Below are positions 1 through 64,000 of a DNA stretch of 64,000 bases, piece after piece. The stretch's first letter is position 1. Every line of letters begins with the position of its first letter. The stretch lies in NCBI RefSeq assembly GCF_016595675.1, contig NZ_JAENJH010000001.1, forward strand, positions 496,001-560,000. The letters run 5' to 3'. This DNA is from Prauserella cavernicola. Lineage in GTDB: Bacteria; Actinomycetota; Actinomycetes; Mycobacteriales; Pseudonocardiaceae. The notes below the pieces were generated by a model. The model had not been told where the DNA came from. It did not search any database and saw only the letters and a program-made list of their open reading frames with translations. The position numbers and the translations under genes were made by a program.

Positions 1-188
1 CGGCCGCGGGCCGCCCGGCGCAGCAGCTCCCGGCCGTCCAGCTCGTCGTAGCTGAGCATGTGCGCCACGACGTCGCGCACGGTCCAGCCCTCGCACAGCG
101 ACGGTGTGTCCCACTGCTGCGGGGTGAGCGCGGCGAGCAGGTCGGCGAGTTCGGCTCGTTCGGCTGCGGCGAGCGAGATCAGGTTCAC
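1..188 (-). CDS. DinB/maleylpyruvate-isomerase-like protein (N-terminal part)
   Basis: Only the first 62 codons lie in the window; the gene runs off the left edge. It begins with a GTG and reads VNLISLAAAERAELADLL, followed by LCEGWTVRDVVAHML. This is the first helix and the W-TVRDVVAH signature of the mycothiol-dependent maleylpyruvate isomerase N-terminal (DinB-like four-helix) family. The His of VVAHM is normally a metal ligand. Many family members are thiol-dependent transferases or isomerases, but the substrate cannot be told from this part. The start lies 9 bp from the likely start of the divergent hydrolase gene. Confidence 0.75.
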   Translation of the reverse strand, partial: MNLISLAAAERAELADLLAALTPQQWDTPSLCEGWTVRDVVAHMLSYDELDGRELLRRAARG

Positions 189-197
189 GCGGCAAGT

Positions 198-1028
198 ATG
201 GGTGAACGGCCACGGTGGGTCACTTTGTACGATCCGCGCGTGCCCTATGCGCGAGCATCCGACGACACAGCCCTGTACTACGAGGTCCACGGTGACGGCG
301 AGCAGACCCTGCTGCTATTGCCGGGGCAGTCCAACGGTCACCACTGGTGGAACAGCGCGCGACCGGATTTCGACTCCGTGTTCCGCACCGTCGTGCTCGA
401 CTACCGCGGGATCGGCGACAGCGACAAACCGGACACGGACTCCTACAGCACCAAGGGTTTCGCGCTCGACGCACTGGCCGTGCTCGACGACGTCGGCGCC
501 GAGCGGGTGCACGTCTACGGCACGTCGATGGGCGGGCGCGTGGCGCAGTGGCTGGCCGCGGAGCACGCCGAGCGCGTGGACCGGCTCGTGCTGGGCTGCA
601 CCTCCCCCGGCTCGCCGCACGGCATCGAGCGCGGCGAGAACGTCCGCCGCGCACTGGGCCAGCGCGACGCCCGCGCGGCCCGCCACGCATTGCTCGAGCT
701 CATGTACACACCGGAGTGGATGGCGGCGAATCCCGGGCCGTACAACACGATCGGCGTGCGCGGCACCCCGAGTCACGTCCTGCGCCGCCACCGCAGGGCC
801 AGCGCCGAGCACGACAGCTGGGACGCGCTGCCCTCCATCACCGCTCCGACACTCGTGGTGCACGGCACCGACGATGTCTTCAATCCCACCGAGAACGCGC
901 CGCTGCTCGCCAAGCGCATCCCCGGCGCCCGGATGGAGCTGATCGCGGGCGCGCGGCACGCATACTTCGAGGAGTTCCGTTCCGTGGCGAGCCCGCTGGT
1001 GCTGGACTTTCTCACCGAGGTGTCCTAA
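198..1028 (+). CDS. alpha/beta hydrolase
   Basis: A 276-residue alpha/beta-hydrolase-fold protein. The nucleophile elbow is YGTSMGG with Ser110, the oxyanion strand is LLLLPGQSNGHHWW near residue 45, and the C-terminal part has VVHGTDDVFNP (acid) and GARHAYFEEF (His). The ATG at 198 is used here; a GTG at 240 (VPYARASDD) is an equally good start that would leave more room for a promoter opposite the divergent gene at 188. The end overlaps the convergent permease gene by 4 bp. The family includes esterases, lactonases and C-C hydrolases. Proximity to siderophore genes raises the possibility of siderophore ester hydrolysis, but nothing in the sequence shows this. Confidence 0.85.
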   Translation: MGERPRWVTLYDPRVPYARASDDTALYYEVHGDGEQTLLLLPGQSNGHHWWNSARPDFDSVFRTVVLDYRGIGDSDKPDTDSYSTKGFALDALAVLDDVGAERVHVYGTSMGGRVAQWLAAEHAERVDRLVLGCTSPGSPHGIERGENVRRALGQRDARAARHALLELMYTPEWMAANPGPYNTIGVRGTPSHVLRRHRRASAEHDSWDALPSITAPTLVVHGTDDVFNPTENAPLLAKRIPGARMELIAGARHAYFEEFRSVASPLVLDFLTEVS

Positions 1029-2059
1029 CGCCGACGCGCCTCGTGCACCAGCAGCCACACGAGGTAGGCGCCGCCGATGCAGACGGTCACCACACCCACC
1101 GGCAGCTGCACCGGGTCGAACACCCACTGCGCGGCCCCGTCCGACGCGGTCAGCAACAACGCGCCGACGCAGGCCGAGGGCAGCACCGTGACCCCGGCCG
1201 CGCGGGTGAGCCTGCGGGCGATCTGTGGCGCGGCGAGGGCGATGAAGTTGATCGGCCCCGCCACCGCCGTCACCACGGCCGTGAGCGCCACCGACAGCAC
1301 CAGCAGACCCAGCCGCGCACGCTCGATGCGCACACCGGACGTGGTGGCGATCGCGTCGCCCAGCTCGAGCTGCCGCAGCGGTCGCGCCGCCACGCACGCC
1401 ACCAGGATCAGCAGCGCCGCCGTCGCGGTCGCGATCCCCGCGTCGGGCCAGCGGGCGCCGTTGAGGCTGCCCGCCGTCCACGCGCTCGCACCCAGCGCCA
1501 CCTCGACGTCGGCGGTGAGCAGCAGCCAGGTGTTCAGCGAGCCGAGCATGGCCGTGATGCCGATGCCCACGATGATCAACCGGAAGCCCTGCATGCCGCG
1601 GGACCACGCGAGCAGGTAGACCACTACCGCGGTCGCGATCCCGCCCGCGAGCGCCCCGAACGCCAGTTGCCCGTACGTGCCACCCGCCACCACGAGCACC
1701 AGCAGCGCTCCGGTGTGCGAGCCACTGGTGAAGCCGACGATGTCCGGACTGCCGAGCGGGTTGCGCGTGAGAGACTGGCAGATCGCGCCACTCACGCCGA
1801 GCGCGGCCCCGAGCACGAGCGCGGAGAGCACCCTCGGCAGCCGCCACTCCACCACCACGGTCGTCGCCGCGCGGTCCCCCTGCCCCAGCAGCGCCCCCAC
1901 GACCTCGCCCGGGGTCAGCGCGATGCTGCCCAGGCCGAGCCACACCAGCGCGAGCACCACCGCCACGGCCAGGCACACAGCCCCGGCCACCACGGCTCGC
2001 CCGCCGACCCGCGTCGACAGCGTGCCCAGGCGCAGGGTCCGGCCCGTCGCCGCGGTCAC
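1025..2059 (-). CDS. ferric-siderophore ABC permease, FecCD family (second subunit)
   Basis: A 344-residue inner-membrane permease of the BtuC/FecCD family, with a basic N-terminus and about ten hydrophobic segments. Family landmarks are WRLPRVLSALVLGAALGVSGAI and SLTRNPLGSPDIVGF (residues about 85-120), as in FepG-type subunits. With the upstream FecCD protein it would form the channel that carries ferric siderophore through the membrane. The GTG start overlaps the upstream stop as GTGA, so translation is probably coupled. This is the last gene of the operon that starts with the binding protein at 5945. No ATP-binding partner is found in the window. Confidence 0.93.
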   Translation of the reverse strand: MTAATGRTLRLGTLSTRVGGRAVVAGAVCLAVAVVLALVWLGLGSIALTPGEVVGALLGQGDRAATTVVVEWRLPRVLSALVLGAALGVSGAICQSLTRNPLGSPDIVGFTSGSHTGALLVLVVAGGTYGQLAFGALAGGIATAVVVYLLAWSRGMQGFRLIIVGIGITAMLGSLNTWLLLTADVEVALGASAWTAGSLNGARWPDAGIATATAALLILVACVAARPLRQLELGDAIATTSGVRIERARLGLLVLSVALTAVVTAVAGPINFIALAAPQIARRLTRAAGVTVLPSACVGALLLTASDGAAQWVFDPVQLPVGVVTVCIGGAYLVWLLVHEARRR

Positions 2060-3102
2060 GAGGTGCTCGCCCTTCTGCGCCGCACCATGCCGACCAGCAC
2101 GGGCGCGCCGACGAAGGCCACCACCACGCCGACGGGGACCTCACCGGAGCCGACGAGCACGCGGCCCAGTACGTCGGCCGTCAGCACGAGCACGGGCGAG
2201 AGCAACACCGAGACCGCGACGATCCAGCGCTGGTCGGGGCCGACGATCCAGCGCGCGACGTGCGGCATCATCAGGCCCACGAAGCCGACCGGTCCGGCGA
2301 TCGCGGTGGCACCTCCGGCGAGCAACGTCACGGCCACGACGGCGCCGGCACGCACGAGCGTCAGGTTGGCGCCGAGCGCACCCGCCAGCTCCTCCCCCAG
2401 CGCGACGGCGTTGAGCGGGCGGGCCACCAGCGCCGCGAGCAGGAGCCCGGCTGCGACGAACGGCAGCACCGTGCCCAGCATCGGCAGGTCGGCCGCCGAA
2501 AGCGAGCCCGCCGACCAGAACCTCATCCGGTCGAACGTCTCGGGGTCCAGCAGCACGAAGCCGGTGACGATGCCGCTGAGCACCGCCGCCAGCGCGACGC
2601 CGGAGAGCACGAGCCGCTCCGGGCTCGCCGGACCCCGGCCCGCCGCGGCGATCACGTACACCGCGCACGTGGCGACCAGCGCGCCGAGCAGTGCGAACCA
2701 GACGTAGCCCGCGATGCTCATCCCACCGGAGACGGCGAGCGCGAGCGCCACGAAGAACGCCGAGCCCGCGTTGACCCCGAGAATGCCGGGATCGGCGAGC
2801 GGGTTGCGGGTGACGGCCTGGATCAGCGTACCGGCGACCCCGAGCGCGAGGCCCACCAGCAGTCCGGCGACGGTGCGCGGCAGCCGGGTCTCGCGCACGA
2901 TCGTCTGGTCGTAGCTGCCGTCGAAGTCGGTGAGCGCTCGCCACACGGCCGACAGCGATACATCCGCGGATCCGGCCACCAGGCTCAGCCAGCACGCGCC
3001 CGCGAGCGCGCAGGCGCCGAGCACCAGCCCCAGCGTCCGCCGCCCGCCGGTGTGGCGGGTGCCCGCGTCGCCGGCGGGCGGCCGACGCTGCGCCGTTGTC
3101 AT
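2056..3102 (-). CDS. ferric-siderophore ABC permease, FecCD family (first subunit)
   Basis: A 348-residue FepD/FecC-type permease. RETRLPRTVAGLLVGLALGVAG followed by QAVTRNPLADPGILGVN is the family signature, and about ten membrane segments follow. The chosen ATG (MTTAQRRPP) overlaps the stop of the siderophore-interacting protein as ATGA; an in-frame ATG 33 bp upstream lies inside that gene and is less likely. It pairs with the next permease gene to make a heterodimeric ferric-siderophore channel. It is expected to follow the iron-box control of the binding-protein promoter because the four genes are tightly packed. Confidence 0.93.
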   Translation of the reverse strand: MTTAQRRPPAGDAGTRHTGGRRTLGLVLGACALAGACWLSLVAGSADVSLSAVWRALTDFDGSYDQTIVRETRLPRTVAGLLVGLALGVAGTLIQAVTRNPLADPGILGVNAGSAFFVALALAVSGGMSIAGYVWFALLGALVATCAVYVIAAAGRGPASPERLVLSGVALAAVLSGIVTGFVLLDPETFDRMRFWSAGSLSAADLPMLGTVLPFVAAGLLLAALVARPLNAVALGEELAGALGANLTLVRAGAVVAVTLLAGGATAIAGPVGFVGLMMPHVARWIVGPDQRWIVAVSVLLSPVLVLTADVLGRVLVGSGEVPVGVVVAFVGAPVLVGMVRRRRASTS

Positions 3103-4925
3103 CGTGCGGTCAGCTCGACCACCAGGTGGCCCCACCCCAGCCGGTGCACGTCGCCGACGTCGAACCCCGCCCTGTCCGCCAGCGCGGTGAGATCCACCGT
3201 GGATCTGGGCGGGGAACCGGTCGCGGCCCAGTGCCGCATGGCCGAGGTGAGTTCCTCGCGATCGTCGGGTTCGTCGTCCTCAGCGGTCTCGACCAGCAGG
3301 ACCCTGCGCCCGTAGGACGCTCCGGTGAGCGAGGCGAGCAGTGCCACGGCCTCGCCGTCGTTCATGCGTCCCAGTGCGAGCGCGCACACCGTGGCGTCGG
3401 CCTCGACGGGCTCGCCCTGGGGCACGATCGTCACGGCCTCGCGCGCACCGCCGTCAGCGAGCGCGTTCTCCAGTACCGACACCACGACCGGCCCCTCCTG
3501 GACCACCATCGGCGTGCCGGGCCGGGTGCCGTGCACGGCCTGCGCCACGACGGCCGACCCCGGACCGGTGAGCCGCAGCCGCTCACCGTCGCGCCACGCG
3601 GGACTGGCCACGATGCCCTCGGCGAGGTAGGCGAACGACCAGCCCATCCCGTCGCTGACGCGCTCGAGCCGCTCGTGGTCGGCGGCCAGCGTCGCCGACA
3701 TCGTGGCGCCGTGGGCGAGGGCGAACGCCGACGCGCCGGTGCGCAGGCTCTCGGTGAGCCGGTGCAGCGCGGCGTCCACCATGCCGTCCACGTGGCGATC
3801 GTCAAGGCGCCGCACCAGGAACCGGTCGTCGAGCAGATCCTCGCCGAGCCCGCCCAGCCGCACCAGGCCGTCGTCGCCGATCGCGAGCACGTCGACGGAC
3901 GCGAGGTAGCGGGTGAACAGCGACGCGGCCTCCGCACCGAGCCCGGCGAGCGCCGCCAGCTCGCGTGGCGGCGTCGGCCCGCCCGCGACCGCCGTCAGCA
4001 GCCCGGTGCTCACGGCGGCGCGCACGGCGAAAGTCGGCATCGGGTCGAGCAGCAGCTCCAGCGGCGAGAGCTCGTGACCGTGGTCATTGACGTTGGCGGC
4101 GACCGCGGGTTGTTCCCCGTCAGCCCTCGGGACGGGAGCGCGCCAGTAGCCGGTGATGTTGACGTGCCGCTTGGCCAGGCCACGGGTGTAGGTGCACCAG
4201 CGGCGCAGGGGCTTGAGCGCGCCGGCCTCGCCCCCGCACCAGAGGAACGGCGTGCCCTCCGGCCAGTGCGCCGCCATCACGTGCTCGGCGAGCACCGACG
4301 GCGCCCCTGGCGGAGTGCGCAGCCATGTCACCTCGACGTCGCCCTCGACGTTGAGCGGGTACTCGTCCGCACCCTCCTGCCTGATCTCGAGCACGACCCT
4401 GATCGGCCCCGCGACGGGCCGTTCGTCGAGGAACCGTCCGATAGCGGGCAGCGCGGTCTCGTCGCCCACCAGCAACACCGAATCCACATCGGACGGGAGG
4501 ACGAGCGACGACTTGGGACCCACGCAGTGCACGACGTCGCCCGGCTCCGCGCGCCGCGCCCACGTGGCCGCGGGCCCGTGTCCGTGCAGGACGAAGTCCA
4601 GATCGAGCTCGCGAGCCACCGGATCGAAGCGCCGTGGGGTGTAGTCCCTGCTGATGCGCGCCGAGCTGTGCGGCCAGTCGATGCCCGAACGGTGCTGCAC
4701 CGGCAGGTCGGCCTCGGTCTGGCCCGGTCCGGGGAAGAGCACCTTGATGTGATCGTCGAAGCTCTCGGTGACGAACGCGGGCAGGTCGAGTCCGTCGCGG
4801 TGGAACGCCGCGAGGTGCTCACCGGTGAGCGTCACCCGGCGCATCCGGGGCGAGGGGTCGCTCACCCTGGCCACCGTCAACCGCCGCAGCACCACCGGGA
4901 ACGTGATGAGGTCCGCTGTCCGCAT
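3099..4925 (-). CDS. siderophore-interacting protein fused to a methyltransferase-like domain
   Basis: A 608-residue two-part protein. Residues 1 to about 270 are a siderophore-interacting flavoprotein (SIP/ViuB type). They carry the flavin-binding R-x-Y-T motif (RDYTPRRF, residues 93-100), DFVLHGHGPAATWA, and a C-terminal NAD(P)H lobe with LWCGGEAGALKPLRRW. SIPs reduce ferric siderophores in the cytoplasm to release iron. Residues about 285-608 resemble the winged-helix dimerisation part (LLTAVAGGPTPPRELAALAGL) and catalytic lobe of O-methyltransferases. The SAM-binding glycine motif is not recognisable; RLRLTGPGSAV occupies its place, so this half may be inactive. Normal SIPs are about 250-280 residues. 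The gene lies 27 bp behind the binding protein and overlaps the permease by 4 bp. Confidence 0.85.
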   Translation of the reverse strand: MRTADLITFPVVLRRLTVARVSDPSPRMRRVTLTGEHLAAFHRDGLDLPAFVTESFDDHIKVLFPGPGQTEADLPVQHRSGIDWPHSSARISRDYTPRRFDPVARELDLDFVLHGHGPAATWARRAEPGDVVHCVGPKSSLVLPSDVDSVLLVGDETALPAIGRFLDERPVAGPIRVVLEIRQEGADEYPLNVEGDVEVTWLRTPPGAPSVLAEHVMAAHWPEGTPFLWCGGEAGALKPLRRWCTYTRGLAKRHVNITGYWRAPVPRADGEQPAVAANVNDHGHELSPLELLLDPMPTFAVRAAVSTGLLTAVAGGPTPPRELAALAGLGAEAASLFTRYLASVDVLAIGDDGLVRLGGLGEDLLDDRFLVRRLDDRHVDGMVDAALHRLTESLRTGASAFALAHGATMSATLAADHERLERVSDGMGWSFAYLAEGIVASPAWRDGERLRLTGPGSAVVAQAVHGTRPGTPMVVQEGPVVVSVLENALADGGAREAVTIVPQGEPVEADATVCALALGRMNDGEAVALLASLTGASYGRRVLLVETAEDDEPDDREELTSAMRHWAATGSPPRSTVDLTALADRAGFDVGDVHRLGWGHLVVELTAR

Positions 4926-4952
4926 CGTGTGCTGGTTCTCCTCGGTCGTGCG

Positions 4953-5945
4953 TCAGGCCGCGAACTGCTCGGCGACGTGGTCGAGCGTGGCCATCACGGC
5001 CTGGTAGTCGGCCCGGTAGGTCCAGTCCGGCAGGTCGAAGGCCCTGTCGGCCTCGAACGCGGGCAGTCCGGCGTAGAGGGGGTTGCCCGCGAGCTCGTCG
5101 GAGGTGACGTCCTGGTGGAACCCGACGACGAACACCGTGGGCGTGCTGACGAGCTCGCCCAGCTGCTCCTCCGCGAAGCGCAGCGAGTCACCGCTGCTCA
5201 CCCGCTCGAGCTCGGGGTGCCGCCGCGTGACGGGTTCGGCCTCGAAGCCCAGGTCGGCCATCAGCGAGGGCAGGTCCGAGTCCTCGGGCAGCAGGTAGGG
5301 CACGCGCTCCGCGGTCATCAGCAGATACGTCACCGGACCTTCGGGGCGGGCGATGGAGCTCTCGATCTCCTCGGCCCTGGCGGTGTAGGCGTCCATCAGC
5401 TCCGTGAGCTCGTCCTGCTTGCCGAACACCTGCTCGCCGAGGAACGACAGTTGCTCGTCCCAGGTGGTGAGCTCGTTGCTCAGCAGCACGGTGGGCGCGA
5501 TGTCGGTGAGGCGGTCGTAGACCTCGGCGGCCTGCACCGCGGGCATGCCCTGGCCGCCACCGATGATCACGTCTGGTTCCTGCGCGAGGATGGCCTCGAA
5601 GTCGAAGCCGTCGGGGCTCCACGGCAGCACCGTGGTCCCGGCGGCTGTGGCCTCGTCGGCCCAGAACTCGGAGAAGCCGTCCTCGGTGCCGTTGGCCGGC
5701 ACCGGGATCGTCGCGGTCACCGGCACGTCGAGCGCGTAGAGGTAGCCGGTCAGACCCGAGTTGAGCACCACGACCTTCTCCGGGTCGGACGGGATGCTCA
5801 CCGGCCCCTGGTCGGTCTCCACGGTGACGTCGCCGGACGCAGGCGTCCCGGACTCTCCCGAACTGCTCGTCCCGCAGCCCGCGGCGACCAGCGCCACGAC
5901 CACGAGCCCGCACGCCCGTGCCTTCCACGGCAAGCCACCGCGCAC
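4953..5945 (-). CDS. ferric-siderophore binding lipoprotein
   Basis: A 330-residue periplasmic-binding-protein-like lipoprotein (FepB/BtuF family). The GTG start at 5945 is chosen because GGAGAGGGG lies just upstream; the signal segment ACGLVVVALVAAGC ends in a lipobox with Cys24. Downstream are the family features EKVVVLNSG, LAQEPDVIIGGG and a long interlobe helix. It should capture ferric siderophore at the outer face of the membrane and hand it to the two FecCD permeases. First gene of a four-gene uptake operon; an iron box lies 42 bp upstream of the start, shared with the divergent AraC gene. Confidence 0.93.
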   Translation of the reverse strand: MRGGLPWKARACGLVVVALVAAGCGTSSSGESGTPASGDVTVETDQGPVSIPSDPEKVVVLNSGLTGYLYALDVPVTATIPVPANGTEDGFSEFWADEATAAGTTVLPWSPDGFDFEAILAQEPDVIIGGGQGMPAVQAAEVYDRLTDIAPTVLLSNELTTWDEQLSFLGEQVFGKQDELTELMDAYTARAEEIESSIARPEGPVTYLLMTAERVPYLLPEDSDLPSLMADLGFEAEPVTRRHPELERVSSGDSLRFAEEQLGELVSTPTVFVVGFHQDVTSDELAGNPLYAGLPAFEADRAFDLPDWTYRADYQAVMATLDHVAEQFAA

Positions 5946-5983
5946 GTGTTTCCCCTCTCCCGCCCAGCAGGGCACTCCAAAAG

Positions 5984-6002
5984 CAAGGTTAGGCTAACTT
6001 AG
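5984..6002. promoter_or_regulatory. iron box (IdeR/DmdR-type operator) between uptake operon and AraC gene
   Basis: The 19-bp stretch CAAGGTTAGGCTAACTTAG matches 15 of 19 positions of the actinobacterial iron-box consensus (TTAGGTTAGGCTAACCTAA). It lies between the divergent starts at 5945 and 6052, so iron-loaded DtxR-family repressor could shut both genes. The match is seen directly; repression is inferred from the known role of IdeR and DmdR1. Confidence 0.85.
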
Positions 6003-6051
6003 CCTTGTCGAGGGTCACCAAGGTGACGAGCCAGAACACGGAGGTGACATC

Positions 6052-6771
6052 GTGACCGCTGCCGACACCTACGGCGCCGTCGTCGAGCACGTCCCCGAGC
6101 ATCACCGGATGCGCTTCGCCGGGCACGACACCCACAGCCACGACGAGCCGCACCTGATCTGGGTCGTCTCCGGCCGGGGCCGCGTCACGACGCCGGCCGG
6201 GGTGTACGTGCTGCCGAGCGGCACGGGACTGTGGCTCGCCGCGCGGGTTCCGCACGCCATGTCCTGGGACGAGCCCGGCTTCGCGGGTGGCTTCCTGCTC
6301 CACGAGTCCGCGACGCCCGTCGCGGGCGCGGCCGTGATCGACGACGCGCGGGTGGCCGAGTCCGTGGCGGCGGTCCTCGTCGCCGCGCCGGGTTCCGACA
6401 CCGATCGCGCGCCGTTTCGCGCGCTGCTGGCCGACGCGCTCGCCAGGACAGAACCGACCGCGTTCGCGTTGCCCCGGCCCGCGCACCCGGTCGCGGCGAC
6501 GATCGCCGACGCACTGCTGGCGGGCGAGGCGGCCACACTGGAGACGCTGGCGCTCGGGCACCACCTGAGCCCACGCCATGTCCAGCGCCTGTTCCTCGAC
6601 GAGACCGGGCTGACGTTTCGCCAGTGGCGGTCTCGGGCGCGGCTCAACCGGGCACTCGCCGAGCTGCGGTCCGGCGCCACGGTGACCAGGGCCGCGCAGC
6701 GCAGCGGCTACCGCACGCGGCAGGGGCTCGTGAAGGCGCTGCGGCGCGAGGGTGGCCCGGCTCTGGGGTAG
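6052..6771 (+). CDS. AraC-family regulator of the siderophore locus
   Basis: A 239-residue regulator with an N-terminal cupin-like sensor part ([18 protein letters not shown], residues about 28-45) and a C-terminal pair of helix-turn-helices ([19 protein letters not shown], then [23 protein letters not shown]). The GTG start has GAGGTGA 5 bp upstream. It is divergent from the ferric-siderophore uptake operon and shares its iron box, which suggests an iron-repressed activator of uptake or biosynthesis, as for several siderophore-sensing AraC proteins. The last HTH reads [12 protein letters not shown] rather than the usual GF-S-SHFSR-F form. Whether the ligand is the siderophore is not known. 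Confidence 0.85.
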
Positions 6772-6863
6772 TGCCCGGTCGGGAGCGCGGAGCTCGCCGT
6801 CTGGAGCGCGGAACTCGCGGTCGGGAGCGCGGGACTCGCGCGCCGGAGTGCGGGACTCGCGGG
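6772..6863. repeat. array of four 21-bp intergenic repeats (array A)
   Basis: The space between two convergent stop codons (AraC at 6771, carrier protein at 6864) is filled by four units of exactly 21 bp. The recurring anchor CTCG begins at 6793, 6814, 6835 and 6856. The most conserved core is GGAGCGCGGGACTCG. The same unit occurs in two more arrays near 56.4 and 56.8 kb. There are no spacers, so it is not a CRISPR. Its position at the end of both transcripts would allow a role in termination or RNA stability, but no function is shown. Confidence 0.85.
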
Positions 6864-7097
6864 TCAGGTGCCCAGGAGGCCGTGCCAGCCTTGGATCGTG
6901 GGCTGTTCGGCGAGCTGGACGAAACTGACGTGCGCGCCCTCGGCCCGCCAGCGTTCCACGAGATGCATCACGCGGATCGAGTCCAGGCCGTGGTCGATCA
7001 GATCGTCGTCGTCGGCCACCTCGTCGACGTCGGCCTGCAGAATCTCGAGCACGTCGGCCCTGATCCGATCCAGGCTCAGCTGTTCGCGTGCGCCCAT
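6864..7097 (-). CDS. stand-alone aryl carrier protein for dihydroxybenzoate
   Basis: A 77-residue phosphopantetheine carrier protein. The attachment motif is [18 protein letters not shown], with Ser40 as the expected pantetheine site, and the closing [16 protein letters not shown] resembles the C-terminal ArCP domain of EntB/DhbB. In EntB and DhbB this domain is fused to isochorismatase; here it is a separate gene whose start overlaps the isochorismatase end by 22 bp. DhbE should load it with 2,3-dihydroxybenzoate for a downstream NRPS, which is not in the window. Last gene of the dhb operon. Confidence 0.9.
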
Positions 7098-7750
7098 TGG
7101 CCACCCCTCGTCGCGTCGGTGATCCGGTCGAGCAACTGGGCCGTCGACAGCACGACGCCACAGCGCAGCGCCGCGTACCGCAGCGCCATCTCGTGGTCGG
7201 TCAGCGAGAAGTCGGCGACCGCGTCGGACACCAGGAACGGCTGCACGTCCTGCATGAACGCCTCGCACGCGGTCAGCAGACAGCCCATGTGCGCGTAGAT
7301 ACCCGTCACCAGCAGTTGATCGCGACCCCACTCGGCCAGCCGCGCGCGCAGGTCGGTGCGCTGGAACGCGCTGTAGCGCCACTTGGTCAGCCGCAGGTCG
7401 CCGGGCCCTGGCCGCAGCTCGGTGATGATCGCCTCGTCCTCCGGCACCGCGCGCAGTCCCGGCCCCCACAGGTCGGTGAGCAGCCTGCGGTCCTGTGGTT
7501 CCTGGTCGCCGGGTTGCGCGGAGAACACCACCGGGATGCCGAGGCCGCGCGCGTCGGCGCACAGCCGCATGATGTTGGGCACCACCGTCGCCAGCGGCTG
7601 TTCGCCCCGCTGGTAGGCGCGCACGAAGTACTCCTGCATGTCGTGGACGAGCAGGACGGCACGCGACGGGTCGACAGTCCAGTCGACCCTGCTCTCCGGC
7701 AGGTCCGCCTCCCCGGGGACCGGGTAGGGCGCGATGACGGGCAACGCCAT
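7076..7750 (-). CDS. dhbB: isochorismatase (DhbB/EntB N-terminal type)
   Basis: A 224-residue isochorismatase that hydrolyses isochorismate to 2,3-dihydro-2,3-dihydroxybenzoate and pyruvate. The general-base Asp37 is in [11 protein letters not shown], the conserved Lys123 in LTKWRYSAF, and [12 protein letters not shown] plus DAVADFS match EntB closely. It ends where the carrier domain of EntB would begin, and the carrier is a separate overlapping gene. Three bases separate it from dhbE. Part of the iron-controlled dhbACEB operon. Confidence 0.95.
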
Positions 7751-7753
7751 GCT

Positions 7754-9379
7754 TCAGGACTCCTTTCGGGACAGTGACTCGGTGATCGCCCGGCGCAGCA
7801 CGGCCTTGCTCACCTTGCCGACCGGCGTGCTGGGGAACTCGTCGACGATCTGGATGCGGTCGGGCAGCTTGTAGGCGGCGAGACCGCGCTCGCGCAGGAA
7901 CCGTTTCAACGCAAGGGGTTTCGGTGTGCGGCCCGCCACCGGAACGACGAACGCGCAGGTGCGCTCGCCGAGGTAGTCGTCGGGCATCGACACCACCGCG
8001 GCGTCGTGGACGTCGGCACAGGCGAGCAGGTGGTTCTCCACCTCTTCCGCGGCCACTTTCTCGCCACCGCGGTTGATCTGGTCCTTCGCCCTGCCCTCCA
8101 CCACCAGGTAGCCGTCCGGCGTGCGGCGCACGATGTCACCGGTGCGGTAGAAGCCGTCCGGGGTGAAGGCCTGCGCGTTGTGCTCGGGCGCCCGGTAGTA
8201 GCCGCGGATCGTGTACGGGCCGCGGGTGAGCAGGTGCCCGGTCGTTCCGGGTGACACCTCGGCGTCCTCGTCGTCGACCACGCGCACCTCGTCGTCGGGA
8301 GAGATCGGGCGGCCCTGGGTGGTCGTGACGACGTCCTCGGGGTCGCCGAGTCGCGTGTAGTTCACCAGCCCCTCGGCCATCCCGAACACCTGCTGCAGCG
8401 TCACTCCCAGCTCGGGGCGCACCCGGCGCGCGGCCGCCTCGCTGAACTTGGCGCCGCCGACCTGCAGCACGCTCAGCGACGTCAGGTCGTACGACGTCGA
8501 CGCGGCCGCACCGAGCCAGGCCAGCGCCAGTGGCGGGACCAGCGCCGTGATCGTCACGCGCTCGCGCTCGATGAGCGGGAACGCGACGTCCGGCGCGGGG
8601 GACGGCGACAGCACCACGGTGCCGCCCGCATGGAAGACGCCGAGCGAGCCTGGCGAGCTCATCGGGAAGTTGTGCGCGGCGGGCAACGCCACCAGGTACA
8701 CCGAATCCGGGGTGAGTGCGCAGATGCGCGCACTCTCCCTGACGCTGTAGAGGTAGTCGTCGTGGGTGCGCGGGATCAGTTTCGGCGTGCCGGTGCTGCC
8801 CCCCGACAGCTGCAGGAACGCCAAGTCCGACGCCCCGGGTCCGGGGCCGGTGTCCGGCTCGTGGGCGAGCAGGCTCTCGTACTGCGTGAACCGTCCCGGC
8901 TCGCCCACCACGACCACGTGCCGCAGTCCCGGGACGCGCTCGCGGACCTGCTCGGCGAGACCGGTGTAGGAGAAACCGTCGTGCTCGTCGGTGACGACGT
9001 AGGCGGCCGCCTCGGTGAACTCGCAGAAGTAGCCGATCTCGGCCAGCCGGTGCGCTGGCAGCGCGAACACCGGCAGCGCGCCGATGCGGAACAGCGCGAA
9101 CACGGTCTCGTAGAACTCCGCGATGTTCGGCAGCTGCACCACCACCCGGTCACCGTGGCCGATACCCAGCGCGCGCAGGCCCGCCGCGACCCGAGCCGCG
9201 CGCTCGTCGAGCTCCCGGTAGGTCCACCGGCGCTCACCGTCGACCACGGCCACGCGGTCGCCGTGGACGGTGGCGCGGTCGGAGAGCAGCCGCCCGAAGG
9301 TCTCGCCCGTCCAGTAGCCGGCGTCGCGGTAGCGGCGCACGACGTCCTCGGGCCAGCCTGGCGCGTCGGTTCCGGTCAT
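7754..9379 (-). CDS. dhbE: 2,3-dihydroxybenzoate-AMP ligase
   Basis: A 541-residue stand-alone adenylation enzyme that activates 2,3-dihydroxybenzoate with ATP and loads the aryl carrier protein. Visible motifs are [16 protein letters not shown] (phosphate loop), [32 protein letters not shown] and the terminal VGKVSK with the catalytic Lys. The pocket segment [11 protein letters not shown] keeps the Asn and Ser found in Bacillus DhbE (HNYPLSSPG), which favours dihydroxybenzoate over salicylate, where the Ser is usually Cys. The ATG overlaps the dhbC stop as ATGA. Confidence 0.95.
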
Positions 9380-10521
9380 GCGGTGAGCTCCGATCCCATG
9401 GCGCGCAACAAGGTCTGGAACTTCGCGGAGGTCTCGTCCACCTCGGCGAGAGGGTCGGACGCGGCGACGATCCCGCCGCCCGCGTAGAGCCGCATCCGGG
9501 TTCCGGCGAGCTCGCCGCAGCGGATGGACACCGCCCACTCGCCGTCGCCGTTGCGGTCGACCCAGCCGACCGTGCCCGCGTAGTAGCCGCGGTCGAAGGG
9601 TTCCAGCTCGCCCAGCACCTGCCGGGCCAGCGCGCGCGGGGTGCCGCACACGGCAGGTGTGGGGTGCAGCGCGGCCGCGAGCCGCAGTGCGGTTGTCCCC
9701 GGATCTCTGAGCTCGCCGGTGATCGGGGTGCCGAGGTGCCACATCGTCGGTGTCGCCACGAGCATCGGCTCCGGGGGAACGTGCAGGGTCCGGCAGAACG
9801 GGCGCAACGCCTCCACCACGGCCTCGGTCACGAGTGCGTGCTCGTCGCGGTTCTTCGCCGAGGCCGCCAGCGCCTCGCCGTTCTCCTTGTCCACCACGGG
9901 ATCGGCGCTGCGGCGTGCCGATCCGGCGAGCGGGTGCGACGACACACGGGCGCCGCGCTTGGCGAGCAGCAGCTCCGGCGAGGCACCGAGCAGCGTGGCC
10001 CCGTCCGGGAGCCCGACGGCGAAGGTGTAGCCGGACGTGTTCTCCCGCAGCAGGTTCGCGACGATCCGCTCGGCGGCCACCGGCTCGGCGAAGTCGAGCT
10101 CGAGCATCCTAGCGAGCACGGCCTTGCGCAGTGGTGTGTCGGCGATCCGGCCGACGAGCGCGCTCACCGCTTCCGCGTGCGCGCCTCGCGACGGCACCGA
10201 GCGCACGCGCTCGGGCGCGGGAACCCGCGCCGGCCCGCCCTGCCGCCCCGGCGCCGGCGGCGCCCCGACCCGCAGGGTCTTGGGCACCGCGAGCGCGGAG
10301 TCGTTTCCGCCGAAGGGAAACGCGCCGAGCGCGACCGGCACCTCCGCATCGGCGAGCACCTCCGGCACGCACTCGGCCAGCTCGTCGGGAGTGCCACCGT
10401 CCCAGCCGTGCGCGACGCCGTTGCCCAGCAGACTCCGCCGCGGGCTCGCGAAGAACACGTCGCGGGGCTGGTAGTCCTCCAGCAGTACGCCGGGGTCGTC
10501 TCGAGTCTCGTCATCAGCCAC
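9376..10521 (-). CDS. dhbC: isochorismate synthase
   Basis: A 381-residue chorismate-utilising enzyme (EntC/DhbC/MenF family) that converts chorismate to isochorismate. The catalytic C-terminal half has [10 protein letters not shown], the substrate loop [11 protein letters not shown] and the Mg-binding [14 protein letters not shown] region. The length and the setting between dhbA and dhbE place it in siderophore rather than menaquinone synthesis. The start overlaps the end of dhbA by 8 bp. Confidence 0.95.
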
Positions 10522-11311
10522 CGAGCGCCGCGCCCCCGTCCACGTACAGCTCCTGCAAGGTGATGTGCCCGGCGCCGGGCGAGCAGAGGAACACGATGGC
10601 CTCGGCGACGTCGTGAGGCCGGGCCAGTCTGCCCAGCGGGATGCCGATCTTGAAGTCAGCGGGCGAGCCCGCGATCACCCGCTCGGCCGACTCCGCCTCG
10701 TCCGCGCCGTCGGGCCACATCCCGCGCAGCATCGGAGTGTCGGTCGAGCCGGGCGCGACAACGTTGCAGCGGATGCCGTGCCCGGCGAGCTCCAGACCGA
10801 GCGATTTGGTGAACATCGTCGCCGCCGCCTTCGACGCGGCGTAGCCGGCCATGCCCGCACGGGGGACGCCCCCGGCGTTGGAGCTGACGGTGACGATGGA
10901 ACCCGACCCGCGCGGCACCATCCGCCGGGCCACCGCCCTGCTCATGCTGAACACGCCGGTGGCGTTGACGGCGAACAGCGCGGCCCAGTCGTCGTCGGAC
11001 AGCTCCGTGACCGGGCCGGTGCGCAGCACGCCCGCGCAGTTGACCAGTGAGCCGATGGGTCCGCACGCCTGTTCCACCTCGGCGACCACCGCGTCGGCGG
11101 CGCCGGGGTCGGTGAGGTCGGCGGGAAACGCGCGCACGTCCAGACCACGCTCGCCGAAGTCGGCCACGACCCCGCCGAGCCGCTCGATGTCGCGGTCGAC
11201 GGCGGCGACCCACAGCCCGCGTTCCGCGAACGCCAGCGCTGTCGCCGCGCCTATCCCCTGTGCCGCCCCAGTGACGACGGCGCCTGTCTCGCCCTCTCGC
11301 ACGGCAGCCAT
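10514..11311 (-). CDS. dhbA: 2,3-dihydro-2,3-dihydroxybenzoate dehydrogenase
   Basis: A 265-residue short-chain dehydrogenase. The NAD-binding motif VTGAAQGIGAA, the VNCAG strand, catalytic Ser in VTVSSNAGGVPR and YAASK (Tyr/Lys) are all present, and NVVAPGSTDTPML resembles EntA. It oxidises dihydro-dihydroxybenzoate to 2,3-dihydroxybenzoate. First gene of the leftward dhb operon. An iron box starts only 6 bp upstream of the ATG, so the leader must be very short; no strong ribosome site is visible. Confidence 0.92.
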   Translation of the reverse strand: MAAVREGETGAVVTGAAQGIGAATALAFAERGLWVAAVDRDIERLGGVVADFGERGLDVRAFPADLTDPGAADAVVAEVEQACGPIGSLVNCAGVLRTGPVTELSDDDWAALFAVNATGVFSMSRAVARRMVPRGSGSIVTVSSNAGGVPRAGMAGYAASKAAATMFTKSLGLELAGHGIRCNVVAPGSTDTPMLRGMWPDGADEAESAERVIAGSPADFKIGIPLGRLARPHDVAEAIVFLCSPGAGHITLQELYVDGGAALGG

Positions 11312-11317
11312 ACAACC

Positions 11318-11336
11318 TTAGGTAAGGCTTGCTTAA
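11318..11336 (-). promoter_or_regulatory. iron box in front of the dhb operon
   Basis: TTAGGTAAGGCTTGCTTAA, 15 of 19 matches to the actinobacterial iron-box consensus, directly upstream of dhbA. It predicts repression of dihydroxybenzoate synthesis by an iron-loaded DtxR-family protein. The box nearly touches the start codon, consistent with overlap of the transcription start. Confidence 0.88.
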
Positions 11337-11578
11337 CAAGGGCCGAACCGGGCACATCAATGGTGAAACTCTGTCGGATCGTGACCTGCCGCACAAGATC
11401 GGCACCGCGCGACGGTCACCGTGCGGTCACCATCCGCAGCCGACGGCACGCCGCTGATCAGCGATGATGACTCGCCGATGCTCACGTCCACCGTGCCAGC
11501 GGTCGCGGACCACCCGGCGCGACGTGACGTTCTGCACGGTTGACGATCCGCCGACCGCGCATGGTTGGTGAATTCCTC

Positions 11579-11938
11579 TCAGTCGGCGGAGCGCTCCAGC
11601 GCCACCCGCGCTCTCGCCCTCGCGATGCGAGAGCGGACCAGCAGGAAGACCACCAGCACCACACCGACCACCACGACGAGCCGGTTGACGTCCACCGCGG
11701 GCACCCACGTCAGCGAGCGGTCCTTGATCGTGTAGGCCCCCACTGGGCGGGCAGCCGTGCCGAATCCGCCGCCCTCGCCCTGCGCCCCCTTCTCGTCCAC
11801 CCCGGACCCCGCGCCCCCACCGCCGCTGATCGCCGCGGCCGGGATCACGAGCACGCCGTCGCGCTCGATGGGTTCGCCGTAGACCCTGCGCACGGTCAGC
11901 GTGTCGCGGGCCTTCGTCAGCAACTGCTCCACGTTCAT
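11579..11938 (-). CDS. GerW/YtfJ-family protein
   Basis: A 119-residue protein of the sporulation-associated YtfJ/GerW family. Residues 1-80 carry VRRVYGEPIERDGVLVIPAAA, a Gly-rich segment, and GAYTIKDRSLTWVPAVDVNRL; a single membrane helix follows (about 84-103) and an Arg-rich tail. In bacilli GerW is a spore germination protein; actinobacterial members are of unknown role. It ends a three-gene leftward group with the DUF4389 and CBS genes, 22 bp after the DUF4389 stop. Confidence 0.8.
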   Translation of the reverse strand: MNVEQLLTKARDTLTVRRVYGEPIERDGVLVIPAAAISGGGGAGSGVDEKGAQGEGGGFGTAARPVGAYTIKDRSLTWVPAVDVNRLVVVVGVVLVVFLLVRSRIARARARVALERSAD

Positions 11939-11960
11939 GGGATTCGTCCCTCCATTGTGG

Positions 11961-13394
11961 TCAGGATCGGTCAGCGGATTCCGGACGCGGTGGTCCGGGT
12001 GTGCGGGACGCTCGTTGCACCGGGATGGCCACCAGCGCCACGCCTCCGGCCAGCAACACGACTCCCAGTGCCAGCAGGCCGACAGCGATCCACGTCAGCG
12101 CGGGTGCCTTCGCTCCGGCGTCCACCCGCACGTCGACGCCCGGTGAGCCGTTGGCGTTCATCGCCACGACGGTCCAGGTGCCGGAGCGGGAGGGCCAGTA
12201 CACGGTCTGCGTGCCGCGGCCGCCGGCCTCGGCGACCCAGATGTCCTCGGCACCGGGGCGCGCGGGCGGCGCCCCGCCGCCGTGCTGGGTCAGCGTGGGC
12301 TGCTCCGGGTCCGTCACGGTGGAGTAGCGAACACCGGAGAGGTAGCGCTGAGCGTCGCCCGAGCGCGCGATGCCGACGAACACGTCGTCGGCGGGGTCGG
12401 TGCCGGTGACACGGACTCGGACATCGCCTGCCAGTCCGGCCACGGCGACCCAGTCGGTGTCGGTGTCCGAGAGGCCGATCCGCTCGCTCACCAGCGCGTA
12501 GCCACCGGTGTCGAGGGTGTGGGAGAAGCCGAGGAAGCCATCGGCGTCGCGGTCGTTGCGGTCGGCCCACAGCAGTGCGCCGCCGCCGGTGAGCAGTCCC
12601 ATCGACGTCAGCACCAGTATTCCGCCGAGCACCACCGAGACGATCCGGCCCGGGGTCCAGCCTGGATGACCCAGCGGCGGGGTCACCGGCTCCGGGGCGT
12701 GTGCGTAAACCGGGCCACCCGGATCCTGCCCGCCGAGGTCGAGCCGGAACGGCGGATACCGGTCGGTCATCAGTCCCGCGTAGGCGGCGACCCGGACCAC
12801 CCAGCGGTCCATGCCGAGCACGAAGTCGAACACGGGCCGCGGGTACCGGCCGGTGAACAGCAGCACCACGCCCGCGATGAACACGAGGATCCCGACGAGC
12901 CCACCGGCCGCCCACTGGTAGCCGCTGTTCTGCGAGTACGACGACGCGAACCACAGCCCGCCGCCGACGAACACGCCCACCACGAAGTACTGCGGGATCG
13001 CCAGCAGCCACCACTTGATGAGCACCAGCCCCCGGGACAGGCGCTCCGGATAGTCGATGTCCAGCCGGGCCGGGTATCCCGGTTCGTCAGCGAGCGTGAA
13101 CGGCGGGTACCGATCGGTGCCGAGGGCGGCGTAGGTGTAGTAGTGCACCCGCCAGCTCCAGCGCAGCACGCCGACGTTGAAGTCGAAGATGGGCCGCGGG
13201 TAGCTGCCGGTGATCAGAATGGCGAAGAACGCCACGACGGTGAGCACCACGAACGCGATCCAGAGCAGGGCAAGCAGGATGTAGTGCGGGATCGCCAGCA
13301 GCCACTTCACCAGCCACAGCCACCGCGAGAGCGCGGGATCGAGCGCGGCCTCCACCCGCACCGGATACGGCTCGTGGTGCTCGACGCCGGTCAC
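11961..13394 (-). CDS. DUF4389 membrane protein with two copies of the domain
   Basis: A 477-residue membrane protein with a duplicated DUF4389 unit. Each copy begins with a YP-R segment and LSR.L.LVKWLLAIPHY/IKWWLLAIPQY, followed by helices and a GRYPRP or GSYPRP turn. The C-terminal third has one more helix, an extracytoplasmic beta-rich part (about 285-430) and a terminal helix near 440-460. The GTG start overlaps the CBS-gene stop as GTGA, so the two are probably translated together. The function of the family is unknown. The gene is cotranscribed with stress-type genes behind a DevR-like box. Confidence 0.75.
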   Translation of the reverse strand: MTGVEHHEPYPVRVEAALDPALSRWLWLVKWLLAIPHYILLALLWIAFVVLTVVAFFAILITGSYPRPIFDFNVGVLRWSWRVHYYTYAALGTDRYPPFTLADEPGYPARLDIDYPERLSRGLVLIKWWLLAIPQYFVVGVFVGGGLWFASSYSQNSGYQWAAGGLVGILVFIAGVVLLFTGRYPRPVFDFVLGMDRWVVRVAAYAGLMTDRYPPFRLDLGGQDPGGPVYAHAPEPVTPPLGHPGWTPGRIVSVVLGGILVLTSMGLLTGGGALLWADRNDRDADGFLGFSHTLDTGGYALVSERIGLSDTDTDWVAVAGLAGDVRVRVTGTDPADDVFVGIARSGDAQRYLSGVRYSTVTDPEQPTLTQHGGGAPPARPGAEDIWVAEAGGRGTQTVYWPSRSGTWTVVAMNANGSPGVDVRVDAGAKAPALTWIAVGLLALGVVLLAGGVALVAIPVQRASRTPGPPRPESADRS

Positions 13395-13993
13395 GGCAGC
13401 GCTCCCGTGGCGACGCACCGGGCACGCAGGACCCCGGGCACGCCCTCGGCCAGCACCAGTGCCACGTGCCGGTCGGTCTCGCTGTCGAACCGGTCGATGA
13501 TGGTGGCCTCGCCGTGGCTCACCTCCACGGCCCAGCGGCTGGGCCCGCCGAAGAACGCGAGCCGGTGGCGGATGTCGCGCGCCAGCGCCTCGTCGGTGCG
13601 CGCCAGCATCCGCACCAGGTCGCGCCGGGTGAGGATCCCGACCAGGCGGCGTCCTCGCGTGACGGGCACGGAACGCACCCGCTCGTCGAGCATCAGCCTG
13701 ACCACGTCCACGACGTCGGTCGCGGTGCCGACCGCGACCGCGGGCGCGGTCATCACCTCACCGACCGTCGACCCCGCCGCCCGCCGCTCGCCTCCGCGTG
13801 GGTGGCGCGCGTCCCGCGGGAACCGGTCCCGCACGAGATCGGCCTCGGTCACGACGCCGAGCAGGGCCGAGTCACCGTCCACCACGGGCAGTGCCGAGAA
13901 CCCGTTCCGCGCCAGGGTGTTCGCCGCCGCCTTGACCGGTGTCCCGCGCTCCACCGTCACCACCGGTGCGGTCATCACGTCGGACGCGCGCAT
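13391..13993 (-). CDS. CBS-domain pair protein with BON-like tail
   Basis: A 200-residue cytoplasmic protein. CBS domain 1 covers about residues 5-65 (MTAPVVTVERGTPVKAAANTL to LLGVVTEADLV) and CBS domain 2 about 78-135 (VMTAPAVAVGTATDVVDV to LVGILTRRDLV). The last 60 residues have the look of a BON domain (VEVSHGEATIIDRFDS). CBS pairs bind adenine nucleotides; many such proteins in actinobacteria belong to hypoxia or dormancy regulons. The ATG has GGGAGGAGG about 7 bp upstream. First gene of the operon with DUF4389 and GerW. Confidence 0.85.
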   Translation of the reverse strand: MRASDVMTAPVVTVERGTPVKAAANTLARNGFSALPVVDGDSALLGVVTEADLVRDRFPRDARHPRGGERRAAGSTVGEVMTAPAVAVGTATDVVDVVRLMLDERVRSVPVTRGRRLVGILTRRDLVRMLARTDEALARDIRHRLAFFGGPSRWAVEVSHGEATIIDRFDSETDRHVALVLAEGVPGVLRARCVATGALP

Positions 13994-14054
13994 GACGATC
14001 GCCTCCTCCCGTCCCGCTCCGCTTCCAGGATCGGGGCCGGGAGGGCGCGAGCGA

Positions 14055-14070
14055 AGGGTCCTTGGACCCT
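14055..14070 (-). promoter_or_regulatory. DevR/DosR-like box upstream of the CBS operon
   Basis: The perfect palindrome AGGGTCCTTGGACCCT, with core GGG-N-C-N4-G-N-CCC as in the DosR/DevR box (GGGAC-N4-GTCCC). The core ends 62 bp from the CBS start codon, and a weak -10 (GATCCT) lies about 22 bp on. Two further boxes of the same form occur at 30563 and 31725. Binding is inferred. Confidence 0.55.
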
Positions 14071-14218
14071 GGCCCGGCGCGCTAGGAACCGCGTTCGGAC
14101 GGTACCGACCGGACTGCGCGTGCTGACGGTGAAACCCCGTCAGCACGCGGAGTTCGCGAGTGACCACAGTGGACGGGCAACGCTTCGCCGGCGCGGCGGA
14201 GACGGCGACAATCGGAGG

Positions 14219-14611
14219 ATGACCGGACGTCCCCTGCCGCCCGTGGCCGTCGTCGTGAGCTTCATCGACCGCATCAACCACGCCGACGTCCCCGGCCTGA
14301 CCGAACTCATGACTGACGACCACCGGTTGCTGGTGGCCGCCGAACCTCCCGTGGTGGGCAGGCAGGCCACCGCACACGCATGGTCCGTCCACACCGCCAC
14401 GTTCCCCGGTTACGTCATCCATCCCCGGGAGCTCGCCGAACGCCACGGCCGGGTGGCCGTCGCGGGCCACATCACCGGCTCGGGCGAGGGCCGGCGTAGG
14501 TCCGTCTTGTGGCTGGCCGAGGTGCGAGACGGCCTGGTGGCCACCTGGCAGGTGCTCGACGACACGCCCGACGCGAGGGCCGGTCTCGGACTGCGGACGC
14601 CGCCCGGCTGA
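14219..14611 (+). CDS. SnoaL-like nuclear-transport-factor-2 fold protein
   Basis: A 130-residue protein of the SnoaL-like NTF2 fold. VVVSFIDRINHADVPGLTELMTDD is the characteristic first helix pair, followed by the beta sheet VAVAGHITGSG and VLWLAEVRDGLVATWQVLDD. Such proteins include small isomerases, cyclases and hydrolases; no specific active-site set could be assigned. The ATG follows an AGGA-type site (CGGAGG). It stands alone between divergent and convergent neighbours. Confidence 0.75.
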   Translation: MTGRPLPPVAVVVSFIDRINHADVPGLTELMTDDHRLLVAAEPPVVGRQATAHAWSVHTATFPGYVIHPRELAERHGRVAVAGHITGSGEGRRRSVLWLAEVRDGLVATWQVLDDTPDARAGLGLRTPPG

Positions 14612-14633
14612 GCGGACCCACCACGGCGCCTGG

Positions 14634-15161
14634 TCACGCGGCGCGAACGGCCACCAGGTCGAGCGTGAGCGTCAGCCGGCGCCCGGTCATGCCCTTCTGC
14701 GCGGTGATACCGAACTCGTAGCGGTCCACCTCGGCCGTGGCCGTCAGGTTCACCGTGCCCTCGCCGACGTCGGCGCGCTCCACGAGCACGTCCAGCGGCC
14801 GCGTTTGCCCGCGCACCGTCAGCGCACCGTGCAGCGTCCAGCGCCCCTCGGTCTCGGAGACACCGGTGGAGGCGAACGTGATGTGGGGGTGCTCGTCGGC
14901 GGCGAGGTACTGCGTGGACCGGACGACGGAGTCGCGCGCCGCGTTGCCCGTGTCGAAGCTCGTGGCGGGAATGCTCGCCCTCGCGGAGGAGCCCGACACC
15001 GGATCGGCGACGTGGATGTGTCCCTCGCCCAGTGCGAACGTCCCGCGCACGGGCGCGAGCCCGAACAGGTGCCGGGTGACGAACGAGATCGTCGAGCCCT
15101 CGGGGTCGACGCGGTAGTCGCCGTGTGCGGGCAGCGCGCCGGTGGCGGCGGAGTCGCTCAT
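14634..15161 (-). CDS. YceI-family lipid-binding protein
   Basis: A 175-residue YceI protein without a signal peptide. DYRVDPEGSTISFVTRHLFGLAPVRGTF is the diagnostic first repeat, followed by AADEHPHITF and TVRGQTRPLDVLVE. The YceI fold is an eight-stranded barrel that binds isoprenoid or polyprenyl lipids. The start overlaps the stop of the upstream methyltransferase as ATGA, indicating cotranslation and perhaps a shared lipid or quinone substrate. The role is not established. Confidence 0.88.
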   Translation of the reverse strand: MSDSAATGALPAHGDYRVDPEGSTISFVTRHLFGLAPVRGTFALGEGHIHVADPVSGSSARASIPATSFDTGNAARDSVVRSTQYLAADEHPHITFASTGVSETEGRWTLHGALTVRGQTRPLDVLVERADVGEGTVNLTATAEVDRYEFGITAQKGMTGRRLTLTLDLVAVRAA

Positions 15162-15766
15162 GGTGTGGTCCCTCTCCCTGTCGGTGCCGGGCGCACGGCG
15201 GCGCCGGCGATGTGTGGAATCCCGGCCCCCAGCGGTCCGCGGACCACGAACCGGTGGACATCGGTGAGCTCGAATCCAGCTCGGTGCATCGCGGGTTCGG
15301 GGCGCCGGTTCGGCCTGCACCGCGCGCCGAACGATCCGGTGACCCTTCCCCAGATGTCCTGTGCCCGGCGCAGCCCCGTGCCGTCGGGGGCCGCGACGTG
15401 CTCGGCGACAACGTAGCGTCCCCCGGGCCGCAACACGCGGTGAATCTCCGAGATCGCGGCGTCCGGGTCGTCGACCGAGCACAGCACGTAGGTCGCCACG
15501 ACCGCGTCGACGCAGCCCGAGGGCAGGTCCAGCCGTTCGGCTCGCCCGTCCCGGACATCGGCGACGCCGAACGGGGCCGGTGTCCCACGCAGCCGGGCCC
15601 GGTGCCGCGCAGCGGGTTCGACGCCGATCCAGGTGACGTCCGGCGCGTAGTACGGCAGGTTCACACCCGCGCCGGGCCCCAGCTCGAGCACGGTGCCGCG
15701 CAGCGAGCCGAGCAACTCGGCGCGCAGTGCGTGGGCGGGAAGGCTCGTGATCATGGCGGCCAGCAT
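15158..15766 (-). CDS. class I SAM-dependent methyltransferase
   Basis: A 202-residue methyltransferase. The SAM-binding motif VLELGPGAGVNLPYY is near residue 28, the acidic end of strand 2 is IGVEPAA, and VDAVVATYVLCSV and VLRPGGRYVVAEH follow. The pattern is like small phospholipid or arsenite-type methyltransferases (methyltransferase 11 family). A start at 15766 is chosen; an in-frame ATG 12 bp downstream is also possible. It overlaps the YceI gene by 4 bp. The substrate is unknown; a lipid or quinol is plausible from the YceI partner. Confidence 0.8.
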   Translation of the reverse strand: MLAAMITSLPAHALRAELLGSLRGTVLELGPGAGVNLPYYAPDVTWIGVEPAARHRARLRGTPAPFGVADVRDGRAERLDLPSGCVDAVVATYVLCSVDDPDAAISEIHRVLRPGGRYVVAEHVAAPDGTGLRRAQDIWGRVTGSFGARCRPNRRPEPAMHRAGFELTDVHRFVVRGPLGAGIPHIAGAAVRPAPTGRGTTP

Positions 15767-15886
15767 CACCGTCGCGCCCGGCCCGCCACATCGGCCGGGA
15801 GCCGGGTGCCGGTACCGCCTTGGGCCTCGTCTCGATTCGACTTTGGTCGCTGTGCCGACCGGATGGGCGGTCGTACGCTCTGGTGC

Positions 15887-17047
15887 GTGTCCACCGACCT
15901 CTCCTGCCGGGTGCGAGCGGGTTTTCCCGCCGCGGTGATCGCCGCGGGTGCCCTCGGCTCTGCCTGGGGTGAGTACGCGTCGGGCACCCGTGGATGGCTG
16001 CTGGGCTTCGACCTGGCGATGGTCGTGACCACCGTCTGCCTCACACCACTGCTGGTGCGCAAGCCGGCCCGGACGACGCTCGTGCTGGCGGCTCTCGCGG
16101 TGGTGTCTCCGACGGCCACCCCCGCGGCCAGCGTGGGTGTGCTGCACACGGCGCGAATGCGCCCGTTCACCGTGGCGGTGGGGGTCGCCACGGTAAGCGC
16201 GGCCGCCCACACGCTGCGCTGGTGGTGGCGGCCCGTCGGCGGGCTGTCCTTCTGGTGGTGGCTGGTGCTGGTGGTCGTGGCACACGCCGCCCTGCTCGGT
16301 TTCGGCGCGCTGGCCGCGGCCCGCCAGGCGCTCATCGCGTCGCTGCGGGACCGCGCCGAGCGCGCCGAGGCCGAGCAGGGCAGGCGGATCGCCGAGGCTC
16401 GCGCGGCGGAGCGCACCCGGATCGCCAGGGAGATGCACGACGTTCTCGCGCACCGGCTGTCGCTGCTCGCGACCTACGCCGGCGCGCTGGAGTACCGGCC
16501 GGGAATGCCCGCCGAGCGGGTGTCGCAGGCCGCGGGCGTGATCAGGCTGACCGTGCACCAGGCACTCGAGGAACTGCGCGACGTGATCGCCCTGCTGCGC
16601 GACGACCCGGCGAGTGAGGGCACCGACCGCCCGATGCCGGCGCTGGCCGACCTGCCCGAGCTGCTCGCCGAGACACGCTCCACCGGCGCGACGGTCGACC
16701 TGCGCGGCCTCACCGATCCGGAAGCGCTGCCCGGAGCGACCGGCCGCACCGCCTACCGCGTGGTGCAGGAGGCGCTGACCAACGCCCGCAAGCACGCGCC
16801 GGGCCAGCCCGTGAGCATCGAACTCGACGGCACGCCGGGCACCAGGCTCGTGATCACCGTGTCGAACCCGCTGCCGAACCCGCTCGCGGACCCACCGGCG
16901 GAGGAGCCTGCGCCACCACCGGTGCCCGGCTCGGGGACGGGGCTCGTCGGGCTCACCGAACGGGTCCGGCTCGCGGGCGGCAGGCTCGACCACCGCGCGA
17001 CCGCGCGCGAGTTCCGGCTGGACGCCTGGCTACCGTGGCCCGCATGA
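15887..17047 (+). CDS. sensor histidine kinase (NarL-type, HisKA_3)
   Basis: A 386-residue membrane kinase. About five N-terminal hydrophobic segments form the sensor region (residues 10-150), then a short linker coil leads to the dimerisation box REMHDVLAHRLS with phospho-acceptor His184. The ATPase part has VVQEALTNARKHAPG (N box) and GSGTGLVGLTERV (G box). The GTG start lies 7 bp after TACGCT, so the mRNA may be leaderless. It pairs with the response regulator whose ATG overlaps its stop. The signal is unknown. Confidence 0.9.
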   Translation: MSTDLSCRVRAGFPAAVIAAGALGSAWGEYASGTRGWLLGFDLAMVVTTVCLTPLLVRKPARTTLVLAALAVVSPTATPAASVGVLHTARMRPFTVAVGVATVSAAAHTLRWWWRPVGGLSFWWWLVLVVVAHAALLGFGALAAARQALIASLRDRAERAEAEQGRRIAEARAAERTRIAREMHDVLAHRLSLLATYAGALEYRPGMPAERVSQAAGVIRLTVHQALEELRDVIALLRDDPASEGTDRPMPALADLPELLAETRSTGATVDLRGLTDPEALPGATGRTAYRVVQEALTNARKHAPGQPVSIELDGTPGTRLVITVSNPLPNPLADPPAEEPAPPPVPGSGTGLVGLTERVRLAGGRLDHRATAREFRLDAWLPWPA

Positions 17048-17697
17048 CGGGCGAGGTCAGGGTGCTCATCGTCGACGACGACGCCCTCGTGCGAGCGGGG
17101 CTGACGCTGATGCTCGACGGCGCCGACGGCATCGTTGTGGTGGGTGAGGCGGGCGACGGCGACCAGGTGCCGGCGGCGCTGGACTCGCGGGCCGCCGACG
17201 TGGTGCTGATGGACGTCCGCATGCCGAGGGTGAACGGGATCGCGGCCACTCACCGGGTCCGGGCCAGGACCACACCACCCGAGGTGATCGTGCTGACCAC
17301 CTTCGACACCGACGAGAACGTGCTGCGCGCGCTGCGGGCGGGGGCCAGCGGCTTCCTGCTCAAGGACTCGCCTCCCGCCACGATCGCCGACGCGGTACGG
17401 CGGGTCGCGGCGGGCGATCCGATTCTCTCCCCCGCCATCACCCGCAGGCTCATGGATCGTGCGGCCACCGACGCCACGGCCTACGACCGCGCCCGCTCCG
17501 CGCTGGCCGCGCTCAGCGGCCGGGAGCACGAGGTTGCGCTGGGGCTCGGCGAGGGCAGGTCGAACGCGGAGATCGCGGCCCGGCTCCACGTCAGCGTCGC
17601 GACGGTGAAGGCGCACATCACCCACATCCTCACCAAGCTGGACCTCGGCAACCGCACACAGGTCGCGTTGCTGATGCACGATGCGGGCCTCTGCTGA
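17044..17697 (+). CDS. NarL/LuxR-family response regulator
   Basis: A 217-residue regulator. The receiver domain (1-120) has the acidic pair LIVDDD and the phosphorylated Asp57 in VVLMDVRMPRVNG; the output domain (about 150-215) is a LuxR helix-turn-helix with LSGREHEVALGLGEGRSNAEIA and VSVATVKAHITHIL. Its ATG overlaps the kinase stop (ATGA). It would be phosphorylated by the kinase and bind target promoters; targets are not visible. Confidence 0.93.
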   Translation: MTGEVRVLIVDDDALVRAGLTLMLDGADGIVVVGEAGDGDQVPAALDSRAADVVLMDVRMPRVNGIAATHRVRARTTPPEVIVLTTFDTDENVLRALRAGASGFLLKDSPPATIADAVRRVAAGDPILSPAITRRLMDRAATDATAYDRARSALAALSGREHEVALGLGEGRSNAEIAARLHVSVATVKAHITHILTKLDLGNRTQVALLMHDAGLC

Positions 17698-17714
17698 GCG
17701 CGTTTCGACGATGA

Positions 17715-17735
17715 TTCTTTTGTGCGGAGAAAAAG
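17715..17735 (+). promoter_or_regulatory. AT-rich motif shared with position 22326
   Basis: TTCTTTT then GTGCGGA then GAAAAAG, 71 bp upstream of the FAD-protein start. A nearly identical block (TTCTTTT-C-GTGCGGA-ACGAAAA) occurs at 22326-22347. Two such AT-rich blocks in GC-rich DNA a few kb apart suggest a common operator or promoter for this redox gene group. Confidence 0.4.
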
Positions 17736-17805
17736 CAAATGCCGAATCGTCGTCCACATAGCGGACACTCCCGGAAATGATCGCGGGAAAACGTAGCATG
17801 ACCGG

Positions 17806-19701
17806 GTGACCCCTTTTCAGCTCGCCATTGTCGGCGCGGGGCCGCGCGGAGTGTGCGTGCTGGAGAGAATCTCGGCGAACGCGCCCGAGTTCCTCGGCGG
17901 GCGGGATCTGGTCGTGCACCTCGTCGACCCGTTCCCGCCGGGGCCGGGCCGGATCTGGCGCCACGAACAGTCCCCGTTGCTGCGCATGAACTCGATGGCC
18001 GAGGACGTCACGATGTTCACCGACGACACCGTGCGCATGAAGGGCCCGATCCGGCAGGGGCCCTCACTGGCCGAGTGGGCGAACCTTGTCCGCGCGGGCG
18101 AACTCGAGGTAGAAGTCCCACCCGACGTCGCCGCGGAACTGCACGCGCTGGAGGGGATGTCGTTTCCCACGCGCCGGCTGCAGAGCGTCTACCTGGCGTG
18201 GGTGTACGAGCAGATCCTCGCCGGACTGCCCGCCGGGGTCGAGGTGCGCGAGCACCGGGCGCGCGCGACCGGCATCACCGGGGAGTCCGCCCAGCAGGTG
18301 TGGCTCGAGGGCCGCGACGAGCCGCTCCACGCCGACGCGACCCTGCTGGCCGTGGGCCACCTGGACGCGGAGGCGCACGGCACCCCCGAGGTCCTCACCC
18401 GGTTCGCCACGCGCCGGGCCCGCCGGTACTACCCGCCCGGCTACACCGCCGACGTCGACTACTCCGGGGTGCCCGCGGCCGAACCCGTGCTGGTGCGCGG
18501 GTTCGGGCTCGCGTTCGTCGACCTGATGCTGCTGCTCACCGAAGGCAGGGGTGGACGATTCGAGGAAGTTCCCGGCGGGTTGCGGTACGAGCCCAGCGGC
18601 GCCGAGCCGATCCTGCACGTGGGCTCCCGGCGTGGCGTGCCGTACCACTCCAAGCTCGGCTACCGGCTGCGCGGAGCCGCGCCGCGGCTGCCGAGGTTCT
18701 TCGACGACGACGCCGTCTCCGGGCTGCTCGCCCGCCCCGGACTGCTCGACTTCCGCGCCGACGTGTGGCCGCTCGCGGCCAAGGAGATCGCGTGGGGCTA
18801 CTACCACGAGCTGTTCACCGCGCACCCCGAGCGGGTGCGGATGAGTCTGGCCGAGTTCGAACGCGCCTTCGCCGGACAGGACTGGGGCAGCGCCGGGCAT
18901 CGCGCGCTGGTGCGCCACGCCGTGCCGGCCTACGACGACCGCCTGGACCTGGATCGGCTGGACCGCCCGCTCGCGGGACTGCGGTTCGACACCGCAGAGG
19001 CGTTCGGCAAACACGTGCGCGGCTACGTGGAGGCCGACCTGGCCCGGCGCGCGAACCCGTTCTTCAGCGCCGACCTGGGCGCGTTCACGGCGCTGTTGTC
19101 GGTGTACGGCAGGCTCGCGGCGATGCTCGGCGAGGGCCGCATCGAGGGCCGGTCCCAGCTGACCGATGTGGACAACTGGTGGCACGGCTTCTTCAGCTAC
19201 CTCGCGAGCGGGCCGCCGCCGCGCAGGCTCGCGGAACTGCTCGCGCTGCACGAGTCCGGCGTCGTCGCGTTCCTCGGCGCGGGCATGCGGGTGCGGCTCG
19301 ACGAGCGCAACGGGCTGTTCGCCGGTAGTGGCGAGAACTTCCCCGGCACCGTCGTGTCCGGGACGCTGATCGAGGCGCGGCTACCGGAGCCGAGTGTGCG
19401 CAGGGCGCTGGATCCGCTGCTGCGCTCGTTGCACGGTGCGGGCGGGCTGGCCGAGGAGACCGTACGGACCCGGGCGCCGGAGCGCGAGCTGCCGTCGGGG
19501 CGAATCCACACGCGACTGTCCGACGGCAGAATGCTCGACGCCCGCGGCGAGCCGCACCCGCGCCGGTTCGCGGTGGGCCCGCACACGAGCGCCCGCTCCG
19601 GGGCCGCGTTCACCCGGCCCCGGACCAACGCCGTGCCGTTCCGGCAGAACGACGCCGTGGCGAGGGAGATGCTCGCCCTCGCCACGGACCAGCGCTCATG
19701 A
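17806..19701 (+). CDS. FAD/NAD(P)-binding protein
   Basis: A 631-residue flavoprotein-like protein of the FAD-NAD(P)-binding family (NAD_binding_9). The dinucleotide motif IVGAGPRGVCVLERI is at residues 8-22, followed by HLVDPFPPGPGRIWRHEQ and LLRMNSMAEDVTMFTDD. A second strand VLVRGFGLAFVDLMLLLTEG continues the fold, and TLLAVGH is the usual pre-second-half motif. Such proteins are large cytoplasmic flavoproteins of unknown reaction. It is convergent with two luciferase-like monooxygenases (6-bp overlap), which may need reduced flavin or share a substrate. Confidence 0.78.
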   Translation: MTPFQLAIVGAGPRGVCVLERISANAPEFLGGRDLVVHLVDPFPPGPGRIWRHEQSPLLRMNSMAEDVTMFTDDTVRMKGPIRQGPSLAEWANLVRAGELEVEVPPDVAAELHALEGMSFPTRRLQSVYLAWVYEQILAGLPAGVEVREHRARATGITGESAQQVWLEGRDEPLHADATLLAVGHLDAEAHGTPEVLTRFATRRARRYYPPGYTADVDYSGVPAAEPVLVRGFGLAFVDLMLLLTEGRGGRFEEVPGGLRYEPSGAEPILHVGSRRGVPYHSKLGYRLRGAAPRLPRFFDDDAVSGLLARPGLLDFRADVWPLAAKEIAWGYYHELFTAHPERVRMSLAEFERAFAGQDWGSAGHRALVRHAVPAYDDRLDLDRLDRPLAGLRFDTAEAFGKHVRGYVEADLARRANPFFSADLGAFTALLSVYGRLAAMLGEGRIEGRSQLTDVDNWWHGFFSYLASGPPPRRLAELLALHESGVVAFLGAGMRVRLDERNGLFAGSGENFPGTVVSGTLIEARLPEPSVRRALDPLLRSLHGAGGLAEETVRTRAPERELPSGRIHTRLSDGRMLDARGEPHPRRFAVGPHTSARSGAAFTRPRTNAVPFRQNDAVAREMLALATDQRS

Positions 19702-21078
19702 CGCCGCGGGCGCGCGCAGCGTCCCGGGCCGCGGCGTCGAGAGTCCGAGGTGGTCGCGCAACGTCGGGCCGGAGTACTCGGTGCGGAACACCCCGCGCTC
19801 CTGCAGCAGCGGGACCACCGTGTCGGCGAACTCGTCCAGCCCGCCGGGAGTGACGTGCGGGACGAGGATGAATCCGTCACTGGCGTCGTGTTGCACCAGG
19901 TGGTCGATGCGCTCGGCGACGGTCGCGGGTGAGCCGATGAACGTCTGCCGCCCGGTCACCTCGATGATCACCTCGCGCAATGACAGTCCCCGCGCCTCGG
20001 CGAGCTCGCGCCACTGCCGGGCGGTGCCCACCGGATCCCGGTACATGCGCACGCTCGCGCGGCCCTGCGCGATCGTGTTCTCCCCCGGCAGCGGGTCGAT
20101 CTCGGGCAGCGGCCCGTCCGGATCGTAGGCCGAGAGGTCGCGGTTCCACAGCTGTTCGGCGAACCTGATCGCGGTCTGGCCGGACACCTGCAGGCGGCGC
20201 ACGTCGGCGGCGCGTTCGCGCGCCTCGGCGTCGGTGTCGGCGAGCACGAACGTCGCAGCCGGCAATACCTTCAGGTCGTCCCGCGCACGTCCGTAGCGCG
20301 CCAGCCTGCCCTTGACGTCGGCGTAGAACTCCTGGCCCGCCTCGAGCGTGCCGTGCCTGCTGAAGATCGCGTCCGCGGTGGCTGCGGCGAACTCCCTGCC
20401 TTCCTCGGAGTCACCGGCCTGCAGGATCACCGGCCTGCCCTGCGGTGCGCGTGGCACCGTGAACCTGCCCGTGATGTCGAAGTGCGCGTCGCGGTGCGCG
20501 AACTCCCCCGCCGCGGCATCGGCCACGAACACACCCGACTCCTTGTCGGCGACGAGCTCGCCGCCGCGCCACGAGTCGAACAGCTCCTGAGCGGTGTGCA
20601 GGAAGGCCTTGGCCCGGGCGTAGCGCTGGTCCTCCGGCAGGAAACCGCCTCGCCGGAAGTTCTCGCCGGTGAACGCGTCCCACGACGTGACGACGTTCCA
20701 GCCCGCGCGCCCGCCGGAGAGGTGGTCGAGGCTCGCGAACTGGCGAGCCACCTCGTACGGCTCGTTGAAGGTGGAGTTGATCGTGCCCGTGAGCCCGAGG
20801 TGCTCAGTGACGGCGGCCAGCGCCGCGAGCACCGAGAACGTGTCGGGCCTGCCGACCACGTCCAGGTCGTAGATCCGGCCGGCCTGTTCGCGCAGCCGCA
20901 GGCCCTCGGCCAGGAAGAAGAAGTCGAACTTCGCCCGCTCGGCGGTCTTCGCCAGGCGCACGAACGACTCGAACTCGATGTGGCTGCCCGACTGCGGATC
21001 GCTCCACACCGTGGTGTTGTTGACTCCAGGGAAGTGCGCGGCCAGGTGGATCTGCTTGAGCCGCCTGCTCGTCGTCAT
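19696..21078 (-). CDS. luciferase-like FMN-dependent monooxygenase (NtaA/SnaA/DszA group)
   Basis: A 460-residue luciferase-like monooxygenase. The start QIHLAAHFPGVNNTTVWSDP, the segments FFLAEGL and TINSTFNEPYEVARQFASLDHLSGGRAGWNVVTS, and the length of about 450 are those of the NtaA/SnaA/SoxA/DszA group, which use FMNH2 from a separate reductase to oxidise amines, chelators or organosulfur compounds. It lies 5 bp behind the second luciferase-like gene, so the two are an operon. The substrate is not predictable; nothing in the neighbourhood is clearly a flavin reductase. Confidence 0.88.
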   Translation of the reverse strand: MTTSRRLKQIHLAAHFPGVNNTTVWSDPQSGSHIEFESFVRLAKTAERAKFDFFFLAEGLRLREQAGRIYDLDVVGRPDTFSVLAALAAVTEHLGLTGTINSTFNEPYEVARQFASLDHLSGGRAGWNVVTSWDAFTGENFRRGGFLPEDQRYARAKAFLHTAQELFDSWRGGELVADKESGVFVADAAAGEFAHRDAHFDITGRFTVPRAPQGRPVILQAGDSEEGREFAAATADAIFSRHGTLEAGQEFYADVKGRLARYGRARDDLKVLPAATFVLADTDAEARERAADVRRLQVSGQTAIRFAEQLWNRDLSAYDPDGPLPEIDPLPGENTIAQGRASVRMYRDPVGTARQWRELAEARGLSLREVIIEVTGRQTFIGSPATVAERIDHLVQHDASDGFILVPHVTPGGLDEFADTVVPLLQERGVFRTEYSGPTLRDHLGLSTPRPGTLRAPAAS

Positions 21079-21083
21079 GATCG

Positions 21084-22253
21084 TCAGACCTCCGCGTAAC
21101 GGTTGGTGGGACGGGCCAGGCCGAGCCGCTCACGCAGCGACCGCTCGGCGTAGTCGGTACGGAAGACACCCCGGAGCTGGAGTTCGGGCACCAGGCGTCG
21201 GGTGATGGTCTCGAGGTCGTCGGGCAGCGCCGCCGGACGCAGGCGAAACCCGGAGAGCCCTGCCTCGGCCCACTCCAGCACCAGATCCGCGAGCTCACCG
21301 GCGGTGCCGGTGAACACGAGGGCGTCGGACGAGTAGTCCTCGCCCGCGCGCTCGTCGAGGCGATCCCTGCGCCGCGCGGCCTCTGCGGCGGTGTCTCCGA
21401 GAAAGACCACGAGATCGGCGAACACGCGGGGTCCGCCCTCGCCCTCCGGACGGAGCTCGCGCTCGATCGCTCGCGCGTCCCCGGCGTCGCGCGGGGTCAC
21501 GAACACGACGTCGGCCGAACGCTGCGCGAGCCGGTAGGCCGGTGCGGCGTGGGCCAGCACGGTCACCAGTGGCTGGCCCTGCGGCGGACGGGGCGTGATG
21601 GACGGGCCCTTGACGCTGAACCATTCTCCGGCGAAGTCGATGTAGTGCAGCTTGTCGCGGTCGATGAACCGGCCGGTCGCGACGTCGCGGATCTCGGCGT
21701 CGTCCTCCCAGCTGTCCCAGAGCCTGCGCACCACCTCGATGTAGTCGCCGGCCTCGGCGAGCAGGTCCTCGCTCGCGAGCACGCCGGGGTCCCTGCGGCC
21801 GAAGTGCGCCGCGTCCGCCGGCCTGCGCGCCACCTGCGCTCGCCAGCCGCCGCGGCCCCGGCTGACGTAGTCGAGCGTGGCGATCGCCTTGGAGAGGTGG
21901 AAAGGTTCGGTGTGCGTGACGATCCCGGTGGGCACGAGTCCGATGTGGTCGGTGCGCGGAGCGACGCGCGAGGCGACGAGCACCGCGTCGAGCCTGCCCG
22001 GCACGCGGTCGGCACGGAACTCCGCGCCCGGCTCGTGCGACGACCGCACCCCGAGCGAGTCCTCGATCGTGACGAAGTCCAGCAGTCCACGCTCGGCCTC
22101 GGTCACGAGATCGGTCCAATAGCCCGCGGTGAACAGGTCGCCGGGGCGGGCCCTCGGCTCGCGCCAGGCGGCGGAGTGCCAGCCCGCGCCCTCCAGCGCC
22201 ACGGCCAGGTGGATTCCCGGTGCGCTCGCCATTCCCGCGTCCCCTTTCGCCAC
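21084..22253 (-). CDS. luciferase-like flavin-dependent oxidoreductase
   Basis: A 389-residue luciferase-like enzyme. LLDFVTIEDSLGV, LVPTGIVTHTEPFHLSKAIATLDYVSRGRGGWRAQVAR and GPSITPRPPQGQPLV are group features, as is the ending FRTDYAERSLRERLGLARP, which resembles the same stretch of its partner (VFRTEYSGPTLRDHLGL). A GTG at 22253 with AAGGAGGAG upstream is taken as start; an ATG seven codons in has a weaker site. First gene of a two-gene operon of related monooxygenases. Confidence 0.85.
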   Translation of the reverse strand: MAKGDAGMASAPGIHLAVALEGAGWHSAAWREPRARPGDLFTAGYWTDLVTEAERGLLDFVTIEDSLGVRSSHEPGAEFRADRVPGRLDAVLVASRVAPRTDHIGLVPTGIVTHTEPFHLSKAIATLDYVSRGRGGWRAQVARRPADAAHFGRRDPGVLASEDLLAEAGDYIEVVRRLWDSWEDDAEIRDVATGRFIDRDKLHYIDFAGEWFSVKGPSITPRPPQGQPLVTVLAHAAPAYRLAQRSADVVFVTPRDAGDARAIERELRPEGEGGPRVFADLVVFLGDTAAEAARRRDRLDERAGEDYSSDALVFTGTAGELADLVLEWAEAGLSGFRLRPAALPDDLETITRRLVPELQLRGVFRTDYAERSLRERLGLARPTNRYAEV

Positions 22254-22325
22254 GATTCTCCTCCTTCATCGAAAAGGACACGGCGGCCACGGAATTCCCG
22301 CGTCCAGAGAATGGGACCGGGGCCG

Positions 22326-22347
22326 TTCTTTTCGTGCGGAACGAAAA
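22326..22347. promoter_or_regulatory. inverted repeat TTTTCGT/ACGAAAA between divergent genes
   Basis: TTTTCGT (22329-22335) and ACGAAAA (22341-22347) are perfect inverted arms around GCGGA, within a block repeated from 17715. It lies 72 bp from the monooxygenase start and 60 bp from the methyltransferase start, so it could control either side. Candidate operator only. Confidence 0.45.
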
Positions 22348-22407
22348 TCCTGTCCGCCGTCAGCGGAACCGCTGGCACTCCGCCGCGCCACCGGTGAAGC
22401 TGGCGGA

Positions 22408-23217
22408 ATGGATCTCGGATTTCGCGGTGAGGTCGTGGACTTCTACCACCGCTACCGCCGTGGCTACCCGCCCGCCGTGCTCGACGCGCTCGTCGGCGCC
22501 TTCGGCCTCGGCGAGGACGACGTGGTCGCCGACCTCGGCTGCGGCACCGGGCAGTTGACGCTCCCGATGGCGCGCCGCGTCCGCGCGGTGGCCGGGGTCG
22601 ACCCCGAACCGGCGATGCTGGAACGGGCTCGCCGCGCCGCGAGCGACGAGGGCGTGTCGAACGTGAGCTGGGTGCTCGCCTCGGACGCCGAGGTCCCCGC
22701 GCTGGCCGGGCTGCTCGGATCGCGGGCGCTTGGGGCTGTCACGATCGGTCAGGCACTGCACTGGATGGACCACGAGCGGCTGTTCCCCGCGCTGGCGCCG
22801 CTGCTGCGGCCGGGCGGCGGGGTGGCCGTCGTGGCCAACGGCACGCCGTTGTGGTTGCAGGACACGGCGTGGTCCCGCGCGCTGCGGCCTTTTCTGGAGG
22901 ACTGGCTCGGAACGCGGCTCGTGCGCACGTGCGGCACCGACGACGAGAGCCGACGGCGCTACGCCGACGCGCTGACGCGTTCCGGCTACGCCGTGCACCA
23001 CACCGACGTCGCCTACGAGGCCGCCCTGTCGGCCGACGAGATCGTGGGCGGCGTCTACTCGGCCCTGCCTGTCGACCGGCTGCCCGCACCCGGTGAACGG
23101 GCCGCGTTCGCCGCCGACGTCGAGCGCGTGCTCGCCCCGTGCGCGCCGTTCACCGAACAGGTCCAGGTCTCGCTGCTGCTGGGCCTCGTGCCGAGGCCGC
23201 CGCCCGTCAGGGCCTGA
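22408..23217 (+). CDS. class I SAM-dependent methyltransferase
   Basis: A 269-residue methyltransferase. FRGEVVDFYHRYRRGYPPAVLDAL at the N-terminus is typical of the methyltransferase-11/UbiE-like group; the SAM motif VVADLGCGTGQLTLPMA is near residue 40, AGVDPEPAML follows, and TIGQALHWMD is the post-motif II segment. The ATG is used because the conserved region begins at once. It is divergent from the monooxygenase operon and overlaps the convergent TetR gene by 11 bp. The substrate is unknown. Confidence 0.85.
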   Translation: MDLGFRGEVVDFYHRYRRGYPPAVLDALVGAFGLGEDDVVADLGCGTGQLTLPMARRVRAVAGVDPEPAMLERARRAASDEGVSNVSWVLASDAEVPALAGLLGSRALGAVTIGQALHWMDHERLFPALAPLLRPGGGVAVVANGTPLWLQDTAWSRALRPFLEDWLGTRLVRTCGTDDESRRRYADALTRSGYAVHHTDVAYEAALSADEIVGGVYSALPVDRLPAPGERAAFAADVERVLAPCAPFTEQVQVSLLLGLVPRPPPVRA

Positions 23218-23782
23218 AGGCCTTGTCCACGGTGCGCAGGCAGAGCGAGAGCGCGGTGAGCTTGGGGACCCCGGACTCGAGGGAGTGCATCCACGCGCTG
23301 TAGAGCAGCGCCCACACCACCTGCAACGCCCACGCCGCGTCCAGGTCGGGGTCGAGGGAACCGTCGGAACGGCCGCGTTCGACCACGCGCATCACCTCGC
23401 GGTCGAAGTCGGACTCCTCCTCCCACTCCTTGCCCGTCATCAGCTGCGGGTTGTTGAACAGCAGCATCAGCGGGTCGCCGACCTCGAACAGTTCCTGGCA
23501 CAGCCGGTTCACCGCGTCGGCCCCCGGTCCGTCGTCGAGCCGGGCGCGCGTGGCTGCAGCGTCGGCCTGCTCGAGTGCGTCGAGGCTGATCGCCGCGAGC
23601 AGGTCGGAACGCTCCGGGAAGTAGCGGTGCATCGTGGTTCTGCCGACTCCGGCGGTCGCGGCGATGTCGCCGAGCGAGGCCGAGATGTCCTGGGAGAGCA
23701 CGGTGACGGCGGCGTCGAGAATCGCCCGGCGGGTGCGGGCGCGTGTGCCGGTCTCGGCGGTGTCGGAGCGTTGCTGACTCAC
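23207..23782 (-). CDS. TetR-family repressor of the adjacent ABC exporter
   Basis: A 191-residue TetR protein. The helix-turn-helix is DIAATAGVGRTTMHRYFPERSDLLAAI (residues about 30-58), preceded by RARTRRAILDAA. The ligand half is alpha-helical with no recognised binding residues. A GTG at 23782 (VSQQRSDTAE) is chosen over an ATG 45 bp upstream because the family core then starts at the usual distance. It is divergent from the ABC exporter, and two inverted repeats lie in the shared region, the usual layout for autoregulation plus repression of the pump. Confidence 0.85.
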   Translation of the reverse strand: MSQQRSDTAETGTRARTRRAILDAAVTVLSQDISASLGDIAATAGVGRTTMHRYFPERSDLLAAISLDALEQADAAATRARLDDGPGADAVNRLCQELFEVGDPLMLLFNNPQLMTGKEWEEESDFDREVMRVVERGRSDGSLDPDLDAAWALQVVWALLYSAWMHSLESGVPKLTALSLCLRTVDKAFRP

Positions 23783-23804
23783 GACATAGAAGGTACCAGC
23801 CGTC

Positions 23805-23847
23805 CCGTTTAGAAACTCGTTCGACAAAAACGGAACATCAGTGTTCC
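23805..23847. promoter_or_regulatory. candidate TetR operators between repressor and ABC exporter
   Basis: Two inverted repeats: CCGTTT (23805-23810) with AAACGG (23828-23833), and GGAACATCAGTGTTCC (23832-23847), which ends at the exporter ATG. Their position between divergent regulator and target genes suits a TetR operator. Assignment is by position only. Confidence 0.5.
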
Positions 23848-25641
23848 ATGAGAGTCATGGGAGACCCGGATCAGAACACGGCGGCACCCACAACCGGACG
23901 GCTCGCCATCCTGTGGTCGTTCGCGCGACCGCACGTGCCCGCTCTCGCACTCGGCCTGCTGCTGGCCCTCGTCGGCTCAGCCATGAGCCTGGCCACCCCG
24001 ATGGTCACCAAGTGGGTCCTCGACGCGCTCGGCGCTTCGGCGTCGCTGACCGGGCCGATCGTGGCGCTGGCGGTGCTGCTGGTCGTCGGCTCGCTCGCCT
24101 GGGTGTGGCAGTGGATCCTGCTCGGCTCACTCGGCGAGCGAGTGGTTCTCGAGGCCAGGGAGTCGATGGTGCGCCGGCTGTTCACGGCGAAGGTGCAATC
24201 GGTCACCGCTAGGCCGAGCGGTGAGCTGGTCGCCAGGGTCACCTCGGACACCGTGCTGCTGCGCGAAGCCGCCTCCTCCAGCATCATCGGCCTGGTCAAC
24301 GGCGCGATCATGCTCACGGGCTCCCTCGTGCTCATGGGTGTGCTGGACCTGGTGCTGCTGAGCACCACGGTCGCCGCGATCACGGTGGTGGCGGTGCTCT
24401 TCGCCGTGCTCATGCCCGCCATCGCCAAGGCCCAGGAACGCGCGCAGGAGCACGTGGGTCGCCTCGGCGGAACGCTGGAGACCGCGCTGCGCGCCATCCG
24501 CACCGTGAAGGTCAGCCGCGCCGAGACCCGGCAGGCCGACCGGATCCTCGCCGACGCGCACGCCTCCGCCGAGTACGGCATCCGGGCTGTCCGCCGCGAG
24601 GCCGTGAGCTGGACCGTCGCCGGGGCCGGTATCCAGGTGGCGATCATCGTGATCCTCGGGCTCGGGGCGTGGCGGGTCAGCCAGGGCCAGCTCGAGGTCT
24701 CGAGCCTCATCGCGTTCCTGCTCTACGCGTTCGGCCTGATGGAGCCGATCACGGAACTGACGCAGAACGTCACCGGCCTGCAGTCGGGCATCGCCGCGGC
24801 GGGCCGGATCAGCGACGTCAGGGCACTCGACGTCGAGACCGACCCCGGCAGCGCCGAAACCACGCCCACCGCCCGGACGGCGAGCGGACCCGTCCTGGAG
24901 TTCCGGGGCGTCACCGCCGCGTACGGACCGGGACAGGAACCGGCCGTCACCGGCGTCGACCTCACGATCCCGGCCCGCGGTCACACCGCGATCGTCGGCC
25001 CTTCCGGCGCGGGCAAGACCACCCTCTTCTCGCTCGTCCTGCGCTTCCTCGAACCCCAGCACGGCGAGGTCCTGCTGAACCAGCGGCCCTACCGGGAGCA
25101 CTCGCACGCCGAGATCCGCTCGCGCCTGGCCTACGTGGAGCAGGAGGCGCCGACCGTGCCGGGCACGATCCGGGAGAACCTGCTGTTCACCCACCCCAAC
25201 GCCACCGACGCCGAGCTGGCCGAGGTGCTGGAGGAGGTGCGCCTGAGCGAGAAGATCGCGGAACTGGAGGACGGGCTGGACACCCCGCTGTCCTCGACAT
25301 CGCTCTCGGGCGGGCAGCGGCAGCGGATCGCGCTGGCGCGGGCGATCCTGCGCACCCCGGACGTGCTGTTGCTCGACGAGGCGACCGCGCAGGTCGACGC
25401 GCTCACCGAGGCGGCGATCCACGACTGCATCCGCGATCGGGCCGCCTCGGGCGCGGTGGTGACCATCGCGCACCGGCTCTCCACCGTCGTCGACGCCGAC
25501 ACCATCGTCGTGCTCGAGCGGGGCCGGATCCGGGCCCAGGGCACCCACGACCAGCTAATGGAGACCGACGAGCTCTACAGCGCACTGGTGGAGGCGCTGC
25601 GGATCGCCGGCGAACGAGAGTCCACTATGGTCACCGGGTAA
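23848..25641 (+). CDS. ABC exporter, fused permease and ATPase
   Basis: A 597-residue half-transporter of the multidrug/lipid exporter type (MsbA/BmrA/LmrA). Residues about 30-320 hold six membrane helices; the ATPase follows with Walker A GPSGAGKTT (from residue 384), signature LSGGQRQRIALARA, Walker B VLLLDEATAQVD and the switch His in IAHRLST. It probably works as a homodimer exporting a toxic or hydrophobic compound. The ATG at 23848 and one 9 bp downstream are both possible. The divergent TetR gene suggests induction by the substrate. Confidence 0.93.
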   Translation: MRVMGDPDQNTAAPTTGRLAILWSFARPHVPALALGLLLALVGSAMSLATPMVTKWVLDALGASASLTGPIVALAVLLVVGSLAWVWQWILLGSLGERVVLEARESMVRRLFTAKVQSVTARPSGELVARVTSDTVLLREAASSSIIGLVNGAIMLTGSLVLMGVLDLVLLSTTVAAITVVAVLFAVLMPAIAKAQERAQEHVGRLGGTLETALRAIRTVKVSRAETRQADRILADAHASAEYGIRAVRREAVSWTVAGAGIQVAIIVILGLGAWRVSQGQLEVSSLIAFLLYAFGLMEPITELTQNVTGLQSGIAAAGRISDVRALDVETDPGSAETTPTARTASGPVLEFRGVTAAYGPGQEPAVTGVDLTIPARGHTAIVGPSGAGKTTLFSLVLRFLEPQHGEVLLNQRPYREHSHAEIRSRLAYVEQEAPTVPGTIRENLLFTHPNATDAELAEVLEEVRLSEKIAELEDGLDTPLSSTSLSGGQRQRIALARAILRTPDVLLLDEATAQVDALTEAAIHDCIRDRAASGAVVTIAHRLSTVVDADTIVVLERGRIRAQGTHDQLMETDELYSALVEALRIAGERESTMVTG

Positions 25642-25697
25642 CGGGCCGGGCCAGTGACTCCACTGTGGATGACAAGGAAGCCGGGCTGAGCGCGAAC

Positions 25698-26897
25698 TCA
25701 GGCGGGCGTGAGCACCTCGGCCCGTTCGGCGCCCGACGCCACCAGTGCGCGGTACTTGGCGACGTGCTTGGCCGCACCGAACCCGGCCACGCCCACGAGT
25801 CGCTGTCCCGCGAAGTACCCGGCGACAGTGCCCCGCACCGGGCCGCCCGCGAGGCCCTCGCCCTGCAGCGGCACCACGTCGTCGGCCAGCTCGGGCCGCC
25901 CGATGACCTGGATCTTCATCCCGAACTGGTCGGACCACACGTAGGGCAGGCTCGGCGGTGGCGGGGCCGCGCCGGCGATGGCGCGGGCCACGATCGCGGC
26001 CTGGTCGGTGGCGCTGGTCCAGTGCTCGCTCCGGAACCGGCCGCCGCGAACGGGGTCCTCCCACGCGGCCACGTCGCCGACGGCCCACACTCCCGCGGCG
26101 CCGAGGACTCTGCCCTGCGCGTCGCACGCGAGCCCGGCGGTGGTGTCCAGCGTCGTGCCCGCGGCCGTGCCTGCGAGCCAGTCGAGCGCCGGTGCGGCAC
26201 CGACGCCCACCAGCACGACATCGGCGGAGAGCCGGTCACCGTCCGCCAGCTCCACCGTGCCGGAGTCCACGAACCGCTCCAGCCGGGCGCCGAGCCGCAG
26301 GTCCACCCCGGCATCGGTGAGCAACCTGCCGCACAGCGCACCCACCTCGGCGCCCAGCGCCCGCTCGCACGGCGCCACCGACGCCTCGAGCACGGTCACG
26401 TCGAGTCCTCGCTCGCGGGCCCCGCCCGCGACCTCCGCGCCGATGAACCCGGCGCCGACGACGAGCAGGGACGACGCGCCGGCCAGTGCGGCCTGCAGCG
26501 CGAGTGAGTCGTCCAGAGTCCGCAGCGTGTGCACGCCCCCGGGCTGGCCGGGCAGTGTCCTGGCCTGGGCACCGGTGGCGACCACCACCACGTCGGCGTC
26601 GAGCACCGTGCCATCGCTGAGCTCGACCGCGCCCTCGTGCAGCGCCACGGCGGCGACGCCGTAGCGGGTCCGCACGTTCAGCTCGGCCAGTGCGTCGGCG
26701 CCGCGCAACGCGGCCCGGTCGGGCGTCCAGGCACCGGTGAGGACCTGTTTCGACAGCGGGGGCCGGTCGTAGGGCGTGTGCGTCTCCGCACCGACCAGGC
26801 TGATCTCACCCTCGTACCCGGCGCCTCGCAGCTGCTCGGCGGTGCGCACACCACCGAGTCCCGCTCCGATGACCACGACGTGCTCGGGCTGACTCAC
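25698..26897 (-). CDS. NAD(P)H-dependent ferredoxin/rubredoxin reductase-like flavoprotein
   Basis: A 399-residue flavoprotein of the rhodocoxin/putidaredoxin reductase group. It has the FAD motif VVIGAGLGGVRTAEQLR, PYDRPPLSKQVLTG, the NAD(P) motif LLVVGAGFIGAEVA, the second FAD motif GVWAVGDVAAW and a reductase C-terminal domain (SLPYVWSDQFGMKIQVIG). It would pass electrons from NAD(P)H to a ferredoxin for a P450 or oxygenase, but neither partner is adjacent. A GTG with GAGGAGAGG upstream is the start. It is convergent with the ABC exporter. Confidence 0.9.
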   Translation of the reverse strand: MSQPEHVVVIGAGLGGVRTAEQLRGAGYEGEISLVGAETHTPYDRPPLSKQVLTGAWTPDRAALRGADALAELNVRTRYGVAAVALHEGAVELSDGTVLDADVVVVATGAQARTLPGQPGGVHTLRTLDDSLALQAALAGASSLLVVGAGFIGAEVAGGARERGLDVTVLEASVAPCERALGAEVGALCGRLLTDAGVDLRLGARLERFVDSGTVELADGDRLSADVVLVGVGAAPALDWLAGTAAGTTLDTTAGLACDAQGRVLGAAGVWAVGDVAAWEDPVRGGRFRSEHWTSATDQAAIVARAIAGAAPPPPSLPYVWSDQFGMKIQVIGRPELADDVVPLQGEGLAGGPVRGTVAGYFAGQRLVGVAGFGAAKHVAKYRALVASGAERAEVLTPA

Positions 26898-26970
26898 CAC
26901 AGGGCCTCTCCTCGGTTCGACGATCACCGTCGATCCTGGCACGAACCCGCCGGGCGCGGCCACGACGCCG

Positions 26971-27020
26971 GACACACCGCGGTGGTCCCGCCCGTGCGGG
27001 CGGGACCACCGCGGTGTGTC
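26971..27020. terminator. strong hairpin downstream of the lipase gene
   Basis: A perfect 24-bp inverted repeat (arms 26971-26994 and 26997-27020) with a 2-nt centre. It overlaps the lipase stop codon on the minus strand and has no T-run, as usual for actinobacterial intrinsic terminators. It also separates the lipase from the oxidoreductase promoter. Confidence 0.75.
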
Positions 27021-27915
27021 ACCAGTCGCCGCCCCGGTCGAGGGCGTTGTACGCGGTCTGCAGCGGGGCCCACCCGTTGGTGGTGTTGTGCGACTCGCCC
27101 TCGCTGGCGTGCCAGTAGCGCAGGTTGAACTTGTCCTTGCCGGGAACCAGCTTCCGGATCGCCGTGTGCGAGATCTCGTAGTCGGCATCGCGCAGGTACC
27201 GGAACTTGTGGTCGGCGTAGTGCCCCTTGTCGATGGCGGAGCTACCGCTGACGGTCTCGTCCTCGTCGGAGCCGACGAAGCTCCAGTCCGTGCCGGAGGC
27301 CCACTTCTGGTCGAGCTGGTTCTCCTTCTTGTGCAGCACCTCCATGAAGTAGGAGTCGGGGTTCATCGAGTCCCACTGCGTGCTGTCGTACTTGTCGGTG
27401 TCGAGGATTCCCTTGTGCGGCGTCGCGAGCGTCACCACGTCACTGACCTTCAGCGGTCCCGGCGGAAAGCCCTCCCAGCCCTTCGCCGAGCCGAGGATCG
27501 CCACCCGGCTGACCAGACCGCCCATCGAGTGCGCGACGATCTCCACCGACTCGCCCTTGCTGGTGTGGTCCTCATAGATCCGGTTGGCCAGGGAGGCCGC
27601 GACCTTCTTGATCCGGGTGCTGGTGGTGCCGGCACCGAGGTCGACGTCGCAGTTGGTGTCCCCGCCGTAGTAGGCCACGGTCTTCATCGACGAGCGGGAC
27701 TTGCCCTGCTTCTCGAAGTAGTCGAGCGCGGTACCCCAGATCGACGAGCAGTCCGACGCCTCGTTGTCGTTGTAGCCGTGCACGAAGTAGATCGGCGCAC
27801 CGGCTCTGGCCTCGGCCGGTTTCTCCGCCGCCTGAGCCGTTCCCGCCAGTCCTCCCAGTACGAACACGGCCGTGGTCACGGCCGCGGTCGCCCGGCGGCG
27901 GCCGTCGTGCTTCAT
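27019..27915 (-). CDS. secreted triacylglycerol lipase/esterase
   Basis: A 298-residue secreted alpha/beta hydrolase. The signal peptide has MKHDGRRR, a hydrophobic core AVTTAVFVLGGLAG and AQA cleavage near residue 29. IYFVHGYND is the oxyanion strand, VEIVAHSMGGLVSR the nucleophile elbow, and VVTLATPHKG the segment typical of Streptomyces/Pseudomonas-type lipases. The ATG has GGGAGGA upstream. It should hydrolyse esters or lipids outside the cell. No lid or chaperone gene is nearby. Confidence 0.88.
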   Translation of the reverse strand: MKHDGRRRATAAVTTAVFVLGGLAGTAQAAEKPAEARAGAPIYFVHGYNDNEASDCSSIWGTALDYFEKQGKSRSSMKTVAYYGGDTNCDVDLGAGTTSTRIKKVAASLANRIYEDHTSKGESVEIVAHSMGGLVSRVAILGSAKGWEGFPPGPLKVSDVVTLATPHKGILDTDKYDSTQWDSMNPDSYFMEVLHKKENQLDQKWASGTDWSFVGSDEDETVSGSSAIDKGHYADHKFRYLRDADYEISHTAIRKLVPGKDKFNLRYWHASEGESHNTTNGWAPLQTAYNALDRGGDW

Positions 27916-27996
27916 CGCGCATTCCTCCCTCGCGTCGTGCCGAAGTGGTTCATGGTCTCCGACGCGAGCCGATGCCGTCACGTTCCGGCTGGAATC

Positions 27997-28518
27997 TCAC
28001 CTGTCGGTAGGCGGCAGCTCCATCACCCGCGTGTTCTGGAAGGAGTCCTGCAGCCAGCGGCCGTTCTGTTCGACCAGCACGTTCGTGTTACGCGAGTAGG
28101 AGTCCTCGCGGCAGGTCGTGCTCGGCGGCTCCAGCTGGCAGCTGGTCCGCACGATCACGGCCAGGCCCGGACGCACGAACCGGACGTGCTCGTCCAGAGC
28201 GCGCAGCCTGGTGTTGTCGATGAAGTGGTCGAAGTAGTACCGCATTCCCTCGGCGATGCCCTGGCGGGTGCGCAGGTGGTCGCCGTTGAAGGTCACCACG
28301 TCGGCGTCGGCCGTGAACGTCGCGGCGAAGTCCTCGGCGTCCTCGCGGTGCCACGCGTCCTCCTGCTGGCGCAGGATCCGGTCGAACGCGGCGGTCGCGG
28401 ACTCGCCCGGTTTTCCCGCGTCGCCGGGCTCGGCGGTGGCGAGCAGCGCCGAGCCGCCCGTGAGCAGCGCGGCGGCGGCCAGCACCGCGGCGAGCCTGGC
28501 ATGTCCCTGACGTCCCAT
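27997..28518 (-). CDS. secreted SgcJ/EcaC-like NTF2-fold protein
   Basis: A 173-residue protein with an N-terminal signal segment (ARLAAVLAAAALLTGGSALL, residues 8-27) and an NTF2-like domain: DRILRQQEDAWHREDAEDFAATFTADADVVTFNGDH is the SgcJ/EcaC (DUF4440-like) signature. Two Cys (TSCQLEPPSTTCRED) could form a disulfide after export. The ATG has GGGGGAGA upstream. Enzymatic activity is unknown. It lies behind the nitroreductase and ahead of the lipase on the same strand, but with gaps of 110 and 81 bp and no clear operon. Confidence 0.75.
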   Translation of the reverse strand: MGRQGHARLAAVLAAAALLTGGSALLATAEPGDAGKPGESATAAFDRILRQQEDAWHREDAEDFAATFTADADVVTFNGDHLRTRQGIAEGMRYYFDHFIDNTRLRALDEHVRFVRPGLAVIVRTSCQLEPPSTTCREDSYSRNTNVLVEQNGRWLQDSFQNTRVMELPPTDR

Positions 28519-28628
28519 GGGTTCTCCCCCGTCCGATGTGTCCGGTGTGGTCACCGGCTCGGGAGTGAACCTAGGAGCGGCGAGGAGACATCGTCGTCCG
28601 GTGAGAGTTGCGGGTCGTGCGCGGCGGG

Positions 28629-29612
28629 CTACTTCCGGGGTAGCGGTTCGGTCACCGCGTGCACGGATCTGCGAGGCGTCGTGGCTCCGGGGAAGCCGTA
28701 CCCGAGCCGCAGCGCCGTCTGCGGGCACTCACGGTCGCCCAGCATGGTCCTCAGCACCGTGCGCGCGGCAGGCACCTCGATGGGCTGCGCCAGGAAGGAG
28801 GCGCTCAGCCCGGAGGCCGTGGCTGCGAGCAGAACCCGCTGCAACGCCTGCCCCGCGCGCAGCCGGGCCAGGCGCGTGTCGCCCGGGGTCTGCAGCACGG
28901 CCACCAGCGGGTCGCGTTCGAACCGGCGTTCGGCGGCCGACTCACGCCCGCCGTAGTCCCGCAGCGCGAGCACGCCGCCCTCCAGAGCTCGCGGGCCACC
29001 CGCGGTCCTCGGCACGCCGTCGGCGTCCGGAACATCGCGGGTCCACGTGGCGAGCTCGGTACGAAAAGCCGCGTCCTCGGACTGCAGGTGATCGGAGCGG
29101 CGCAGCAGCGCGGCGAAGGCGTCGAGCTGGCCGGGCTGGTCGAGCAGCACGAGCCGGGCGCCCTCGGCGACCGCGGCGCGGCCCAGCGCGTACCGCAGAT
29201 GCAGCGGAACCCTGCGGTCGAGAAACGGCCTGCGGTTGGTGTGCCTGCGCGGGATCGCCCCGGCCAGCCGGAGATCCTCAGGCGCGGGCCTGCGCGGCCG
29301 TCCGGGCCGGATCGTGGCCAGCAGCACCGGGTTGTCGCGTTCGGGCAGCAGGTCCACGATCGGCGTCCGCCCGCTCTCGACGATGCTGAGCCGGATGTTG
29401 AGGATCGCGGCGCCGCACGCGAGCAGCGCCTCCCTGGCGTCGGGGTCGCAGACGCGCAGCACCCGGCGCGGATCCAGCAGCACGTCGATGCGCCCGGCGT
29501 GCACGCGGAACCGCCACGGCTGCGTGTTGTGCGGTGACGGCGCCCGCACCGCCGCCGCGAGCGCGGACTCGATCAGTGATGTGGCAGGGCTCGGTGGTGC
29601 CGTCATGGTCAT
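28629..29612 (-). CDS. Acg-type nitroreductase-family protein
   Basis: A 327-residue member of the nitroreductase superfamily of the Acg group (mycobacterial Rv2032 type). RAPSPHNTQPWRFRVH near residue 25 is the FMN-site signature; IPRRHTNRRPF and LLVLLDQPGQ-like segments follow. Acg proteins retain flavin tightly and belong to the DosR dormancy regulon in mycobacteria. The start overlaps the stop of the universal stress protein (ATGA), so the two are coexpressed. A DevR-like box lies in front of the pair. Confidence 0.87.
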   Translation of the reverse strand: MTMTAPPSPATSLIESALAAAVRAPSPHNTQPWRFRVHAGRIDVLLDPRRVLRVCDPDAREALLACGAAILNIRLSIVESGRTPIVDLLPERDNPVLLATIRPGRPRRPAPEDLRLAGAIPRRHTNRRPFLDRRVPLHLRYALGRAAVAEGARLVLLDQPGQLDAFAALLRRSDHLQSEDAAFRTELATWTRDVPDADGVPRTAGGPRALEGGVLALRDYGGRESAAERRFERDPLVAVLQTPGDTRLARLRAGQALQRVLLAATASGLSASFLAQPIEVPAARTVLRTMLGDRECPQTALRLGYGFPGATTPRRSVHAVTEPLPRK

Positions 29613-30499
29613 CGCGTGCCTCCTGCCTCACGGGGTCGCACCACGGCGACTGGGCAGGGCGCGTGGGTCACGAGCGCGCGGCTCGTGGACCCCAGCAGCA
29701 TGCCCCGGAAGCCGCCCCTGCCCCGGCTTCCCACCACCAACAGCTGCGCGTGCTCCGCCTGCTCGAGCAGCGTGCGCACCGCGCGGCCGCGGGCCACGAC
29801 GGTCTCCACCGGCACGTCCGGGTAGCCGTCGCGCACCAGCCCGACCTGGGCGTCCAGGACGGCGCGTTCCTCGGTGTCGATGTCGTCGGGGTTCACCGAG
29901 AGCGGGTACATGCGCACGGTGGCCTCCAGCATCGCGTCGTTCCAGGTGCGCACCGCGACCACGGGGACGCCCCGCAGTGCGGCCTCGTCGAAGGCGAACT
30001 CGACGGCGGCGTCGCTCGCGGGTGAGTTGTCGATGCCCACCACTACGGGTCCCTCGGTGCGCGGGCCCTCCTCCTGCCCACGGACCACGACCACCGGGCA
30101 GCTCCCGTGCGCGGCGAGCGAGACGGCCACCGATCCCACGAGCAGGCCACTGAACCCGCCGAGCCCGCGCGAGCCGAGCACCACGAGCGCACTGCGCCGG
30201 GATTCCGCGAGCAGCGCGGCCGCGGGCTGCGCCTCGACGAGGGACACCTCCACCGCGACGCCGGGGGCGGCCTTCTCCGCGGCTTCCCTGGCCTCCCGCA
30301 GCCGCTGTTCGCCCTCGGCGCGCAACCCGGAACGGAGCTCACCGACGCTGGTGATGAACGCGGGGTAGCCGCGCTCGGGCACCAGGTAGGCGTTCACCAG
30401 CCGCAGAGTCCCGCGCCGCTGGGCCGCCTCCGTGGCGGCCCACGCGACCGCGTGCCGGGCGGACGTGGAGCCATCCACGCCCACGACGATCGTGCTCAT
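29609..30499 (-). CDS. universal stress protein with two UspA domains
   Basis: A 296-residue tandem UspA protein. Domain 1 (about 1-145) begins MSTIVVGVDGSTSARHAV and ends VVLGSRGLGGFSGLLVGSVAVSLAAHGSCPVVVVR; domain 2 (about 150-290) begins PVVVGIDNSPASDAAVEFA and ends VVGSRGRGGFRGMLLGSTSRALVTHAPCPVAVVR. Both carry the G-2x-G-9x-G-S/T ATP-binding pattern. It is coupled with the Acg-type nitroreductase. In mycobacteria and streptomycetes such pairs are induced by hypoxia or nitric oxide through DosR/DevR. Confidence 0.93.
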   Translation of the reverse strand: MSTIVVGVDGSTSARHAVAWAATEAAQRRGTLRLVNAYLVPERGYPAFITSVGELRSGLRAEGEQRLREAREAAEKAAPGVAVEVSLVEAQPAAALLAESRRSALVVLGSRGLGGFSGLLVGSVAVSLAAHGSCPVVVVRGQEEGPRTEGPVVVGIDNSPASDAAVEFAFDEAALRGVPVVAVRTWNDAMLEATVRMYPLSVNPDDIDTEERAVLDAQVGLVRDGYPDVPVETVVARGRAVRTLLEQAEHAQLLVVGSRGRGGFRGMLLGSTSRALVTHAPCPVAVVRPREAGGTR

Positions 30500-30562
30500 G
30501 TGCTCAGGCCTTCCGTGACTGGGCTGTGCTCTCATCGTGACCGGCCCGTGCACCCGGCGCGT

Positions 30563-30576
30563 GGGCCGAAAGCCCC
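30563..30576 (-). promoter_or_regulatory. DevR/DosR-like box upstream of the stress-protein operon
   Basis: GGGCCGAAAGCCCC (GGGGC-TTTC-GGCCC in the direction of the gene), fitting the GGG-N-C-N4-G-N-CCC form. It ends 63 bp from the start codon, almost exactly the distance found at the CBS operon. The Usp and Acg-type products are classic DosR-regulon members, which strengthens the call. Confidence 0.6.
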
Positions 30577-30605
30577 TGGTTCGCATGACCTCGGACCCGC
30601 CGGGA

Positions 30606-31567
30606 TCAGGTCAGCAGCACGACCGTGCCCTGCGCGGAGCGCCGTTCGAGCGCCGCGTGCGCGCTGGCTGCCTGTTCCAGCGGGAACCGGCTGATCAACG
30701 GCACCAGCCGGTCGGCCGCCGGCGGCCTCCAGTGCCGCCGCCCGGTCGCGGAGCAGCCGCCGGCCCCAGCACCCACCTGGCGGTGATCCCGCGCTCGCAC
30801 AGGTCGCCGGTGCGCAGCGGGGTCGGCTCCCCCGACGCGCAGCCGTACAGCAGGACGCGACCACCCCGGCACAGCAGCTCCAGCGCCTGTCTCCCGGTCG
30901 CACCGCCCACTCCGTCGAACACGACGCTGACCTCTCGGCCCCCGAGCGCGGCACGGACCCGCGCGGGCCAGCCCGGCTCCCGGTAGTCGATCGCCACCGT
31001 GGCGCCGAGCGCCGCGACCCTGGCGAGCTTGCCCGGCCCGCGCGCCGCGCCCACGACGGTGCGGCCCTCGGCCACGGCCGCCTGCACGGCGAGGCCGCCG
31101 ATCCCGACCGCGGCCGAGAGCACCAGCAGCACGTCGTCGGGCGTGAGCTCCGACTGGTCGAGCACGCCGAGCATCGTGGCCCCGGTCGTGTCCATCGCCA
31201 CCGCGGCGGCCGAGCCCACCTCGTCGGGCACCGCGAGCAGCGCGCCGGCGTCGGCGACGGCGACGGCCCGCTCCGCGTAGCCGCCCCGCTCGACACCGGC
31301 CACCACCCGGCACCCGAGCCAGCCGCCCGCCACGCCCGGACCCAGCTCGCTGACCAACCCGGCCACCGCCGCGCCGAGCACGGCGGGCAGCCGGGGCGGC
31401 CGGTGCGGGCCGACGGCGATCCCCCGCCGCAGCCTGGTCTCGATGAACCGGACGCTCGCGGCCTCGACGTCCACCACCACCTGCCCCACTCCCGGCACGG
31501 GATCCGGTGCCCGCTCGAGCCGCAGCTCCTCCGGCGGGCCGTAGGCGTGCAGGCGCACCACGCGCAT
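30606..31567 (-). pseudogene. zinc-type quinone oxidoreductase, frameshifted
   Basis: A medium-chain dehydrogenase/reductase of the quinone-oxidoreductase type, starting MRVVRLHAYGPPEELRLERAP and with VLLVLSAAVGIGGLAVQAAVAEG (NADPH loop) and VSVVFDGVGGATGRQAL in frame. After ARWVLGP the frame is lost near 30757-30766. RLLRDRAAALEAA follows in a second frame, and from about 30714-30728 the family ending ADRLVPLISRFPLEQAASAHAALE runs in a third. The total of 962 nt is two more than a multiple of three, so two single-base insertions in G/C runs explain it. It is either a recent pseudogene or a pair of sequencing errors. The enzyme would reduce quinones with NADPH. Confidence 0.8.
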
Positions 31568-31868
31568 CGATGACTCCTCCACTTGATCGAGACCGCGGCC
31601 CCAGCCATCACTGTCCACCTAACTGGAGGTCAAGGGCGTTCGCGCCGATCACCGTCCACACACGACAGGCGCTCTCGAACTCACCGTGCTCCTGGCCAGG
31701 ACTCCACGAGAACCGTTGGTACTAGGGACATTCGGCCCATGCGCCCCTGCGCGGCGCTTCTCTAGGGTCGGCTTCGACGGCGGTGCGCCCGGCGCCCGCG
31801 CTTCATCGCGAGCACGTCCTGCACACCTGTTGGCCCCTTAGCAACCTCCGGTACGGGAAAGGACGACC
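31568..31868. other. intergenic region between quinone oxidoreductase and hydrolase operon
   Basis: About 300 bp with no open frame that looks coding. It holds a DevR-like box (31725-31738), a TAGGGT -10 candidate (31763-31768) and a leader of about 95 nt before the hydrolase ATG, which has GGGAAAGGA as ribosome site. Nothing else was recognised. Confidence 0.6.
31725..31738 (+). promoter_or_regulatory. DevR/DosR-like box upstream of the hydrolase operon
   Basis: GGGACATTCGGCCC, the best of the three matches to the DosR half-site GGGAC. TAGGGT follows 24 bp downstream as a -10 candidate, so the box would be centred near -44, a usual activator position. Confidence 0.6.
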
Positions 31869-32705
31869 ATGAGCTTTGTGACGGCCTCCGACGGCGCACA
31901 GATCTTCTACAACGACTGGGGTTCGGGCCCGCCGGTGGTGTTCTGCCACGGCTGGCCACTCAACTCCGACAGCTGGGAGGCGCAGATGCTGCTGCTGGCC
32001 TCCCACGGCTTCCGGTGCGTCGCCCACGACCGGCGGGGCCACGGAAAATCGACGCAGACCTGGCGTGGCAACAACATGGACACCTACGCCGACGACCTCG
32101 CGGTCGTGCTCGACATGCTCGATCTGCGCGAGGTGACGCTGATCGGATTCTCCACCGGCGGCGGCGAGGTGGCCCGCTACGTCGGCAGGCACGGACTCGA
32201 CCGGATCGCCAGGATCGCGCTCGTGTCCGCGGTGCCGCCGTTCATGTTGCGAACGCCGGACAACCCCGGCGGTGTGCCGGTGGAGACGTTCGACGAACTC
32301 AGGACGGGTTCGCTCGCCGACCGTGCCCAGCTCTACCGCAATCTGGCCGACGGACCGTTCTTCGGCAACAACCGGCCGGGCGCGGTCGTCTCGCAGGGCA
32401 CGCGGGACGCGTTCTGGCTGCGGAGCATGCAGTCGGGTCACCGCAACGCCTACGAGTCGATCGAGGCGTTCTCGGCCACCGACTTCCGCGGCGACCTGGA
32501 GGCCATCACCGTGCCGACGCTCGTCATCCACGGCGAGGACGACCAGATCGTGCCCTTCGCGGTGGGCGGGCAGGCCTCGGCCGCGCTCATCAAGGGCGCG
32601 ACGCTGAAGGTCTACCCCGAGGCACCGCACGGCATCACCGACACGCACAAACAGCAGCTCGGAAACGACCTGCTGGAGTTCGCCTCAGCGGCCAAGGAGA
32701 CGTGA
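31869..32705 (+). CDS. alpha/beta hydrolase (arylesterase/non-haem haloperoxidase type)
   Basis: A 278-residue hydrolase of the cofactor-free haloperoxidase/arylesterase group. It has [15 protein letters not shown] (oxyanion), HDRRGHGKS, the nucleophile [13 protein letters not shown], the acid in [11 protein letters not shown] and the His in APHGITDTH, all at family positions. Length is normal. Such enzymes hydrolyse aryl esters or lactones and can make peracids. GGGAAAGGA lies before the ATG. It forms an operon with the next hydrolase (TGATG overlap) behind a DevR-like box. Confidence 0.92.
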
Positions 32706-33535
32706 TGAGCCACGCCATTCCCGCACCCGACACCATCGTCCTCATCCACGGCCTGTGGGTGACGCCGCGCAGCTGGGAACACTGGATCACGCACTACCGC
32801 AAGAAGGGCTACACGGTGCTCGCACCCGCCTATCCCGGGTTCGAGGTGGAGGTCGAGGCGCTCAACGACGATCCGAAACCGGTGGCCGACGTGACCATCT
32901 CCGCGATCATCGAGCACCTGGAGTCGGTGCTCAGGCCGTTGCAGCGACCGCCGATCATCATGGGGCACTCGGCGGGCGGCGCGTTCACGCAGGTCCTGCT
33001 CGACCGGGGCTGGGGCGCCGCGGGCGTGGTGCTCAACTCCGCGCCGACGGAGGGCGTGGCCGTCGTGCCGCTGTCCCAGATCAAGTCCACGTTCCCGGTG
33101 TTCAAGAACCCCGCCAACCGGCATCGGGCGATCGCGTTCACCCACGAGCAGTGGCACTACGCCTTCACCAACACCTTCAGCGACGAGGAGTCGCAGGCGC
33201 TCTACCGGCGCTACGCCATCCCCGCTCCCGGTCGCATCGTGTGGGGCAGTCTGCTCGCCAACCTCCAGCCCGGCCACCAGGAGGCGTGGGTCGACTACCA
33301 CAACGACGCCCGTGCGCCGTTGCTGTTCATCGCGGGCGGGCAGGACCGCCTGATGCCGCCCGCGGTGCAGCGCTCCAACGCCAAGCACTACAAGTCCAAC
33401 ACCATCACCGAGATCAAGGAGTACGAGGACCGGGCACACCTGCTCCCGGCACAACCGGGCTGGGAGGAGATCGCTGACTACGCGCTGAACTGGGCGGTGG
33501 ACAACGCGGGACGGGCGGCCCAGCCCGCCCGCTGA
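32705..33535 (+). CDS. alpha/beta hydrolase
   Basis: A 276-residue alpha/beta hydrolase. TIVLIHGLWVTPRSWEHW gives the oxyanion strand, IIMGHSAGGAFTQVLLDRG the nucleophile Ser, LLFIAGGQDRLMP the acid, and YEDRAHLLPAQPGW the His. A cap region with HYAFTNTFSDEESQALYRRYAIPAPGR separates the halves. The start overlaps the upstream hydrolase stop, so both are made from one message. No specific substrate can be assigned; it is not a close relative of its partner. Confidence 0.88.
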   Translation: MSHAIPAPDTIVLIHGLWVTPRSWEHWITHYRKKGYTVLAPAYPGFEVEVEALNDDPKPVADVTISAIIEHLESVLRPLQRPPIIMGHSAGGAFTQVLLDRGWGAAGVVLNSAPTEGVAVVPLSQIKSTFPVFKNPANRHRAIAFTHEQWHYAFTNTFSDEESQALYRRYAIPAPGRIVWGSLLANLQPGHQEAWVDYHNDARAPLLFIAGGQDRLMPPAVQRSNAKHYKSNTITEIKEYEDRAHLLPAQPGWEEIADYALNWAVDNAGRAAQPAR

Positions 33536-33558
33536 GACGCTGAGGCTCGTTCATCGCC

Positions 33559-34117
33559 TCACGGGGCGCGCGAGGTGACGTGCACGCGTTCGCCGTGCAG
33601 TCCGAACAGGATCAGCAGCTCGACCGCGCGCCCGTCGGCCGAACCCAGCCAGTGCGCGACGGTGGTGTCGAACTCGGCGGCCTCCCCCGGCGGGACGGTC
33701 AGGTCGCGTTCGCCCACCACCAGCCGCAGCCGTCCGTTGAGGACGTAGAGCCACTCGTAGCCGGCGTGGGTCTGCGGAGTGGGTTCGGCCGGCCGGTCGC
33801 GGCCGGGGATGAGCATCTTGTACGCCCGCACGCCGCCGGGCCTGCGGGACAGCGGGATGAACGTCATGCCGTAACGGGGGACCGGGTGCAGGTGGATCCG
33901 GGGGGTCGCCGGTGCGCGGCGCGCCGACGAGATCGTCGAGCGGAACGTCGTGGGCGCGGGCGAGCGGCAGCAGGAGCTCCAGGTTCGGCCGCCGCCGCCC
34001 GCTCTCCAGGCGCGACAGTGTGCACTCGGAGATCCCGGTCCTGGTCGCGAGCTCGGCCAGGGTGGAGCCGCGCTGCTTGCCCAGGGCCCGCAGCCGCGGT
34101 CCGACCGCGTCCAGCAC
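33559..34117 (-). pseudogene. XRE-type regulator with cupin domain, frameshifted
   Basis: The N-terminal part is an XRE helix-turn-helix (STLAELATRTGISECTLSRLESGRRRPNLELLLPLARA), followed by DDLVGAPRTGDP. The frame then breaks at a run of six G (33900-33905). With one base fewer the reading continues RIHLHPVPRYGMTFIPL into a normal cupin (GYEWLYVLNGRLRLVV, VPPGEAAEFDTTVAHWLG). The 559-nt span is one base too long. The gene is divergent from a truncated methyltransferase, its usual partner. A GTG start is assumed; no ATG fits. Either a phase-variable or decayed regulator, or a sequencing error. Confidence 0.78.
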
Positions 34118-34239
34118 GTCCTCGAGATCCTCGCTTATGCCCCCAGTCCTGCCGACCCGGCAAGTGTTCGTGCGTTCGGGACGGCCCGCGGGCCACGGTG
34201 GTCTCCGTAGCCGATCTCCGACCCGAGGGGACACCGCCG

Positions 34240-34377
34240 ATGAGCGCGAACCGCACCGAGACCGCCCGGTTCTGGGACGAGGTGCACAGCGCACCCCGCC
34301 CCGCACAGACCGGCCGCCCGAATCCGGTGCTGGCCGAGATCGCTGGGAGCCTCGACCCCGGCTCGACGGGCCGCTGA
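34240..34377 (+). pseudogene. truncated SAM methyltransferase (N-terminal 45 residues)
   Basis: An ATG with GAGGGG upstream opens a 45-codon frame reading TETARFWDEVHSAPRPAQTGRPNP and VLAEIAGSLDPG. This is the start of a class I methyltransferase of the kind usually paired divergently with XRE-cupin regulators; the expected next segment (ALDLGCGEGG) is missing and a TGA follows. The next 160 bp show no remainder of the gene. It is therefore a deletion remnant. It lies divergent to the frameshifted regulator. Confidence 0.6.
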
Positions 34378-34538
34378 GCTCCGGCCGTCCACTGACGACA
34401 GATCTCCGCTCTCCCTAGCGAGGACTGGTGGTGACGCACGCCGGCTGCGAGGTGCGGCGGCAGAGCCGCCAAGGCCGTGCCGTATAGGGCGTTATACATC
34501 CATCAGTGGAGTCGCCACGGCAGCGCCCGAGCGGTGCC

Positions 34539-35027
34539 TCAGACCTGCTTGACGTAGCGGTGTGCCGGAACGGGGATCGGCCCGTCCTCGCTGGCGGCGG
34601 CGTAGTCGATCGGGCCCTCGTCGGACCACCCGTTGCGCTCGTAGAACCGGCGGGCGCGCGCGTTGCCCCCGACCACGGCGAGCCACGCCTGCTCGTGGCC
34701 CCCGTCGGCGACCAGCCGCTCGGCCTCGGCGAGCAGCACTCCGGCGACGCCGCTCCCCCGGTGCCTGCCCGCGACGTAGACCTGCTCGACCTCGTCCTCC
34801 ACCACCATGACGAATCCCGCGACGGCGCCGTCGACGGTGGCCACAGCGGTGTCCTCCACCCGTTGCTCGGCGCGCGCGGTGAACGAGTCCGGGGTCCGGA
34901 TCGCCAGTAGCGCGTCGGGCACGTTGCCCAGGTGGGCATCGCGCCAGCCCTGGTACCAGATCTCGGCGACCGCGATGGCGTCGGCGGGTCGCGCGGGACG
35001 CACCGTCACGGCCGGTTCGGCAGACAT
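34539..35027 (-). CDS. GNAT-family N-acetyltransferase
   Basis: A 162-residue GNAT protein. VTVRPARPADAIAVAEIWYQGW is the N-terminal helix pair, EVEQVYVAGRHRGSGVAGVLL contains the acetyl-CoA pyrophosphate loop (R-x-x-G-x-G/A), and LAVVGGNARARRFYERNGW is the C-terminal motif B. The acceptor substrate is unknown. It starts 4 bp after the stop of the luciferase-like gene, so the two form a small operon. Confidence 0.9.
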   Translation of the reverse strand: MSAEPAVTVRPARPADAIAVAEIWYQGWRDAHLGNVPDALLAIRTPDSFTARAEQRVEDTAVATVDGAVAGFVMVVEDEVEQVYVAGRHRGSGVAGVLLAEAERLVADGGHEQAWLAVVGGNARARRFYERNGWSDEGPIDYAAASEDGPIPVPAHRYVKQV

Positions 35028-35031
35028 CGGC

Positions 35032-35811
35032 TCAGTGTAGGGATCTCAGCTCAGCGGCGACGTCGTAGCCACGCCGCCAGCCCTCCGGGTCGGGAGCGAG
35101 CACCAGCTCCTCGGCCCCGGCCTCGGCGTAGGCGGCGAGTTGCCCGGCCGCGCGCCGGACGGAACCGTCGAGTATCGGCGCCACCACCGTGGCACCCGGC
35201 ACTGGCCTGCCGCGCGCGGCCGCGGCCGCGCGCAGGTCCGCGAGCCCCGCCGCGACCCGATCCGGCGTAGACGCGACCGAGATCCAGCCGTCGCCGAACT
35301 CGGCCGCCCGGCGGCGCGCCCTGGCGCCATCGCCGCCGACGAGCACCGGCGGCATCGGCGAGCCAGGCTCCAGGGCGATCTCGAGACCGTCCTCGACGAC
35401 GGCGGATCGCCCCGTGACGAGAGCGGGCAGCACGCGTAGCGCCTCATCGGTGTGCCTGCCCCGGTCGGCGAACGACGCGCCTGCCGCCCTCCAGCCGGCA
35501 TCGCCGTGCGCGGGGTTTCCCGTGCCGACACCGAGCACCACCCGGTCACCGGAGACGAGCTGCAGCGTGGAGATCTGCTTGGCAGCCACGGCGACCCGGC
35601 GCAGTGCCAGCAGCAGGACCCCGTAGCCGAGGGTGACCCGCGTCGTCGCCCCGGCCGCCGCCGCCAGCACCACCGAGCTGTCCAGGATGGGCCCGCTCGC
35701 GATCAGGTGGTCGGTGGACCACACCGAGTCGAGACCGGACTCCTCCGCGTGGCGTGCGGCCGCGGCGATGCCGGCGGGATCGTCCGAGGGCAGGAACACT
35801 CCGATGCGCAT
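35032..35811 (-). CDS. luciferase-like F420/FMN-dependent oxidoreductase
   Basis: A 259-residue luciferase-like protein. MRIGVFLPSDDPAGIAAAARHAEESGLDSVWSTDHL is the first beta-alpha unit typical of F420-dependent members; VTLGYGVLLLALRRVAVAAKQISTLQLVSGDRVVLGVGTG continues the barrel, and PPVLVGGDGARARRRAAEFGDGW closes it. It is shorter than full members (about 300-350), lacking part of the insertion region. The substrate is unknown. First gene of a pair with the acetyltransferase. Confidence 0.85.
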   Translation of the reverse strand: MRIGVFLPSDDPAGIAAAARHAEESGLDSVWSTDHLIASGPILDSSVVLAAAAGATTRVTLGYGVLLLALRRVAVAAKQISTLQLVSGDRVVLGVGTGNPAHGDAGWRAAGASFADRGRHTDEALRVLPALVTGRSAVVEDGLEIALEPGSPMPPVLVGGDGARARRRAAEFGDGWISVASTPDRVAAGLADLRAAAAARGRPVPGATVVAPILDGSVRRAAGQLAAYAEAGAEELVLAPDPEGWRRGYDVAAELRSLH

Positions 35812-35866
35812 ACCGCTCGCAACTCGCCCTCGACGATCACCATTCCGCCTCTTCTACGATGGCCGG

Positions 35867-36277
35867 GTGGCGTCGTCCTACCTGAGCCCACGCGAGGACC
35901 AGAACCGCCGCCTGCTGCGCGCCCGCGACGCGATGGACCGCGACTTCGCCCGGCCCCTCGACGTCCCCGCGCTGGCCCGCATCGCGCTGATGTCGCCGAC
36001 GCACTTCACGCGCTCGTTTCGCACCACGTTCGGCGAGACGCCCCACCGCTATCTGCAGCGGCGGCGCATCGAGCGCGCGATGTCGCTGCTGCGCAATCCC
36101 GCGCCCACCGTCACCGAGGTGGCCGCGGAGGTCGGCTTCGAGAGCCTCGGCACGTTCAGCCGCACCTTCCGCACCGTCGTCGGGCTCTCCCCCACCGAGT
36201 TCCGCGCGAGCTCCACGCCGCTGTCGGCGCCGGACTGCTTCGTCCGGTCGTGGACGCGGCCGAGTCGTTTCGGATAA
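35867..36277 (+). CDS. AraC-family regulator, DNA-binding domain only
   Basis: A 136-residue protein that is almost all AraC double helix-turn-helix. DVPALARIALMSPTHFTRSFRTTFGETPHRYLQRRRIERA is the first HTH and linker helix, and TVTEVAAEVGFESLGTFSRTFRTVVGLSPTEFR the second. The GTG start lies 6 bp after TACGAT, so the mRNA is probably leaderless. No sensor domain is present. The VOC-family gene 35 bp downstream is its likely target; AraC-VOC pairs are common in actinomycetes. Confidence 0.88.
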   Translation: MASSYLSPREDQNRRLLRARDAMDRDFARPLDVPALARIALMSPTHFTRSFRTTFGETPHRYLQRRRIERAMSLLRNPAPTVTEVAAEVGFESLGTFSRTFRTVVGLSPTEFRASSTPLSAPDCFVRSWTRPSRFG

Positions 36278-36312
36278 GCCGTCCGGCAGCCGTTCGGCCT
36301 ACGGTTCCGGTC

Positions 36313-36777
36313 ATGTTCACTCGCATCAGCATCCACTCGGTCACCGTCCTCGACCAGCAGGAGGCGCTCGACTTCTACGTGGGCAAGCTCGGCTTCGAGG
36401 TGGTCTCGGACGTCGACATGGGATTCATGCGCTGGCTCACCATCGCGCTGCCGAACGACCCCGACCGCCAGCTCCTGCTCCAGGTCCCCGGCCCGCCGTT
36501 CGTCAGCCCGGAGATCGCGGCCCAGCTGCGCGACCTGGTGACCAAGGGCGCGCTGGGCACCGCCGCGATCCTCAACACCGACGACTGCCAGCAGACCTAC
36601 GACGCGCTCTCCGCCAAGGGAGTCGAGTTCACCGAGAAGCCCACCAGCCAGCCCTACGGCATCGACTGCGCCCTGCGCGACCCGTTCGGCAACCACATCC
36701 GCATCACCCAGCTCGCGACGACGCCCGCGGAGATCTCCGAGGGCGACATCGCCCGCTGGCGGAACGAGTCGGCGTGA
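36313..36777 (+). CDS. VOC-family (glyoxalase/bleomycin-resistance fold) protein
   Basis: A 154-residue vicinal-oxygen-chelate protein with two beta-alpha-beta-beta-beta units: RISIHSVTVLDQQEALDFYVGKLGFEVVSDV, then AAILNTDDCQQTYDALSAKGVEFTEKP and ALRDPFGNHIRITQ. Metal ligands typical of the fold (His8 in IHSV and an acidic residue near the end) are partly present. Such proteins act as glyoxalases, dioxygenases or antibiotic binders; the exact role is open. It follows the AraC regulator on the same strand. Confidence 0.88.
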   Translation: MFTRISIHSVTVLDQQEALDFYVGKLGFEVVSDVDMGFMRWLTIALPNDPDRQLLLQVPGPPFVSPEIAAQLRDLVTKGALGTAAILNTDDCQQTYDALSAKGVEFTEKPTSQPYGIDCALRDPFGNHIRITQLATTPAEISEGDIARWRNESA

Positions 36778-36820
36778 CGACGGGGTGCCGGGACGAGATC
36801 CGCCCCGGCACCCGCGGCGG

Positions 36821-38443
36821 TCACAGGGTGAGCCGTGGCCAGTCCGCCGTGTCGCGCAGCAGCTGCCGGTCGTGCGTCGCGAGCACCACCGCCGCCCCCG
36901 TGGCGCCGAGCGCCTCGGTGAGCTCGTCCACGAGCGTGATCGACAGGTGGTTGGTCGGCTCGTCGAGCAGCACCACGTGCGGCCGGGCGGCCAGCAGGAT
37001 CGCCAGGTCCAGCCTGCGCTGCTGACCGACGGACAGCTCCGTCACCGGCCGGTGCGCGGCGTCCGAGGGCAGCAGCCCCAGCTGGCCGAGACCCACCCGC
37101 TCCGACTCGGCGAGCGCGCCAGAGCCGACGAGCCTGCCGACGGCCGCCTCGTAGACCTCGAACGCGCGCCGCCGAGCGGGTGCGGGTGACTCCTGGGCGA
37201 GCCTGCCGACGCGCGCCCCGCGCCTGCGCTGCACGACGCCCGAGTCCGGGTCGAGCACCCCGGCCAGCACCGAGAGCATCGTCGACTTGCCCGCGCCGTT
37301 GGGCCCGGTCACCACCAGCCGGTCGCCCGAGCCCAGCAGCGTTGACGCCGGTGACTCCAGCCGGCCGGCCACGGTGACATCGTCGGCACGGAGCAGCGTC
37401 GCCCCGGCCACGGTGGCCGCGTCCGGAACCCGCAGGCGCAGCGGCGGCGGGGGTACGTCGACGACGTGTGCCTCGAGCTCCTCCTGCCTGCGATGCACCG
37501 AACGCACCAGCGCGGGCGCGCGGGTGGCGCGGGTGTGCTTGCCAGTGCCCTTGTCCGGACGCCAGCCGGTGGACAGCCGGTTCTGCGCCTCGGACAGGTT
37601 CTGCGCGAGGCGCTGCCGCTCGTTCTGCTGATCGCGGTAGGCGGTCTCCCACCGCTCCCGTTCCGCGCGGCGGCCCTCCAGATAGCCCGCGTAGCCGCCG
37701 CCGTAGACCCGCGGCCGACCGTCGCTGGCCGGGTCGAGGTCGAGCACCGTGGTGACCACATCGGACAGCAGCGCACGGTCGTGACTCACCAGCACCACCC
37801 CGCCCGGATGCTCGCGCAGCCTCGCCGTGAGGTGGTCGAGTCCGCTCGCGTCGAGGTGATTGGTCGGCTCGTCGAGCAACAGCAGGTCGTGACCGGCACC
37901 CAGCAGGCACGCGAGCCGGATCCGGTAGCGCTGCCCCACCGACAGGGTCGGCAGCGGACGCGTGCGATCGGTCTCGGCGCTCAGCGCGGCGAGGGAGATG
38001 TCGACGCGGCGGTCGGCCTCCCACGCGTCGATCGACTCGGCCTCCGCGAGCGCGTCGGCGTAGCGCTGCTCGGCGCCGGGCAGCTGGTCGACGAGCGCGA
38101 GGGTGGCCTCCTCGAAGCGCGCGAGCACGGCCCGGACCTGGGCGAGCTCCACGTCGATGAGGTCGCCGACGGTGCGCTCGCCGTCGACGGGCATCTCCTG
38201 GTCGGCGACGCCGAGCGTGCCCGCGCGGTGCACGGTCCCCGCATCGGGCGTCAGTGTTCCCGCGAGGACCTGGAGCAGGGTGGTCTTTCCACGGCCGTTC
38301 TCGCCGACGACACCGAGCCGGTCGCCCGCCGACACCGTGAGCTCCACTCCGGTCAGGACAGGACGGCCGCCGCGGGCGAGCGCGACCCCGCTGGCGTTGA
38401 GATGAGCGCGTGCCCGTGCGGGCAGCGCGATGACGCTGGACAT
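36821..38443 (-). CDS. ABC-F ATPase (antibiotic-resistance/translation type)
   Basis: A 540-residue protein with two ATPase domains and no membrane helices. Domain 1 has [26 protein letters not shown] and [12 protein letters not shown]; domain 2 has [26 protein letters not shown] and [11 protein letters not shown]. The interdomain linker (about 240-330) is charged and helical ([22 protein letters not shown]), as in ARE ABC-F proteins that eject antibiotics from the ribosome. Both signatures read LSVGQ rather than LSGGQ, common in this group. GGAGG lies 4 bp before the ATG. A leader peptide and two hairpins occur upstream. Confidence 0.9.
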
Positions 38444-38459
38444 ACTTCCTCCGAGACAG

Positions 38460-38498
38460 CCGGAATCCGCGCGGCACGAACCGCGGCGAGGACTCCGG
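38460..38498 (-). promoter_or_regulatory. hairpin just upstream of the ABC-F ribosome site
   Basis: CCGGA-x-TCC at one end pairs with GGA-x-TCCGG at the other, enclosing a GC-rich inner stem around a short loop. It ends about 7 bp before GGAGG of the ABC-F gene. Together with the upstream hairpin and leader peptide it could act as an attenuator or sequester the ribosome site. Confidence 0.45.
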
Positions 38499-38526
38499 AC
38501 TGGACAATGGGACGACGACGGACGCG

Positions 38527-38561
38527 CTCGGCCACGCCCGGTGTGGTCACGGGCGGCCGAG
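38527..38561 (-). promoter_or_regulatory. hairpin between leader peptide and ABC-F gene
   Basis: CTCGGCC-GCCCG pairs with CGGGC-GT-GGCCGAG, a 12-bp stem with a 2-nt bulge and a 9-nt loop. It begins 10 bp after the leader-peptide stop, as expected of a terminator or antiterminator switch that a stalled ribosome would disrupt. Confidence 0.5.
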
Positions 38562-38571
38562 GTCCGGCGGC

Positions 38572-38595
38572 TCAGAGGTAGTACTGGTACTGCAC
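38572..38595 (-). CDS. candidate leader peptide MQYQYYL upstream of the ABC-F gene
   Basis: A seven-codon frame GTG CAG TAC CAG TAC TAC CTC then TGA. A TAGCCT element lies 6 bp upstream of the GTG, which would make the message leaderless. The Tyr-rich content and the two hairpins that follow resemble leader peptides that sense stalled ribosomes in front of antibiotic-resistance genes. No clear -35 is seen. Translation is not shown; it could be chance. Confidence 0.5.
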
Positions 38596-38669
38596 GTCGC
38601 GAGGCTAACAGACGCCGCCGCCGGCTCGCCCGTGGTTTTCGCGCCCGCGCCTGCTGCGACGATGGGCCG

Positions 38670-39194
38670 ATGACCGACACCGGCCTGATCACCTCGTTGC
38701 GCGCCACCCGGTTCTTTCTCGACCGGCCGGTCGAGGAGGCCGAGCTGGACGCCATCGTGGACGTCGCGCGCTGGACGGGATCGGCCCGCAACCGGCAGCC
38801 GTGGCGGTTCGTGGCGGTGACCGACGGTGCGGTGCGAGCCGAGCTGGCGCGGCACGGTCGCTACGCGCAGGTCCTCGCCGTCGCCCCGGCCGTGCTGGTG
38901 CTGCTGTCCGATCCGGGCGCGGGCGAGGACACCGAGTTCGACCTCGGCCGGGTGTGCCAGTCGGTGCTGCTGGCCGCGCACGCCCGCGGTCTCGGCAGCT
39001 GCCCGGTGACGGTGCATCCCGAGGAGAACGCACGACGGGCCGCCCGGCTGGTCGGAGCGCCCCCACCGTGGCGCGCGGGCCACGCCGTCGCGCTGGGCCA
39101 CCCCGCGCCCACTCCCCGCGGCCGCTCCGCGATCCCCACGGGACGCAAACCGTTGACGGAGCTGCTCACCCACCACCGACCCGGGTCCGATTAG
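38670..39194 (+). CDS. nitroreductase-family protein
   Basis: A 174-residue nitroreductase-fold flavoprotein. [38 protein letters not shown] is the FMN-binding start, and [38 protein letters not shown] is the usual second half with HP-E. It should use FMN and NAD(P)H for reduction of nitro compounds or quinones; the specific substrate is unknown. GACGAT lies upstream close to the ATG, possibly a leaderless promoter. Its end overlaps the convergent MFS gene by 29 bp. Confidence 0.9.
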
Positions 39195-40359
39195 GACCGG
39201 GCTGGGATCGCGCGCCGACGACGGCCAGCGCGGACAACGACAGCACCACGGCGAGCCCGCCGAGGCTGAACCCGAGCGTGGTGATCGCGGCGAGGCCGCC
39301 GACGAGCAGTGGACCGCCCGCGTCGCCCAGCTCCTTGCCGACCTCGGCGGCTCCCATCGTCTGACCGAGCCGCTCCCGCGGGGTGGAGGAGGCCAGGTGC
39401 GCGAAGCCCAGGGGCGTCGTCAGCCCGGTGCCCACACCGATGGCGACCGCGGCCACGACGATGCCCGCGACGCCCGGAATGACGGTGACCAGCACGGCGC
39501 CGGCCGCGGCGAGCAGCAGTCCGCTGGCCATGCCGGGCCCGTCGCGCAGGCGCCCGGCGTCGCGCGCCCTGCCCGAACACGGCTGCACCAGCGCGCCGCA
39601 CGCGGCCAGCAGCGACACCACGGCTCCGGTGACGAGCGGCCCGAGTCCGCGCCCGGCTCCCTCGACGGGCAGGAACCCGACGCCGACCGCGAGCGCCCCC
39701 GTGGCACCGGCCAGTGCGAGCGTCGGCCGCACGAAGGCTCCGTGGCCGAGGCGGCGCGCGAGGTCCGCGACCGTCTGGCGGGCCCTCGGCAACGGGGCGA
39801 GACCCGGAACGGCCAGCGCGGCCCAGCTCACGACCGCGAGTGCCAGCCCGGCCAGGGTCGCGAACAGCAGCGAGTAGCCGCCGACCGTGATCAGCACACC
39901 GCCGAGCACCGGACCGAGCGTGTAGCCCAGGCCCTTCCACGCCCCGTAACCGCCGAACGCGCGCCCGTGCCGGGACTCGGGCGAGAGCCGGGCGACCAGC
40001 GCTCCGGCCGCCGGTGAGAACGCGGCCGCCGCGGCGCCCTGGAAGAACCGGACCACTCCGATCAGCGCCGCATCGCCCGCGATCACGAACGCGGCCGACG
40101 CCACGGCGAACGCGAGCAGGCCGCCCAGCAGCACCGGACGCGGGCCGGTCCGGTCGGCCAGCGTGCCGAAGACGGGCTTGAGGATCACCTCGGCACCGTC
40201 GTAGACGGCGAGCAGGACGCCGAGCGTCAGCAGGGAGGCGTGTTCGCCGCCGGTCAGCCCGCCGAGTCCCGCGGCGATGCTGTGGGCGCCGAAGGCGGTG
40301 ACGAACCCCGCGGCGTACAACGGGGCACGGCGGCCGCGGCCGGTCCCGACCGGGCTCAT
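39166..40359 (-). CDS. MFS transporter
   Basis: A 397-residue 12-helix major facilitator. VLKPVFGTLADRTGPRPVLLGG is the loop 2-3 motif A, GVVRFFQGAAAAAFSPAAGALVARLSPESRHGRAFG the helix 4/loop region, and helix 5 has LGYTLGPVLGGVLI (motif C, usual in drug exporters). It probably exports a small compound. No regulator is adjacent. The substrate is unknown. It starts 68 bp from the downstream end of the M14 peptidase gene and is transcribed in the same direction. Confidence 0.9.
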   Translation of the reverse strand: MSPVGTGRGRRAPLYAAGFVTAFGAHSIAAGLGGLTGGEHASLLTLGVLLAVYDGAEVILKPVFGTLADRTGPRPVLLGGLLAFAVASAAFVIAGDAALIGVVRFFQGAAAAAFSPAAGALVARLSPESRHGRAFGGYGAWKGLGYTLGPVLGGVLITVGGYSLLFATLAGLALAVVSWAALAVPGLAPLPRARQTVADLARRLGHGAFVRPTLALAGATGALAVGVGFLPVEGAGRGLGPLVTGAVVSLLAACGALVQPCSGRARDAGRLRDGPGMASGLLLAAAGAVLVTVIPGVAGIVVAAVAIGVGTGLTTPLGFAHLASSTPRERLGQTMGAAEVGKELGDAGGPLLVGGLAAITTLGFSLGGLAVVLSLSALAVVGARSQPGPNRTRVGGG

Positions 40360-40427
40360 TGCCCTGAGCCGTCTCCCATGGGCGCGAGGATAGTCCGCGG
40401 CGTCAGGCCACGACCGGCGTCGCGCGC

Positions 40428-41807
40428 TCAGCTCGCCGGGCGTTCACTCCGGGTCAGGTGCTCGGCCGCGGCGATCGTGGCGGCGTACTGCGTCGCGACG
40501 AGCGACCGGATGGGGATCACCTCGTAGCCCTCCACCGCGGCGTCCTCGGCGAGCCAGCGCTCGTAGTGCTCCGACACCGTGTCGCGCGCCTGCCGCACGG
40601 AGGCGCGCACGTTGCCCACGGCGAGTTCCCCGTCGAGCGCCCGCAGCAGGATTCCGGCATAGCGCAGGCGGAAGCAGTGCACGTCGCCCTCGAGGGAGGC
40701 GACTTCCGCCACGGTGGCGGGACGCCGCGCCTCGGCGGCCTCGCCGCGCAACTGCGCCGACTCCGCCGCACCCGACAAATACGCCGTGAAGAACCGGGTC
40801 GCGCGCCAGAACGGCGAGTCCGGCGCCATCAGGAACCCCTCCACCGCGTCGAGGCCATGCCTCAGCACGGCCTGGAGCTCGGCCAGGTCCCGTCCCTTGC
40901 GGGCGAGCGCGCTCGCGTAGGACACCGCCGACGGTGTCTCGTCGGCGGTCGCCGGGTCCTGCCAGTGCGGCAGCTCGCTGATCAGCGTCAGCGAGCCGTA
41001 GCGCTGGGCGTAGGACGCGGTGTTGTCCCCGGAACGGCCCGGCCACGTGCCGCCCTCGGCGATGATCCGGTCGACGGCGCGCCGGATCGACGAGCCACGG
41101 AAGATGGCATCGGCGAGGCGGTCCAGGTGCGGGCCCTCGGGCTCGCCCCGGTCGAGCGGCAGGCCCAGCGCCTCCGGGATCTGTTGCAGCACCGGGTACA
41201 GCGCGGGCTCGGCCCGGTTGAGGTAGTAGTACACGCCGCCGAGTTCGCTGTTGTGCAGCGAGCAGACCAGCGACGGCCGGTGCTGGTCGATCAGCCGCAT
41301 CAGCGCCTGCGTCTCGGGCAGCGCCGCGTCGAAGTAGGCGTCCTTGTAGTCCAGCGGGAAGGTCCACTCCACCTGGTCTCCGCCCGCGGGCCGGTAGAAG
41401 TTCCTGGCGTAGTGCTGGCGGGTGAACGGGCCGGCGAGCCAGCCCTCGTTGAGCCGCAGCCCGTCGGGGTCGATGCAGGTGATGATCTCCCAGCGATGCC
41501 CGAGACGCTCCCGCAGTCCGGCGTCGGCACACAATCGCTCGGCCAGGTGCAACGCGGTCAGCCCGCCGATCGGCTCGTTGGGGTGCGGCAGCCCGAACAC
41601 GAGCGCGACGGGCAGGTCGGCGTCGCCGTCCAGCGACAGGCACAGCAACGGCTCGCCCTGCCTGGACGTCCCGACCCGGCGCAGGCTGGTGATCTCCGGA
41701 TACGCCGAAGCCACCGCGCGCAGCCGCCGGTGGAGCTCGTCCACACCGGCGAACGCGCCGAACTCCGGGACCTCGTCGATCTCCTTCACCAGCCACTCGG
41801 ACAGCAC
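40428..41807 (-). CDS. M14-family zinc carboxypeptidase-like protein
   Basis: A 459-residue M14 metallopeptidase. VFGLPHPNEPIGG supplies the HxxE zinc ligands, LVCSLHNSELGGVYYY the third His, and LTLISELPHW the catalytic Glu. There is no signal peptide, so it acts in the cytoplasm. The C-terminal 130 residues are helical and not assigned. M14 members of this size include zinc D,L-carboxypeptidases and succinylglutamate-like deacylases. The GTG start has GGAGG 8 bp upstream. Confidence 0.87.
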   Translation of the reverse strand: MLSEWLVKEIDEVPEFGAFAGVDELHRRLRAVASAYPEITSLRRVGTSRQGEPLLCLSLDGDADLPVALVFGLPHPNEPIGGLTALHLAERLCADAGLRERLGHRWEIITCIDPDGLRLNEGWLAGPFTRQHYARNFYRPAGGDQVEWTFPLDYKDAYFDAALPETQALMRLIDQHRPSLVCSLHNSELGGVYYYLNRAEPALYPVLQQIPEALGLPLDRGEPEGPHLDRLADAIFRGSSIRRAVDRIIAEGGTWPGRSGDNTASYAQRYGSLTLISELPHWQDPATADETPSAVSYASALARKGRDLAELQAVLRHGLDAVEGFLMAPDSPFWRATRFFTAYLSGAAESAQLRGEAAEARRPATVAEVASLEGDVHCFRLRYAGILLRALDGELAVGNVRASVRQARDTVSEHYERWLAEDAAVEGYEVIPIRSLVATQYAATIAAAEHLTRSERPAS

Positions 41808-41953
41808 GGGTGAATCCTCCCTCGATCGTCGGTGGTGCGGGCCACGTCGGCGCCGCTGCCCGAGTCTGGCGGCTCCCCGCGGTGCTGACCAGTGGCGACG
41901 GCCCGAGTTCACTGGCTTGGCCTTATCCGTTCCCGCACAAGGGAAAACGTGCC

Positions 41954-41982
41954 CCCAACCGGCCGAAACCCACCCGGTTGGG
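41954..41982 (-). terminator. hairpin downstream of corA
   Basis: CCCAACCGG (41954-41962) and CCGGTTGGG (41974-41982), a perfect 9-bp stem with an 11-nt loop, lies 17 bp after the corA stop on the minus strand. No T-run. It probably ends the corA transcript. Confidence 0.65.
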
Positions 41983-41999
41983 CTCACCCGGGCAACGCT

Positions 42000-42979
42000 T
42001 CAGAGCCAGTCGCGCCTGCGGAAGGCGAGGTAGAGGATCACCGACATGGCCACGATCGCGACCGCCGACACCACGAAGCCCCACGCCTGCTCCGAACCGG
42101 GTAGGGCACGTTCTGCCCGTAGAAGCCGGTGATCGCGGTGGGCACGGCGATGATCGCGGCCCAGCTCGTCACCTTCTTCATGATGGTGTTGAGCCGGTTG
42201 CTCTGGATCGTCAGCTGCGTGTCCCGGATGGTCGCCACCAGCTCCCGCAACGATTCCGTCCACTCCGACACGCGCAGCACGTGGTCGTAGACGTCCTGGA
42301 AGTACGGCACGAGCTCGTCGTGCACGAGGTGGGCCAGCGCCTGCTCCCTGCGCAGGAACGGGTTCAGCACCTCCCGCATCGGCAGCACCACCCGGCGCAG
42401 CAGCACGAGGCTGCGCCGCAGCCGCAGCGACCGGCGCTGCAGCTCGGTGGAGTCGACGCCGGAGTCGAACACCAGCTCCTCGAGCGCGTCGATCTCGTCG
42501 TCAAGCGCGGTGACGGCGTCGAAGTGCCCGTCCACCACGTAGTCGAGCAGGCCGTGCAGCAGATAGCCCACCCCGCACTTGGCGAGCTCGGCCGAGGCGT
42601 CCCAGCGCGCCACCACGGCGTCGATGTCGAAGTGCTCGTCCTTGCGCACGGTCACCAGCGCCCGCTCGGTGATGAACGCGGCGACCTCGGAGGCCTGCAG
42701 CTTCCCGGTGCCGGTGTCGAGTCGAGCGGCGTAGGCGGTGAGGAAGCAGTGCCCGTCGTAGCGATCGAGCTTGGGCCGCTGGTGCTCGTGCACCGCGTCC
42801 TCCACCGCGAGCGAGTGCAGGCCGAGCTCGTCGCTGAGCACCACGAGGTCCTGCTCCCCCGGCGCGCACAGATCCACCCACACCACGGCCGTGGTGTCGG
42901 CCAGGTGCTCGGACACGTCCTCGAGCGGGAAGTCCTCGGCTTCGAGGACGCCGTGCCGGTAGAGCCGCGTTCGGACCAT
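42000..42979 (-). pseudogene. corA: CorA-family magnesium/cobalt transporter, frameshifted near the end
   Basis: The first frame (from MVRTRLYRHG) covers the cytoplasmic funnel (VDLCAPGEQDL, EDAVHEHQRPKLDRYDGHCFLTAYA) and helix 1 with NTIMKKVTSWAAIIAVPTAITGFYGQNVPYP. The frame is then lost near 42096-42101. In the next frame the expected end follows: GSEQAWGFVVSAVAIVAMSVILYLAFRRRDWL, helix 2 and the basic C-terminus. The 980-nt span lacks one base. The pore signature reads YGQN instead of YGMN. If the frameshift is real the product loses helix 2 and would not form a channel; a one-base sequencing deletion in a G run is equally possible. Confidence 0.85.
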
Positions 42980-43157
42980 GGGCGCACACGCTACTGGCCC
43001 CTGAGCGACGCGCATGTCCGCGGACGGCGCGGGCCGGGCGAACGGCGCACCGCGTTGAGACCAATGGTCGAAGGAGTCACGCACCGCGCCCGAGAATGCG
43101 GCGACACGCACGTTTCCTGGCTCTGTCGACCGCGATGTCACCATATCGTGCTGCGGC

Positions 43158-43934
43158 ATGCGCTACCGGGTGCTACGCCCTCCTTATTGTTATCGCTGGG
43201 CCGTGTTGATCCTGGCCCTGGTGACGATGACGACGCTGGCCGTGGTCGCGCTGCGCCCGTCCGCCCAGGGCGCCTCCGCCGCCCCGACTCCACCGCGGCG
43301 CCCGGCGTTCACCCCCGCGCCGCCGCCTCCCCCGGTGGAACCCGCGCTCGTGCGGCACAGCTCCGAGCCGGGCCGCGTCGTCGCGCTCACGTTCGACGAC
43401 GGCCCCGATCCCGCGCACACACCGCGCATTCTCGACCTGCTGTCCGAACACGACGCCGTGGCCACCTTCTGCATGCTCGGCTCCCAGGCGCGCCGCTATC
43501 CCGAACTCGTCACCGACGTGCTGGCGCGGGGAATGCGCCTGTGCGACCACACCGTCAGCCACGACCAGGAGCTGCGCACCCGCAGCGAGCAGCGCGTCAT
43601 GGCCGAGATCGTGGGCGGCTGGACCGATCTGCAGATCGCCGCGGGCGAGGACGTGCCGGTGCCGTACTTCCGCGCCCCGGCCGGGAACTGGTCCGAGCGC
43701 CTCAGCACGCTCGCGGCACGGCACGGGATGCGCTCGCTCGCGTGGTCGGTCGACTCGCGGGACTGGACGCGGCCCGGCGCGGCGCGCATCGTCGCCACGG
43801 TCAAGGACGGCGTCGAACCCGGCGCGGTGATCCTGCTGCACGACGCGGGCGGGCCGAGGGAGGAGACCGTCGCCGCGCTGGAGGAGCTGCTGCCGTGGCT
43901 GCGGGCGCAGGGCTACCAGTTCGGGTTCCCGTGA
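43158..43934 (+). CDS. membrane-anchored polysaccharide deacetylase
   Basis: A 258-residue NodB-domain enzyme. A membrane helix (about residues 14-32) and a Pro-rich linker (PTPPRRPAFTPAPPPPP) precede the catalytic domain. Its motifs are LTFDDGPDPAHT (Asp80, Asp81), DHTVSHDQEL with the metal His pair, YFRAPAGNWS, WSVDSRDW and ILLHDAGG. It is extracytoplasmic and should remove N- or O-acetyl groups from cell-wall or other polysaccharide. It lies 18 bp ahead of rnhA. Confidence 0.92.
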   Translation: MRYRVLRPPYCYRWAVLILALVTMTTLAVVALRPSAQGASAAPTPPRRPAFTPAPPPPPVEPALVRHSSEPGRVVALTFDDGPDPAHTPRILDLLSEHDAVATFCMLGSQARRYPELVTDVLARGMRLCDHTVSHDQELRTRSEQRVMAEIVGGWTDLQIAAGEDVPVPYFRAPAGNWSERLSTLAARHGMRSLAWSVDSRDWTRPGAARIVATVKDGVEPGAVILLHDAGGPREETVAALEELLPWLRAQGYQFGFP

Positions 43935-43952
43935 GGTTGCTAGTCTCCCCGC

Positions 43953-44420
43953 GTGGACGAGGCCGCCGAGACTGTCGTGGAGATCTACACCGACGGCGCG
44001 TGCAGCGGCAACCCCGGCCCCGGGGGCTGGGGCGCGGTGCTGCGGTACGGCCACCACGAACGCGAGCTGTACGGCGGCGAGTCCGAGACCACCACCAACA
44101 ACCGCATGGAGCTCACGGCGCCGATCCGCGCGCTCGAGACGCTGACCCGGCCGTCGGTGGTGAAGCTCTACACCGACTCCACCTACGTCCGCAACGGCAT
44201 CACCAGCTGGATGATCCGGTGGCGGAGCAACGGCTGGCTCACCAGCGCCAAGGAGCCGGTGAAGAACGCCGACCTGTGGCAGCGGCTCGAAGCCGCGGTG
44301 AGCCGGCACCAGGTGGAGTGGCACTGGGTGAAGGGCCACGCCGGTCACCCCGAGAACGAGCGCGCCGACAAGCTCGCCGTCCGCGGGGTCACCGAGGCCC
44401 GCGAGCGCCTCACGTCCTGA
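43953..44420 (+). CDS. rnhA: ribonuclease HI
   Basis: A 155-residue RNase HI that cuts the RNA strand of RNA-DNA hybrids. Catalytic carboxylates are Asp14 ([10 protein letters not shown]), Glu53 (NNRMELTAP), Asp75 (LYTDSTYV) and Asp139 (NERADKLA), with the basic handle [11 protein letters not shown] present as in E. coli RnhA. The GTG start is 6 bp after TAGTCT, so the gene may be transcribed leaderless from its own promoter. The end overlaps the convergent luciferase-like gene by 11 bp. Confidence 0.95.
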
Positions 44421-45417
44421 GCGCGGGCAGCACCGCCTCGCTGAGCAGCCGCACCGAGTTCAGCGAGTGCTCCACCGGCATCCCGGCCCAGTGCGTGCGC
44501 AGCAGCAGGTGGTCGACCCCGAGCTCGTCGCGCCACGGCAGCAGCGCGCGCACGCAGTCCTCCGGTGAGCCCACCACGAACCGCTGCTCCGCCAGCTGGT
44601 CGTAGGGCATCTCGAACGACTCCCGGTCCGGCATCACGCGGTCCTGGCCCCACCGGGCGTAGGTCCGGTACTTGCCGCTCAGGTACGGACCGGCCAGCTC
44701 CACGGCCCGCTCGCGGGTCTCCGCGCAGAAGATCTCCCGCATCGCGGGGCGTTCGGCCGGTTCGGGCACGCCGTGTGCGGCTGCCTCGGCGCGGAAGAGC
44801 TCCGCCTGCCTGCGCACCGTGCCGAGCGTCGCGTGCGGATTGATCATCCACGTGCCCGTGAGGCGCGCGGCGCGGCGCACGGCACCGTCGCTGTTGGCCG
44901 CCATCCATACGGGCGGGCCGGGCCGCTGCACCGGCAGCACCCCGAGCCGCGCGCCGTCGAGGCGGCACCACGGCAGGTCCGCGCCCACGGTGTCGCCGGC
45001 CCACAGCCGCCGCACGACGTCGAGGTTGGACTCGAAGCGGCGCACCTTGTCCTCCGGTGGCACCCCGAGCGCGGCGTACTCGACCTCGCGGTAGCCGAGC
45101 CCGACCCCGAAGATCAGCCGCCCGCCCGTGATCACGTCCAGCGCGGCGTAGTTCTCCGCCACCTCCACGGGGTTCTGCAGGGCGAGCAGCAGGATGCCGA
45201 TCCCGACGCGCAGCTCGCCTGCCTCGGCGGCGAGCCGCGCGAGGTAGGGCAGCGGCTGGATGTGGGTCAGGCCCTCGCTGAGGTAGTGCTGACCGGCGAA
45301 CACCGAGTCCCATCCGCCGTCGCGGGCGGCCCGCAGCAGGCTCAGCTGGTCCTCGAGCGCCTGGCGCTGGTCGGCCCCGATCGGCTGCTGGTTGGTGAGG
45401 AAGATGCCGAACCGCAT
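44410..45417 (-). CDS. luciferase-like flavin monooxygenase at the end of the dicarboxylate operon
   Basis: A 335-residue bacterial-luciferase-like monooxygenase. [83 protein letters not shown] and [16 protein letters not shown] are family segments. A GTG three codons upstream overlaps the CitE-gene stop (GTGA), so translation is coupled either way. Its presence at the end of the CoA-ester operon suggests an oxidative step or a side function; the substrate is unknown. Confidence 0.88.
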
Positions 45418-45422
45418 CGCGC

Positions 45423-46250
45423 TCACCCGCCCGCTCTGGCCAGCGTCGTCCTGGCACTGGCGACGATGGGCGGGTCCACGAGCTTGCCGTTCAGCAGCAC
45501 CACGGACTCGCCGCGCCGCTGCGCGTCGTCGAACGCCGCCAGCACGGCACTGGCGTGCGCGGTCTCCTCCTCGGTCGGGGTGAAGACCCGGTGCACACCG
45601 GCCAGCTGCGCCGGATGCACGCACGCCTTGCCGCCGAAGCCCAGCGAGCGGGCCAGACGCGCCTCGGCCTCCTGCGCCGCGTCGTCGCGCACGTCGAGGT
45701 GCACGACGTCGAACGGCGGCCGCAGCCCGGCCGCGATGGAGGCGAACACGAGCACCGAGCGGGCGTGCAGCAGTTCCTGCCCGTCGGCGCGGAGCTCCAG
45801 GTTGGCCTCGGCGGCGAGGTCGGCTCCGCCCAGCATCAGCGCCACGACCCTCGGGTGCGCCGCCGTCTCGTAGGCGTCGCGCACCCCGGCCGCCGTCTCG
45901 ATCAGCGCGATGACCGGCGGCCCGTCCTCGTCCAGCGCGCCGAGCGCCGACGGCGTCGCCTTCGGCACCATGATCCCGTCGAGCGCGACACCGGACAGCG
46001 CGGCCACGTCGTCGGCGAACCACGGGGTGCCGGGCGCGTTGATCCGCACGAAGCTCAGGCCGCGCGAGCGACGGGTCGCGAACGCCGCCGCGATGGTCGC
46101 CCGCGCGAGCTCCTTCTCCCCCGGTGGCACGGCGTCCTCGAGGTCGGCGACCACCAGGTCCGCCTCCGACGCCAGCGCCTTGGCGAGCTTGCGCTCGTCC
46201 TTGCCGGGCGCGAACAGCAGCGAGCGCGCCGCCTCCAGTGCGAACGTCAC
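45423..46250 (-). CDS. CitE-like acyl-CoA lyase (HpcH/HpaI aldolase family)
   Basis: A 275-residue CitE-like lyase. ARSLLFAPGKDERKLAKAL is the CoA-binding start, VVADLEDAVPPGEK the metal/catalytic Asp-Glu motif, FVRINAPGTPWF the Arg strand, ALIETAAGV the active-site Glu, and GFGGKACVHPAQLAGVH the closing strand. Family members cleave malyl-, citramalyl- or beta-methylmalyl-CoA to an oxo-acid and a short acyl-CoA. With the MaoC hydratase and acyl-CoA dehydrogenase of the same operon it probably performs the final cleavage. It overlaps the PrpD gene by 4 bp. Confidence 0.88.
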   Translation of the reverse strand: MTFALEAARSLLFAPGKDERKLAKALASEADLVVADLEDAVPPGEKELARATIAAAFATRRSRGLSFVRINAPGTPWFADDVAALSGVALDGIMVPKATPSALGALDEDGPPVIALIETAAGVRDAYETAAHPRVVALMLGGADLAAEANLELRADGQELLHARSVLVFASIAAGLRPPFDVVHLDVRDDAAQEAEARLARSLGFGGKACVHPAQLAGVHRVFTPTEEETAHASAVLAAFDDAQRRGESVVLLNGKLVDPPIVASARTTLARAGG

Positions 46251-47635
46251 GACCGCACCGCCGCGAGGAAGCCGAGGTCGGGCAGCTCGCCGAGCCGCGT
46301 CACCGAGTCCTCCAGCGCGCTCACGGCGCCGCCGGAGAGCGCGAGTCCCGCGTTGGCGCGGTACTTGACGCGCACGTCGTCCTCGGTCATCGGGTTCTCC
46401 GCGCCGCCGCGCTGGTAACGCAGTTCGGCCTCGAAGGTGCGGCCGTCTGTGGTCTCCACCCGCACGCCGCCGCCGAACGCGTCCGGCCGGGGCGAGTACT
46501 CGCGCGTCTCGTAGCTCACGCGCGGCGTCACGGCGAGCACCGCCTGGTCGGCGATCGCGTCCGGGGTGAAGCTGCCGACCTCCACGCTGCCGCGCACCAG
46601 CAGGCTCGCGAGGCAGTACGGCAGGCTGAACTTCGCGTCGTAGGGCGTGCGCGGGCGCACCTTGTCCGCTGACGGCTCGAGTACCAGGTCCACCCCGGTC
46701 TTGTCGGTGAACGCCACCACCCGGGCCACCTCATCGGCGCGCAGCGGGTGCTCCCGCAGCACCTCGGCGAGCGCGTCGACGGGCGCGTGCGTGTAGTGGC
46801 ACGCCGGGTAGGGCTTGTAGGCGATCGAGGGCGTGTTCCACCGCTGCCCGAGATCGGCCAGCCCCGCGCCGAGGTCGACCTCGACGCCGTTGAGGTAGGT
46901 GGCGTAGAAGCCGCGCCTGCCCTCGAACACCGTGGCGGGGCCGGTGGCGCCGTGCGCGGCGAGCCGCGCCGCGGTGATGCCCGCCTGCGCGGCCCAGCCA
47001 GGGTGCAGCCGCTTGGTGTCGGCGCCGTCGGCGAGGAACTCCAGCAGTCCCGAGGCCATGCTGCCCGCGATGCCGAGCGCGTGGGCCGTGGTCTCGGCGT
47101 CGAGCCCGCGGGCCCTCGCCGCGGCGGCCGCGGCGCCGAACACGCCGCACACGCCACTGGGGTGCAGTCCGCGGGCGTGGAAGACCCCGCCCGCAGCGGC
47201 GCCGACCCGCGTGGAGACCTCGTTGCCCGCCACCACCGCGGCCAGCACGGTCGCGCCGTCGGCCCCGGCCGCCTCCCCCGCGGCGAACGCCGCCGGGGTC
47301 ACCGCGACGCTCACGTGCGTCACCGACTCCGGGTGCGTGTCGTCGAAGTCGAGCGCGTGGCACAGCACCCCATTGACGAACGCCGCCTCCGCCGCGGGCA
47401 ATCCGTGTGCCACCCCGATGCCGGTCGCCGGCCCGCCGCCTGCGCCCTCCTCGGTTCCCGAGACCACGTAGGCGGCCTCGTCCAGCGCCGACGCCGCCAG
47501 CCCGCAGCCGAGCGTGTCGAGCACGTGCAGGCTCGCCGTCCGCCGCACCTGTTCGGGCAGGTCCTGCGCGCGCAGTCCCGCGGTGAAGGTCGCGATCCGC
47601 TGCGCCGCAGTCGGTGCTTTCTCTGCCAGGGTCAT
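46247..47635 (-). CDS. MmgE/PrpD-family protein
   Basis: A 462-residue MmgE/PrpD protein. TASLHVLDTLGCGLAAS, AAFVNGVLCHALDFDDTHPES, VVAGNEVSTRVG and HPSGVCGVFGAAAAAARARGLD are signatures, and YKPYPACHYTHAPVDAL marks the lid/active-site region. The family includes 2-methylcitrate dehydratase, cis-aconitate decarboxylase and hydro-lyases or isomerases of polycarboxylic acids. No canonical methylcitrate-cycle partner is present, so the reaction is probably on the transported acid. It touches the LivF and CitE genes with 1- and 4-bp overlaps. Confidence 0.88.
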   Translation of the reverse strand: MTLAEKAPTAAQRIATFTAGLRAQDLPEQVRRTASLHVLDTLGCGLAASALDEAAYVVSGTEEGAGGGPATGIGVAHGLPAAEAAFVNGVLCHALDFDDTHPESVTHVSVAVTPAAFAAGEAAGADGATVLAAVVAGNEVSTRVGAAAGGVFHARGLHPSGVCGVFGAAAAAARARGLDAETTAHALGIAGSMASGLLEFLADGADTKRLHPGWAAQAGITAARLAAHGATGPATVFEGRRGFYATYLNGVEVDLGAGLADLGQRWNTPSIAYKPYPACHYTHAPVDALAEVLREHPLRADEVARVVAFTDKTGVDLVLEPSADKVRPRTPYDAKFSLPYCLASLLVRGSVEVGSFTPDAIADQAVLAVTPRVSYETREYSPRPDAFGGGVRVETTDGRTFEAELRYQRGGAENPMTEDDVRVKYRANAGLALSGGAVSALEDSVTRLGELPDLGFLAAVRS

Positions 47636-48411
47636 CAGTCGTCCTTTCCCACGCCCAGAAACGTTCTGCGTACCTCGTCGTCGCCGAGCAGCTCCGAACC
47701 CGCGCCGGAGTAGGTCACGCGGCCGCGCTCGATCACGTAGCCGCGGTCGCTGAGCTCCAGCCCGGACTTGGCGTTCTGCTCGATCATCAGGAAAGTCAGG
47801 CCCGCCGCGTCGCGCAGCTCGCGCAGCTGCTCGAACACCTCGCGCACCAGCACCGGGGACAGGCCCACGGACGGCTCGTCCATCAGCACCAGACGCGGGC
47901 GCAGCATCAGCGAGCGGCCGATCTCCAGCGCCCGCCGCTCGCCGCCGGAGAGCGTGCCCGCCTGCTGCGAGCGGCGGGCGGCGAGCTTCGGGAACAGGTC
48001 GAACACCTCGGCCACGCGGCCGCGGATCTTGCCGCGGTCGCGTTCGAGGTACATGCCCAGTTCGATGTTCTCGTGCACAGTCATTGAGGGAAAGATCGCC
48101 GGCTGCTGCGGGACCAGCGCGATCCCGGTGGTCAGCAGGCGCTGCGGGCCGTAGTCGGTGATGTCCTCGCCGTCGAGGAGCACGCTGCCCTCGCGGACGT
48201 CGATCAGCCCGTACAGCGCCTTGAACACCGTGGACTTGCCCGAGCCGTTGGGCCCGACCACGCACACGATCTCGCCCTGGCCGACTGTCAGGTCCACACC
48301 GTGCAGGATGTCCACGCCGCGGTATCCGGCCCGCAGCCCGCGCACCTCGAGCAACGGCCGCTGCCCCGGCTCGTCGCGGCGCACCTCGGCCTCAGGCTCC
48401 GAGATAGGCAT
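47635..48411 (-). CDS. livF: branched-chain-acid ABC transporter ATPase (LivF type)
   Basis: A 258-residue ATPase. Walker A is VGPNGSGKSTVFKAL, the Q-loop region VPQQPAIFPSMTVHENIELG is diagnostic for LivF, the signature LSGGERRALEIGRSLMLRPRL and Walker B LVLMDEPSVGLSP follow. With LivG, LivM and LivH it powers uptake through a Liv-type importer. Such importers also carry dicarboxylates, urea, amides and aromatic acids. It overlaps LivG by 20 bp. Confidence 0.93.
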   Translation of the reverse strand: MPISEPEAEVRRDEPGQRPLLEVRGLRAGYRGVDILHGVDLTVGQGEIVCVVGPNGSGKSTVFKALYGLIDVREGSVLLDGEDITDYGPQRLLTTGIALVPQQPAIFPSMTVHENIELGMYLERDRGKIRGRVAEVFDLFPKLAARRSQQAGTLSGGERRALEIGRSLMLRPRLVLMDEPSVGLSPVLVREVFEQLRELRDAAGLTFLMIEQNAKSGLELSDRGYVIERGRVTYSGAGSELLGDDEVRRTFLGVGKDD

Positions 48412-49132
48412 CGATGACCTCCTGGTTGGACTTGACCTCGTCGGGCGGGCCCTCCGCGAGCACGCGCCCCTGCTGGAGCACGACGATCCGGTCGGCCATC
48501 CCGAACACGAAGCCGACGTTGTGCTCCACGATCACGAACGCCACGTTCTCCTCGCGGTGCAACAGCCGCAGGTGCTCCGACAGCTCGGCGATCAGCGCCG
48601 GGTTCACCCCGGAGGTGGCCTCGTCGAGCATCACGACCTTCGGGCCCGGCATGATCGCCATGACCAGCTCCAGCAGCCGCTGCTGCCCGCCGGAGAGGCT
48701 GCCCGCCTTCTCCCGCGCCATCCCGCCGAGGCCCACGAGGTCGAGCAGCCCGGCCGCCCGCTCCCGCGCGGCGCGTTCCGGGGACCGCAACAGGCCGAAC
48801 GAGGGCAGCCGGGTCCAGTCGCGCGAGAGCAGCGCGTTCTCGGTGACGGTGAGCTCGCCGAACACCCGCGCGTCCTGGAACGTCCTCGTCAGCCCCAGTC
48901 TGGCTACTGTGGACGGACGACGGCCGGTGATGTCCTTGCCGTCCAGCCGGATGCGCCCGTCGTCGGCACGCCTGCCCGCGGACAGGCAGCTGAGCAACGT
49001 GGACTTGCCGGAGCCGTTGGGCCCGATCAGTCCCACGATCTCGCCCGCGTCGACGTGGAAGTCCACGGCGTCGAGGGCGACGAGCCCGCCGAAGCGGCAC
49101 GTGACCCGCTCGGCCGTGAGCAGCGCAGTCAT
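48392..49132 (-). CDS. livG: branched-chain-acid ABC transporter ATPase (LivG type)
   Basis: A 246-residue ATPase with Walker A IGPNGSGKSTLLSCL, the LivG-type LGLTRTFQDARVFGELTVTENALL, signature LSGGQQRLLELVMAIMPGPKVVMLDEATSGVNP and the switch VIVEHNVGFVFGMADRIVVL. The second ATPase of the Liv importer. The end overlaps the beginning of LivF, and the start overlaps the LivM stop by 4 bp. Confidence 0.93.
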   Translation of the reverse strand: MTALLTAERVTCRFGGLVALDAVDFHVDAGEIVGLIGPNGSGKSTLLSCLSAGRRADDGRIRLDGKDITGRRPSTVARLGLTRTFQDARVFGELTVTENALLSRDWTRLPSFGLLRSPERAARERAAGLLDLVGLGGMAREKAGSLSGGQQRLLELVMAIMPGPKVVMLDEATSGVNPALIAELSEHLRLLHREENVAFVIVEHNVGFVFGMADRIVVLQQGRVLAEGPPDEVKSNQEVIDAYLGA

Positions 49133-50187
49133 CGGCTCTCCTCCTTCCCGGCGCGCCGGGCTCTCGCAAGGTGGACGCGATCGGCCAGCGAGCCGGCGAT
49201 GCCCTTGGGCAGGGTCAGCACCACCACGATCAGTGCGACCCCGAAGAACACCAGGAAGTCCTCACCCTCGGTCTCCCACAGCGTCTCGCGCAGCAGGATG
49301 AACACCGTCGCGCCGAGCGCGGGGCCCCACACCGTGCCGAGCCCGCCGAGCGTGACCATCAACGCGAGGTTGATCAGCAGCACGTCGCGGAACATGATCG
49401 CGGGGTCGATGAACGCCGTCTGGTAGGCCCACAGGCTGCCGATCAGCGCGGTGATGGAACCCGCGACGCAGAACGCCGTGAGCTTGACCATCGTGGTGTT
49501 GATGCCCCGCGCCTCGGCCCCGATCTCGTTCTCGCGCACGGCGAGCATGCTCGACCCGAGCTGTGAGCGCCGCAGCCACACGGTGCCCAGCACCACGATC
49601 ACCGCGACACCGAGGAACACGTAGTAGAACAGCGTCCGGTCGATGACGGCCTCGAAGATGATGCCGCCGGAGCCGCCGGTGAAGTCGCGGAACACCAGTG
49701 CGAGCTCCCGCATCGCCATGAACGCGCCCAGCATGGCGATGGAGAAGTACACGCCCCGCAACCGCAGCAGTGGGTAGCCGACGACGAGCGCGAACACGAA
49801 ACCGAACACCGGGGCGAAGGGCACCGTGTACCAGAACGGCATCTCCAGGTGCGTCACCAGCAGGCCCGCGGTGTAGCCGCCGATGCCGAAGAACACGCCG
49901 TGCCCGAAGTCGACGTAGCCGGTGAAGCCGGAGATGATGTTCCAGCTCGACGTCAGCCCGATCCACATGAAGACCGTGCTGAACAACAACAATGCCGAGT
50001 TGTTGAGCCCGAACAGGGGCGTCACCAGCAGCGCCGCCAGCCCGGCCGCGAACAGGCCCGCCCGCAGTCGCGGGTCGGCCAGCCGCGACGCGGCGAGCGC
50101 GCGGACCGGGGCAGCCGACAGGCGCTGCGCCGCCTTCTGTGGCGGTGGCGCGCCGGGCGTACTGACCGTGGGGGTTCCGCTAGACAC
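49129..50187 (-). CDS. livM: branched-chain-acid ABC permease (LivM type)
   Basis: A 352-residue permease with about nine to ten helices. GYVDFGHGVFFGIGGYTAGLL and LRLRGVYFSIAMLGAFMAMRELALV are LivM signatures, and LALMVTLGGLGTVWGPALGATVFILL is the conserved region facing the ATPase. The N-terminal 50 residues are a non-conserved cytoplasmic extension. The GTG start overlaps the LivH stop by 8 bp. Confidence 0.92.
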   Translation of the reverse strand: MSSGTPTVSTPGAPPPQKAAQRLSAAPVRALAASRLADPRLRAGLFAAGLAALLVTPLFGLNNSALLLFSTVFMWIGLTSSWNIISGFTGYVDFGHGVFFGIGGYTAGLLVTHLEMPFWYTVPFAPVFGFVFALVVGYPLLRLRGVYFSIAMLGAFMAMRELALVFRDFTGGSGGIIFEAVIDRTLFYYVFLGVAVIVVLGTVWLRRSQLGSSMLAVRENEIGAEARGINTTMVKLTAFCVAGSITALIGSLWAYQTAFIDPAIMFRDVLLINLALMVTLGGLGTVWGPALGATVFILLRETLWETEGEDFLVFFGVALIVVVLTLPKGIAGSLADRVHLARARRAGKEESR

Positions 50188-51073
50188 CGGCGGTCACCTG
50201 CTTTCCTCCGCTGATTCCGTTGGGGCGCACCACGAGCACGACCACCACGAGGATGAACGCGGCCGCGATGCCCAGACCCGTGCCCACCGAGGGCACGTAC
50301 GAGGCGAGCAGTGTCTCGATCAGCCCCACCACCATCGCCGCGAGCACCGTTCCGGTCATCCGGCCCACGCCGCCGAGCACCACGATCGCGAACGCCTTCA
50401 TCGTCAGCAGCGGCCCGAGGAACGGGTAGAAGCCCTGCGCCGAGCCCAGCAACGTGCCACCCGCGAACACGAGCGCGATACCGATGCCGAACGCGATGGC
50501 GTAGACCGCCGCGATGTCGATGCCGACGACGCGCGCCGCGGCCTTGTTCTGCGCCGCCGCCTGGATCGAGCGGCCGACGCGCGTGCGGTTGAGCAGCGCC
50601 CACGTGAGCACGAGGATCACCACGGCGCCGAGCAGCATGAACGCCCTCGGGGTGGGGATCGTGAGCCCGAAGATGCTCACCACGTCGGCCGAGTAGCCGG
50701 TGGTGGTCACCCTCGGGGTGCTGCTGAACAGCTTCAGCAGCACGCCCTGGGCCACCGCGCCGATCCCGAAGGTCAGCAGCAGCGACATCAGCGGCGGCCG
50801 CTCGACCACGCGGATCACCAGCGTCCGGCACAGCACCCAGCCGAACCCGAAGCCGAGCGCCATGATCACGGGCAGCGCGATCAGCGGATCGACTCCCAGG
50901 TAGTGCTGGGCGGTCCACGCGAGGTAGGCCCCGATGAGCACACATTCGCCGTGGGCGAGGTTGAGCACGCCCATCACGCCGAACACCAGCGAGAGTCCTT
51001 GCGCGACGAGGGCATAGAAGCCGCCGAGCACGATGCCGTCGAGCACCACCTGACTCAACTGGCCCATACGCAT
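50180..51073 (-). CDS. livH: branched-chain-acid ABC permease (LivH type)
   Basis: A 297-residue permease. LDGIVLGGFYALVAQGLSLVFGVMGVLNLAHGECVLIGAYLAW is the LivH start, and AIVVLGGVGRMTGTVLAAMVVGLIETL the ATPase-contact loop. It pairs with LivM. A 47-bp gap separates it from the binding-protein gene, the longest inside this operon apart from none other above 30 bp. Confidence 0.93.
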   Translation of the reverse strand: MRMGQLSQVVLDGIVLGGFYALVAQGLSLVFGVMGVLNLAHGECVLIGAYLAWTAQHYLGVDPLIALPVIMALGFGFGWVLCRTLVIRVVERPPLMSLLLTFGIGAVAQGVLLKLFSSTPRVTTTGYSADVVSIFGLTIPTPRAFMLLGAVVILVLTWALLNRTRVGRSIQAAAQNKAAARVVGIDIAAVYAIAFGIGIALVFAGGTLLGSAQGFYPFLGPLLTMKAFAIVVLGGVGRMTGTVLAAMVVGLIETLLASYVPSVGTGLGIAAAFILVVVVLVVRPNGISGGKQVTAGV

Positions 51074-51120
51074 AACTCCTTTGTCAGCACGGCGCCACGC
51101 GCCGATGGGCTAGCCGTGGA

Positions 51121-52374
51121 TCAACGCTGCGACCACGGCTTCATGGGTACGATTTCGGCGGAGGCGTTCTCCTCCGGGGCGACGACGACCTGCTCGCCCT
51201 TGGCGTTGAGCTGGATCGTCAGCATCGGCCGCGTGACGTTGGCGCCCTTGAGCCCGCTCGGGTCGCCCTCGCCGGAGTAGTTGATCCGGCCGTAGAACGT
51301 CTCGGTGTCCAGCTCCAGCAGCGCCTCGCGGACCTTTTCCACGTCGACGCTGCCCGCCTTCTCGATCGCGAGCTGCAGGGACAGCGCCACCGCGCTGCCG
51401 CTGGGCGGCATGTACGACGGTTCCTCGCCGTAGCGCTCGACGTAGCGTTTCCGGTAGTCCCCGGCCGTGCCGAAGTACTCGTCGGAGAACTGCGCCGAGG
51501 AGTGCCACTGAGTCGGCGCCATGATGCCCTCCGTCGCGGCGGCGCCGAGCTGCTCCACGAAACCGGGCTCGGTGGGCGCCTGGATCATCACGACGTACTC
51601 CGGCGCCCAGCTCATGCTGCGCATGGTCTGCACCGTGAGCACGCCCATGAGCGTGTGGCCGGCCTCGACGAGCACGTCGGGGTCGGACTGGCGCAGCTGG
51701 GTCACCGCGCCGCGGATGTCGTTGGCGTCGCTGGGCACCCGTTGCGTGCCCACCACCCGCATGCCCAGCTCTCCGGCGAGCTTCTCGGTGGCCGTCTGGA
51801 TGTCGACCATCGGCGCCTCGTCGGTGTGCAGGATGCCCACGGTCTTCGCCCCGCGTTTCGCGAGCTCCCGCAGCGCCGACTCGGTGTAGCGGCTCGTGTT
51901 GGTGAGCGGGCTGAACACGTAGTCGGAGCCCTGGCTGAACACCGTGTCGGCCGCGGCACCGCCCGCGAAGAGGATCCGCTGGTTCGGCTCGGTCACCGCC
52001 GACGCCGCGAGCGTGAGCCCCGACGAGTAGGAACCGAAGATGAAGTCGATGCCGTCCTCGCTGATCAGGCGCTGCGTGAGCCGCACGGCCTGCTCCGGGT
52101 CGGACTGGTCGTCGTAGTAGACCATCTCGACCTTGCGTTTGCGGTCGCCGACCTGGATGCCGCCCAGCTCGTCGTTGACCATGTCGGCCCACAGCTCGTA
52201 GCCGTGTTTCACCGCCTGGCCCTCGATCGAGTACTTGCCCGTGTCCGACACGGCGGCCCCGATGCGGATCGGCCCGTTCGGGTCGTCGGCCACGGGCGGC
52301 TTCGCGCAGCCCGCCGCCAGCAGACCGAGCCCGGCGAGGCCGGCGACCACCGCGCGCGCCCGCCTACCCCACAT
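51121..52374 (-). CDS. Liv-type substrate-binding lipoprotein
   Basis: A 417-residue LivK-family lipoprotein. The signal sequence AVVAGLAGLGLLAAGC ends in a lipobox with Cys23. GPIRIGAAVSDTGKYSIEGQAVKHGYELWADMVND is the family start, and FIFGSYSSGLTLAASAVTEPNQRILFAGG and PTQWHSSAQFSDEYFG outline the pocket. The ligand is not determined by sequence. Because its genes travel with CoA-transferase, hydratase and lyase genes, a carboxylic acid is likely. It overlaps the acyl-CoA dehydrogenase gene by 11 bp. Confidence 0.92.
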   Translation of the reverse strand: MWGRRARAVVAGLAGLGLLAAGCAKPPVADDPNGPIRIGAAVSDTGKYSIEGQAVKHGYELWADMVNDELGGIQVGDRKRKVEMVYYDDQSDPEQAVRLTQRLISEDGIDFIFGSYSSGLTLAASAVTEPNQRILFAGGAAADTVFSQGSDYVFSPLTNTSRYTESALRELAKRGAKTVGILHTDEAPMVDIQTATEKLAGELGMRVVGTQRVPSDANDIRGAVTQLRQSDPDVLVEAGHTLMGVLTVQTMRSMSWAPEYVVMIQAPTEPGFVEQLGAAATEGIMAPTQWHSSAQFSDEYFGTAGDYRKRYVERYGEEPSYMPPSGSAVALSLQLAIEKAGSVDVEKVREALLELDTETFYGRINYSGEGDPSGLKGANVTRPMLTIQLNAKGEQVVVAPEENASAEIVPMKPWSQR

Positions 52375-53527
52375 GAGCCTTGCCTCCGAGCAGCGCCTTC
52401 GCGATGACCGTGCGCAGCACGTCGTTGGTGCCCTCGCCGATCGCCATCAGCGGCGCGTCCCGGTAGAGCCGCTCCACCTCGAACTCGGCGGAGTAGCCGT
52501 AGCCGCCGTGGATGCGCATGGCGTCGAGCGCGCACTGCAGAGCGGTCTCGGAGCTGAACACCTTGGCCATCCCCGACTCGGCGTCCATCCGCGCCCCGGC
52601 GTCCATCTGCGAGGCCGCCCAGTACGTCATGAGCCGGGCCGCTTGCAGCTGGATCGCGATCTCGGCGAGTTTGATCTGCACGGCCTGGAAGTCGCCGATC
52701 GGCTGGCCGAAGGCCTCGCGTTCCCTGGCGTAGCGCAGTGCCTCCTCGTAGGCGCGCTGCGCGATGCCGACGGAGCGGGCGGCGATGTTGACGCGCCCGG
52801 TCTCCAGTGAGGACAGTGCCTGCCGCATGCCCTTGCCCTCGACGCCGCCGAGCAGCGCCGAACGCGGGACCCGGACGTTGTCGAGCCGCAGCTCGCACGA
52901 CTCGGTGCCCTTGTAGCCGAGCTTCGGGATGTCCTTCTCCACCGAGAAGCCCTCGCTCGTGGTGTCCACGAGCAGCACGCTCATGCCGCGGTGTGCCGGA
53001 GTCGCGGCCGGGTCGGTCTTCACCAGCACCGGCAACGGGTTGGCATAGCGGGCGTTGGTGATCCACGTCTTGGAGCCGTTGACGACGTAATGGTCGCCCT
53101 CCAGCCGCGCCGTGGTGCGAATTCCCTGCAGGTCGGTGCCCGCACCCGGCTCGGTGAGCGCGATACCGGTGCGCAGCTCGCCGGTGGCGAGCCTCGGCAG
53201 GTACTGCTGCTTCTGCTCCTCCGTGCCGTGGTTGGCGATCATGAAGCACGAGACGGAGTGGCTGCCGAGGATGCCGGCGATGCCCATCCACCCGCGCGAG
53301 ATCTCCTCGAAGGTGAGCACGAAGGACACGGTGTCGGCGCCGAGGCCGCCGTAGGTCTCGGGGATGGCGAGCCCGAACAGGCCGAGCGTGCGCATCTCGG
53401 CCACGATCTCGGCCGGATAGCGGCCCGACTGCTCCCAGTCGCGTGCGACCGGGATGATCTCCTTGTCCACGAAGGCACGCAGCGAGTCGCGGAACAGCCG
53501 TTGTTCGTCGTTGAACGAGAAGTCCAT
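52364..53527 (-). CDS. acyl-CoA dehydrogenase
   Basis: A 387-residue flavoprotein dehydrogenase. ALTEPGAGTDLQGIRTTARLEGDHYVVNGSKTWITN is the FAD and substrate region, AREREAFGQPIGDFQAVQIKLAEI the third domain, and MRIHGGYGYSAEFEVERLYRDA the closing signature. The catalytic Glu is in IGEGTNDVLR. It would oxidise an acyl-CoA to the enoyl-CoA, for example methylsuccinyl-CoA to mesaconyl-CoA if the operon handles such acids. The ATG has AGGAG 6 bp upstream. 23 bp separate it from the CoA-transferase. Confidence 0.92.
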   Translation of the reverse strand: MDFSFNDEQRLFRDSLRAFVDKEIIPVARDWEQSGRYPAEIVAEMRTLGLFGLAIPETYGGLGADTVSFVLTFEEISRGWMGIAGILGSHSVSCFMIANHGTEEQKQQYLPRLATGELRTGIALTEPGAGTDLQGIRTTARLEGDHYVVNGSKTWITNARYANPLPVLVKTDPAATPAHRGMSVLLVDTTSEGFSVEKDIPKLGYKGTESCELRLDNVRVPRSALLGGVEGKGMRQALSSLETGRVNIAARSVGIAQRAYEEALRYAREREAFGQPIGDFQAVQIKLAEIAIQLQAARLMTYWAASQMDAGARMDAESGMAKVFSSETALQCALDAMRIHGGYGYSAEFEVERLYRDAPLMAIGEGTNDVLRTVIAKALLGGKAHVG

Positions 53528-53550
53528 GGTCACTCCTGGTGGGGATGGGT

Positions 53551-54750
53551 TCAGGCGGTGCCGAAGGCGCCTGCCGCGCGAATGCCCGCGATGTGCTCGG
53601 GCGAGTAGCCGAGCAGCTCGCTGCACAGCGACTCGGTGTGCTCGCCGCGGTGCGGTGCCCGGTGCGGGGCGACCCGCTCGGGCCCGACGCGGACCGGCGA
53701 GGCGACCTGGCGAACCGTGCCGAACACCGGGTGCTCGGTGGCCACCACCATCTCGCGGGCGAGCGCCTGTTCGTCGGCGAGCGCCTGCGGGATGCTGTTG
53801 ATGGGCGCGCACGGGATCGACGCGGCGCGCATCTTCTCCAGCCAGCCGGCGACCGTGCCGCGGACCAGCTCGTCGTCGAGGATCTTCTCGAGTTCGCCGT
53901 GGTGGCGTGCCCGGTCGGCGAAGGTCGCGAACCGGGGGTCCTCCAGCAGGTCCGCCCTGCCGATGATGGTGGCCAGCCGCTGCCAGAACTTCTCCTTGGC
54001 ACAGCCGATCACCAGCCAGCCGTCGCTCGCGGGGAAGGTCTGGAACGGCACCAGCGACGGGTGCGCCGAGCGCGCGGTGCGCTGGGGTTCGTGGCCCGCG
54101 CTCAGGTGCCAGGTGGCGAGGTAGGTGAGCATGCTGATGGCGGTGTCGTACAGGCTCAGGTCGCAGTCCATGCCCACGCCGTCGCGGCGAGCCGCGTGGA
54201 TACCCGAGACCAGCGCTATGGCGGCCACGAGCCCACCGCTGTAGTCCACCATGGACAGTCCGGTCTTCTGCGGCGGTCCGCCGGGCTCACCGCCCACCGA
54301 CATCCAGCCCGCGAGGCCCTGCAGGATGTAGTCGTAGCCGGGTTCCTTGACGCGCGGCCCGGTCATTCCGAAGCCCGACAGCGAGCAGCACACGATCGCC
54401 GGGTTGAGATGCTCGAGGTCGGCGTAGGTGATGCCGAGCTTAGCCGGCACGTCACCGCGCAGGTTCGAGTACACGGCGTCGGCACCACGGACCAGGTCCT
54501 CGAACACCGCGCGCCCCTCGGGCGTTGCCATGTCCAGCGAGATGCTCGACTTGTTGCGGTTGAACGACTCGAAGAACAACGAGTCCTCGCCCTGTGTGTA
54601 GGGCGGCACCGTGCGGCCGACGTCGCCGCCGACCGACGGGTCCTCGATCTTGATGATCTGCGCACCCAGCTCGGCGAGATGGAGCGACCCGAACGGACCC
54701 GCGCCGTACTGCTCGAGCGAGACGATCCTGACGTCCTGCAGCGGAAGCAT
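53551..54750 (-). CDS. CaiB/BaiF-family CoA-transferase
   Basis: A 399-residue type III CoA-transferase. VRIVSLEQYGAGPFGSLHLAELGAQIIKIEDP is the CoA-binding start, NRNKSSISLDMATPEG the adenine loop, and GLSMVDYSGGLVAAIALVSG contains the catalytic Asp. The family moves CoA between carboxylic acids (succinyl-CoA, mesaconate, formate, carnitine). Here it would activate the imported acid. The ATG at 54750 is used; a GTG two codons upstream is also possible. It lies 7 bp after the MaoC gene. Confidence 0.92.
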   Translation of the reverse strand: MLPLQDVRIVSLEQYGAGPFGSLHLAELGAQIIKIEDPSVGGDVGRTVPPYTQGEDSLFFESFNRNKSSISLDMATPEGRAVFEDLVRGADAVYSNLRGDVPAKLGITYADLEHLNPAIVCCSLSGFGMTGPRVKEPGYDYILQGLAGWMSVGGEPGGPPQKTGLSMVDYSGGLVAAIALVSGIHAARRDGVGMDCDLSLYDTAISMLTYLATWHLSAGHEPQRTARSAHPSLVPFQTFPASDGWLVIGCAKEKFWQRLATIIGRADLLEDPRFATFADRARHHGELEKILDDELVRGTVAGWLEKMRAASIPCAPINSIPQALADEQALAREMVVATEHPVFGTVRQVASPVRVGPERVAPHRAPHRGEHTESLCSELLGYSPEHIAGIRAAGAFGTA

Positions 54751-54757
54751 GGGCACC

Positions 54758-55291
54758 TCAGTCCACGGTCAGCGGTTCGGCGGCGACGGGGAACGGGTCC
54801 TTGCCCTCGTTGGCGCCCTGCTTGTGGACGTAGAACGTGCGGACGAAGCTGCACACCACCGCGCCGTCCTGGTTGAGCGTGCGCGTGCGGATGGTCACGA
54901 TGCCCGCCTTGGGCCGGCTGCCCGACTCTCGTTTGGACAGCACGATCGACTCGGACCACAGCGTGTCACCGGCGAAGACGGGGGTGGAGAACTTGACGTC
55001 GTCGAGGCCGAGGTTCGCGAAGGCGTTCTGGGTGACGTCGATGACGCTCTGCCCGATGGCGATCGCGAGGGTGAGCGTGGAGACCACGAGCGGCTTGCTG
55101 AACTCGGAGTCGGCGGCGTACTGCGTGTTGAAGTGCGCCTGGTTGGTGTTCATGCTCAGCAGCGTGAACCAGGTGTTGTCGGTCTGGGTGACCGTGCGCC
55201 CGAGGGGGTGGCGATAGATGTCGCCCACCTCGAAGTCCTCGTAGTACCGCCCCTGCCAACCCTGCCGAACCTGTGGCGACGTTGCACTCAT
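54758..55291 (-). CDS. MaoC-family enoyl-CoA hydratase (mesaconyl-CoA hydratase-like)
   Basis: A 177-residue hot-dog-fold hydratase. YYEDFEVGDIYRHPLGRTVTQTDNTWFTLLSMNTNQAHFN includes the MaoC catalytic Asp/Asn-His pattern, and FSTPVFAGDTLWSES follows. The N-terminal part resembles mesaconyl-CoA and itaconyl-CoA hydratases more than R-specific fatty-acid enoyl-CoA hydratases. It is the first gene of the leftward operon; the promoter is directly upstream, with only a few bases of leader. It would add water to the enoyl-CoA before CitE-type cleavage. Confidence 0.88.
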   Translation of the reverse strand: MSATSPQVRQGWQGRYYEDFEVGDIYRHPLGRTVTQTDNTWFTLLSMNTNQAHFNTQYAADSEFSKPLVVSTLTLAIAIGQSVIDVTQNAFANLGLDDVKFSTPVFAGDTLWSESIVLSKRESGSRPKAGIVTIRTRTLNQDGAVVCSFVRTFYVHKQGANEGKDPFPVAAEPLTVD

Positions 55292-55299
55292 GGCATCGG

Positions 55300-55328
55300 A
55301 AGTTAAACGTCTGACGTATTGCCGTCAA
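55300..55328 (-). promoter_or_regulatory. promoter of the dicarboxylate operon with operator in the spacer
   Basis: On the minus strand TTGACG (55323-55328) and TAACTT (55300-55305) are separated by 17 bp and fit a housekeeping sigma promoter. The spacer contains the perfect palindrome ACGTCTGACGT (55307-55317), which fits the GT-N-AC type operator of FadR-subfamily GntR repressors. The divergent GntR gene is the likely ligand-sensing repressor. Confidence 0.7.
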
Positions 55329-55434
55329 GCCCTCGTTCTCGCCTGAATCGGTTATCTCCCAGCATTTTTTACGCACTGCCAGCACAAACGTTTTTCGCCC
55401 GCGAGTCCGGTCGCTAATCATCAGTCCGCTTCGC

Positions 55435-55440
55435 TAGACT
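55435..55440 (+). promoter_or_regulatory. -10 element of a leaderless GntR message
   Basis: TAGACT followed by 7 bp and then the GTG start of the GntR gene. This spacing places the transcription start at or next to the start codon. No separate ribosome site is present. Confidence 0.6.
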
Positions 55441-55447
55441 GGGCAGC

Positions 55448-56182
55448 GTGAGCAACGTGAGCAAGCAGGTGGTGCCGCACGGGCTCGGTGTCACCCCGGT
55501 GCGGTCGGCCTACCAGCAGATCGCCGACCAGCTGCGCTCGCTGATCGTCAGCGGCGAGCTGTCCCCCGGCGACCGGCTGCCGTCCGAACCCGAACTGGGC
55601 CAGGCGTTCGGCGTCGGCCGCAGCACCGTGCGCGAGGCGCTGAGGTCGCTGAGCTCGCAGCACCTCGTCTACACCAGCCGCGGCGTCAACGGCGGCACGT
55701 TCGTCGCCGACGTCGACCCGCGCACGATCACGGCCTACCTGGAGACCAGCCTCGGGCTGCTCTCCGCGAGCGGTCTCACCGTCGACGAGCTGCTGACCGT
55801 GCGCGAGATGCTGGAGGTGCCCGCGGCGCGGCTCGCGGCCACCGAGCGCACCGACGACGAGCTGGCCGCGCTGCGCACCGCCGTCGAGCAGGAGAACGCC
55901 GAGTCGGGCACGCAGCACGAGCACCCGCAGGGCTTCCACATCCTCTTGCTCACATGTGCTCACAACGGCCTGCTCGAGGTGGTGACCCAGCCGATCTTCT
56001 CGGTGCTGAAGAACCGCTTCCTGCGGGGCAACGCGCCCTCGGAGTTCTGGGATCAGGTGTGCCTCGACCACCAGGGCATGGTCGAGGCCATCGACCGGCG
56101 CGACGCCGACACGGCGGGCGAGCTGATGCAACACCACCTGCACCGGCTACGCGAGGCCTACCTGGAAATGGACCGCCGCTAA
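55448..56182 (+). CDS. FadR-subfamily GntR regulator (FCD domain)
   Basis: A 244-residue GntR regulator. The winged helix is IADQLRSLIVSGELSPGDRLPSEPELGQAFGVGRSTVREALRSL (residues about 25-70); the all-helical FCD ligand domain (about 105-235) has LLTVREMLEVPAARLAA, FHILLLTCAHN (metal His) and DHQGMVEAIDRRD with HHL near the end. These His and Asp positions usually hold a metal that contacts a carboxylate ligand, fitting control of an organic-acid operon. It is divergent from the operon beginning at 55291. Confidence 0.93.
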   Translation: MSNVSKQVVPHGLGVTPVRSAYQQIADQLRSLIVSGELSPGDRLPSEPELGQAFGVGRSTVREALRSLSSQHLVYTSRGVNGGTFVADVDPRTITAYLETSLGLLSASGLTVDELLTVREMLEVPAARLAATERTDDELAALRTAVEQENAESGTQHEHPQGFHILLLTCAHNGLLEVVTQPIFSVLKNRFLRGNAPSEFWDQVCLDHQGMVEAIDRRDADTAGELMQHHLHRLREAYLEMDRR

Positions 56183-56220
56183 CCAACCCCACCCCACCAG
56201 ATCACGAACCCGGTCACGAA

Positions 56221-56275
56221 CGCGGTGAAGGGCACCTTTACCGCGTTGAACGCAGTAAAGGTGCCCTTCACCGCG
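56221..56275. repeat. 55-bp near-perfect palindrome
   Basis: Arms of 21 bp (56221-56241 and 56255-56275) are exact inverted copies containing GAAGGGCACCTTTAC. After one mismatch the inner bases GCGTT-G-AACGC continue the pairing to a 1-nt centre. Coding frames across it would be symmetric. It lies 38 bp after the GntR stop and may act as a terminator for that gene or be a mobile palindromic element. Confidence 0.88.
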
Positions 56276-56359
56276 CTACCGAGGGCGACCCGGAGACGGC
56301 GGATGGGGTCATGGCCGGCCACCTGGCCACGGTCCGCAAGAGCAAGATCGCCGAACTGA

Positions 56360-56464
56360 CGAGTCCCCCACGCCAGCGCGCGAGTCCCCCACTCCAGACC
56401 GCGAGTCCCGCGCTCCAAACCGCGAGTCCCCCACTCCAGACCGCGAGTTCGACACTCGGGACCA
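56360..56464 (-). repeat. array of five 21-bp repeats (array B)
   Basis: Five units start with CGAG at 56360, 56381, 56402, 56423 and 56444, exactly 21 bp apart. Read on the minus strand they give the core GGAGTGGGGGACTCG or GGAGCGCGGGACTCG seen in array A at 6772. No spacers. Confidence 0.85.
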
Positions 56465-56729
56465 TGAGACGGGCGGACGAACCCGGGCCGCGTACGTGGC
56501 GACCGGCCCACCTCGCGCGTCTCCGGCGGAACAGGTGCTGGAAGCGCGCCCACCGCACTATGCAACTGCGCAACTACGTGCGGCAGAACGACCTGTGCGA
56601 CTCCGACCAACTCACCGCACAGACACCGTGCGGTGCGCTACACCGTCACCGCGCGGGCCACCCGAGCCGCATTCCGACGCCCCCAGCCGCCGACCCGAGC
56701 CTCCACCCGCCGCACCCGCCACCGGACAG

Positions 56730-56897
56730 GAACGCAGAACTCGCGTGCTGGAGCGCGCAACTCGCGGCCCGGAACGCACGACTCGCGCGCCCGAGCGCAC
56801 GACTCGCGGCCGCGGGACCATGCGCTCGCACTCGAGTGGGGACTTCGCGTACCGGAATGGGGGACTCGCGGGTCTGGGCGGGGGACTCGCGGTGGAG
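56730..56897 (+). repeat. array of about seven degenerate 21-bp repeats (array C)
   Basis: The anchor CTCG begins at 56740, 56761, 56782 and 56803 at exact 21-bp intervals. After an irregular stretch, related units have anchors at 56843 (CTTCG), 56865 and 56886. Units are in the opposite orientation to array B and the same as array A. They are more diverged than the other two arrays. Confidence 0.75.
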
Positions 56898-57116
56898 TGC
56901 GGAGCGCCGGGGGTACCTGACGGGTGATCGTCGTCGCAGCCTTCGTCACCGGTCGTGGCGTAGCGTGCACGTAACATGGCGCGCCGTTTCCGTGCCGTAG
57001 GGGACCCCCTCGGTCGCCCGCCTACCACCGGTCGTAGATTCCTCGCGTAACAAGAGGTGGATCTCGGGGCATCAAGGGGCGCGGCCCAGCAGCCCGGACC
57101 GGAAGGGAAACGCTGC

Positions 57117-60100
57117 GTGAGCGAGGAGTCGTCCCGGCGGCGGCGCGTCAAGCTACTGGGCCTGCTCGCCTCGATCGTGGGAGTGCTGAGCGCGATCCTC
57201 GCGATCGCGATCCCACTGCTACCGGTCAATCAGGACGTCACCACCCTGGAGTGGCCGACGCAGGAGGGCACCCGCGCGGTCACCGCGCCGCTCACCGCAC
57301 AGGCTCCCGTCCAGCTCGAGGCCGAGATCCCGTGCTCAGCGGCCGCCGACCTCGACCGCCGCACCTCCGGTCCGGCCACACTGGTCAGCACCAACGCGCC
57401 CGACTCGGAGGACGGCAGGCTCACCGGTCTCGCGCTGCGCGTCGACAGCGGACTGCTCACGTTCACCACGCGCGGACAGCAGCTCGGCTCCGCGCCGGTC
57501 GGCCCCGGCGACTGCACGATCACCATCCGCTCCGATGCCTCCGGCACGTCCGCGAGCATCGGTGACGAGGTCCTCGCCGCCGCCGAAGGCGACTACCGCC
57601 CCCAGGTCACCGGCATCTACTCGGATCTCGACGCCAACCGCGACGCCATCCAGGGACTGTCGGTCTCGGTGGAGGTCGACAACCGCTGGGACACCACGGC
57701 CACGGTCATCAAGTGGATCGCCATCGCACTGTCGGTGACGTGCTTCGTCATCGCGATGGCGGCGGTGTACCGGCTCGACCACCTCTCGCGCGGCAAGCCA
57801 CCGCGGCTCGCGCCCAAGGGCTGGTGGAAACCCCGGCTGCTGGACCTCGCCGTGGTGGGCACGCTGGTGGTCTGGTGGCTCATCGGGGCGATGACCGCGG
57901 ACGACGGCTACTTCCTCACGATGGCCAGAGTCCGCGACGACGCGGGCTACATCGGTGAGTACTACCGCTGGTACGGCACCGCCGACTCCCCGCTGGCGTG
58001 GTTCGTCGACCTCTACGCCGCGATGACCCACGTCAGCACCCTCGCGCCGTGGATGCGGCTGCCCTCGCTGCTGATGGGCATCGTGTCGTGGCTGCTCATC
58101 AGCAGGGAGGTGCTGCCGCGCCTCGGCCAGCAGGTGCGCAGGAGCAACGCCGCGGCGTGGGCCGCGGGCGCGGTGTTCCTCGCGTTCTGGCTGCCCTACG
58201 ACAACGGCCTGCGGCCGGAGAACATCGTCGCGGTGCTGTCGCTGATCACCCTGTGCGCGGTCGAACGCGCGGTGGCGACCCGCAGAATGCTGCCCGCCCT
58301 GCTCGGCCTGACCACGGCCGCGCTGTCGGTGGCGACCAACCCGCACGGCCTCATGGCTGTGCTGCCGTTCATCGTCGCCGGGAAACCGTTGCTGAAGATG
58401 GTGCGACGGCACGCGCGGCAGTTCGGGTGGCTGCCCATTCTCGCGTCCATCGCGGCCGCCGGGTTCGTGATCCTCAACCTGGTCTTCTACGACCAGACGC
58501 TCGGCGGGGCGCTGAGCTCCACCGACCTGCGCACGGCGATCGGACCGAACCAGTCGTGGCACCAGGAGCTCGCGCGCTACACGATGTTGTTCACCGACGG
58601 CGCCGACGGCTCGATGACGCGCCGCTTCCCGGTGCTGCTCGTGCTGCTCTGCCTCGCGACGTGTGCGGTGGTACTGCTGCGCCGCGGCATCATCCGCGGT
58701 GCCGCGCTGGGTCCGAGCAGGCGCCTGCTCGCCATGTCCGCCCTGTCGTTCGTGGTGCTGGCGCTGACCCCGACCAAGCACTCGCACCACTTCGGGATGC
58801 TCGCCACGATCGGCGGCGCGCTCGCCGCGCTCACCGCGTTGGCGACCAGTACGAACGTCCTGTCGTCGCGGCGCAACCGCGCCGGGTTCACCGCCGCGCT
58901 GCTGCTCATCGCCGCGCTGGCCTCGACGGGCCCGAACGCCTGGTGGTACGTCTCCGGCTGGGGCGTGCCGTGGTACGACATCCCGCCGCAGTTCATGGGC
59001 ATTCCGCTCAGCACGATGCTGCTCGTCGCCGCCGCGGTGGCGTTCGCGGTGGCCGTGGTGGAACACATGAAGCACGACGAGCACAAACCGTACGAGCCGC
59101 CACCGCGGGTGGAGAGCCGCAGTCGCGCGCTGCGACTCGGCGCCGCTCCCCTGTCCATCGTGTGCGCGGTACTGGTGCTCTTCGAGATCGGCAGCATCGG
59201 CAAGGCCACGGTGGAACGGTGGAACACCTACAGCAGCGGCACCGACAACGCCGCCCAGCTGATCGGGCAGAGCTGCGGGCTGTCGGACTACGTCTACGTG
59301 GAACAGGACCCGTTGCGCGGCGTGCTCTCACCGAGCCCCGACCAGCCCAACGTGCCCGCACCCGGCTGGGAGACACCCGAGGGAACCCCACCGGAGCTCA
59401 CTCCGGAGCGGTGGCTCGAACCGGCGCAGGAAGGCTTCTACACCGGCGAGGGCCTGCCGGAGCGTTCCGAGGGACAGAGCTGGCAGCCGCCATACGGTCT
59501 CGGTGGCTCGAACGCCCCGGTGTGGGGCAGCTACGAGCCCACCGGCAACGGCACCGGGCAGCTGCGCACGGAGTGGTATCCGGTGCCGCAGCGCGCGCTC
59601 GACGGTGACGTGCCCGTGGTTGTCGCCGTCGCGGGCCAGCTCGACGGCCCGATGACGATGACGGCCGAGTTCGGCAGGGACACCCCGGAGGGCTTCGAGG
59701 TCGTCGACCGCCGCGAGATCACCGTGCCCTCGGAGTCCGGCTGGCGCGACGCCCGCATCACCGTGGACGGCGCCGCGAAGGAGGCCGACCGCATCCGCAT
59801 CGTCGCCGAGGACAACGGGCTCGGCCCGGACGCGTGGCTCGCGTTCAGCGCGCCTCGCGTGCCGGCTCTGGAGCGGATGACCGACGTCGTGGGCGACACC
59901 CCGACGTTCCTCGAGTGGGCCGCGGCGTTCCAGCACCCCTGCCTGAGCCCGTCGACCGTGATCAACGGCGTGGCGGAGATGCCGGAGTACCGGGTCAGCG
60001 CGGGCGGCTCGTTCCGCGACATCGGCGAGTCGTGGTCCTCCCCCAAGGCGGGCGGCCCGTTCGGCTGGATCAACGTCACGACCCGCGCCCGTGAGCTGCC

Positions 60101-60281
60101 GACCTACCTCAAGGGCGACTACAACCGCGACTGGGGCTCGCTCTACAAGCTCGAGCCCTACGAGCCGGACGCGTTGCCGCCCGAGGCCGCCGAGCAGCAG
60201 CGGACGGTGACCCGCTCCGGAATGTGGTCGCCCGGCGACTTCGTGATCCCCGCCGAGCTCCACAGCAACGTGACGAGCTAG
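57117..60281 (+). CDS. arabinosyltransferase (EmbA/B/C family)
   Basis: A 1054-residue membrane glycosyltransferase of the GT-C type. After a short cytoplasmic start there is one helix (about 12-35), a first extracytoplasmic lobe (about 36-205), then roughly a dozen helices and a large C-terminal extracytoplasmic domain (about 690-1054). IGAMTADDGYFLTMARVR carries the Asp-Asp catalytic motif, and YRWYGTADSPLAWF is a family signature. Emb proteins polymerise arabinose from decaprenyl-phosphoarabinose onto cell-wall arabinogalactan. The GTG start has GGAAGGG 9 bp upstream. It stands alone, without galactan or priming genes. Confidence 0.93.
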   Translation: MSEESSRRRRVKLLGLLASIVGVLSAILAIAIPLLPVNQDVTTLEWPTQEGTRAVTAPLTAQAPVQLEAEIPCSAAADLDRRTSGPATLVSTNAPDSEDGRLTGLALRVDSGLLTFTTRGQQLGSAPVGPGDCTITIRSDASGTSASIGDEVLAAAEGDYRPQVTGIYSDLDANRDAIQGLSVSVEVDNRWDTTATVIKWIAIALSVTCFVIAMAAVYRLDHLSRGKPPRLAPKGWWKPRLLDLAVVGTLVVWWLIGAMTADDGYFLTMARVRDDAGYIGEYYRWYGTADSPLAWFVDLYAAMTHVSTLAPWMRLPSLLMGIVSWLLISREVLPRLGQQVRRSNAAAWAAGAVFLAFWLPYDNGLRPENIVAVLSLITLCAVERAVATRRMLPALLGLTTAALSVATNPHGLMAVLPFIVAGKPLLKMVRRHARQFGWLPILASIAAAGFVILNLVFYDQTLGGALSSTDLRTAIGPNQSWHQELARYTMLFTDGADGSMTRRFPVLLVLLCLATCAVVLLRRGIIRGAALGPSRRLLAMSALSFVVLALTPTKHSHHFGMLATIGGALAALTALATSTNVLSSRRNRAGFTAALLLIAALASTGPNAWWYVSGWGVPWYDIPPQFMGIPLSTMLLVAAAVAFAVAVVEHMKHDEHKPYEPPPRVESRSRALRLGAAPLSIVCAVLVLFEIGSIGKATVERWNTYSSGTDNAAQLIGQSCGLSDYVYVEQDPLRGVLSPSPDQPNVPAPGWETPEGTPPELTPERWLEPAQEGFYTGEGLPERSEGQSWQPPYGLGGSNAPVWGSYEPTGNGTGQLRTEWYPVPQRALDGDVPVVVAVAGQLDGPMTMTAEFGRDTPEGFEVVDRREITVPSESGWRDARITVDGAAKEADRIRIVAEDNGLGPDAWLAFSAPRVPALERMTDVVGDTPTFLEWAAAFQHPCLSPSTVINGVAEMPEYRVSAGGSFRDIGESWSSPKAGGPFGWINVTTRARELPTYLKGDYNRDWGSLYKLEPYEPDALPPEAAEQQRTVTRSGMWSPGDFVIPAELHSNVTS

Positions 60282-60808
60282 TCAGCGCCGAGGCGGGCCA
60301 GCGCTTCCGGCAGCCGGTCCAGCAGCGGCTGCGGGCGCTGCCCGCCCATCGTGGCGCGCAGGTACAGCCCGTCGCCGAGCAGGGCGACCATCTCCGCGGT
60401 GAGCGGGTCGTCGAAGTGCTCGGCGAGCAGGTTCGCCCACATCTCGTTGACTTCGGCCATGGCGGCGGTCACCCGGTCCTCGCTCCCGAGCAGGCGCAGC
60501 GCCGCCACGGCGGAGCGATGCGCGGGCTTGTTCATGCTGGCGTCGGTGACCGAGGTGAGCAGGTAGTAGCGCACGACACCCTCGGGCGCGGTGCGCGCGT
60601 GCTCGACGTCGGCGATGGTGAGCCGTCGCAGCCGGTCGACCAGGCCGTCGAGCAGGGCGTCCTTGGATCCGAAGTGGTAGAGCAGCCCGCCTTTCGAGAC
60701 CGCGGCTCTCGCGGCGACCGCGTCGAGCGTGACGGCGGCGGAGCCGCTGTCGATGAGGATGTCCTCGTAGGCATCGAGGATCTGTTCACGCGCTGAAGGC
60801 CGTCCCAT
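60278..60808 (-). CDS. TetR-family repressor of the adjacent MFS pump
   Basis: A 176-residue TetR regulator. VTLDAVAARAAVSKGGLLYHFGSKDALLDGL is the helix-turn-helix with the LLYHF signature found in regulators of EmrB/QacA-type pumps; YYLLTSVTDASMN and WANLLAEHFDDPLTAEMVALLGDGLYL form the ligand half. It is divergent from the MFS gene, and two matching 24-bp inverted repeats lie between them. Its end overlaps the arabinosyltransferase stop. Confidence 0.92.
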   Translation of the reverse strand: MGRPSAREQILDAYEDILIDSGSAAVTLDAVAARAAVSKGGLLYHFGSKDALLDGLVDRLRRLTIADVEHARTAPEGVVRYYLLTSVTDASMNKPAHRSAVAALRLLGSEDRVTAAMAEVNEMWANLLAEHFDDPLTAEMVALLGDGLYLRATMGGQRPQPLLDRLPEALARLGAD

Positions 60809-60813
60809 GCGGC

Positions 60814-60842
60814 TTGACTATACCGTCCAGACGGTTTAGTTT
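60814..60842 (+). promoter_or_regulatory. promoter of the MFS gene containing a TetR operator
   Basis: TTGACT (60814-60819) and TAGTTT (60837-60842) with a 17-bp spacer fit a housekeeping promoter. An inverted repeat with arms ACTATACCGTC and GACGGTTTAGT (60817-60840, 10 of 11 pairs) covers it, so repressor binding would block polymerase. Confidence 0.78.
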
Positions 60843-60856
60843 CGATCCCAGGGCAA

Positions 60857-60880
60857 ACTATACCGTCTGGACTGTTCAGT
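60857..60880. promoter_or_regulatory. second TetR operator copy
   Basis: The left arm ACTATACCGTC is identical to that of the first operator; the right arm GACTGTTCAGT matches 8 of 11. The centre is exactly 40 bp from that of the first, about four helical turns, which would allow cooperative binding on one face of the DNA. Confidence 0.7.
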
Positions 60881-60895
60881 CCGAGGGGATGAATC

Positions 60896-62395
60896 GTGGT
60901 GAAGGCTCAACGCCGGGACTGGCTGGCGCTCGCCGTGCTGGTGCTTCCGGTGCTGTTGATCAGCGTCGACATGACCGTGCTCGGGTTCGCATTGCCGTAC
61001 CTGGCCGAGGATCTCGGTCCCAGCGGCGCCGAGCAGCTGTGGATCGTCGACATCTATTCGTTCGTGCTCGCCGGCCTGCTGGTGCTGATGGGCACGCTGG
61101 GCGACCGCATCGGGCGGCGCAAGCTGCTGCTCGCGGGCGCGGTGGCCTTCGGCGGCGCCTCGGTGCTGGCCGCATTCGCCACCAGCCCGGCGCTGCTCAT
61201 CGCGGCCAGGGCACTGCTGGGCGTCGGCGGCGCGACCCTGATGCCGTCCACGCTGTCGCTGATCCGCAGCATCTTCACGGACCCGACACAGCGCCGCATC
61301 GCGATCGCGGTGTGGGGTTCGGGCTTCTCGGGCGGCATGGCGCTGGGGCCCGTGCTCGGCGGCTGGCTGCTGGAGCACTTCTGGTGGGGTTCGGTGTTCC
61401 TCATCAACGTGCCGGTGATGCTGGTGCTGCTCGTCGCCGGCCCGTTCCTGCTGCCGGAGGCGCGCGACCCGAGCCCGGGACGCTTCGATCCGCTCTCGGC
61501 GCTGTTGTCGCTGGCGGCGATCCTGCCCGTCGTCTACGGCATCAAGCGCTTCGCCGAGTACGGCGTCGAGCCACTGGCGGGGCTGAGCGTGCTCGCCGGT
61601 GTGCTGCTCGGTGTCGTGTTCGTCCGCAGGCAGCGGGCGCTCACCGACCCGATGCTCGACCTCGCCCTGTTCAGGAACCGGGCCTTCAGCGCGTCGGTGC
61701 TCACCAACATGCTCGGGGTGTTCGCGCTCGTCGGGTTGTTGTTCCTGATGCCGCAGTACCTCCAGCTCGTGCTGGGGCTACGGCCGATGACGGCGGCGCT
61801 GTGGTTGCTGCCCATGACGTTCGCCGGGGTCGCGGGGTCACTCGCGGCGGCGCGGCTGTCGCGCAGGCTCCCGGTGCCGTGGCTGATCGGCGGCGGGCTG
61901 CTGGTGGCCGCCGTGGGGTTCGCCGCGCTGGTGACGCTCGGAGTCGACAGTGGACTCGCGATGCTCGTCACCGGCATGGCGCTGGTCGGCTTCGGGGTGC
62001 CGCTGTCGGAGACGCTGACCAACGACCTGATCATCACGGCCGCTCCCCCGGAGCGCGCGGGTGCGGCGTCGGCGATCTCCGAGACGGGCTTCGAGCTGGG
62101 CGGTGCCCTGGGCACGGCGGTGCTCGGCAGTGTCGCGACCGCGGTCTACCGCTCCGGGATTCCCGCCGACGCCGACGAGGCCGCGCGCGAGACGCTGGGT
62201 GGTGCGGTGGCCACGGCGGCGCAGTTGCCGCCCGAGCAGGCCGCGTCGCTGCTCGCCGCGGCGAAGGAGTCGTTCGTGCAGGGTGTGCAGGTCAGTGCCG
62301 TGGTGGGTGCGGTGCTGCTGGCCTACACCGGCGTGCAGGCACTCGTGCTGCTGCGCGGGCGCCGCGAGGAGCCGGCCGCGGTCGCCACGTCGTAG
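60896..62395 (+). CDS. MFS drug exporter, EmrB/QacA type
   Basis: A 499-residue 14-helix drug:proton antiporter. LLISVDMTVLGFALPYLAEDL is the helix 1 motif D1, LGDRIGRRKLLLAG motif A, ARALLGVGGATLMPSTLSLIRSIF helix 4, and GMALGPVLGGWLLEHFWWGSVFLINVP motif C. It resembles SmvA/QacA pumps for quaternary ammonium compounds and dyes. The GTG start follows a leader of about 45 nt from the predicted promoter. Regulated by the divergent TetR. Confidence 0.94.
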   Translation: MVKAQRRDWLALAVLVLPVLLISVDMTVLGFALPYLAEDLGPSGAEQLWIVDIYSFVLAGLLVLMGTLGDRIGRRKLLLAGAVAFGGASVLAAFATSPALLIAARALLGVGGATLMPSTLSLIRSIFTDPTQRRIAIAVWGSGFSGGMALGPVLGGWLLEHFWWGSVFLINVPVMLVLLVAGPFLLPEARDPSPGRFDPLSALLSLAAILPVVYGIKRFAEYGVEPLAGLSVLAGVLLGVVFVRRQRALTDPMLDLALFRNRAFSASVLTNMLGVFALVGLLFLMPQYLQLVLGLRPMTAALWLLPMTFAGVAGSLAAARLSRRLPVPWLIGGGLLVAAVGFAALVTLGVDSGLAMLVTGMALVGFGVPLSETLTNDLIITAAPPERAGAASAISETGFELGGALGTAVLGSVATAVYRSGIPADADEAARETLGGAVATAAQLPPEQAASLLAAAKESFVQGVQVSAVVGAVLLAYTGVQALVLLRGRREEPAAVATS

Positions 62396-62486
62396 CGATC
62401 CCGGCCGGTCACGCCGAGAGCCTGGCGCACGGAGCCGAGACGCGGGCCGATTCCGCGACGCTTCCGGCTCGCCTTGACTGTCCGGT

Positions 62487-62975
62487 ATGACCACGACCTC
62501 AACGGACAAGATCACCCGGCAGCTGCTCAGGACCATCGAGCGGCGCTCGTTCTGCACGCTCGCCACGTCGTCGCCCGCGCACCGGGCGCACGTGGCGGGC
62601 GTGCTGTACGCCACCGTCGGCTCCACGCTCTATGTCAGCACCCTGCGGGGCAGCCGCAAGGCCCGCAACGTCGCGGCGAACCCGAACGTCGGCGTCTGCA
62701 TCCCGGTGCGGCGGCTGCCGGTCGGGCCGCCGTCGTCGGTCCAGTTCCAGGCGGTGGCCGACGTCCTCGCCCAGGACGACCCGCGCCTGCTGCGCCTGGT
62801 CGAGGACGGCGCGTTGTCCGCGATCACCAAGCACGGCGAGCTCACCGTGCCCGACGGCTGTTTCCTGCGCATCACTCCGGCGCGCACCGTGTTCACCTAC
62901 GGCGTCGGGATGCCGTTGCTGACGTTCCTGCGCGACCCGCTGAACGCCGCGGGATCGGTCACGCTCAGCGCGTGA
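62487..62975 (+). CDS. PNPOx-like flavin-binding protein
   Basis: A 162-residue protein of the pyridoxamine-phosphate-oxidase-like split-barrel fold. RRSFCTLATSSPAHRAHVAGVLYATVGSTLYVSTLRGSRKARNVAANPNVGVCI is the usual N-terminal flavin-binding part, and VQFQAVADVLAQDDPRL follows. In actinobacteria such proteins bind FMN, haem or F420 and act as small reductases. The cofactor is not determined. It begins 91 bp after the pump gene on the same strand. Confidence 0.85.
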   Translation: MTTTSTDKITRQLLRTIERRSFCTLATSSPAHRAHVAGVLYATVGSTLYVSTLRGSRKARNVAANPNVGVCIPVRRLPVGPPSSVQFQAVADVLAQDDPRLLRLVEDGALSAITKHGELTVPDGCFLRITPARTVFTYGVGMPLLTFLRDPLNAAGSVTLSA

Positions 62976-63006
62976 CCGCGCCGCGGCGGCGGCGCACCAT
63001 GGACTC

Positions 63007-63801
63007 ATGGCGTCTCCGCGACGACGCGGGCCCGACCTCGACCGGGACGGGCAGATCGAGACCGTGACGTGGAATCCCACCACGGGCTGCGATGTCGTGA
63101 GTCCTGGCTGCGACCACTGCTACGCGCTGACCTTCGCCCGGCGGCTCAAGGCGATGGGCAATCCGGGCTACCAGCGCGACGGCGATCCCCGCACCAGCGG
63201 TCCCGGTTTCGCACTGACGCTGCACCCGGAGCGGCTGCGGCTGCCCGCCCGCTGGCGCGCGCCACAGCTGGTGTTCGTGGACTCGATGAGCGATCTGTTC
63301 CACCCTCGCGTCCCGGAGGACTTCCTCGCAGAGGTCGTGCGGGTGATGGAACACGCTGGGCGGCACACGTTCTTCGTGCTCACGAAGCGGCCGGCCCGGA
63401 TGGCGGCGGTGCTCTCGCGGCTGCGGCCCGATCCGCTGCCCAACGTGTGGTGGGGAACCACGGTCGAGCACAACGGCTACGTGGGCCGAGCCGACCGGCT
63501 CAGGGCCACCCCGGCGAGTGTGCGGTTCCTGTCGTTGCAACCGTTGCTGGGCCCGGTGCCGGATCTGAACCTGCGTGGCCTGGACTGGGTGTACGTCGGG
63601 GGCGAGTCCGGCACCGGGCACCGGCCGATGGAGCCGGAGTGGGTACGAGAGGTCCGCGACCGTTGTGCTGCCGAGCGCATCCCGTTCCTGTTCAAGCAGT
63701 GGGGCGGGCGCACGCGCAACGCGGGCGGGCGGCTGCTCGACGGCAGGACCTGGGACGAGATGCCGCCCGCCTGGCCCCTCGGGCCGGGTGGCTCCGGCTG
63801 A
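63007..63801 (+). CDS. DUF5131 (phage Gp37/Gp68-like) protein with a three-cysteine motif
   Basis: A 264-residue DUF5131 protein. TWNPTTGCDVVSPGCDHCYAL holds three Cys in the arrangement C-x6-C-x2-C, like a radical-SAM or iron-sulfur site. LVFVDSMSDLFHPRVPEDFL, FFVLTKRPARMAAVL, NVWWGTTVEH, SLQPLLGP and WVYVGGESGTGHRP are the remaining family segments. These proteins occur in phages and chromosomes, often beside a three-Cys-motif partner (TcmP), which is absent here. Function unknown. The ATG is 31 bp after the preceding stop. Confidence 0.88.
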   Translation: MASPRRRGPDLDRDGQIETVTWNPTTGCDVVSPGCDHCYALTFARRLKAMGNPGYQRDGDPRTSGPGFALTLHPERLRLPARWRAPQLVFVDSMSDLFHPRVPEDFLAEVVRVMEHAGRHTFFVLTKRPARMAAVLSRLRPDPLPNVWWGTTVEHNGYVGRADRLRATPASVRFLSLQPLLGPVPDLNLRGLDWVYVGGESGTGHRPMEPEWVREVRDRCAAERIPFLFKQWGGRTRNAGGRLLDGRTWDEMPPAWPLGPGGSG

Positions 63802-63806
63802 GCGAG

Positions 63807-64000
63807 TCAGGCGCCCAGGCCCACCACGTCGGCCAGCAGCTCCGCCTGTCGAGGGTCCGGGTCACACGGGAACAGCACCAGCTCGTCGCAGCCGGCCTGC
63901 TCGTAGGCCGCGACGGCCTCACGAACCGCGTCGGCGTCGGTGAGCGCCGTGGCGGCCAGCTGCTGGGCTGCCTCGCCCTCGATCGCGTAATGATCGGTGA
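63807..64000 (-). CDS. luciferase-like oxidoreductase, C-terminal part
   Basis: The last 63 codons of a gene that continues past the right edge. The readable part is DHYAIEGEAAQQLAATALTD, then AVREAVAAYEQAGCDELVLFPC and a final ELLADVVGLGA. This is the usual C-terminal pattern of luciferase-like flavin/F420 oxidoreductases, where the AGCDELVLFP strand closes the barrel. The rest of the protein and its substrate cannot be judged. Confidence 0.7.
   Translation of the reverse strand, partial: TDHYAIEGEAAQQLAATALTDADAVREAVAAYEQAGCDELVLFPCDPDPRQAELLADVVGLGA

Follow-up and report, generated by a model that had tools for sequence, protein, structure and literature searches.

A putative branched-diacid operon in Prauserella cavernicola that parallels the described itaconate/methylsuccinate cluster

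Described clusters and the layout of the Prauserella operon

According to the available parts of PMC12290011 (2025), itaconate is degraded by two convergently evolved routes, a Yersinia type and a Pseudomonas type. In the Cupriavidus/Pseudomonas cluster, whose genetics are covered in PMC9875883 (likewise available in part), the MmgE/PrpD protein is a (S)-(R)-methylsuccinate isomerase (Msi), and the acyl-CoA dehydrogenase (ACAD) is a methylsuccinyl-C4-CoA dehydrogenase (PMC12290011). Msi membership was defined there by a score above 550 with the authors' own HMM and by a gene position beside a methylsuccinyl-CoA-dehydrogenase-like ACAD; 96.2% of the isomerases surveyed fell in Pseudomonadota. 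The three-gene Yersinia cluster, ripA-ripB-ripC, has neither a dehydrogenase nor a PrpD in the same account.

We analysed 64,000 nucleotides of Prauserella cavernicola (GCF_016595675.1, contig NZ_JAENJH010000001.1, 496,001 to 560,000, forward strand), hereafter the window. Eleven minus-strand genes at 44410-55291 form an operon, and a GntR-FCD regulator gene (PF00392 and PF07729) lies divergently at 55448-56182 on the plus strand. Five of the ten operon junctions are overlaps (-4 to -20) and five are gaps (+1 to +47 bp), with the ACAD, PrpD and luciferase-like monooxygenase (LLM) gene starts placed inside longer open reading frames. These coordinates bear out the tightly packed operon with a divergent FCD-type regulator described in an earlier note, and every family named there (MaoC, CaiB, ACAD, Liv, MmgE/PrpD, CitE-like, LLM and GntR) was found at its assigned location by Pfam, NCBIfam and PDB matches, or, for LivH, LivM, LivG and LivF, by sequence and synteny. 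No terminator-like site was found at the operon's downstream end, beside a gene at 43953-44420 that lies on the opposite strand.

The operon contains a complete Liv ABC importer: a LivK-type binding protein (51121-52374, minus strand, 417 aa; PF13458, with Leu/Ile/Val-binding homologues in the PDB), the permeases LivH (50180-51073, minus) and LivM (49129-50187, minus) and the ATPases LivG (48392-49132, minus) and LivF (47635-48411, minus). All five accompany the enzyme module again in L031, L032 and L188, with LivH at 95/90/58% by tblastn. Across loci, the uptake genes near the module include TRAP, TctC, MFS and Liv types, which often carry small carboxylates.

Most enzymes appear to fall outside the compared clades

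The MaoC-type hydratase (54758-55291, minus strand, 177 aa; PF19315 MC_hydratase, PF01575, marginal PF13452) is nearest to mesaconyl- and itaconyl-CoA hydratases, and its N-T-x-x-x-H-F motif recurs in actinobacterial rows and in domain 2 of the beta-methylmalyl-CoA dehydratase 8hgn. For the CaiB class III CoA-transferase of dicarboxylate type (53551-54756, minus, 401 aa; PF02515), the best NCBIfam models are succinate-glutarate and succinyl-CoA:mesaconate CoA-transferase, neither of which reaches its cut-off; the Asp of its SMVD stretch is kept in 43/43 aligned rows. The ACAD (52364-53527, minus, 387 aa; PF02771/02770/00441), whose nearest PDB structure is FadE3 (4iv6), carries a Glu in its GEGTN motif that we take to be the catalytic base of the family. 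The CitE-like short acyl-CoA lyase (45423-46250, minus, 275 aa; PF03328) reaches 164 bits with the NCBIfam citE model, below cut-off, and matches PDB 6aq4, which is presumably Rv2498c. Among the matches listed for eight scanned window proteins, no NCBIfam cut-off was reached, so those models name no substrate.

Compared with the Yersinia proteins, the window MaoC best matches the RipB/Ich model and the CitE-like lyase matches RipC/Ccl, but at about half of the NCBIfam equivalog cut-offs or less (188 of 340 and 145 of 375 bits). The P. cavernicola genome has a separate cluster of ACAD, AMP-ligase, CitE and MaoC genes (L118, L199), and this cluster, judged by mycobacterial gene order, is presumably more like the Rv2498c system. 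That system's CitE-like lyase belongs to the same superfamily as the window's (PMC6689899, available in part).

P. aeruginosa PA0878-0883 and C. necator E6A55_22580-22600 share five clustered enzyme classes with the window (CoA-transferase, acyl-CoA dehydrogenase, hydratase, lyase and MmgE/PrpD), and in P. aeruginosa a transporter gene accompanies the cluster as well, whereas Liv import and the LLM set the window apart (PMC12290011, PMC9875883, as far as available). No cluster of this kind is present in Pseudomonas putida KT2440 (PMC9875883). Given the published isomerase and dehydrogenase activities (PMC12290011), the window's enzyme set is of a known kind, and the earlier note's statement that a PrpD step has no place in the itaconate route is not supported.

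As comparators, standing in for the proteins of P. aeruginosa and C. necator, we took eight Burkholderiaceae regions (L169-L176) that were assigned to the published type by layout and Glu/Tyr motif. ACAD, CaiB, PrpD and CitE occur together at E 1e-10 only in L170, L173, L174 and L175; at that threshold L176 is without CitE, L169 and L171 have ACAD and PrpD only, and L172 has CitE and PrpD only. The comparator order is ACAD-CaiB-PrpD-CitE, whereas PrpD precedes CaiB in P. aeruginosa (PMC9875883, in the part available). Identity to the window was 32-34% for ACAD (7 regions), 30-37% for PrpD (8), 37-43% for CitE (5), which does not discriminate, and 28-31% for CaiB (5), the last from a separate search because the alignment rows of L170 and L174 are a second CaiB in the region. 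In the three of eight comparators examined, the gene before ACAD encodes a 280-292 aa protein with a PF13452 match, unlike the shorter window MaoC. Alignments and trees used hand-chosen rows from 37 cluster loci and 19 others. Seven comparator ACADs sit in an 11-row group (branch length 2.79, support 100, in a quick tree with one very long row), and their site reads APIS, without the Glu of the window's GEGTN. If the comparators represent the published type, the window ACAD was not found to be orthologous to the P. aeruginosa/C. necator (RS)-methylsuccinyl-C4-CoA dehydrogenase clade.

The low identities, the ACAD and PrpD trees and the motifs lead us to reject the idea that this is simply the known cluster carried by another host, and the window operon is probably not orthologous to the Pseudomonas/Cupriavidus cluster. 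On this evidence most of its enzymes appear to come from other clades, which would make it a parallel version and not an orthologue.

The MmgE/PrpD protein and its second base

The MmgE/PrpD enzyme (46247-47632, minus strand, 461 aa; PF03972 and PF19305) has the two-domain fold and the carboxylate-binding His/Asp/His/His/Lys/Lys set of its superfamily (H92, D95, H106, H157, K207 and K273), as well as H152. Its closest solved relative in both sequence and fold is iminodisuccinate (IDS) epimerase (2hp0; E 3.5e-46; TMq 0.88 for a predicted structure with pLDDT 93.3), with cis-aconitate decarboxylase nearly as close in fold. The IDS epimerase residues His85, Asp88, His99, His150, Lys198 and Lys266 (named in PMC12290011, in the part available) have equivalents in the window protein, whereas Tyr145 is replaced by His152. 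Msi carries Tyr148 and Glu91 in P. aeruginosa numbering (PMC12290011). The window PrpD lacks this pair: it has Asp95, and the loop ahead of His157 contains no Tyr but reads F151 H152 A153, with a conserved His in its place. The Tyr and Glu motif was present in all eight comparator rows, in 0/13 chosen proteobacterial rows and in 0/18 chosen actinobacterial rows, the last counting the window protein itself and L157_A, which belongs to a different PrpD group. The Glu/Tyr motif recurs in a PrpD of L147, where no ACAD match was found. Identity as 2-methylcitrate dehydratase was rejected by NCBIfam score (44 bits against a cut-off of 950) and by TM-scores, which were lower for this enzyme than for the other solved structures of the family.

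We predict that the window protein is an isomerase or epimerase of a free C2-substituted succinate. In the trees, which cover PrpD and ACAD, the PrpD clade varies among operons whose ACADs group together, and by identity the operons with a differing PrpD clade have CaiB 64-69% and MaoC 52-75% identical to the window's, the pattern expected if one PrpD had been exchanged for another of equal function.

Recurrence, neighbouring genes and competing readings

Prauserella flavalba has the entire gene order including Liv and LLM at 83-95% identity, and Amycolatopsis antarctica the same order without LLM at 71-90%, a recurrence that is more than chance. Conserved synteny, the check proposed in the earlier note, is present in many lineages: within 8 kb, at least two of ACAD, CaiB, MaoC and CitE (at least 45/42/43/35% identical to the window's, respectively) accompany 39/80 PrpD loci, at least three accompany 30/80 and all four 15/80. 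Counts rest on tblastn because gene calling picked the wrong frame for some genes, such as the L031 CitE; many contigs are short, so absences are uncertain and the counts are lower bounds. The set spans Actinomycetota and Pseudomonadota, with annotated examples in Azospirillum brasilense Sp7, Rhodococcus rhodochrous, R. gordoniae and Pseudosulfitobacter. Some genomes contribute two loci (L043 and L044, L040 and L045, L052 and L143). Among 47 module loci (L111-L135 left out), each required to have one of three genes including ACAD, 45 have an ACAD, the window's own being of another clade than in the compared clusters, and CitE, the least constant partner, has a match in 24. Both ACAD types lie within the L041 and L043 clusters, so the two may do different jobs; in L141 the nearby CaiB is only 30% identical. 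Among the matches listed by title and abstract in the open-access literature, we found no description of the arrangement in actinobacteria, 'MmgE/PrpD' not being searchable as written.

A GntR relative lies beside the module in L031, L032, L034, L038, L040-L042, L140, L157, L186-L188, L190, L191 and L195, and was not found in L035, L036 or L043. A weak operator candidate at 55307-55327 (minus strand) consists of TGACGgcaataCGTCA (55312-55327) overlapping ACGTCWGACGT (55307-55317). The former shows a paired change in A. antarctica that preserves the repeat, is broken in P. flavalba and was not found in eight other upstream regions; the latter is perfect in the window and P. flavalba and has one mismatch in A. 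antarctica, against a chance expectation of 1.84 sites with up to one mismatch.

The LLM flavin monooxygenase (44410-45417, minus strand, 335 aa; PF00296; best PDB match E 1e-20) keeps company with PrpD: among 150 relatives, those of at least 63% identity share one cluster with it in 6/6 genomes, our own included. LLM adjoins PrpD in L186 and L187, is separated from it by CitE alone in L031, as in the window, and is clustered with it in L034, L043, L188 and L189. RutA-like ring opening was considered for the LLM, but no RutA model was among the best 25 of 30 NCBIfam families matched, all 25 of them below cut-off, and together with the PDB match these results assign it no function. In the literature searched on published itaconate/methylsuccinate clusters we found no role for an LLM monooxygenase, so the gene may provide an undescribed entry reaction. 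FAD monooxygenase, alpha/beta hydrolase, intradiol dioxygenase and Fe-alcohol dehydrogenase genes lie near the module in L034 and L036.

Our preferred reading, to which we give a probability of about 0.55, is that the operon catabolises a succinate substituted at C2. Methylsuccinate or a close itaconate-type diacid is the likeliest candidate, though another such succinate is possible. In the route that we infer for P. cavernicola, Liv would import the diacid, MmgE/PrpD would interconvert its free enantiomers via an enolate, His106 and His152 each serving as a base, and CaiB would form a mono-CoA ester with CoA from succinyl-CoA. The ACAD would then give a mesaconyl-type CoA, MaoC would hydrate it to a citramalyl-type CoA, and the CitE-like lyase would release acetyl-CoA and pyruvate, or their homologues. 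GntR-FCD may repress the operon until substrate or an intermediate relieves it, and the LLM may act upstream, preparing or opening a parent compound. The sequence from uptake through CoA transfer, dehydrogenation and hydration to cleavage of a branched diacid, as the earlier note had it, stands as the most likely reading, with a putative substrate. The reading draws on five families in common with a biochemically characterised cluster (PMC12290011), a MaoC and CaiB nearest to dicarboxyl-CoA enzymes, a PrpD nearest to IDS epimerase, the synteny, the carboxylate-type uptake genes with Liv again in L188, and the apparent exchange of PrpD clades. Against it stand the missing Tyr, which is the suggested second base of both Msi and IDS epimerase, the ACAD site difference and paired ACAD types, the absence of a model-named substrate, the inconstant CitE, the divergent L141 CaiB and the closeness of the cis-aconitate decarboxylase fold; nor does plain methylsuccinate use explain the LLM or the relatives' hydantoinase and amidase genes.

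Those genes could point to a different substrate. HyuA-like genes occur in 11/47 module loci (one of them just 25% identical) and an amidase in 5/47; L188 holds LLM, HyuA, HyuB and amidase in a single cluster with PrpD, ACAD, CaiB, MaoC, CitE and Liv, L190 and L195 also have HyuA, HyuB and amidase, and L186 has an amidase and a second LLM. In this view methylsuccinate would not be the natural substrate: the module would break down a bigger or N-derived substituted succinate or maleate set free from a cyclic imide, a lactam or an N-heterocycle, and LLM, hydantoinase A/B and amidase would be alternative first steps that open the ring or cleave the amide. A polysaccharide-deacetylase-like gene in L042, L043 and L154 and the two ACADs of L041 and L043 would also fit. 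We nevertheless regard this as unlikely, if worth keeping in mind: the window operon has neither hydantoinase nor amidase, the genome's own best HyuA (41%) lies about 24 kb beyond the window, and HyuA was not seen in 36/47 module loci, many on short contigs. Hydantoinase-like genes (family 13) occur, too, near PrpD loci that lack the module (L037, L074, L081, L097), so their link to it is not specific. Resorcinol-type ring degradation was considered as well, with supporting genes near the module in 2/47 loci. An ethylmalonyl-CoA-type module or a leucine/3-methylglutaconyl route with PrpD as accessory could draw on the MaoC resemblance to beta-methylmalyl-CoA dehydratase domain 2 and on an acyl-CoA mutase and MeaB adjoining the module in Pseudosulfitobacter, but we think it very improbable, as the window operon has no carboxylase or mutase gene, the genome's separate L118/L199 cluster fits better, and CaiB and the importer point to an external diacid. 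The kinship of PrpD to cis-aconitate decarboxylase, among its closest solved folds and sequences, would allow it to make itaconate for CaiB, MaoC and CitE to degrade. This is very improbable: such a route needs no ACAD, yet ACAD is near-constant in the module loci (although locus selection demanded at least one of three genes, ACAD among them), and the published-cluster MmgE/PrpD had no activity on cis-aconitate (PMC12290011, in the part available).

More tentatively, and with rather long odds, the operon may belong to a widespread, unrecognised third branched-diacid assembly with a two-histidine MmgE/PrpD isomerase, in which LLM, or hydantoinase or amidase in relatives, would free a substituted succinate from a cyclic or amide parent compound that has yet to be recognised as supporting bacterial growth. 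On the preferred reading, the operon would add a third version of the branched C5-diacid pathway to the Yersinia and Pseudomonas types. The known reach of the pathway within Actinomycetota would grow, a second clade of isomerases would differ from the first in its second base, and an orphan LLM monooxygenase would gain a defined context.

An operon conserved around an MmgE/PrpD gene

The operon on the minus strand (44410-55291) is real and conserved. The earlier note had described an operon of MaoC, CaiB, acyl-CoA dehydrogenase (ACAD), a complete Liv importer, MmgE/PrpD (PrpD), CitE-like and luciferase-like monooxygenase (LLM) genes with a divergent GntR-FCD gene, and this set is present as described, as eleven minus-strand genes (five of them Liv) plus the regulator. 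Pfam matches support all the enzymes as well as the binding protein and regulator; the names of the two Liv permeases and two Liv ATPases rest on sequence and synteny. Gene junctions range from -20 to +47 bp, with starts taken within a longer open reading frame for three genes. Elsewhere in the window, from a 7.2 Mb genome, an EmbC-type arabinosyltransferase (1,074 aa; 57057-60281) lies downstream of the operon's regulator, and a DUF5131 protein (63007-63801) lies close to the window end.

The search for conserved synteny proposed in that note was run by scanning one genome per species (84,980 species) with a PrpD pattern, which yielded 147 confirmed relatives, the best 80 of which were kept. 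Within 8 kb of PrpD, 39 of these 80 loci carry two or more of the partner enzymes ACAD, CaiB, MaoC and CitE, 30 carry three or more and 15 carry all four. At least one partner was found in 6/6 loci with PrpD at least 60% identical to the window's, 9/11 at 45-60%, 18/21 at 40.5-45%, 8/28 at 37.5-40.5% and 0/14 below 37.5%. We defined 47 module loci (PrpD above 36%, with at least one of ACAD, CaiB and MaoC above set identities): 41 belong to the 80, five come from plasmid records and one is a further genome locus. Counting a match anywhere in the locus, ACAD is represented in 45 of them, MaoC in 42, CaiB in 36 and CitE in 24. Annotated examples include Azospirillum brasilense Sp7, Rhodococcus rhodochrous, R. 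gordoniae and Pseudosulfitobacter. Among three same-genus genomes searched, PrpD matched in one (G001, 88%), and G002 and G003 had no match at E 1e-60. The complete order, including Liv and LLM, recurs in Prauserella flavalba; Amycolatopsis antarctica has the same order including Liv, but without LLM. Tistrella carries PrpD (just 30% identical to the window's), ACAD and CoA-transferase, with neither MaoC nor CitE in the stretch inspected, and an Amycolatopsis plasmid holds GntR, MaoC, CoA-transferase and lyase together, with neither PrpD nor ACAD in the stretch inspected.

Relation to the published methylsuccinate pathway

The earlier note's claim that a route of this kind leaves no room for PrpD is overturned: PMC12290011 identifies the MmgE/PrpD protein of Cupriavidus necator and Pseudomonas aeruginosa as an (S)-(R)-methylsuccinate isomerase. 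The same paper gives methylsuccinyl-C4-CoA as the substrate of the dehydrogenase in these clusters, and PMC9875883 provides matching deletion phenotypes in P. putida. The operon is mostly explained by this pathway, published in 2025.

We compared the window with eight Burkholderiaceae regions, taken to be of the published type. Their PrpDs all share the Glu/Tyr motif seen in the published isomerase (8/8); ACAD is present in 7/8, CaiB adjoins PrpD in 5, CitE is present in 5, and 4 have all four. Identities to the window were 32-34% for ACAD, 30-37% for PrpD, 37-43% for CitE and 28-31% for the cluster CaiB, against 49-53% for ACAD, 39-46% for PrpD, 37-41% for CitE (9 rows), 30-57% for CaiB and 48-59% for MaoC (12 rows) in 13 proteobacterial loci of the window's kind. 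CitE is not discriminating, because its two ranges are so alike, and the CaiB of one such locus (L141, 30%) is as distant from the window as that of Burkholderiaceae. The Burkholderiaceae rows fall on one side of a branch in both the PrpD tree (support 100) and the ACAD tree (support 98), in the latter inside a group of 11 rows that a branch of length 2.79 (support 100) separates from the rest and that also takes in a second ACAD each from L041 and L043, along with the ACADs of L118 and L189; deep placement in both trees is unsure owing to a quick method and several long rows. The gene before ACAD in Burkholderiaceae encodes a 280-292 aa product matching PF13452 (3/3 looked at), whereas its window counterpart is a 177 aa PF19315/PF01575 protein with a marginal PF13452 match. 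The window ACAD has a Glu in the motif GEGTN, and the Burkholderiaceae type has APIS at that site. In loci L041 and L043 two unlike ACADs adjoin each other, one belonging to the window type and the other to that of the Burkholderiaceae clusters.

His92, Asp95, His106, His157, Lys207 and Lys273 of the window PrpD correspond, in order, to the IDS epimerase residues His85, Asp88, His99, His150, Lys198 and Lys266 named in PMC12290011, whereas IDS epimerase Tyr145 is replaced by His152. His152 is invariant across 27 aligned PrpDs (the window's own plus those from 26 of the 80 kept loci); in a second alignment it is His in 17/18 actinobacterial and 13/13 proteobacterial rows, the sole non-His actinobacterial row (L157_A) grouping with the other PrpD of the window's own genome (L194). 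The AlphaFold model (pLDDT 93.3) has IDS epimerase as its best fold match (TMq 0.88), and cis-aconitate decarboxylase is almost as near (0.82-0.85). We infer that the window PrpD is a two-histidine isomerase.

The monooxygenase and possible exchange within the operon

LLM was found at E 1e-70 or better in nine of 150 genomes searched, own genome counted, with at least 63% identity in six. All six (own genome, G001 and L186-L189) have LLM and PrpD in one cluster, that of L189 being otherwise of different composition (PrpD 34%, ACAD 35%, CaiB 31%); for the remaining three (37-44%), the single region inspected (L193) was without the module. LLM also lies within the clusters of L034 (73%) and L043 (49%); in L186 a second such gene sits between those for amidase and PrpD.

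The window ACAD clusters with those of L186-L188 (support 96), the window PrpD clusters with Thermoleophilia and actinomycete MAGs (support 98), and the L186-L195 PrpDs cluster with the proteobacterial set (support 97). These differing groupings may reflect exchange inside the operon; CaiB and MaoC were compared by identity only.

Neighbouring genes and the reading of the operon

HyuA-like genes occur in 11/47 module loci and amidases in 5/47; among ten further regions, HyuA is present in three (L188, L190 and L195) and amidase in four (these and L186), L188 combining Liv, CitE, LLM, HyuAB, PrpD, amidase, ACAD, CaiB, MaoC and GntR. This link is a lead only, since hydantoinase-like genes also occur beside PrpD without the module. 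Near the module in L034 and L036 are genes for an FAD monooxygenase, an alpha/beta hydrolase, an intradiol dioxygenase and an Fe-dependent alcohol dehydrogenase, as would fit a ring compound feeding into it. On a Pseudosulfitobacter plasmid (L141), genes for a cobalamin-dependent protein, an acyl-CoA mutase and MeaB come after the module.

The window's own genome has a second MmgE/PrpD (41%) at G000:C55:399000-417000 (L194), with CaiB-like, CitE-like and cyclase-like genes; an R. gordoniae PrpD that groups with it (L157) is likewise accompanied by cyclase and CitE-like genes. This type of locus probably belongs to another pathway. At G000:C66:270000-288000 (L118 and L199), the genome has a separate set of genes for an acyl-CoA dehydrogenase, an AMP-ligase and CitE-like and MaoC-like proteins, perhaps a leucine/itaconate-type cluster of actinobacteria.

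The operon is probably a separate build of the 2025 pathway with one gene unexplained, its reactions and substrate in this host being predicted.
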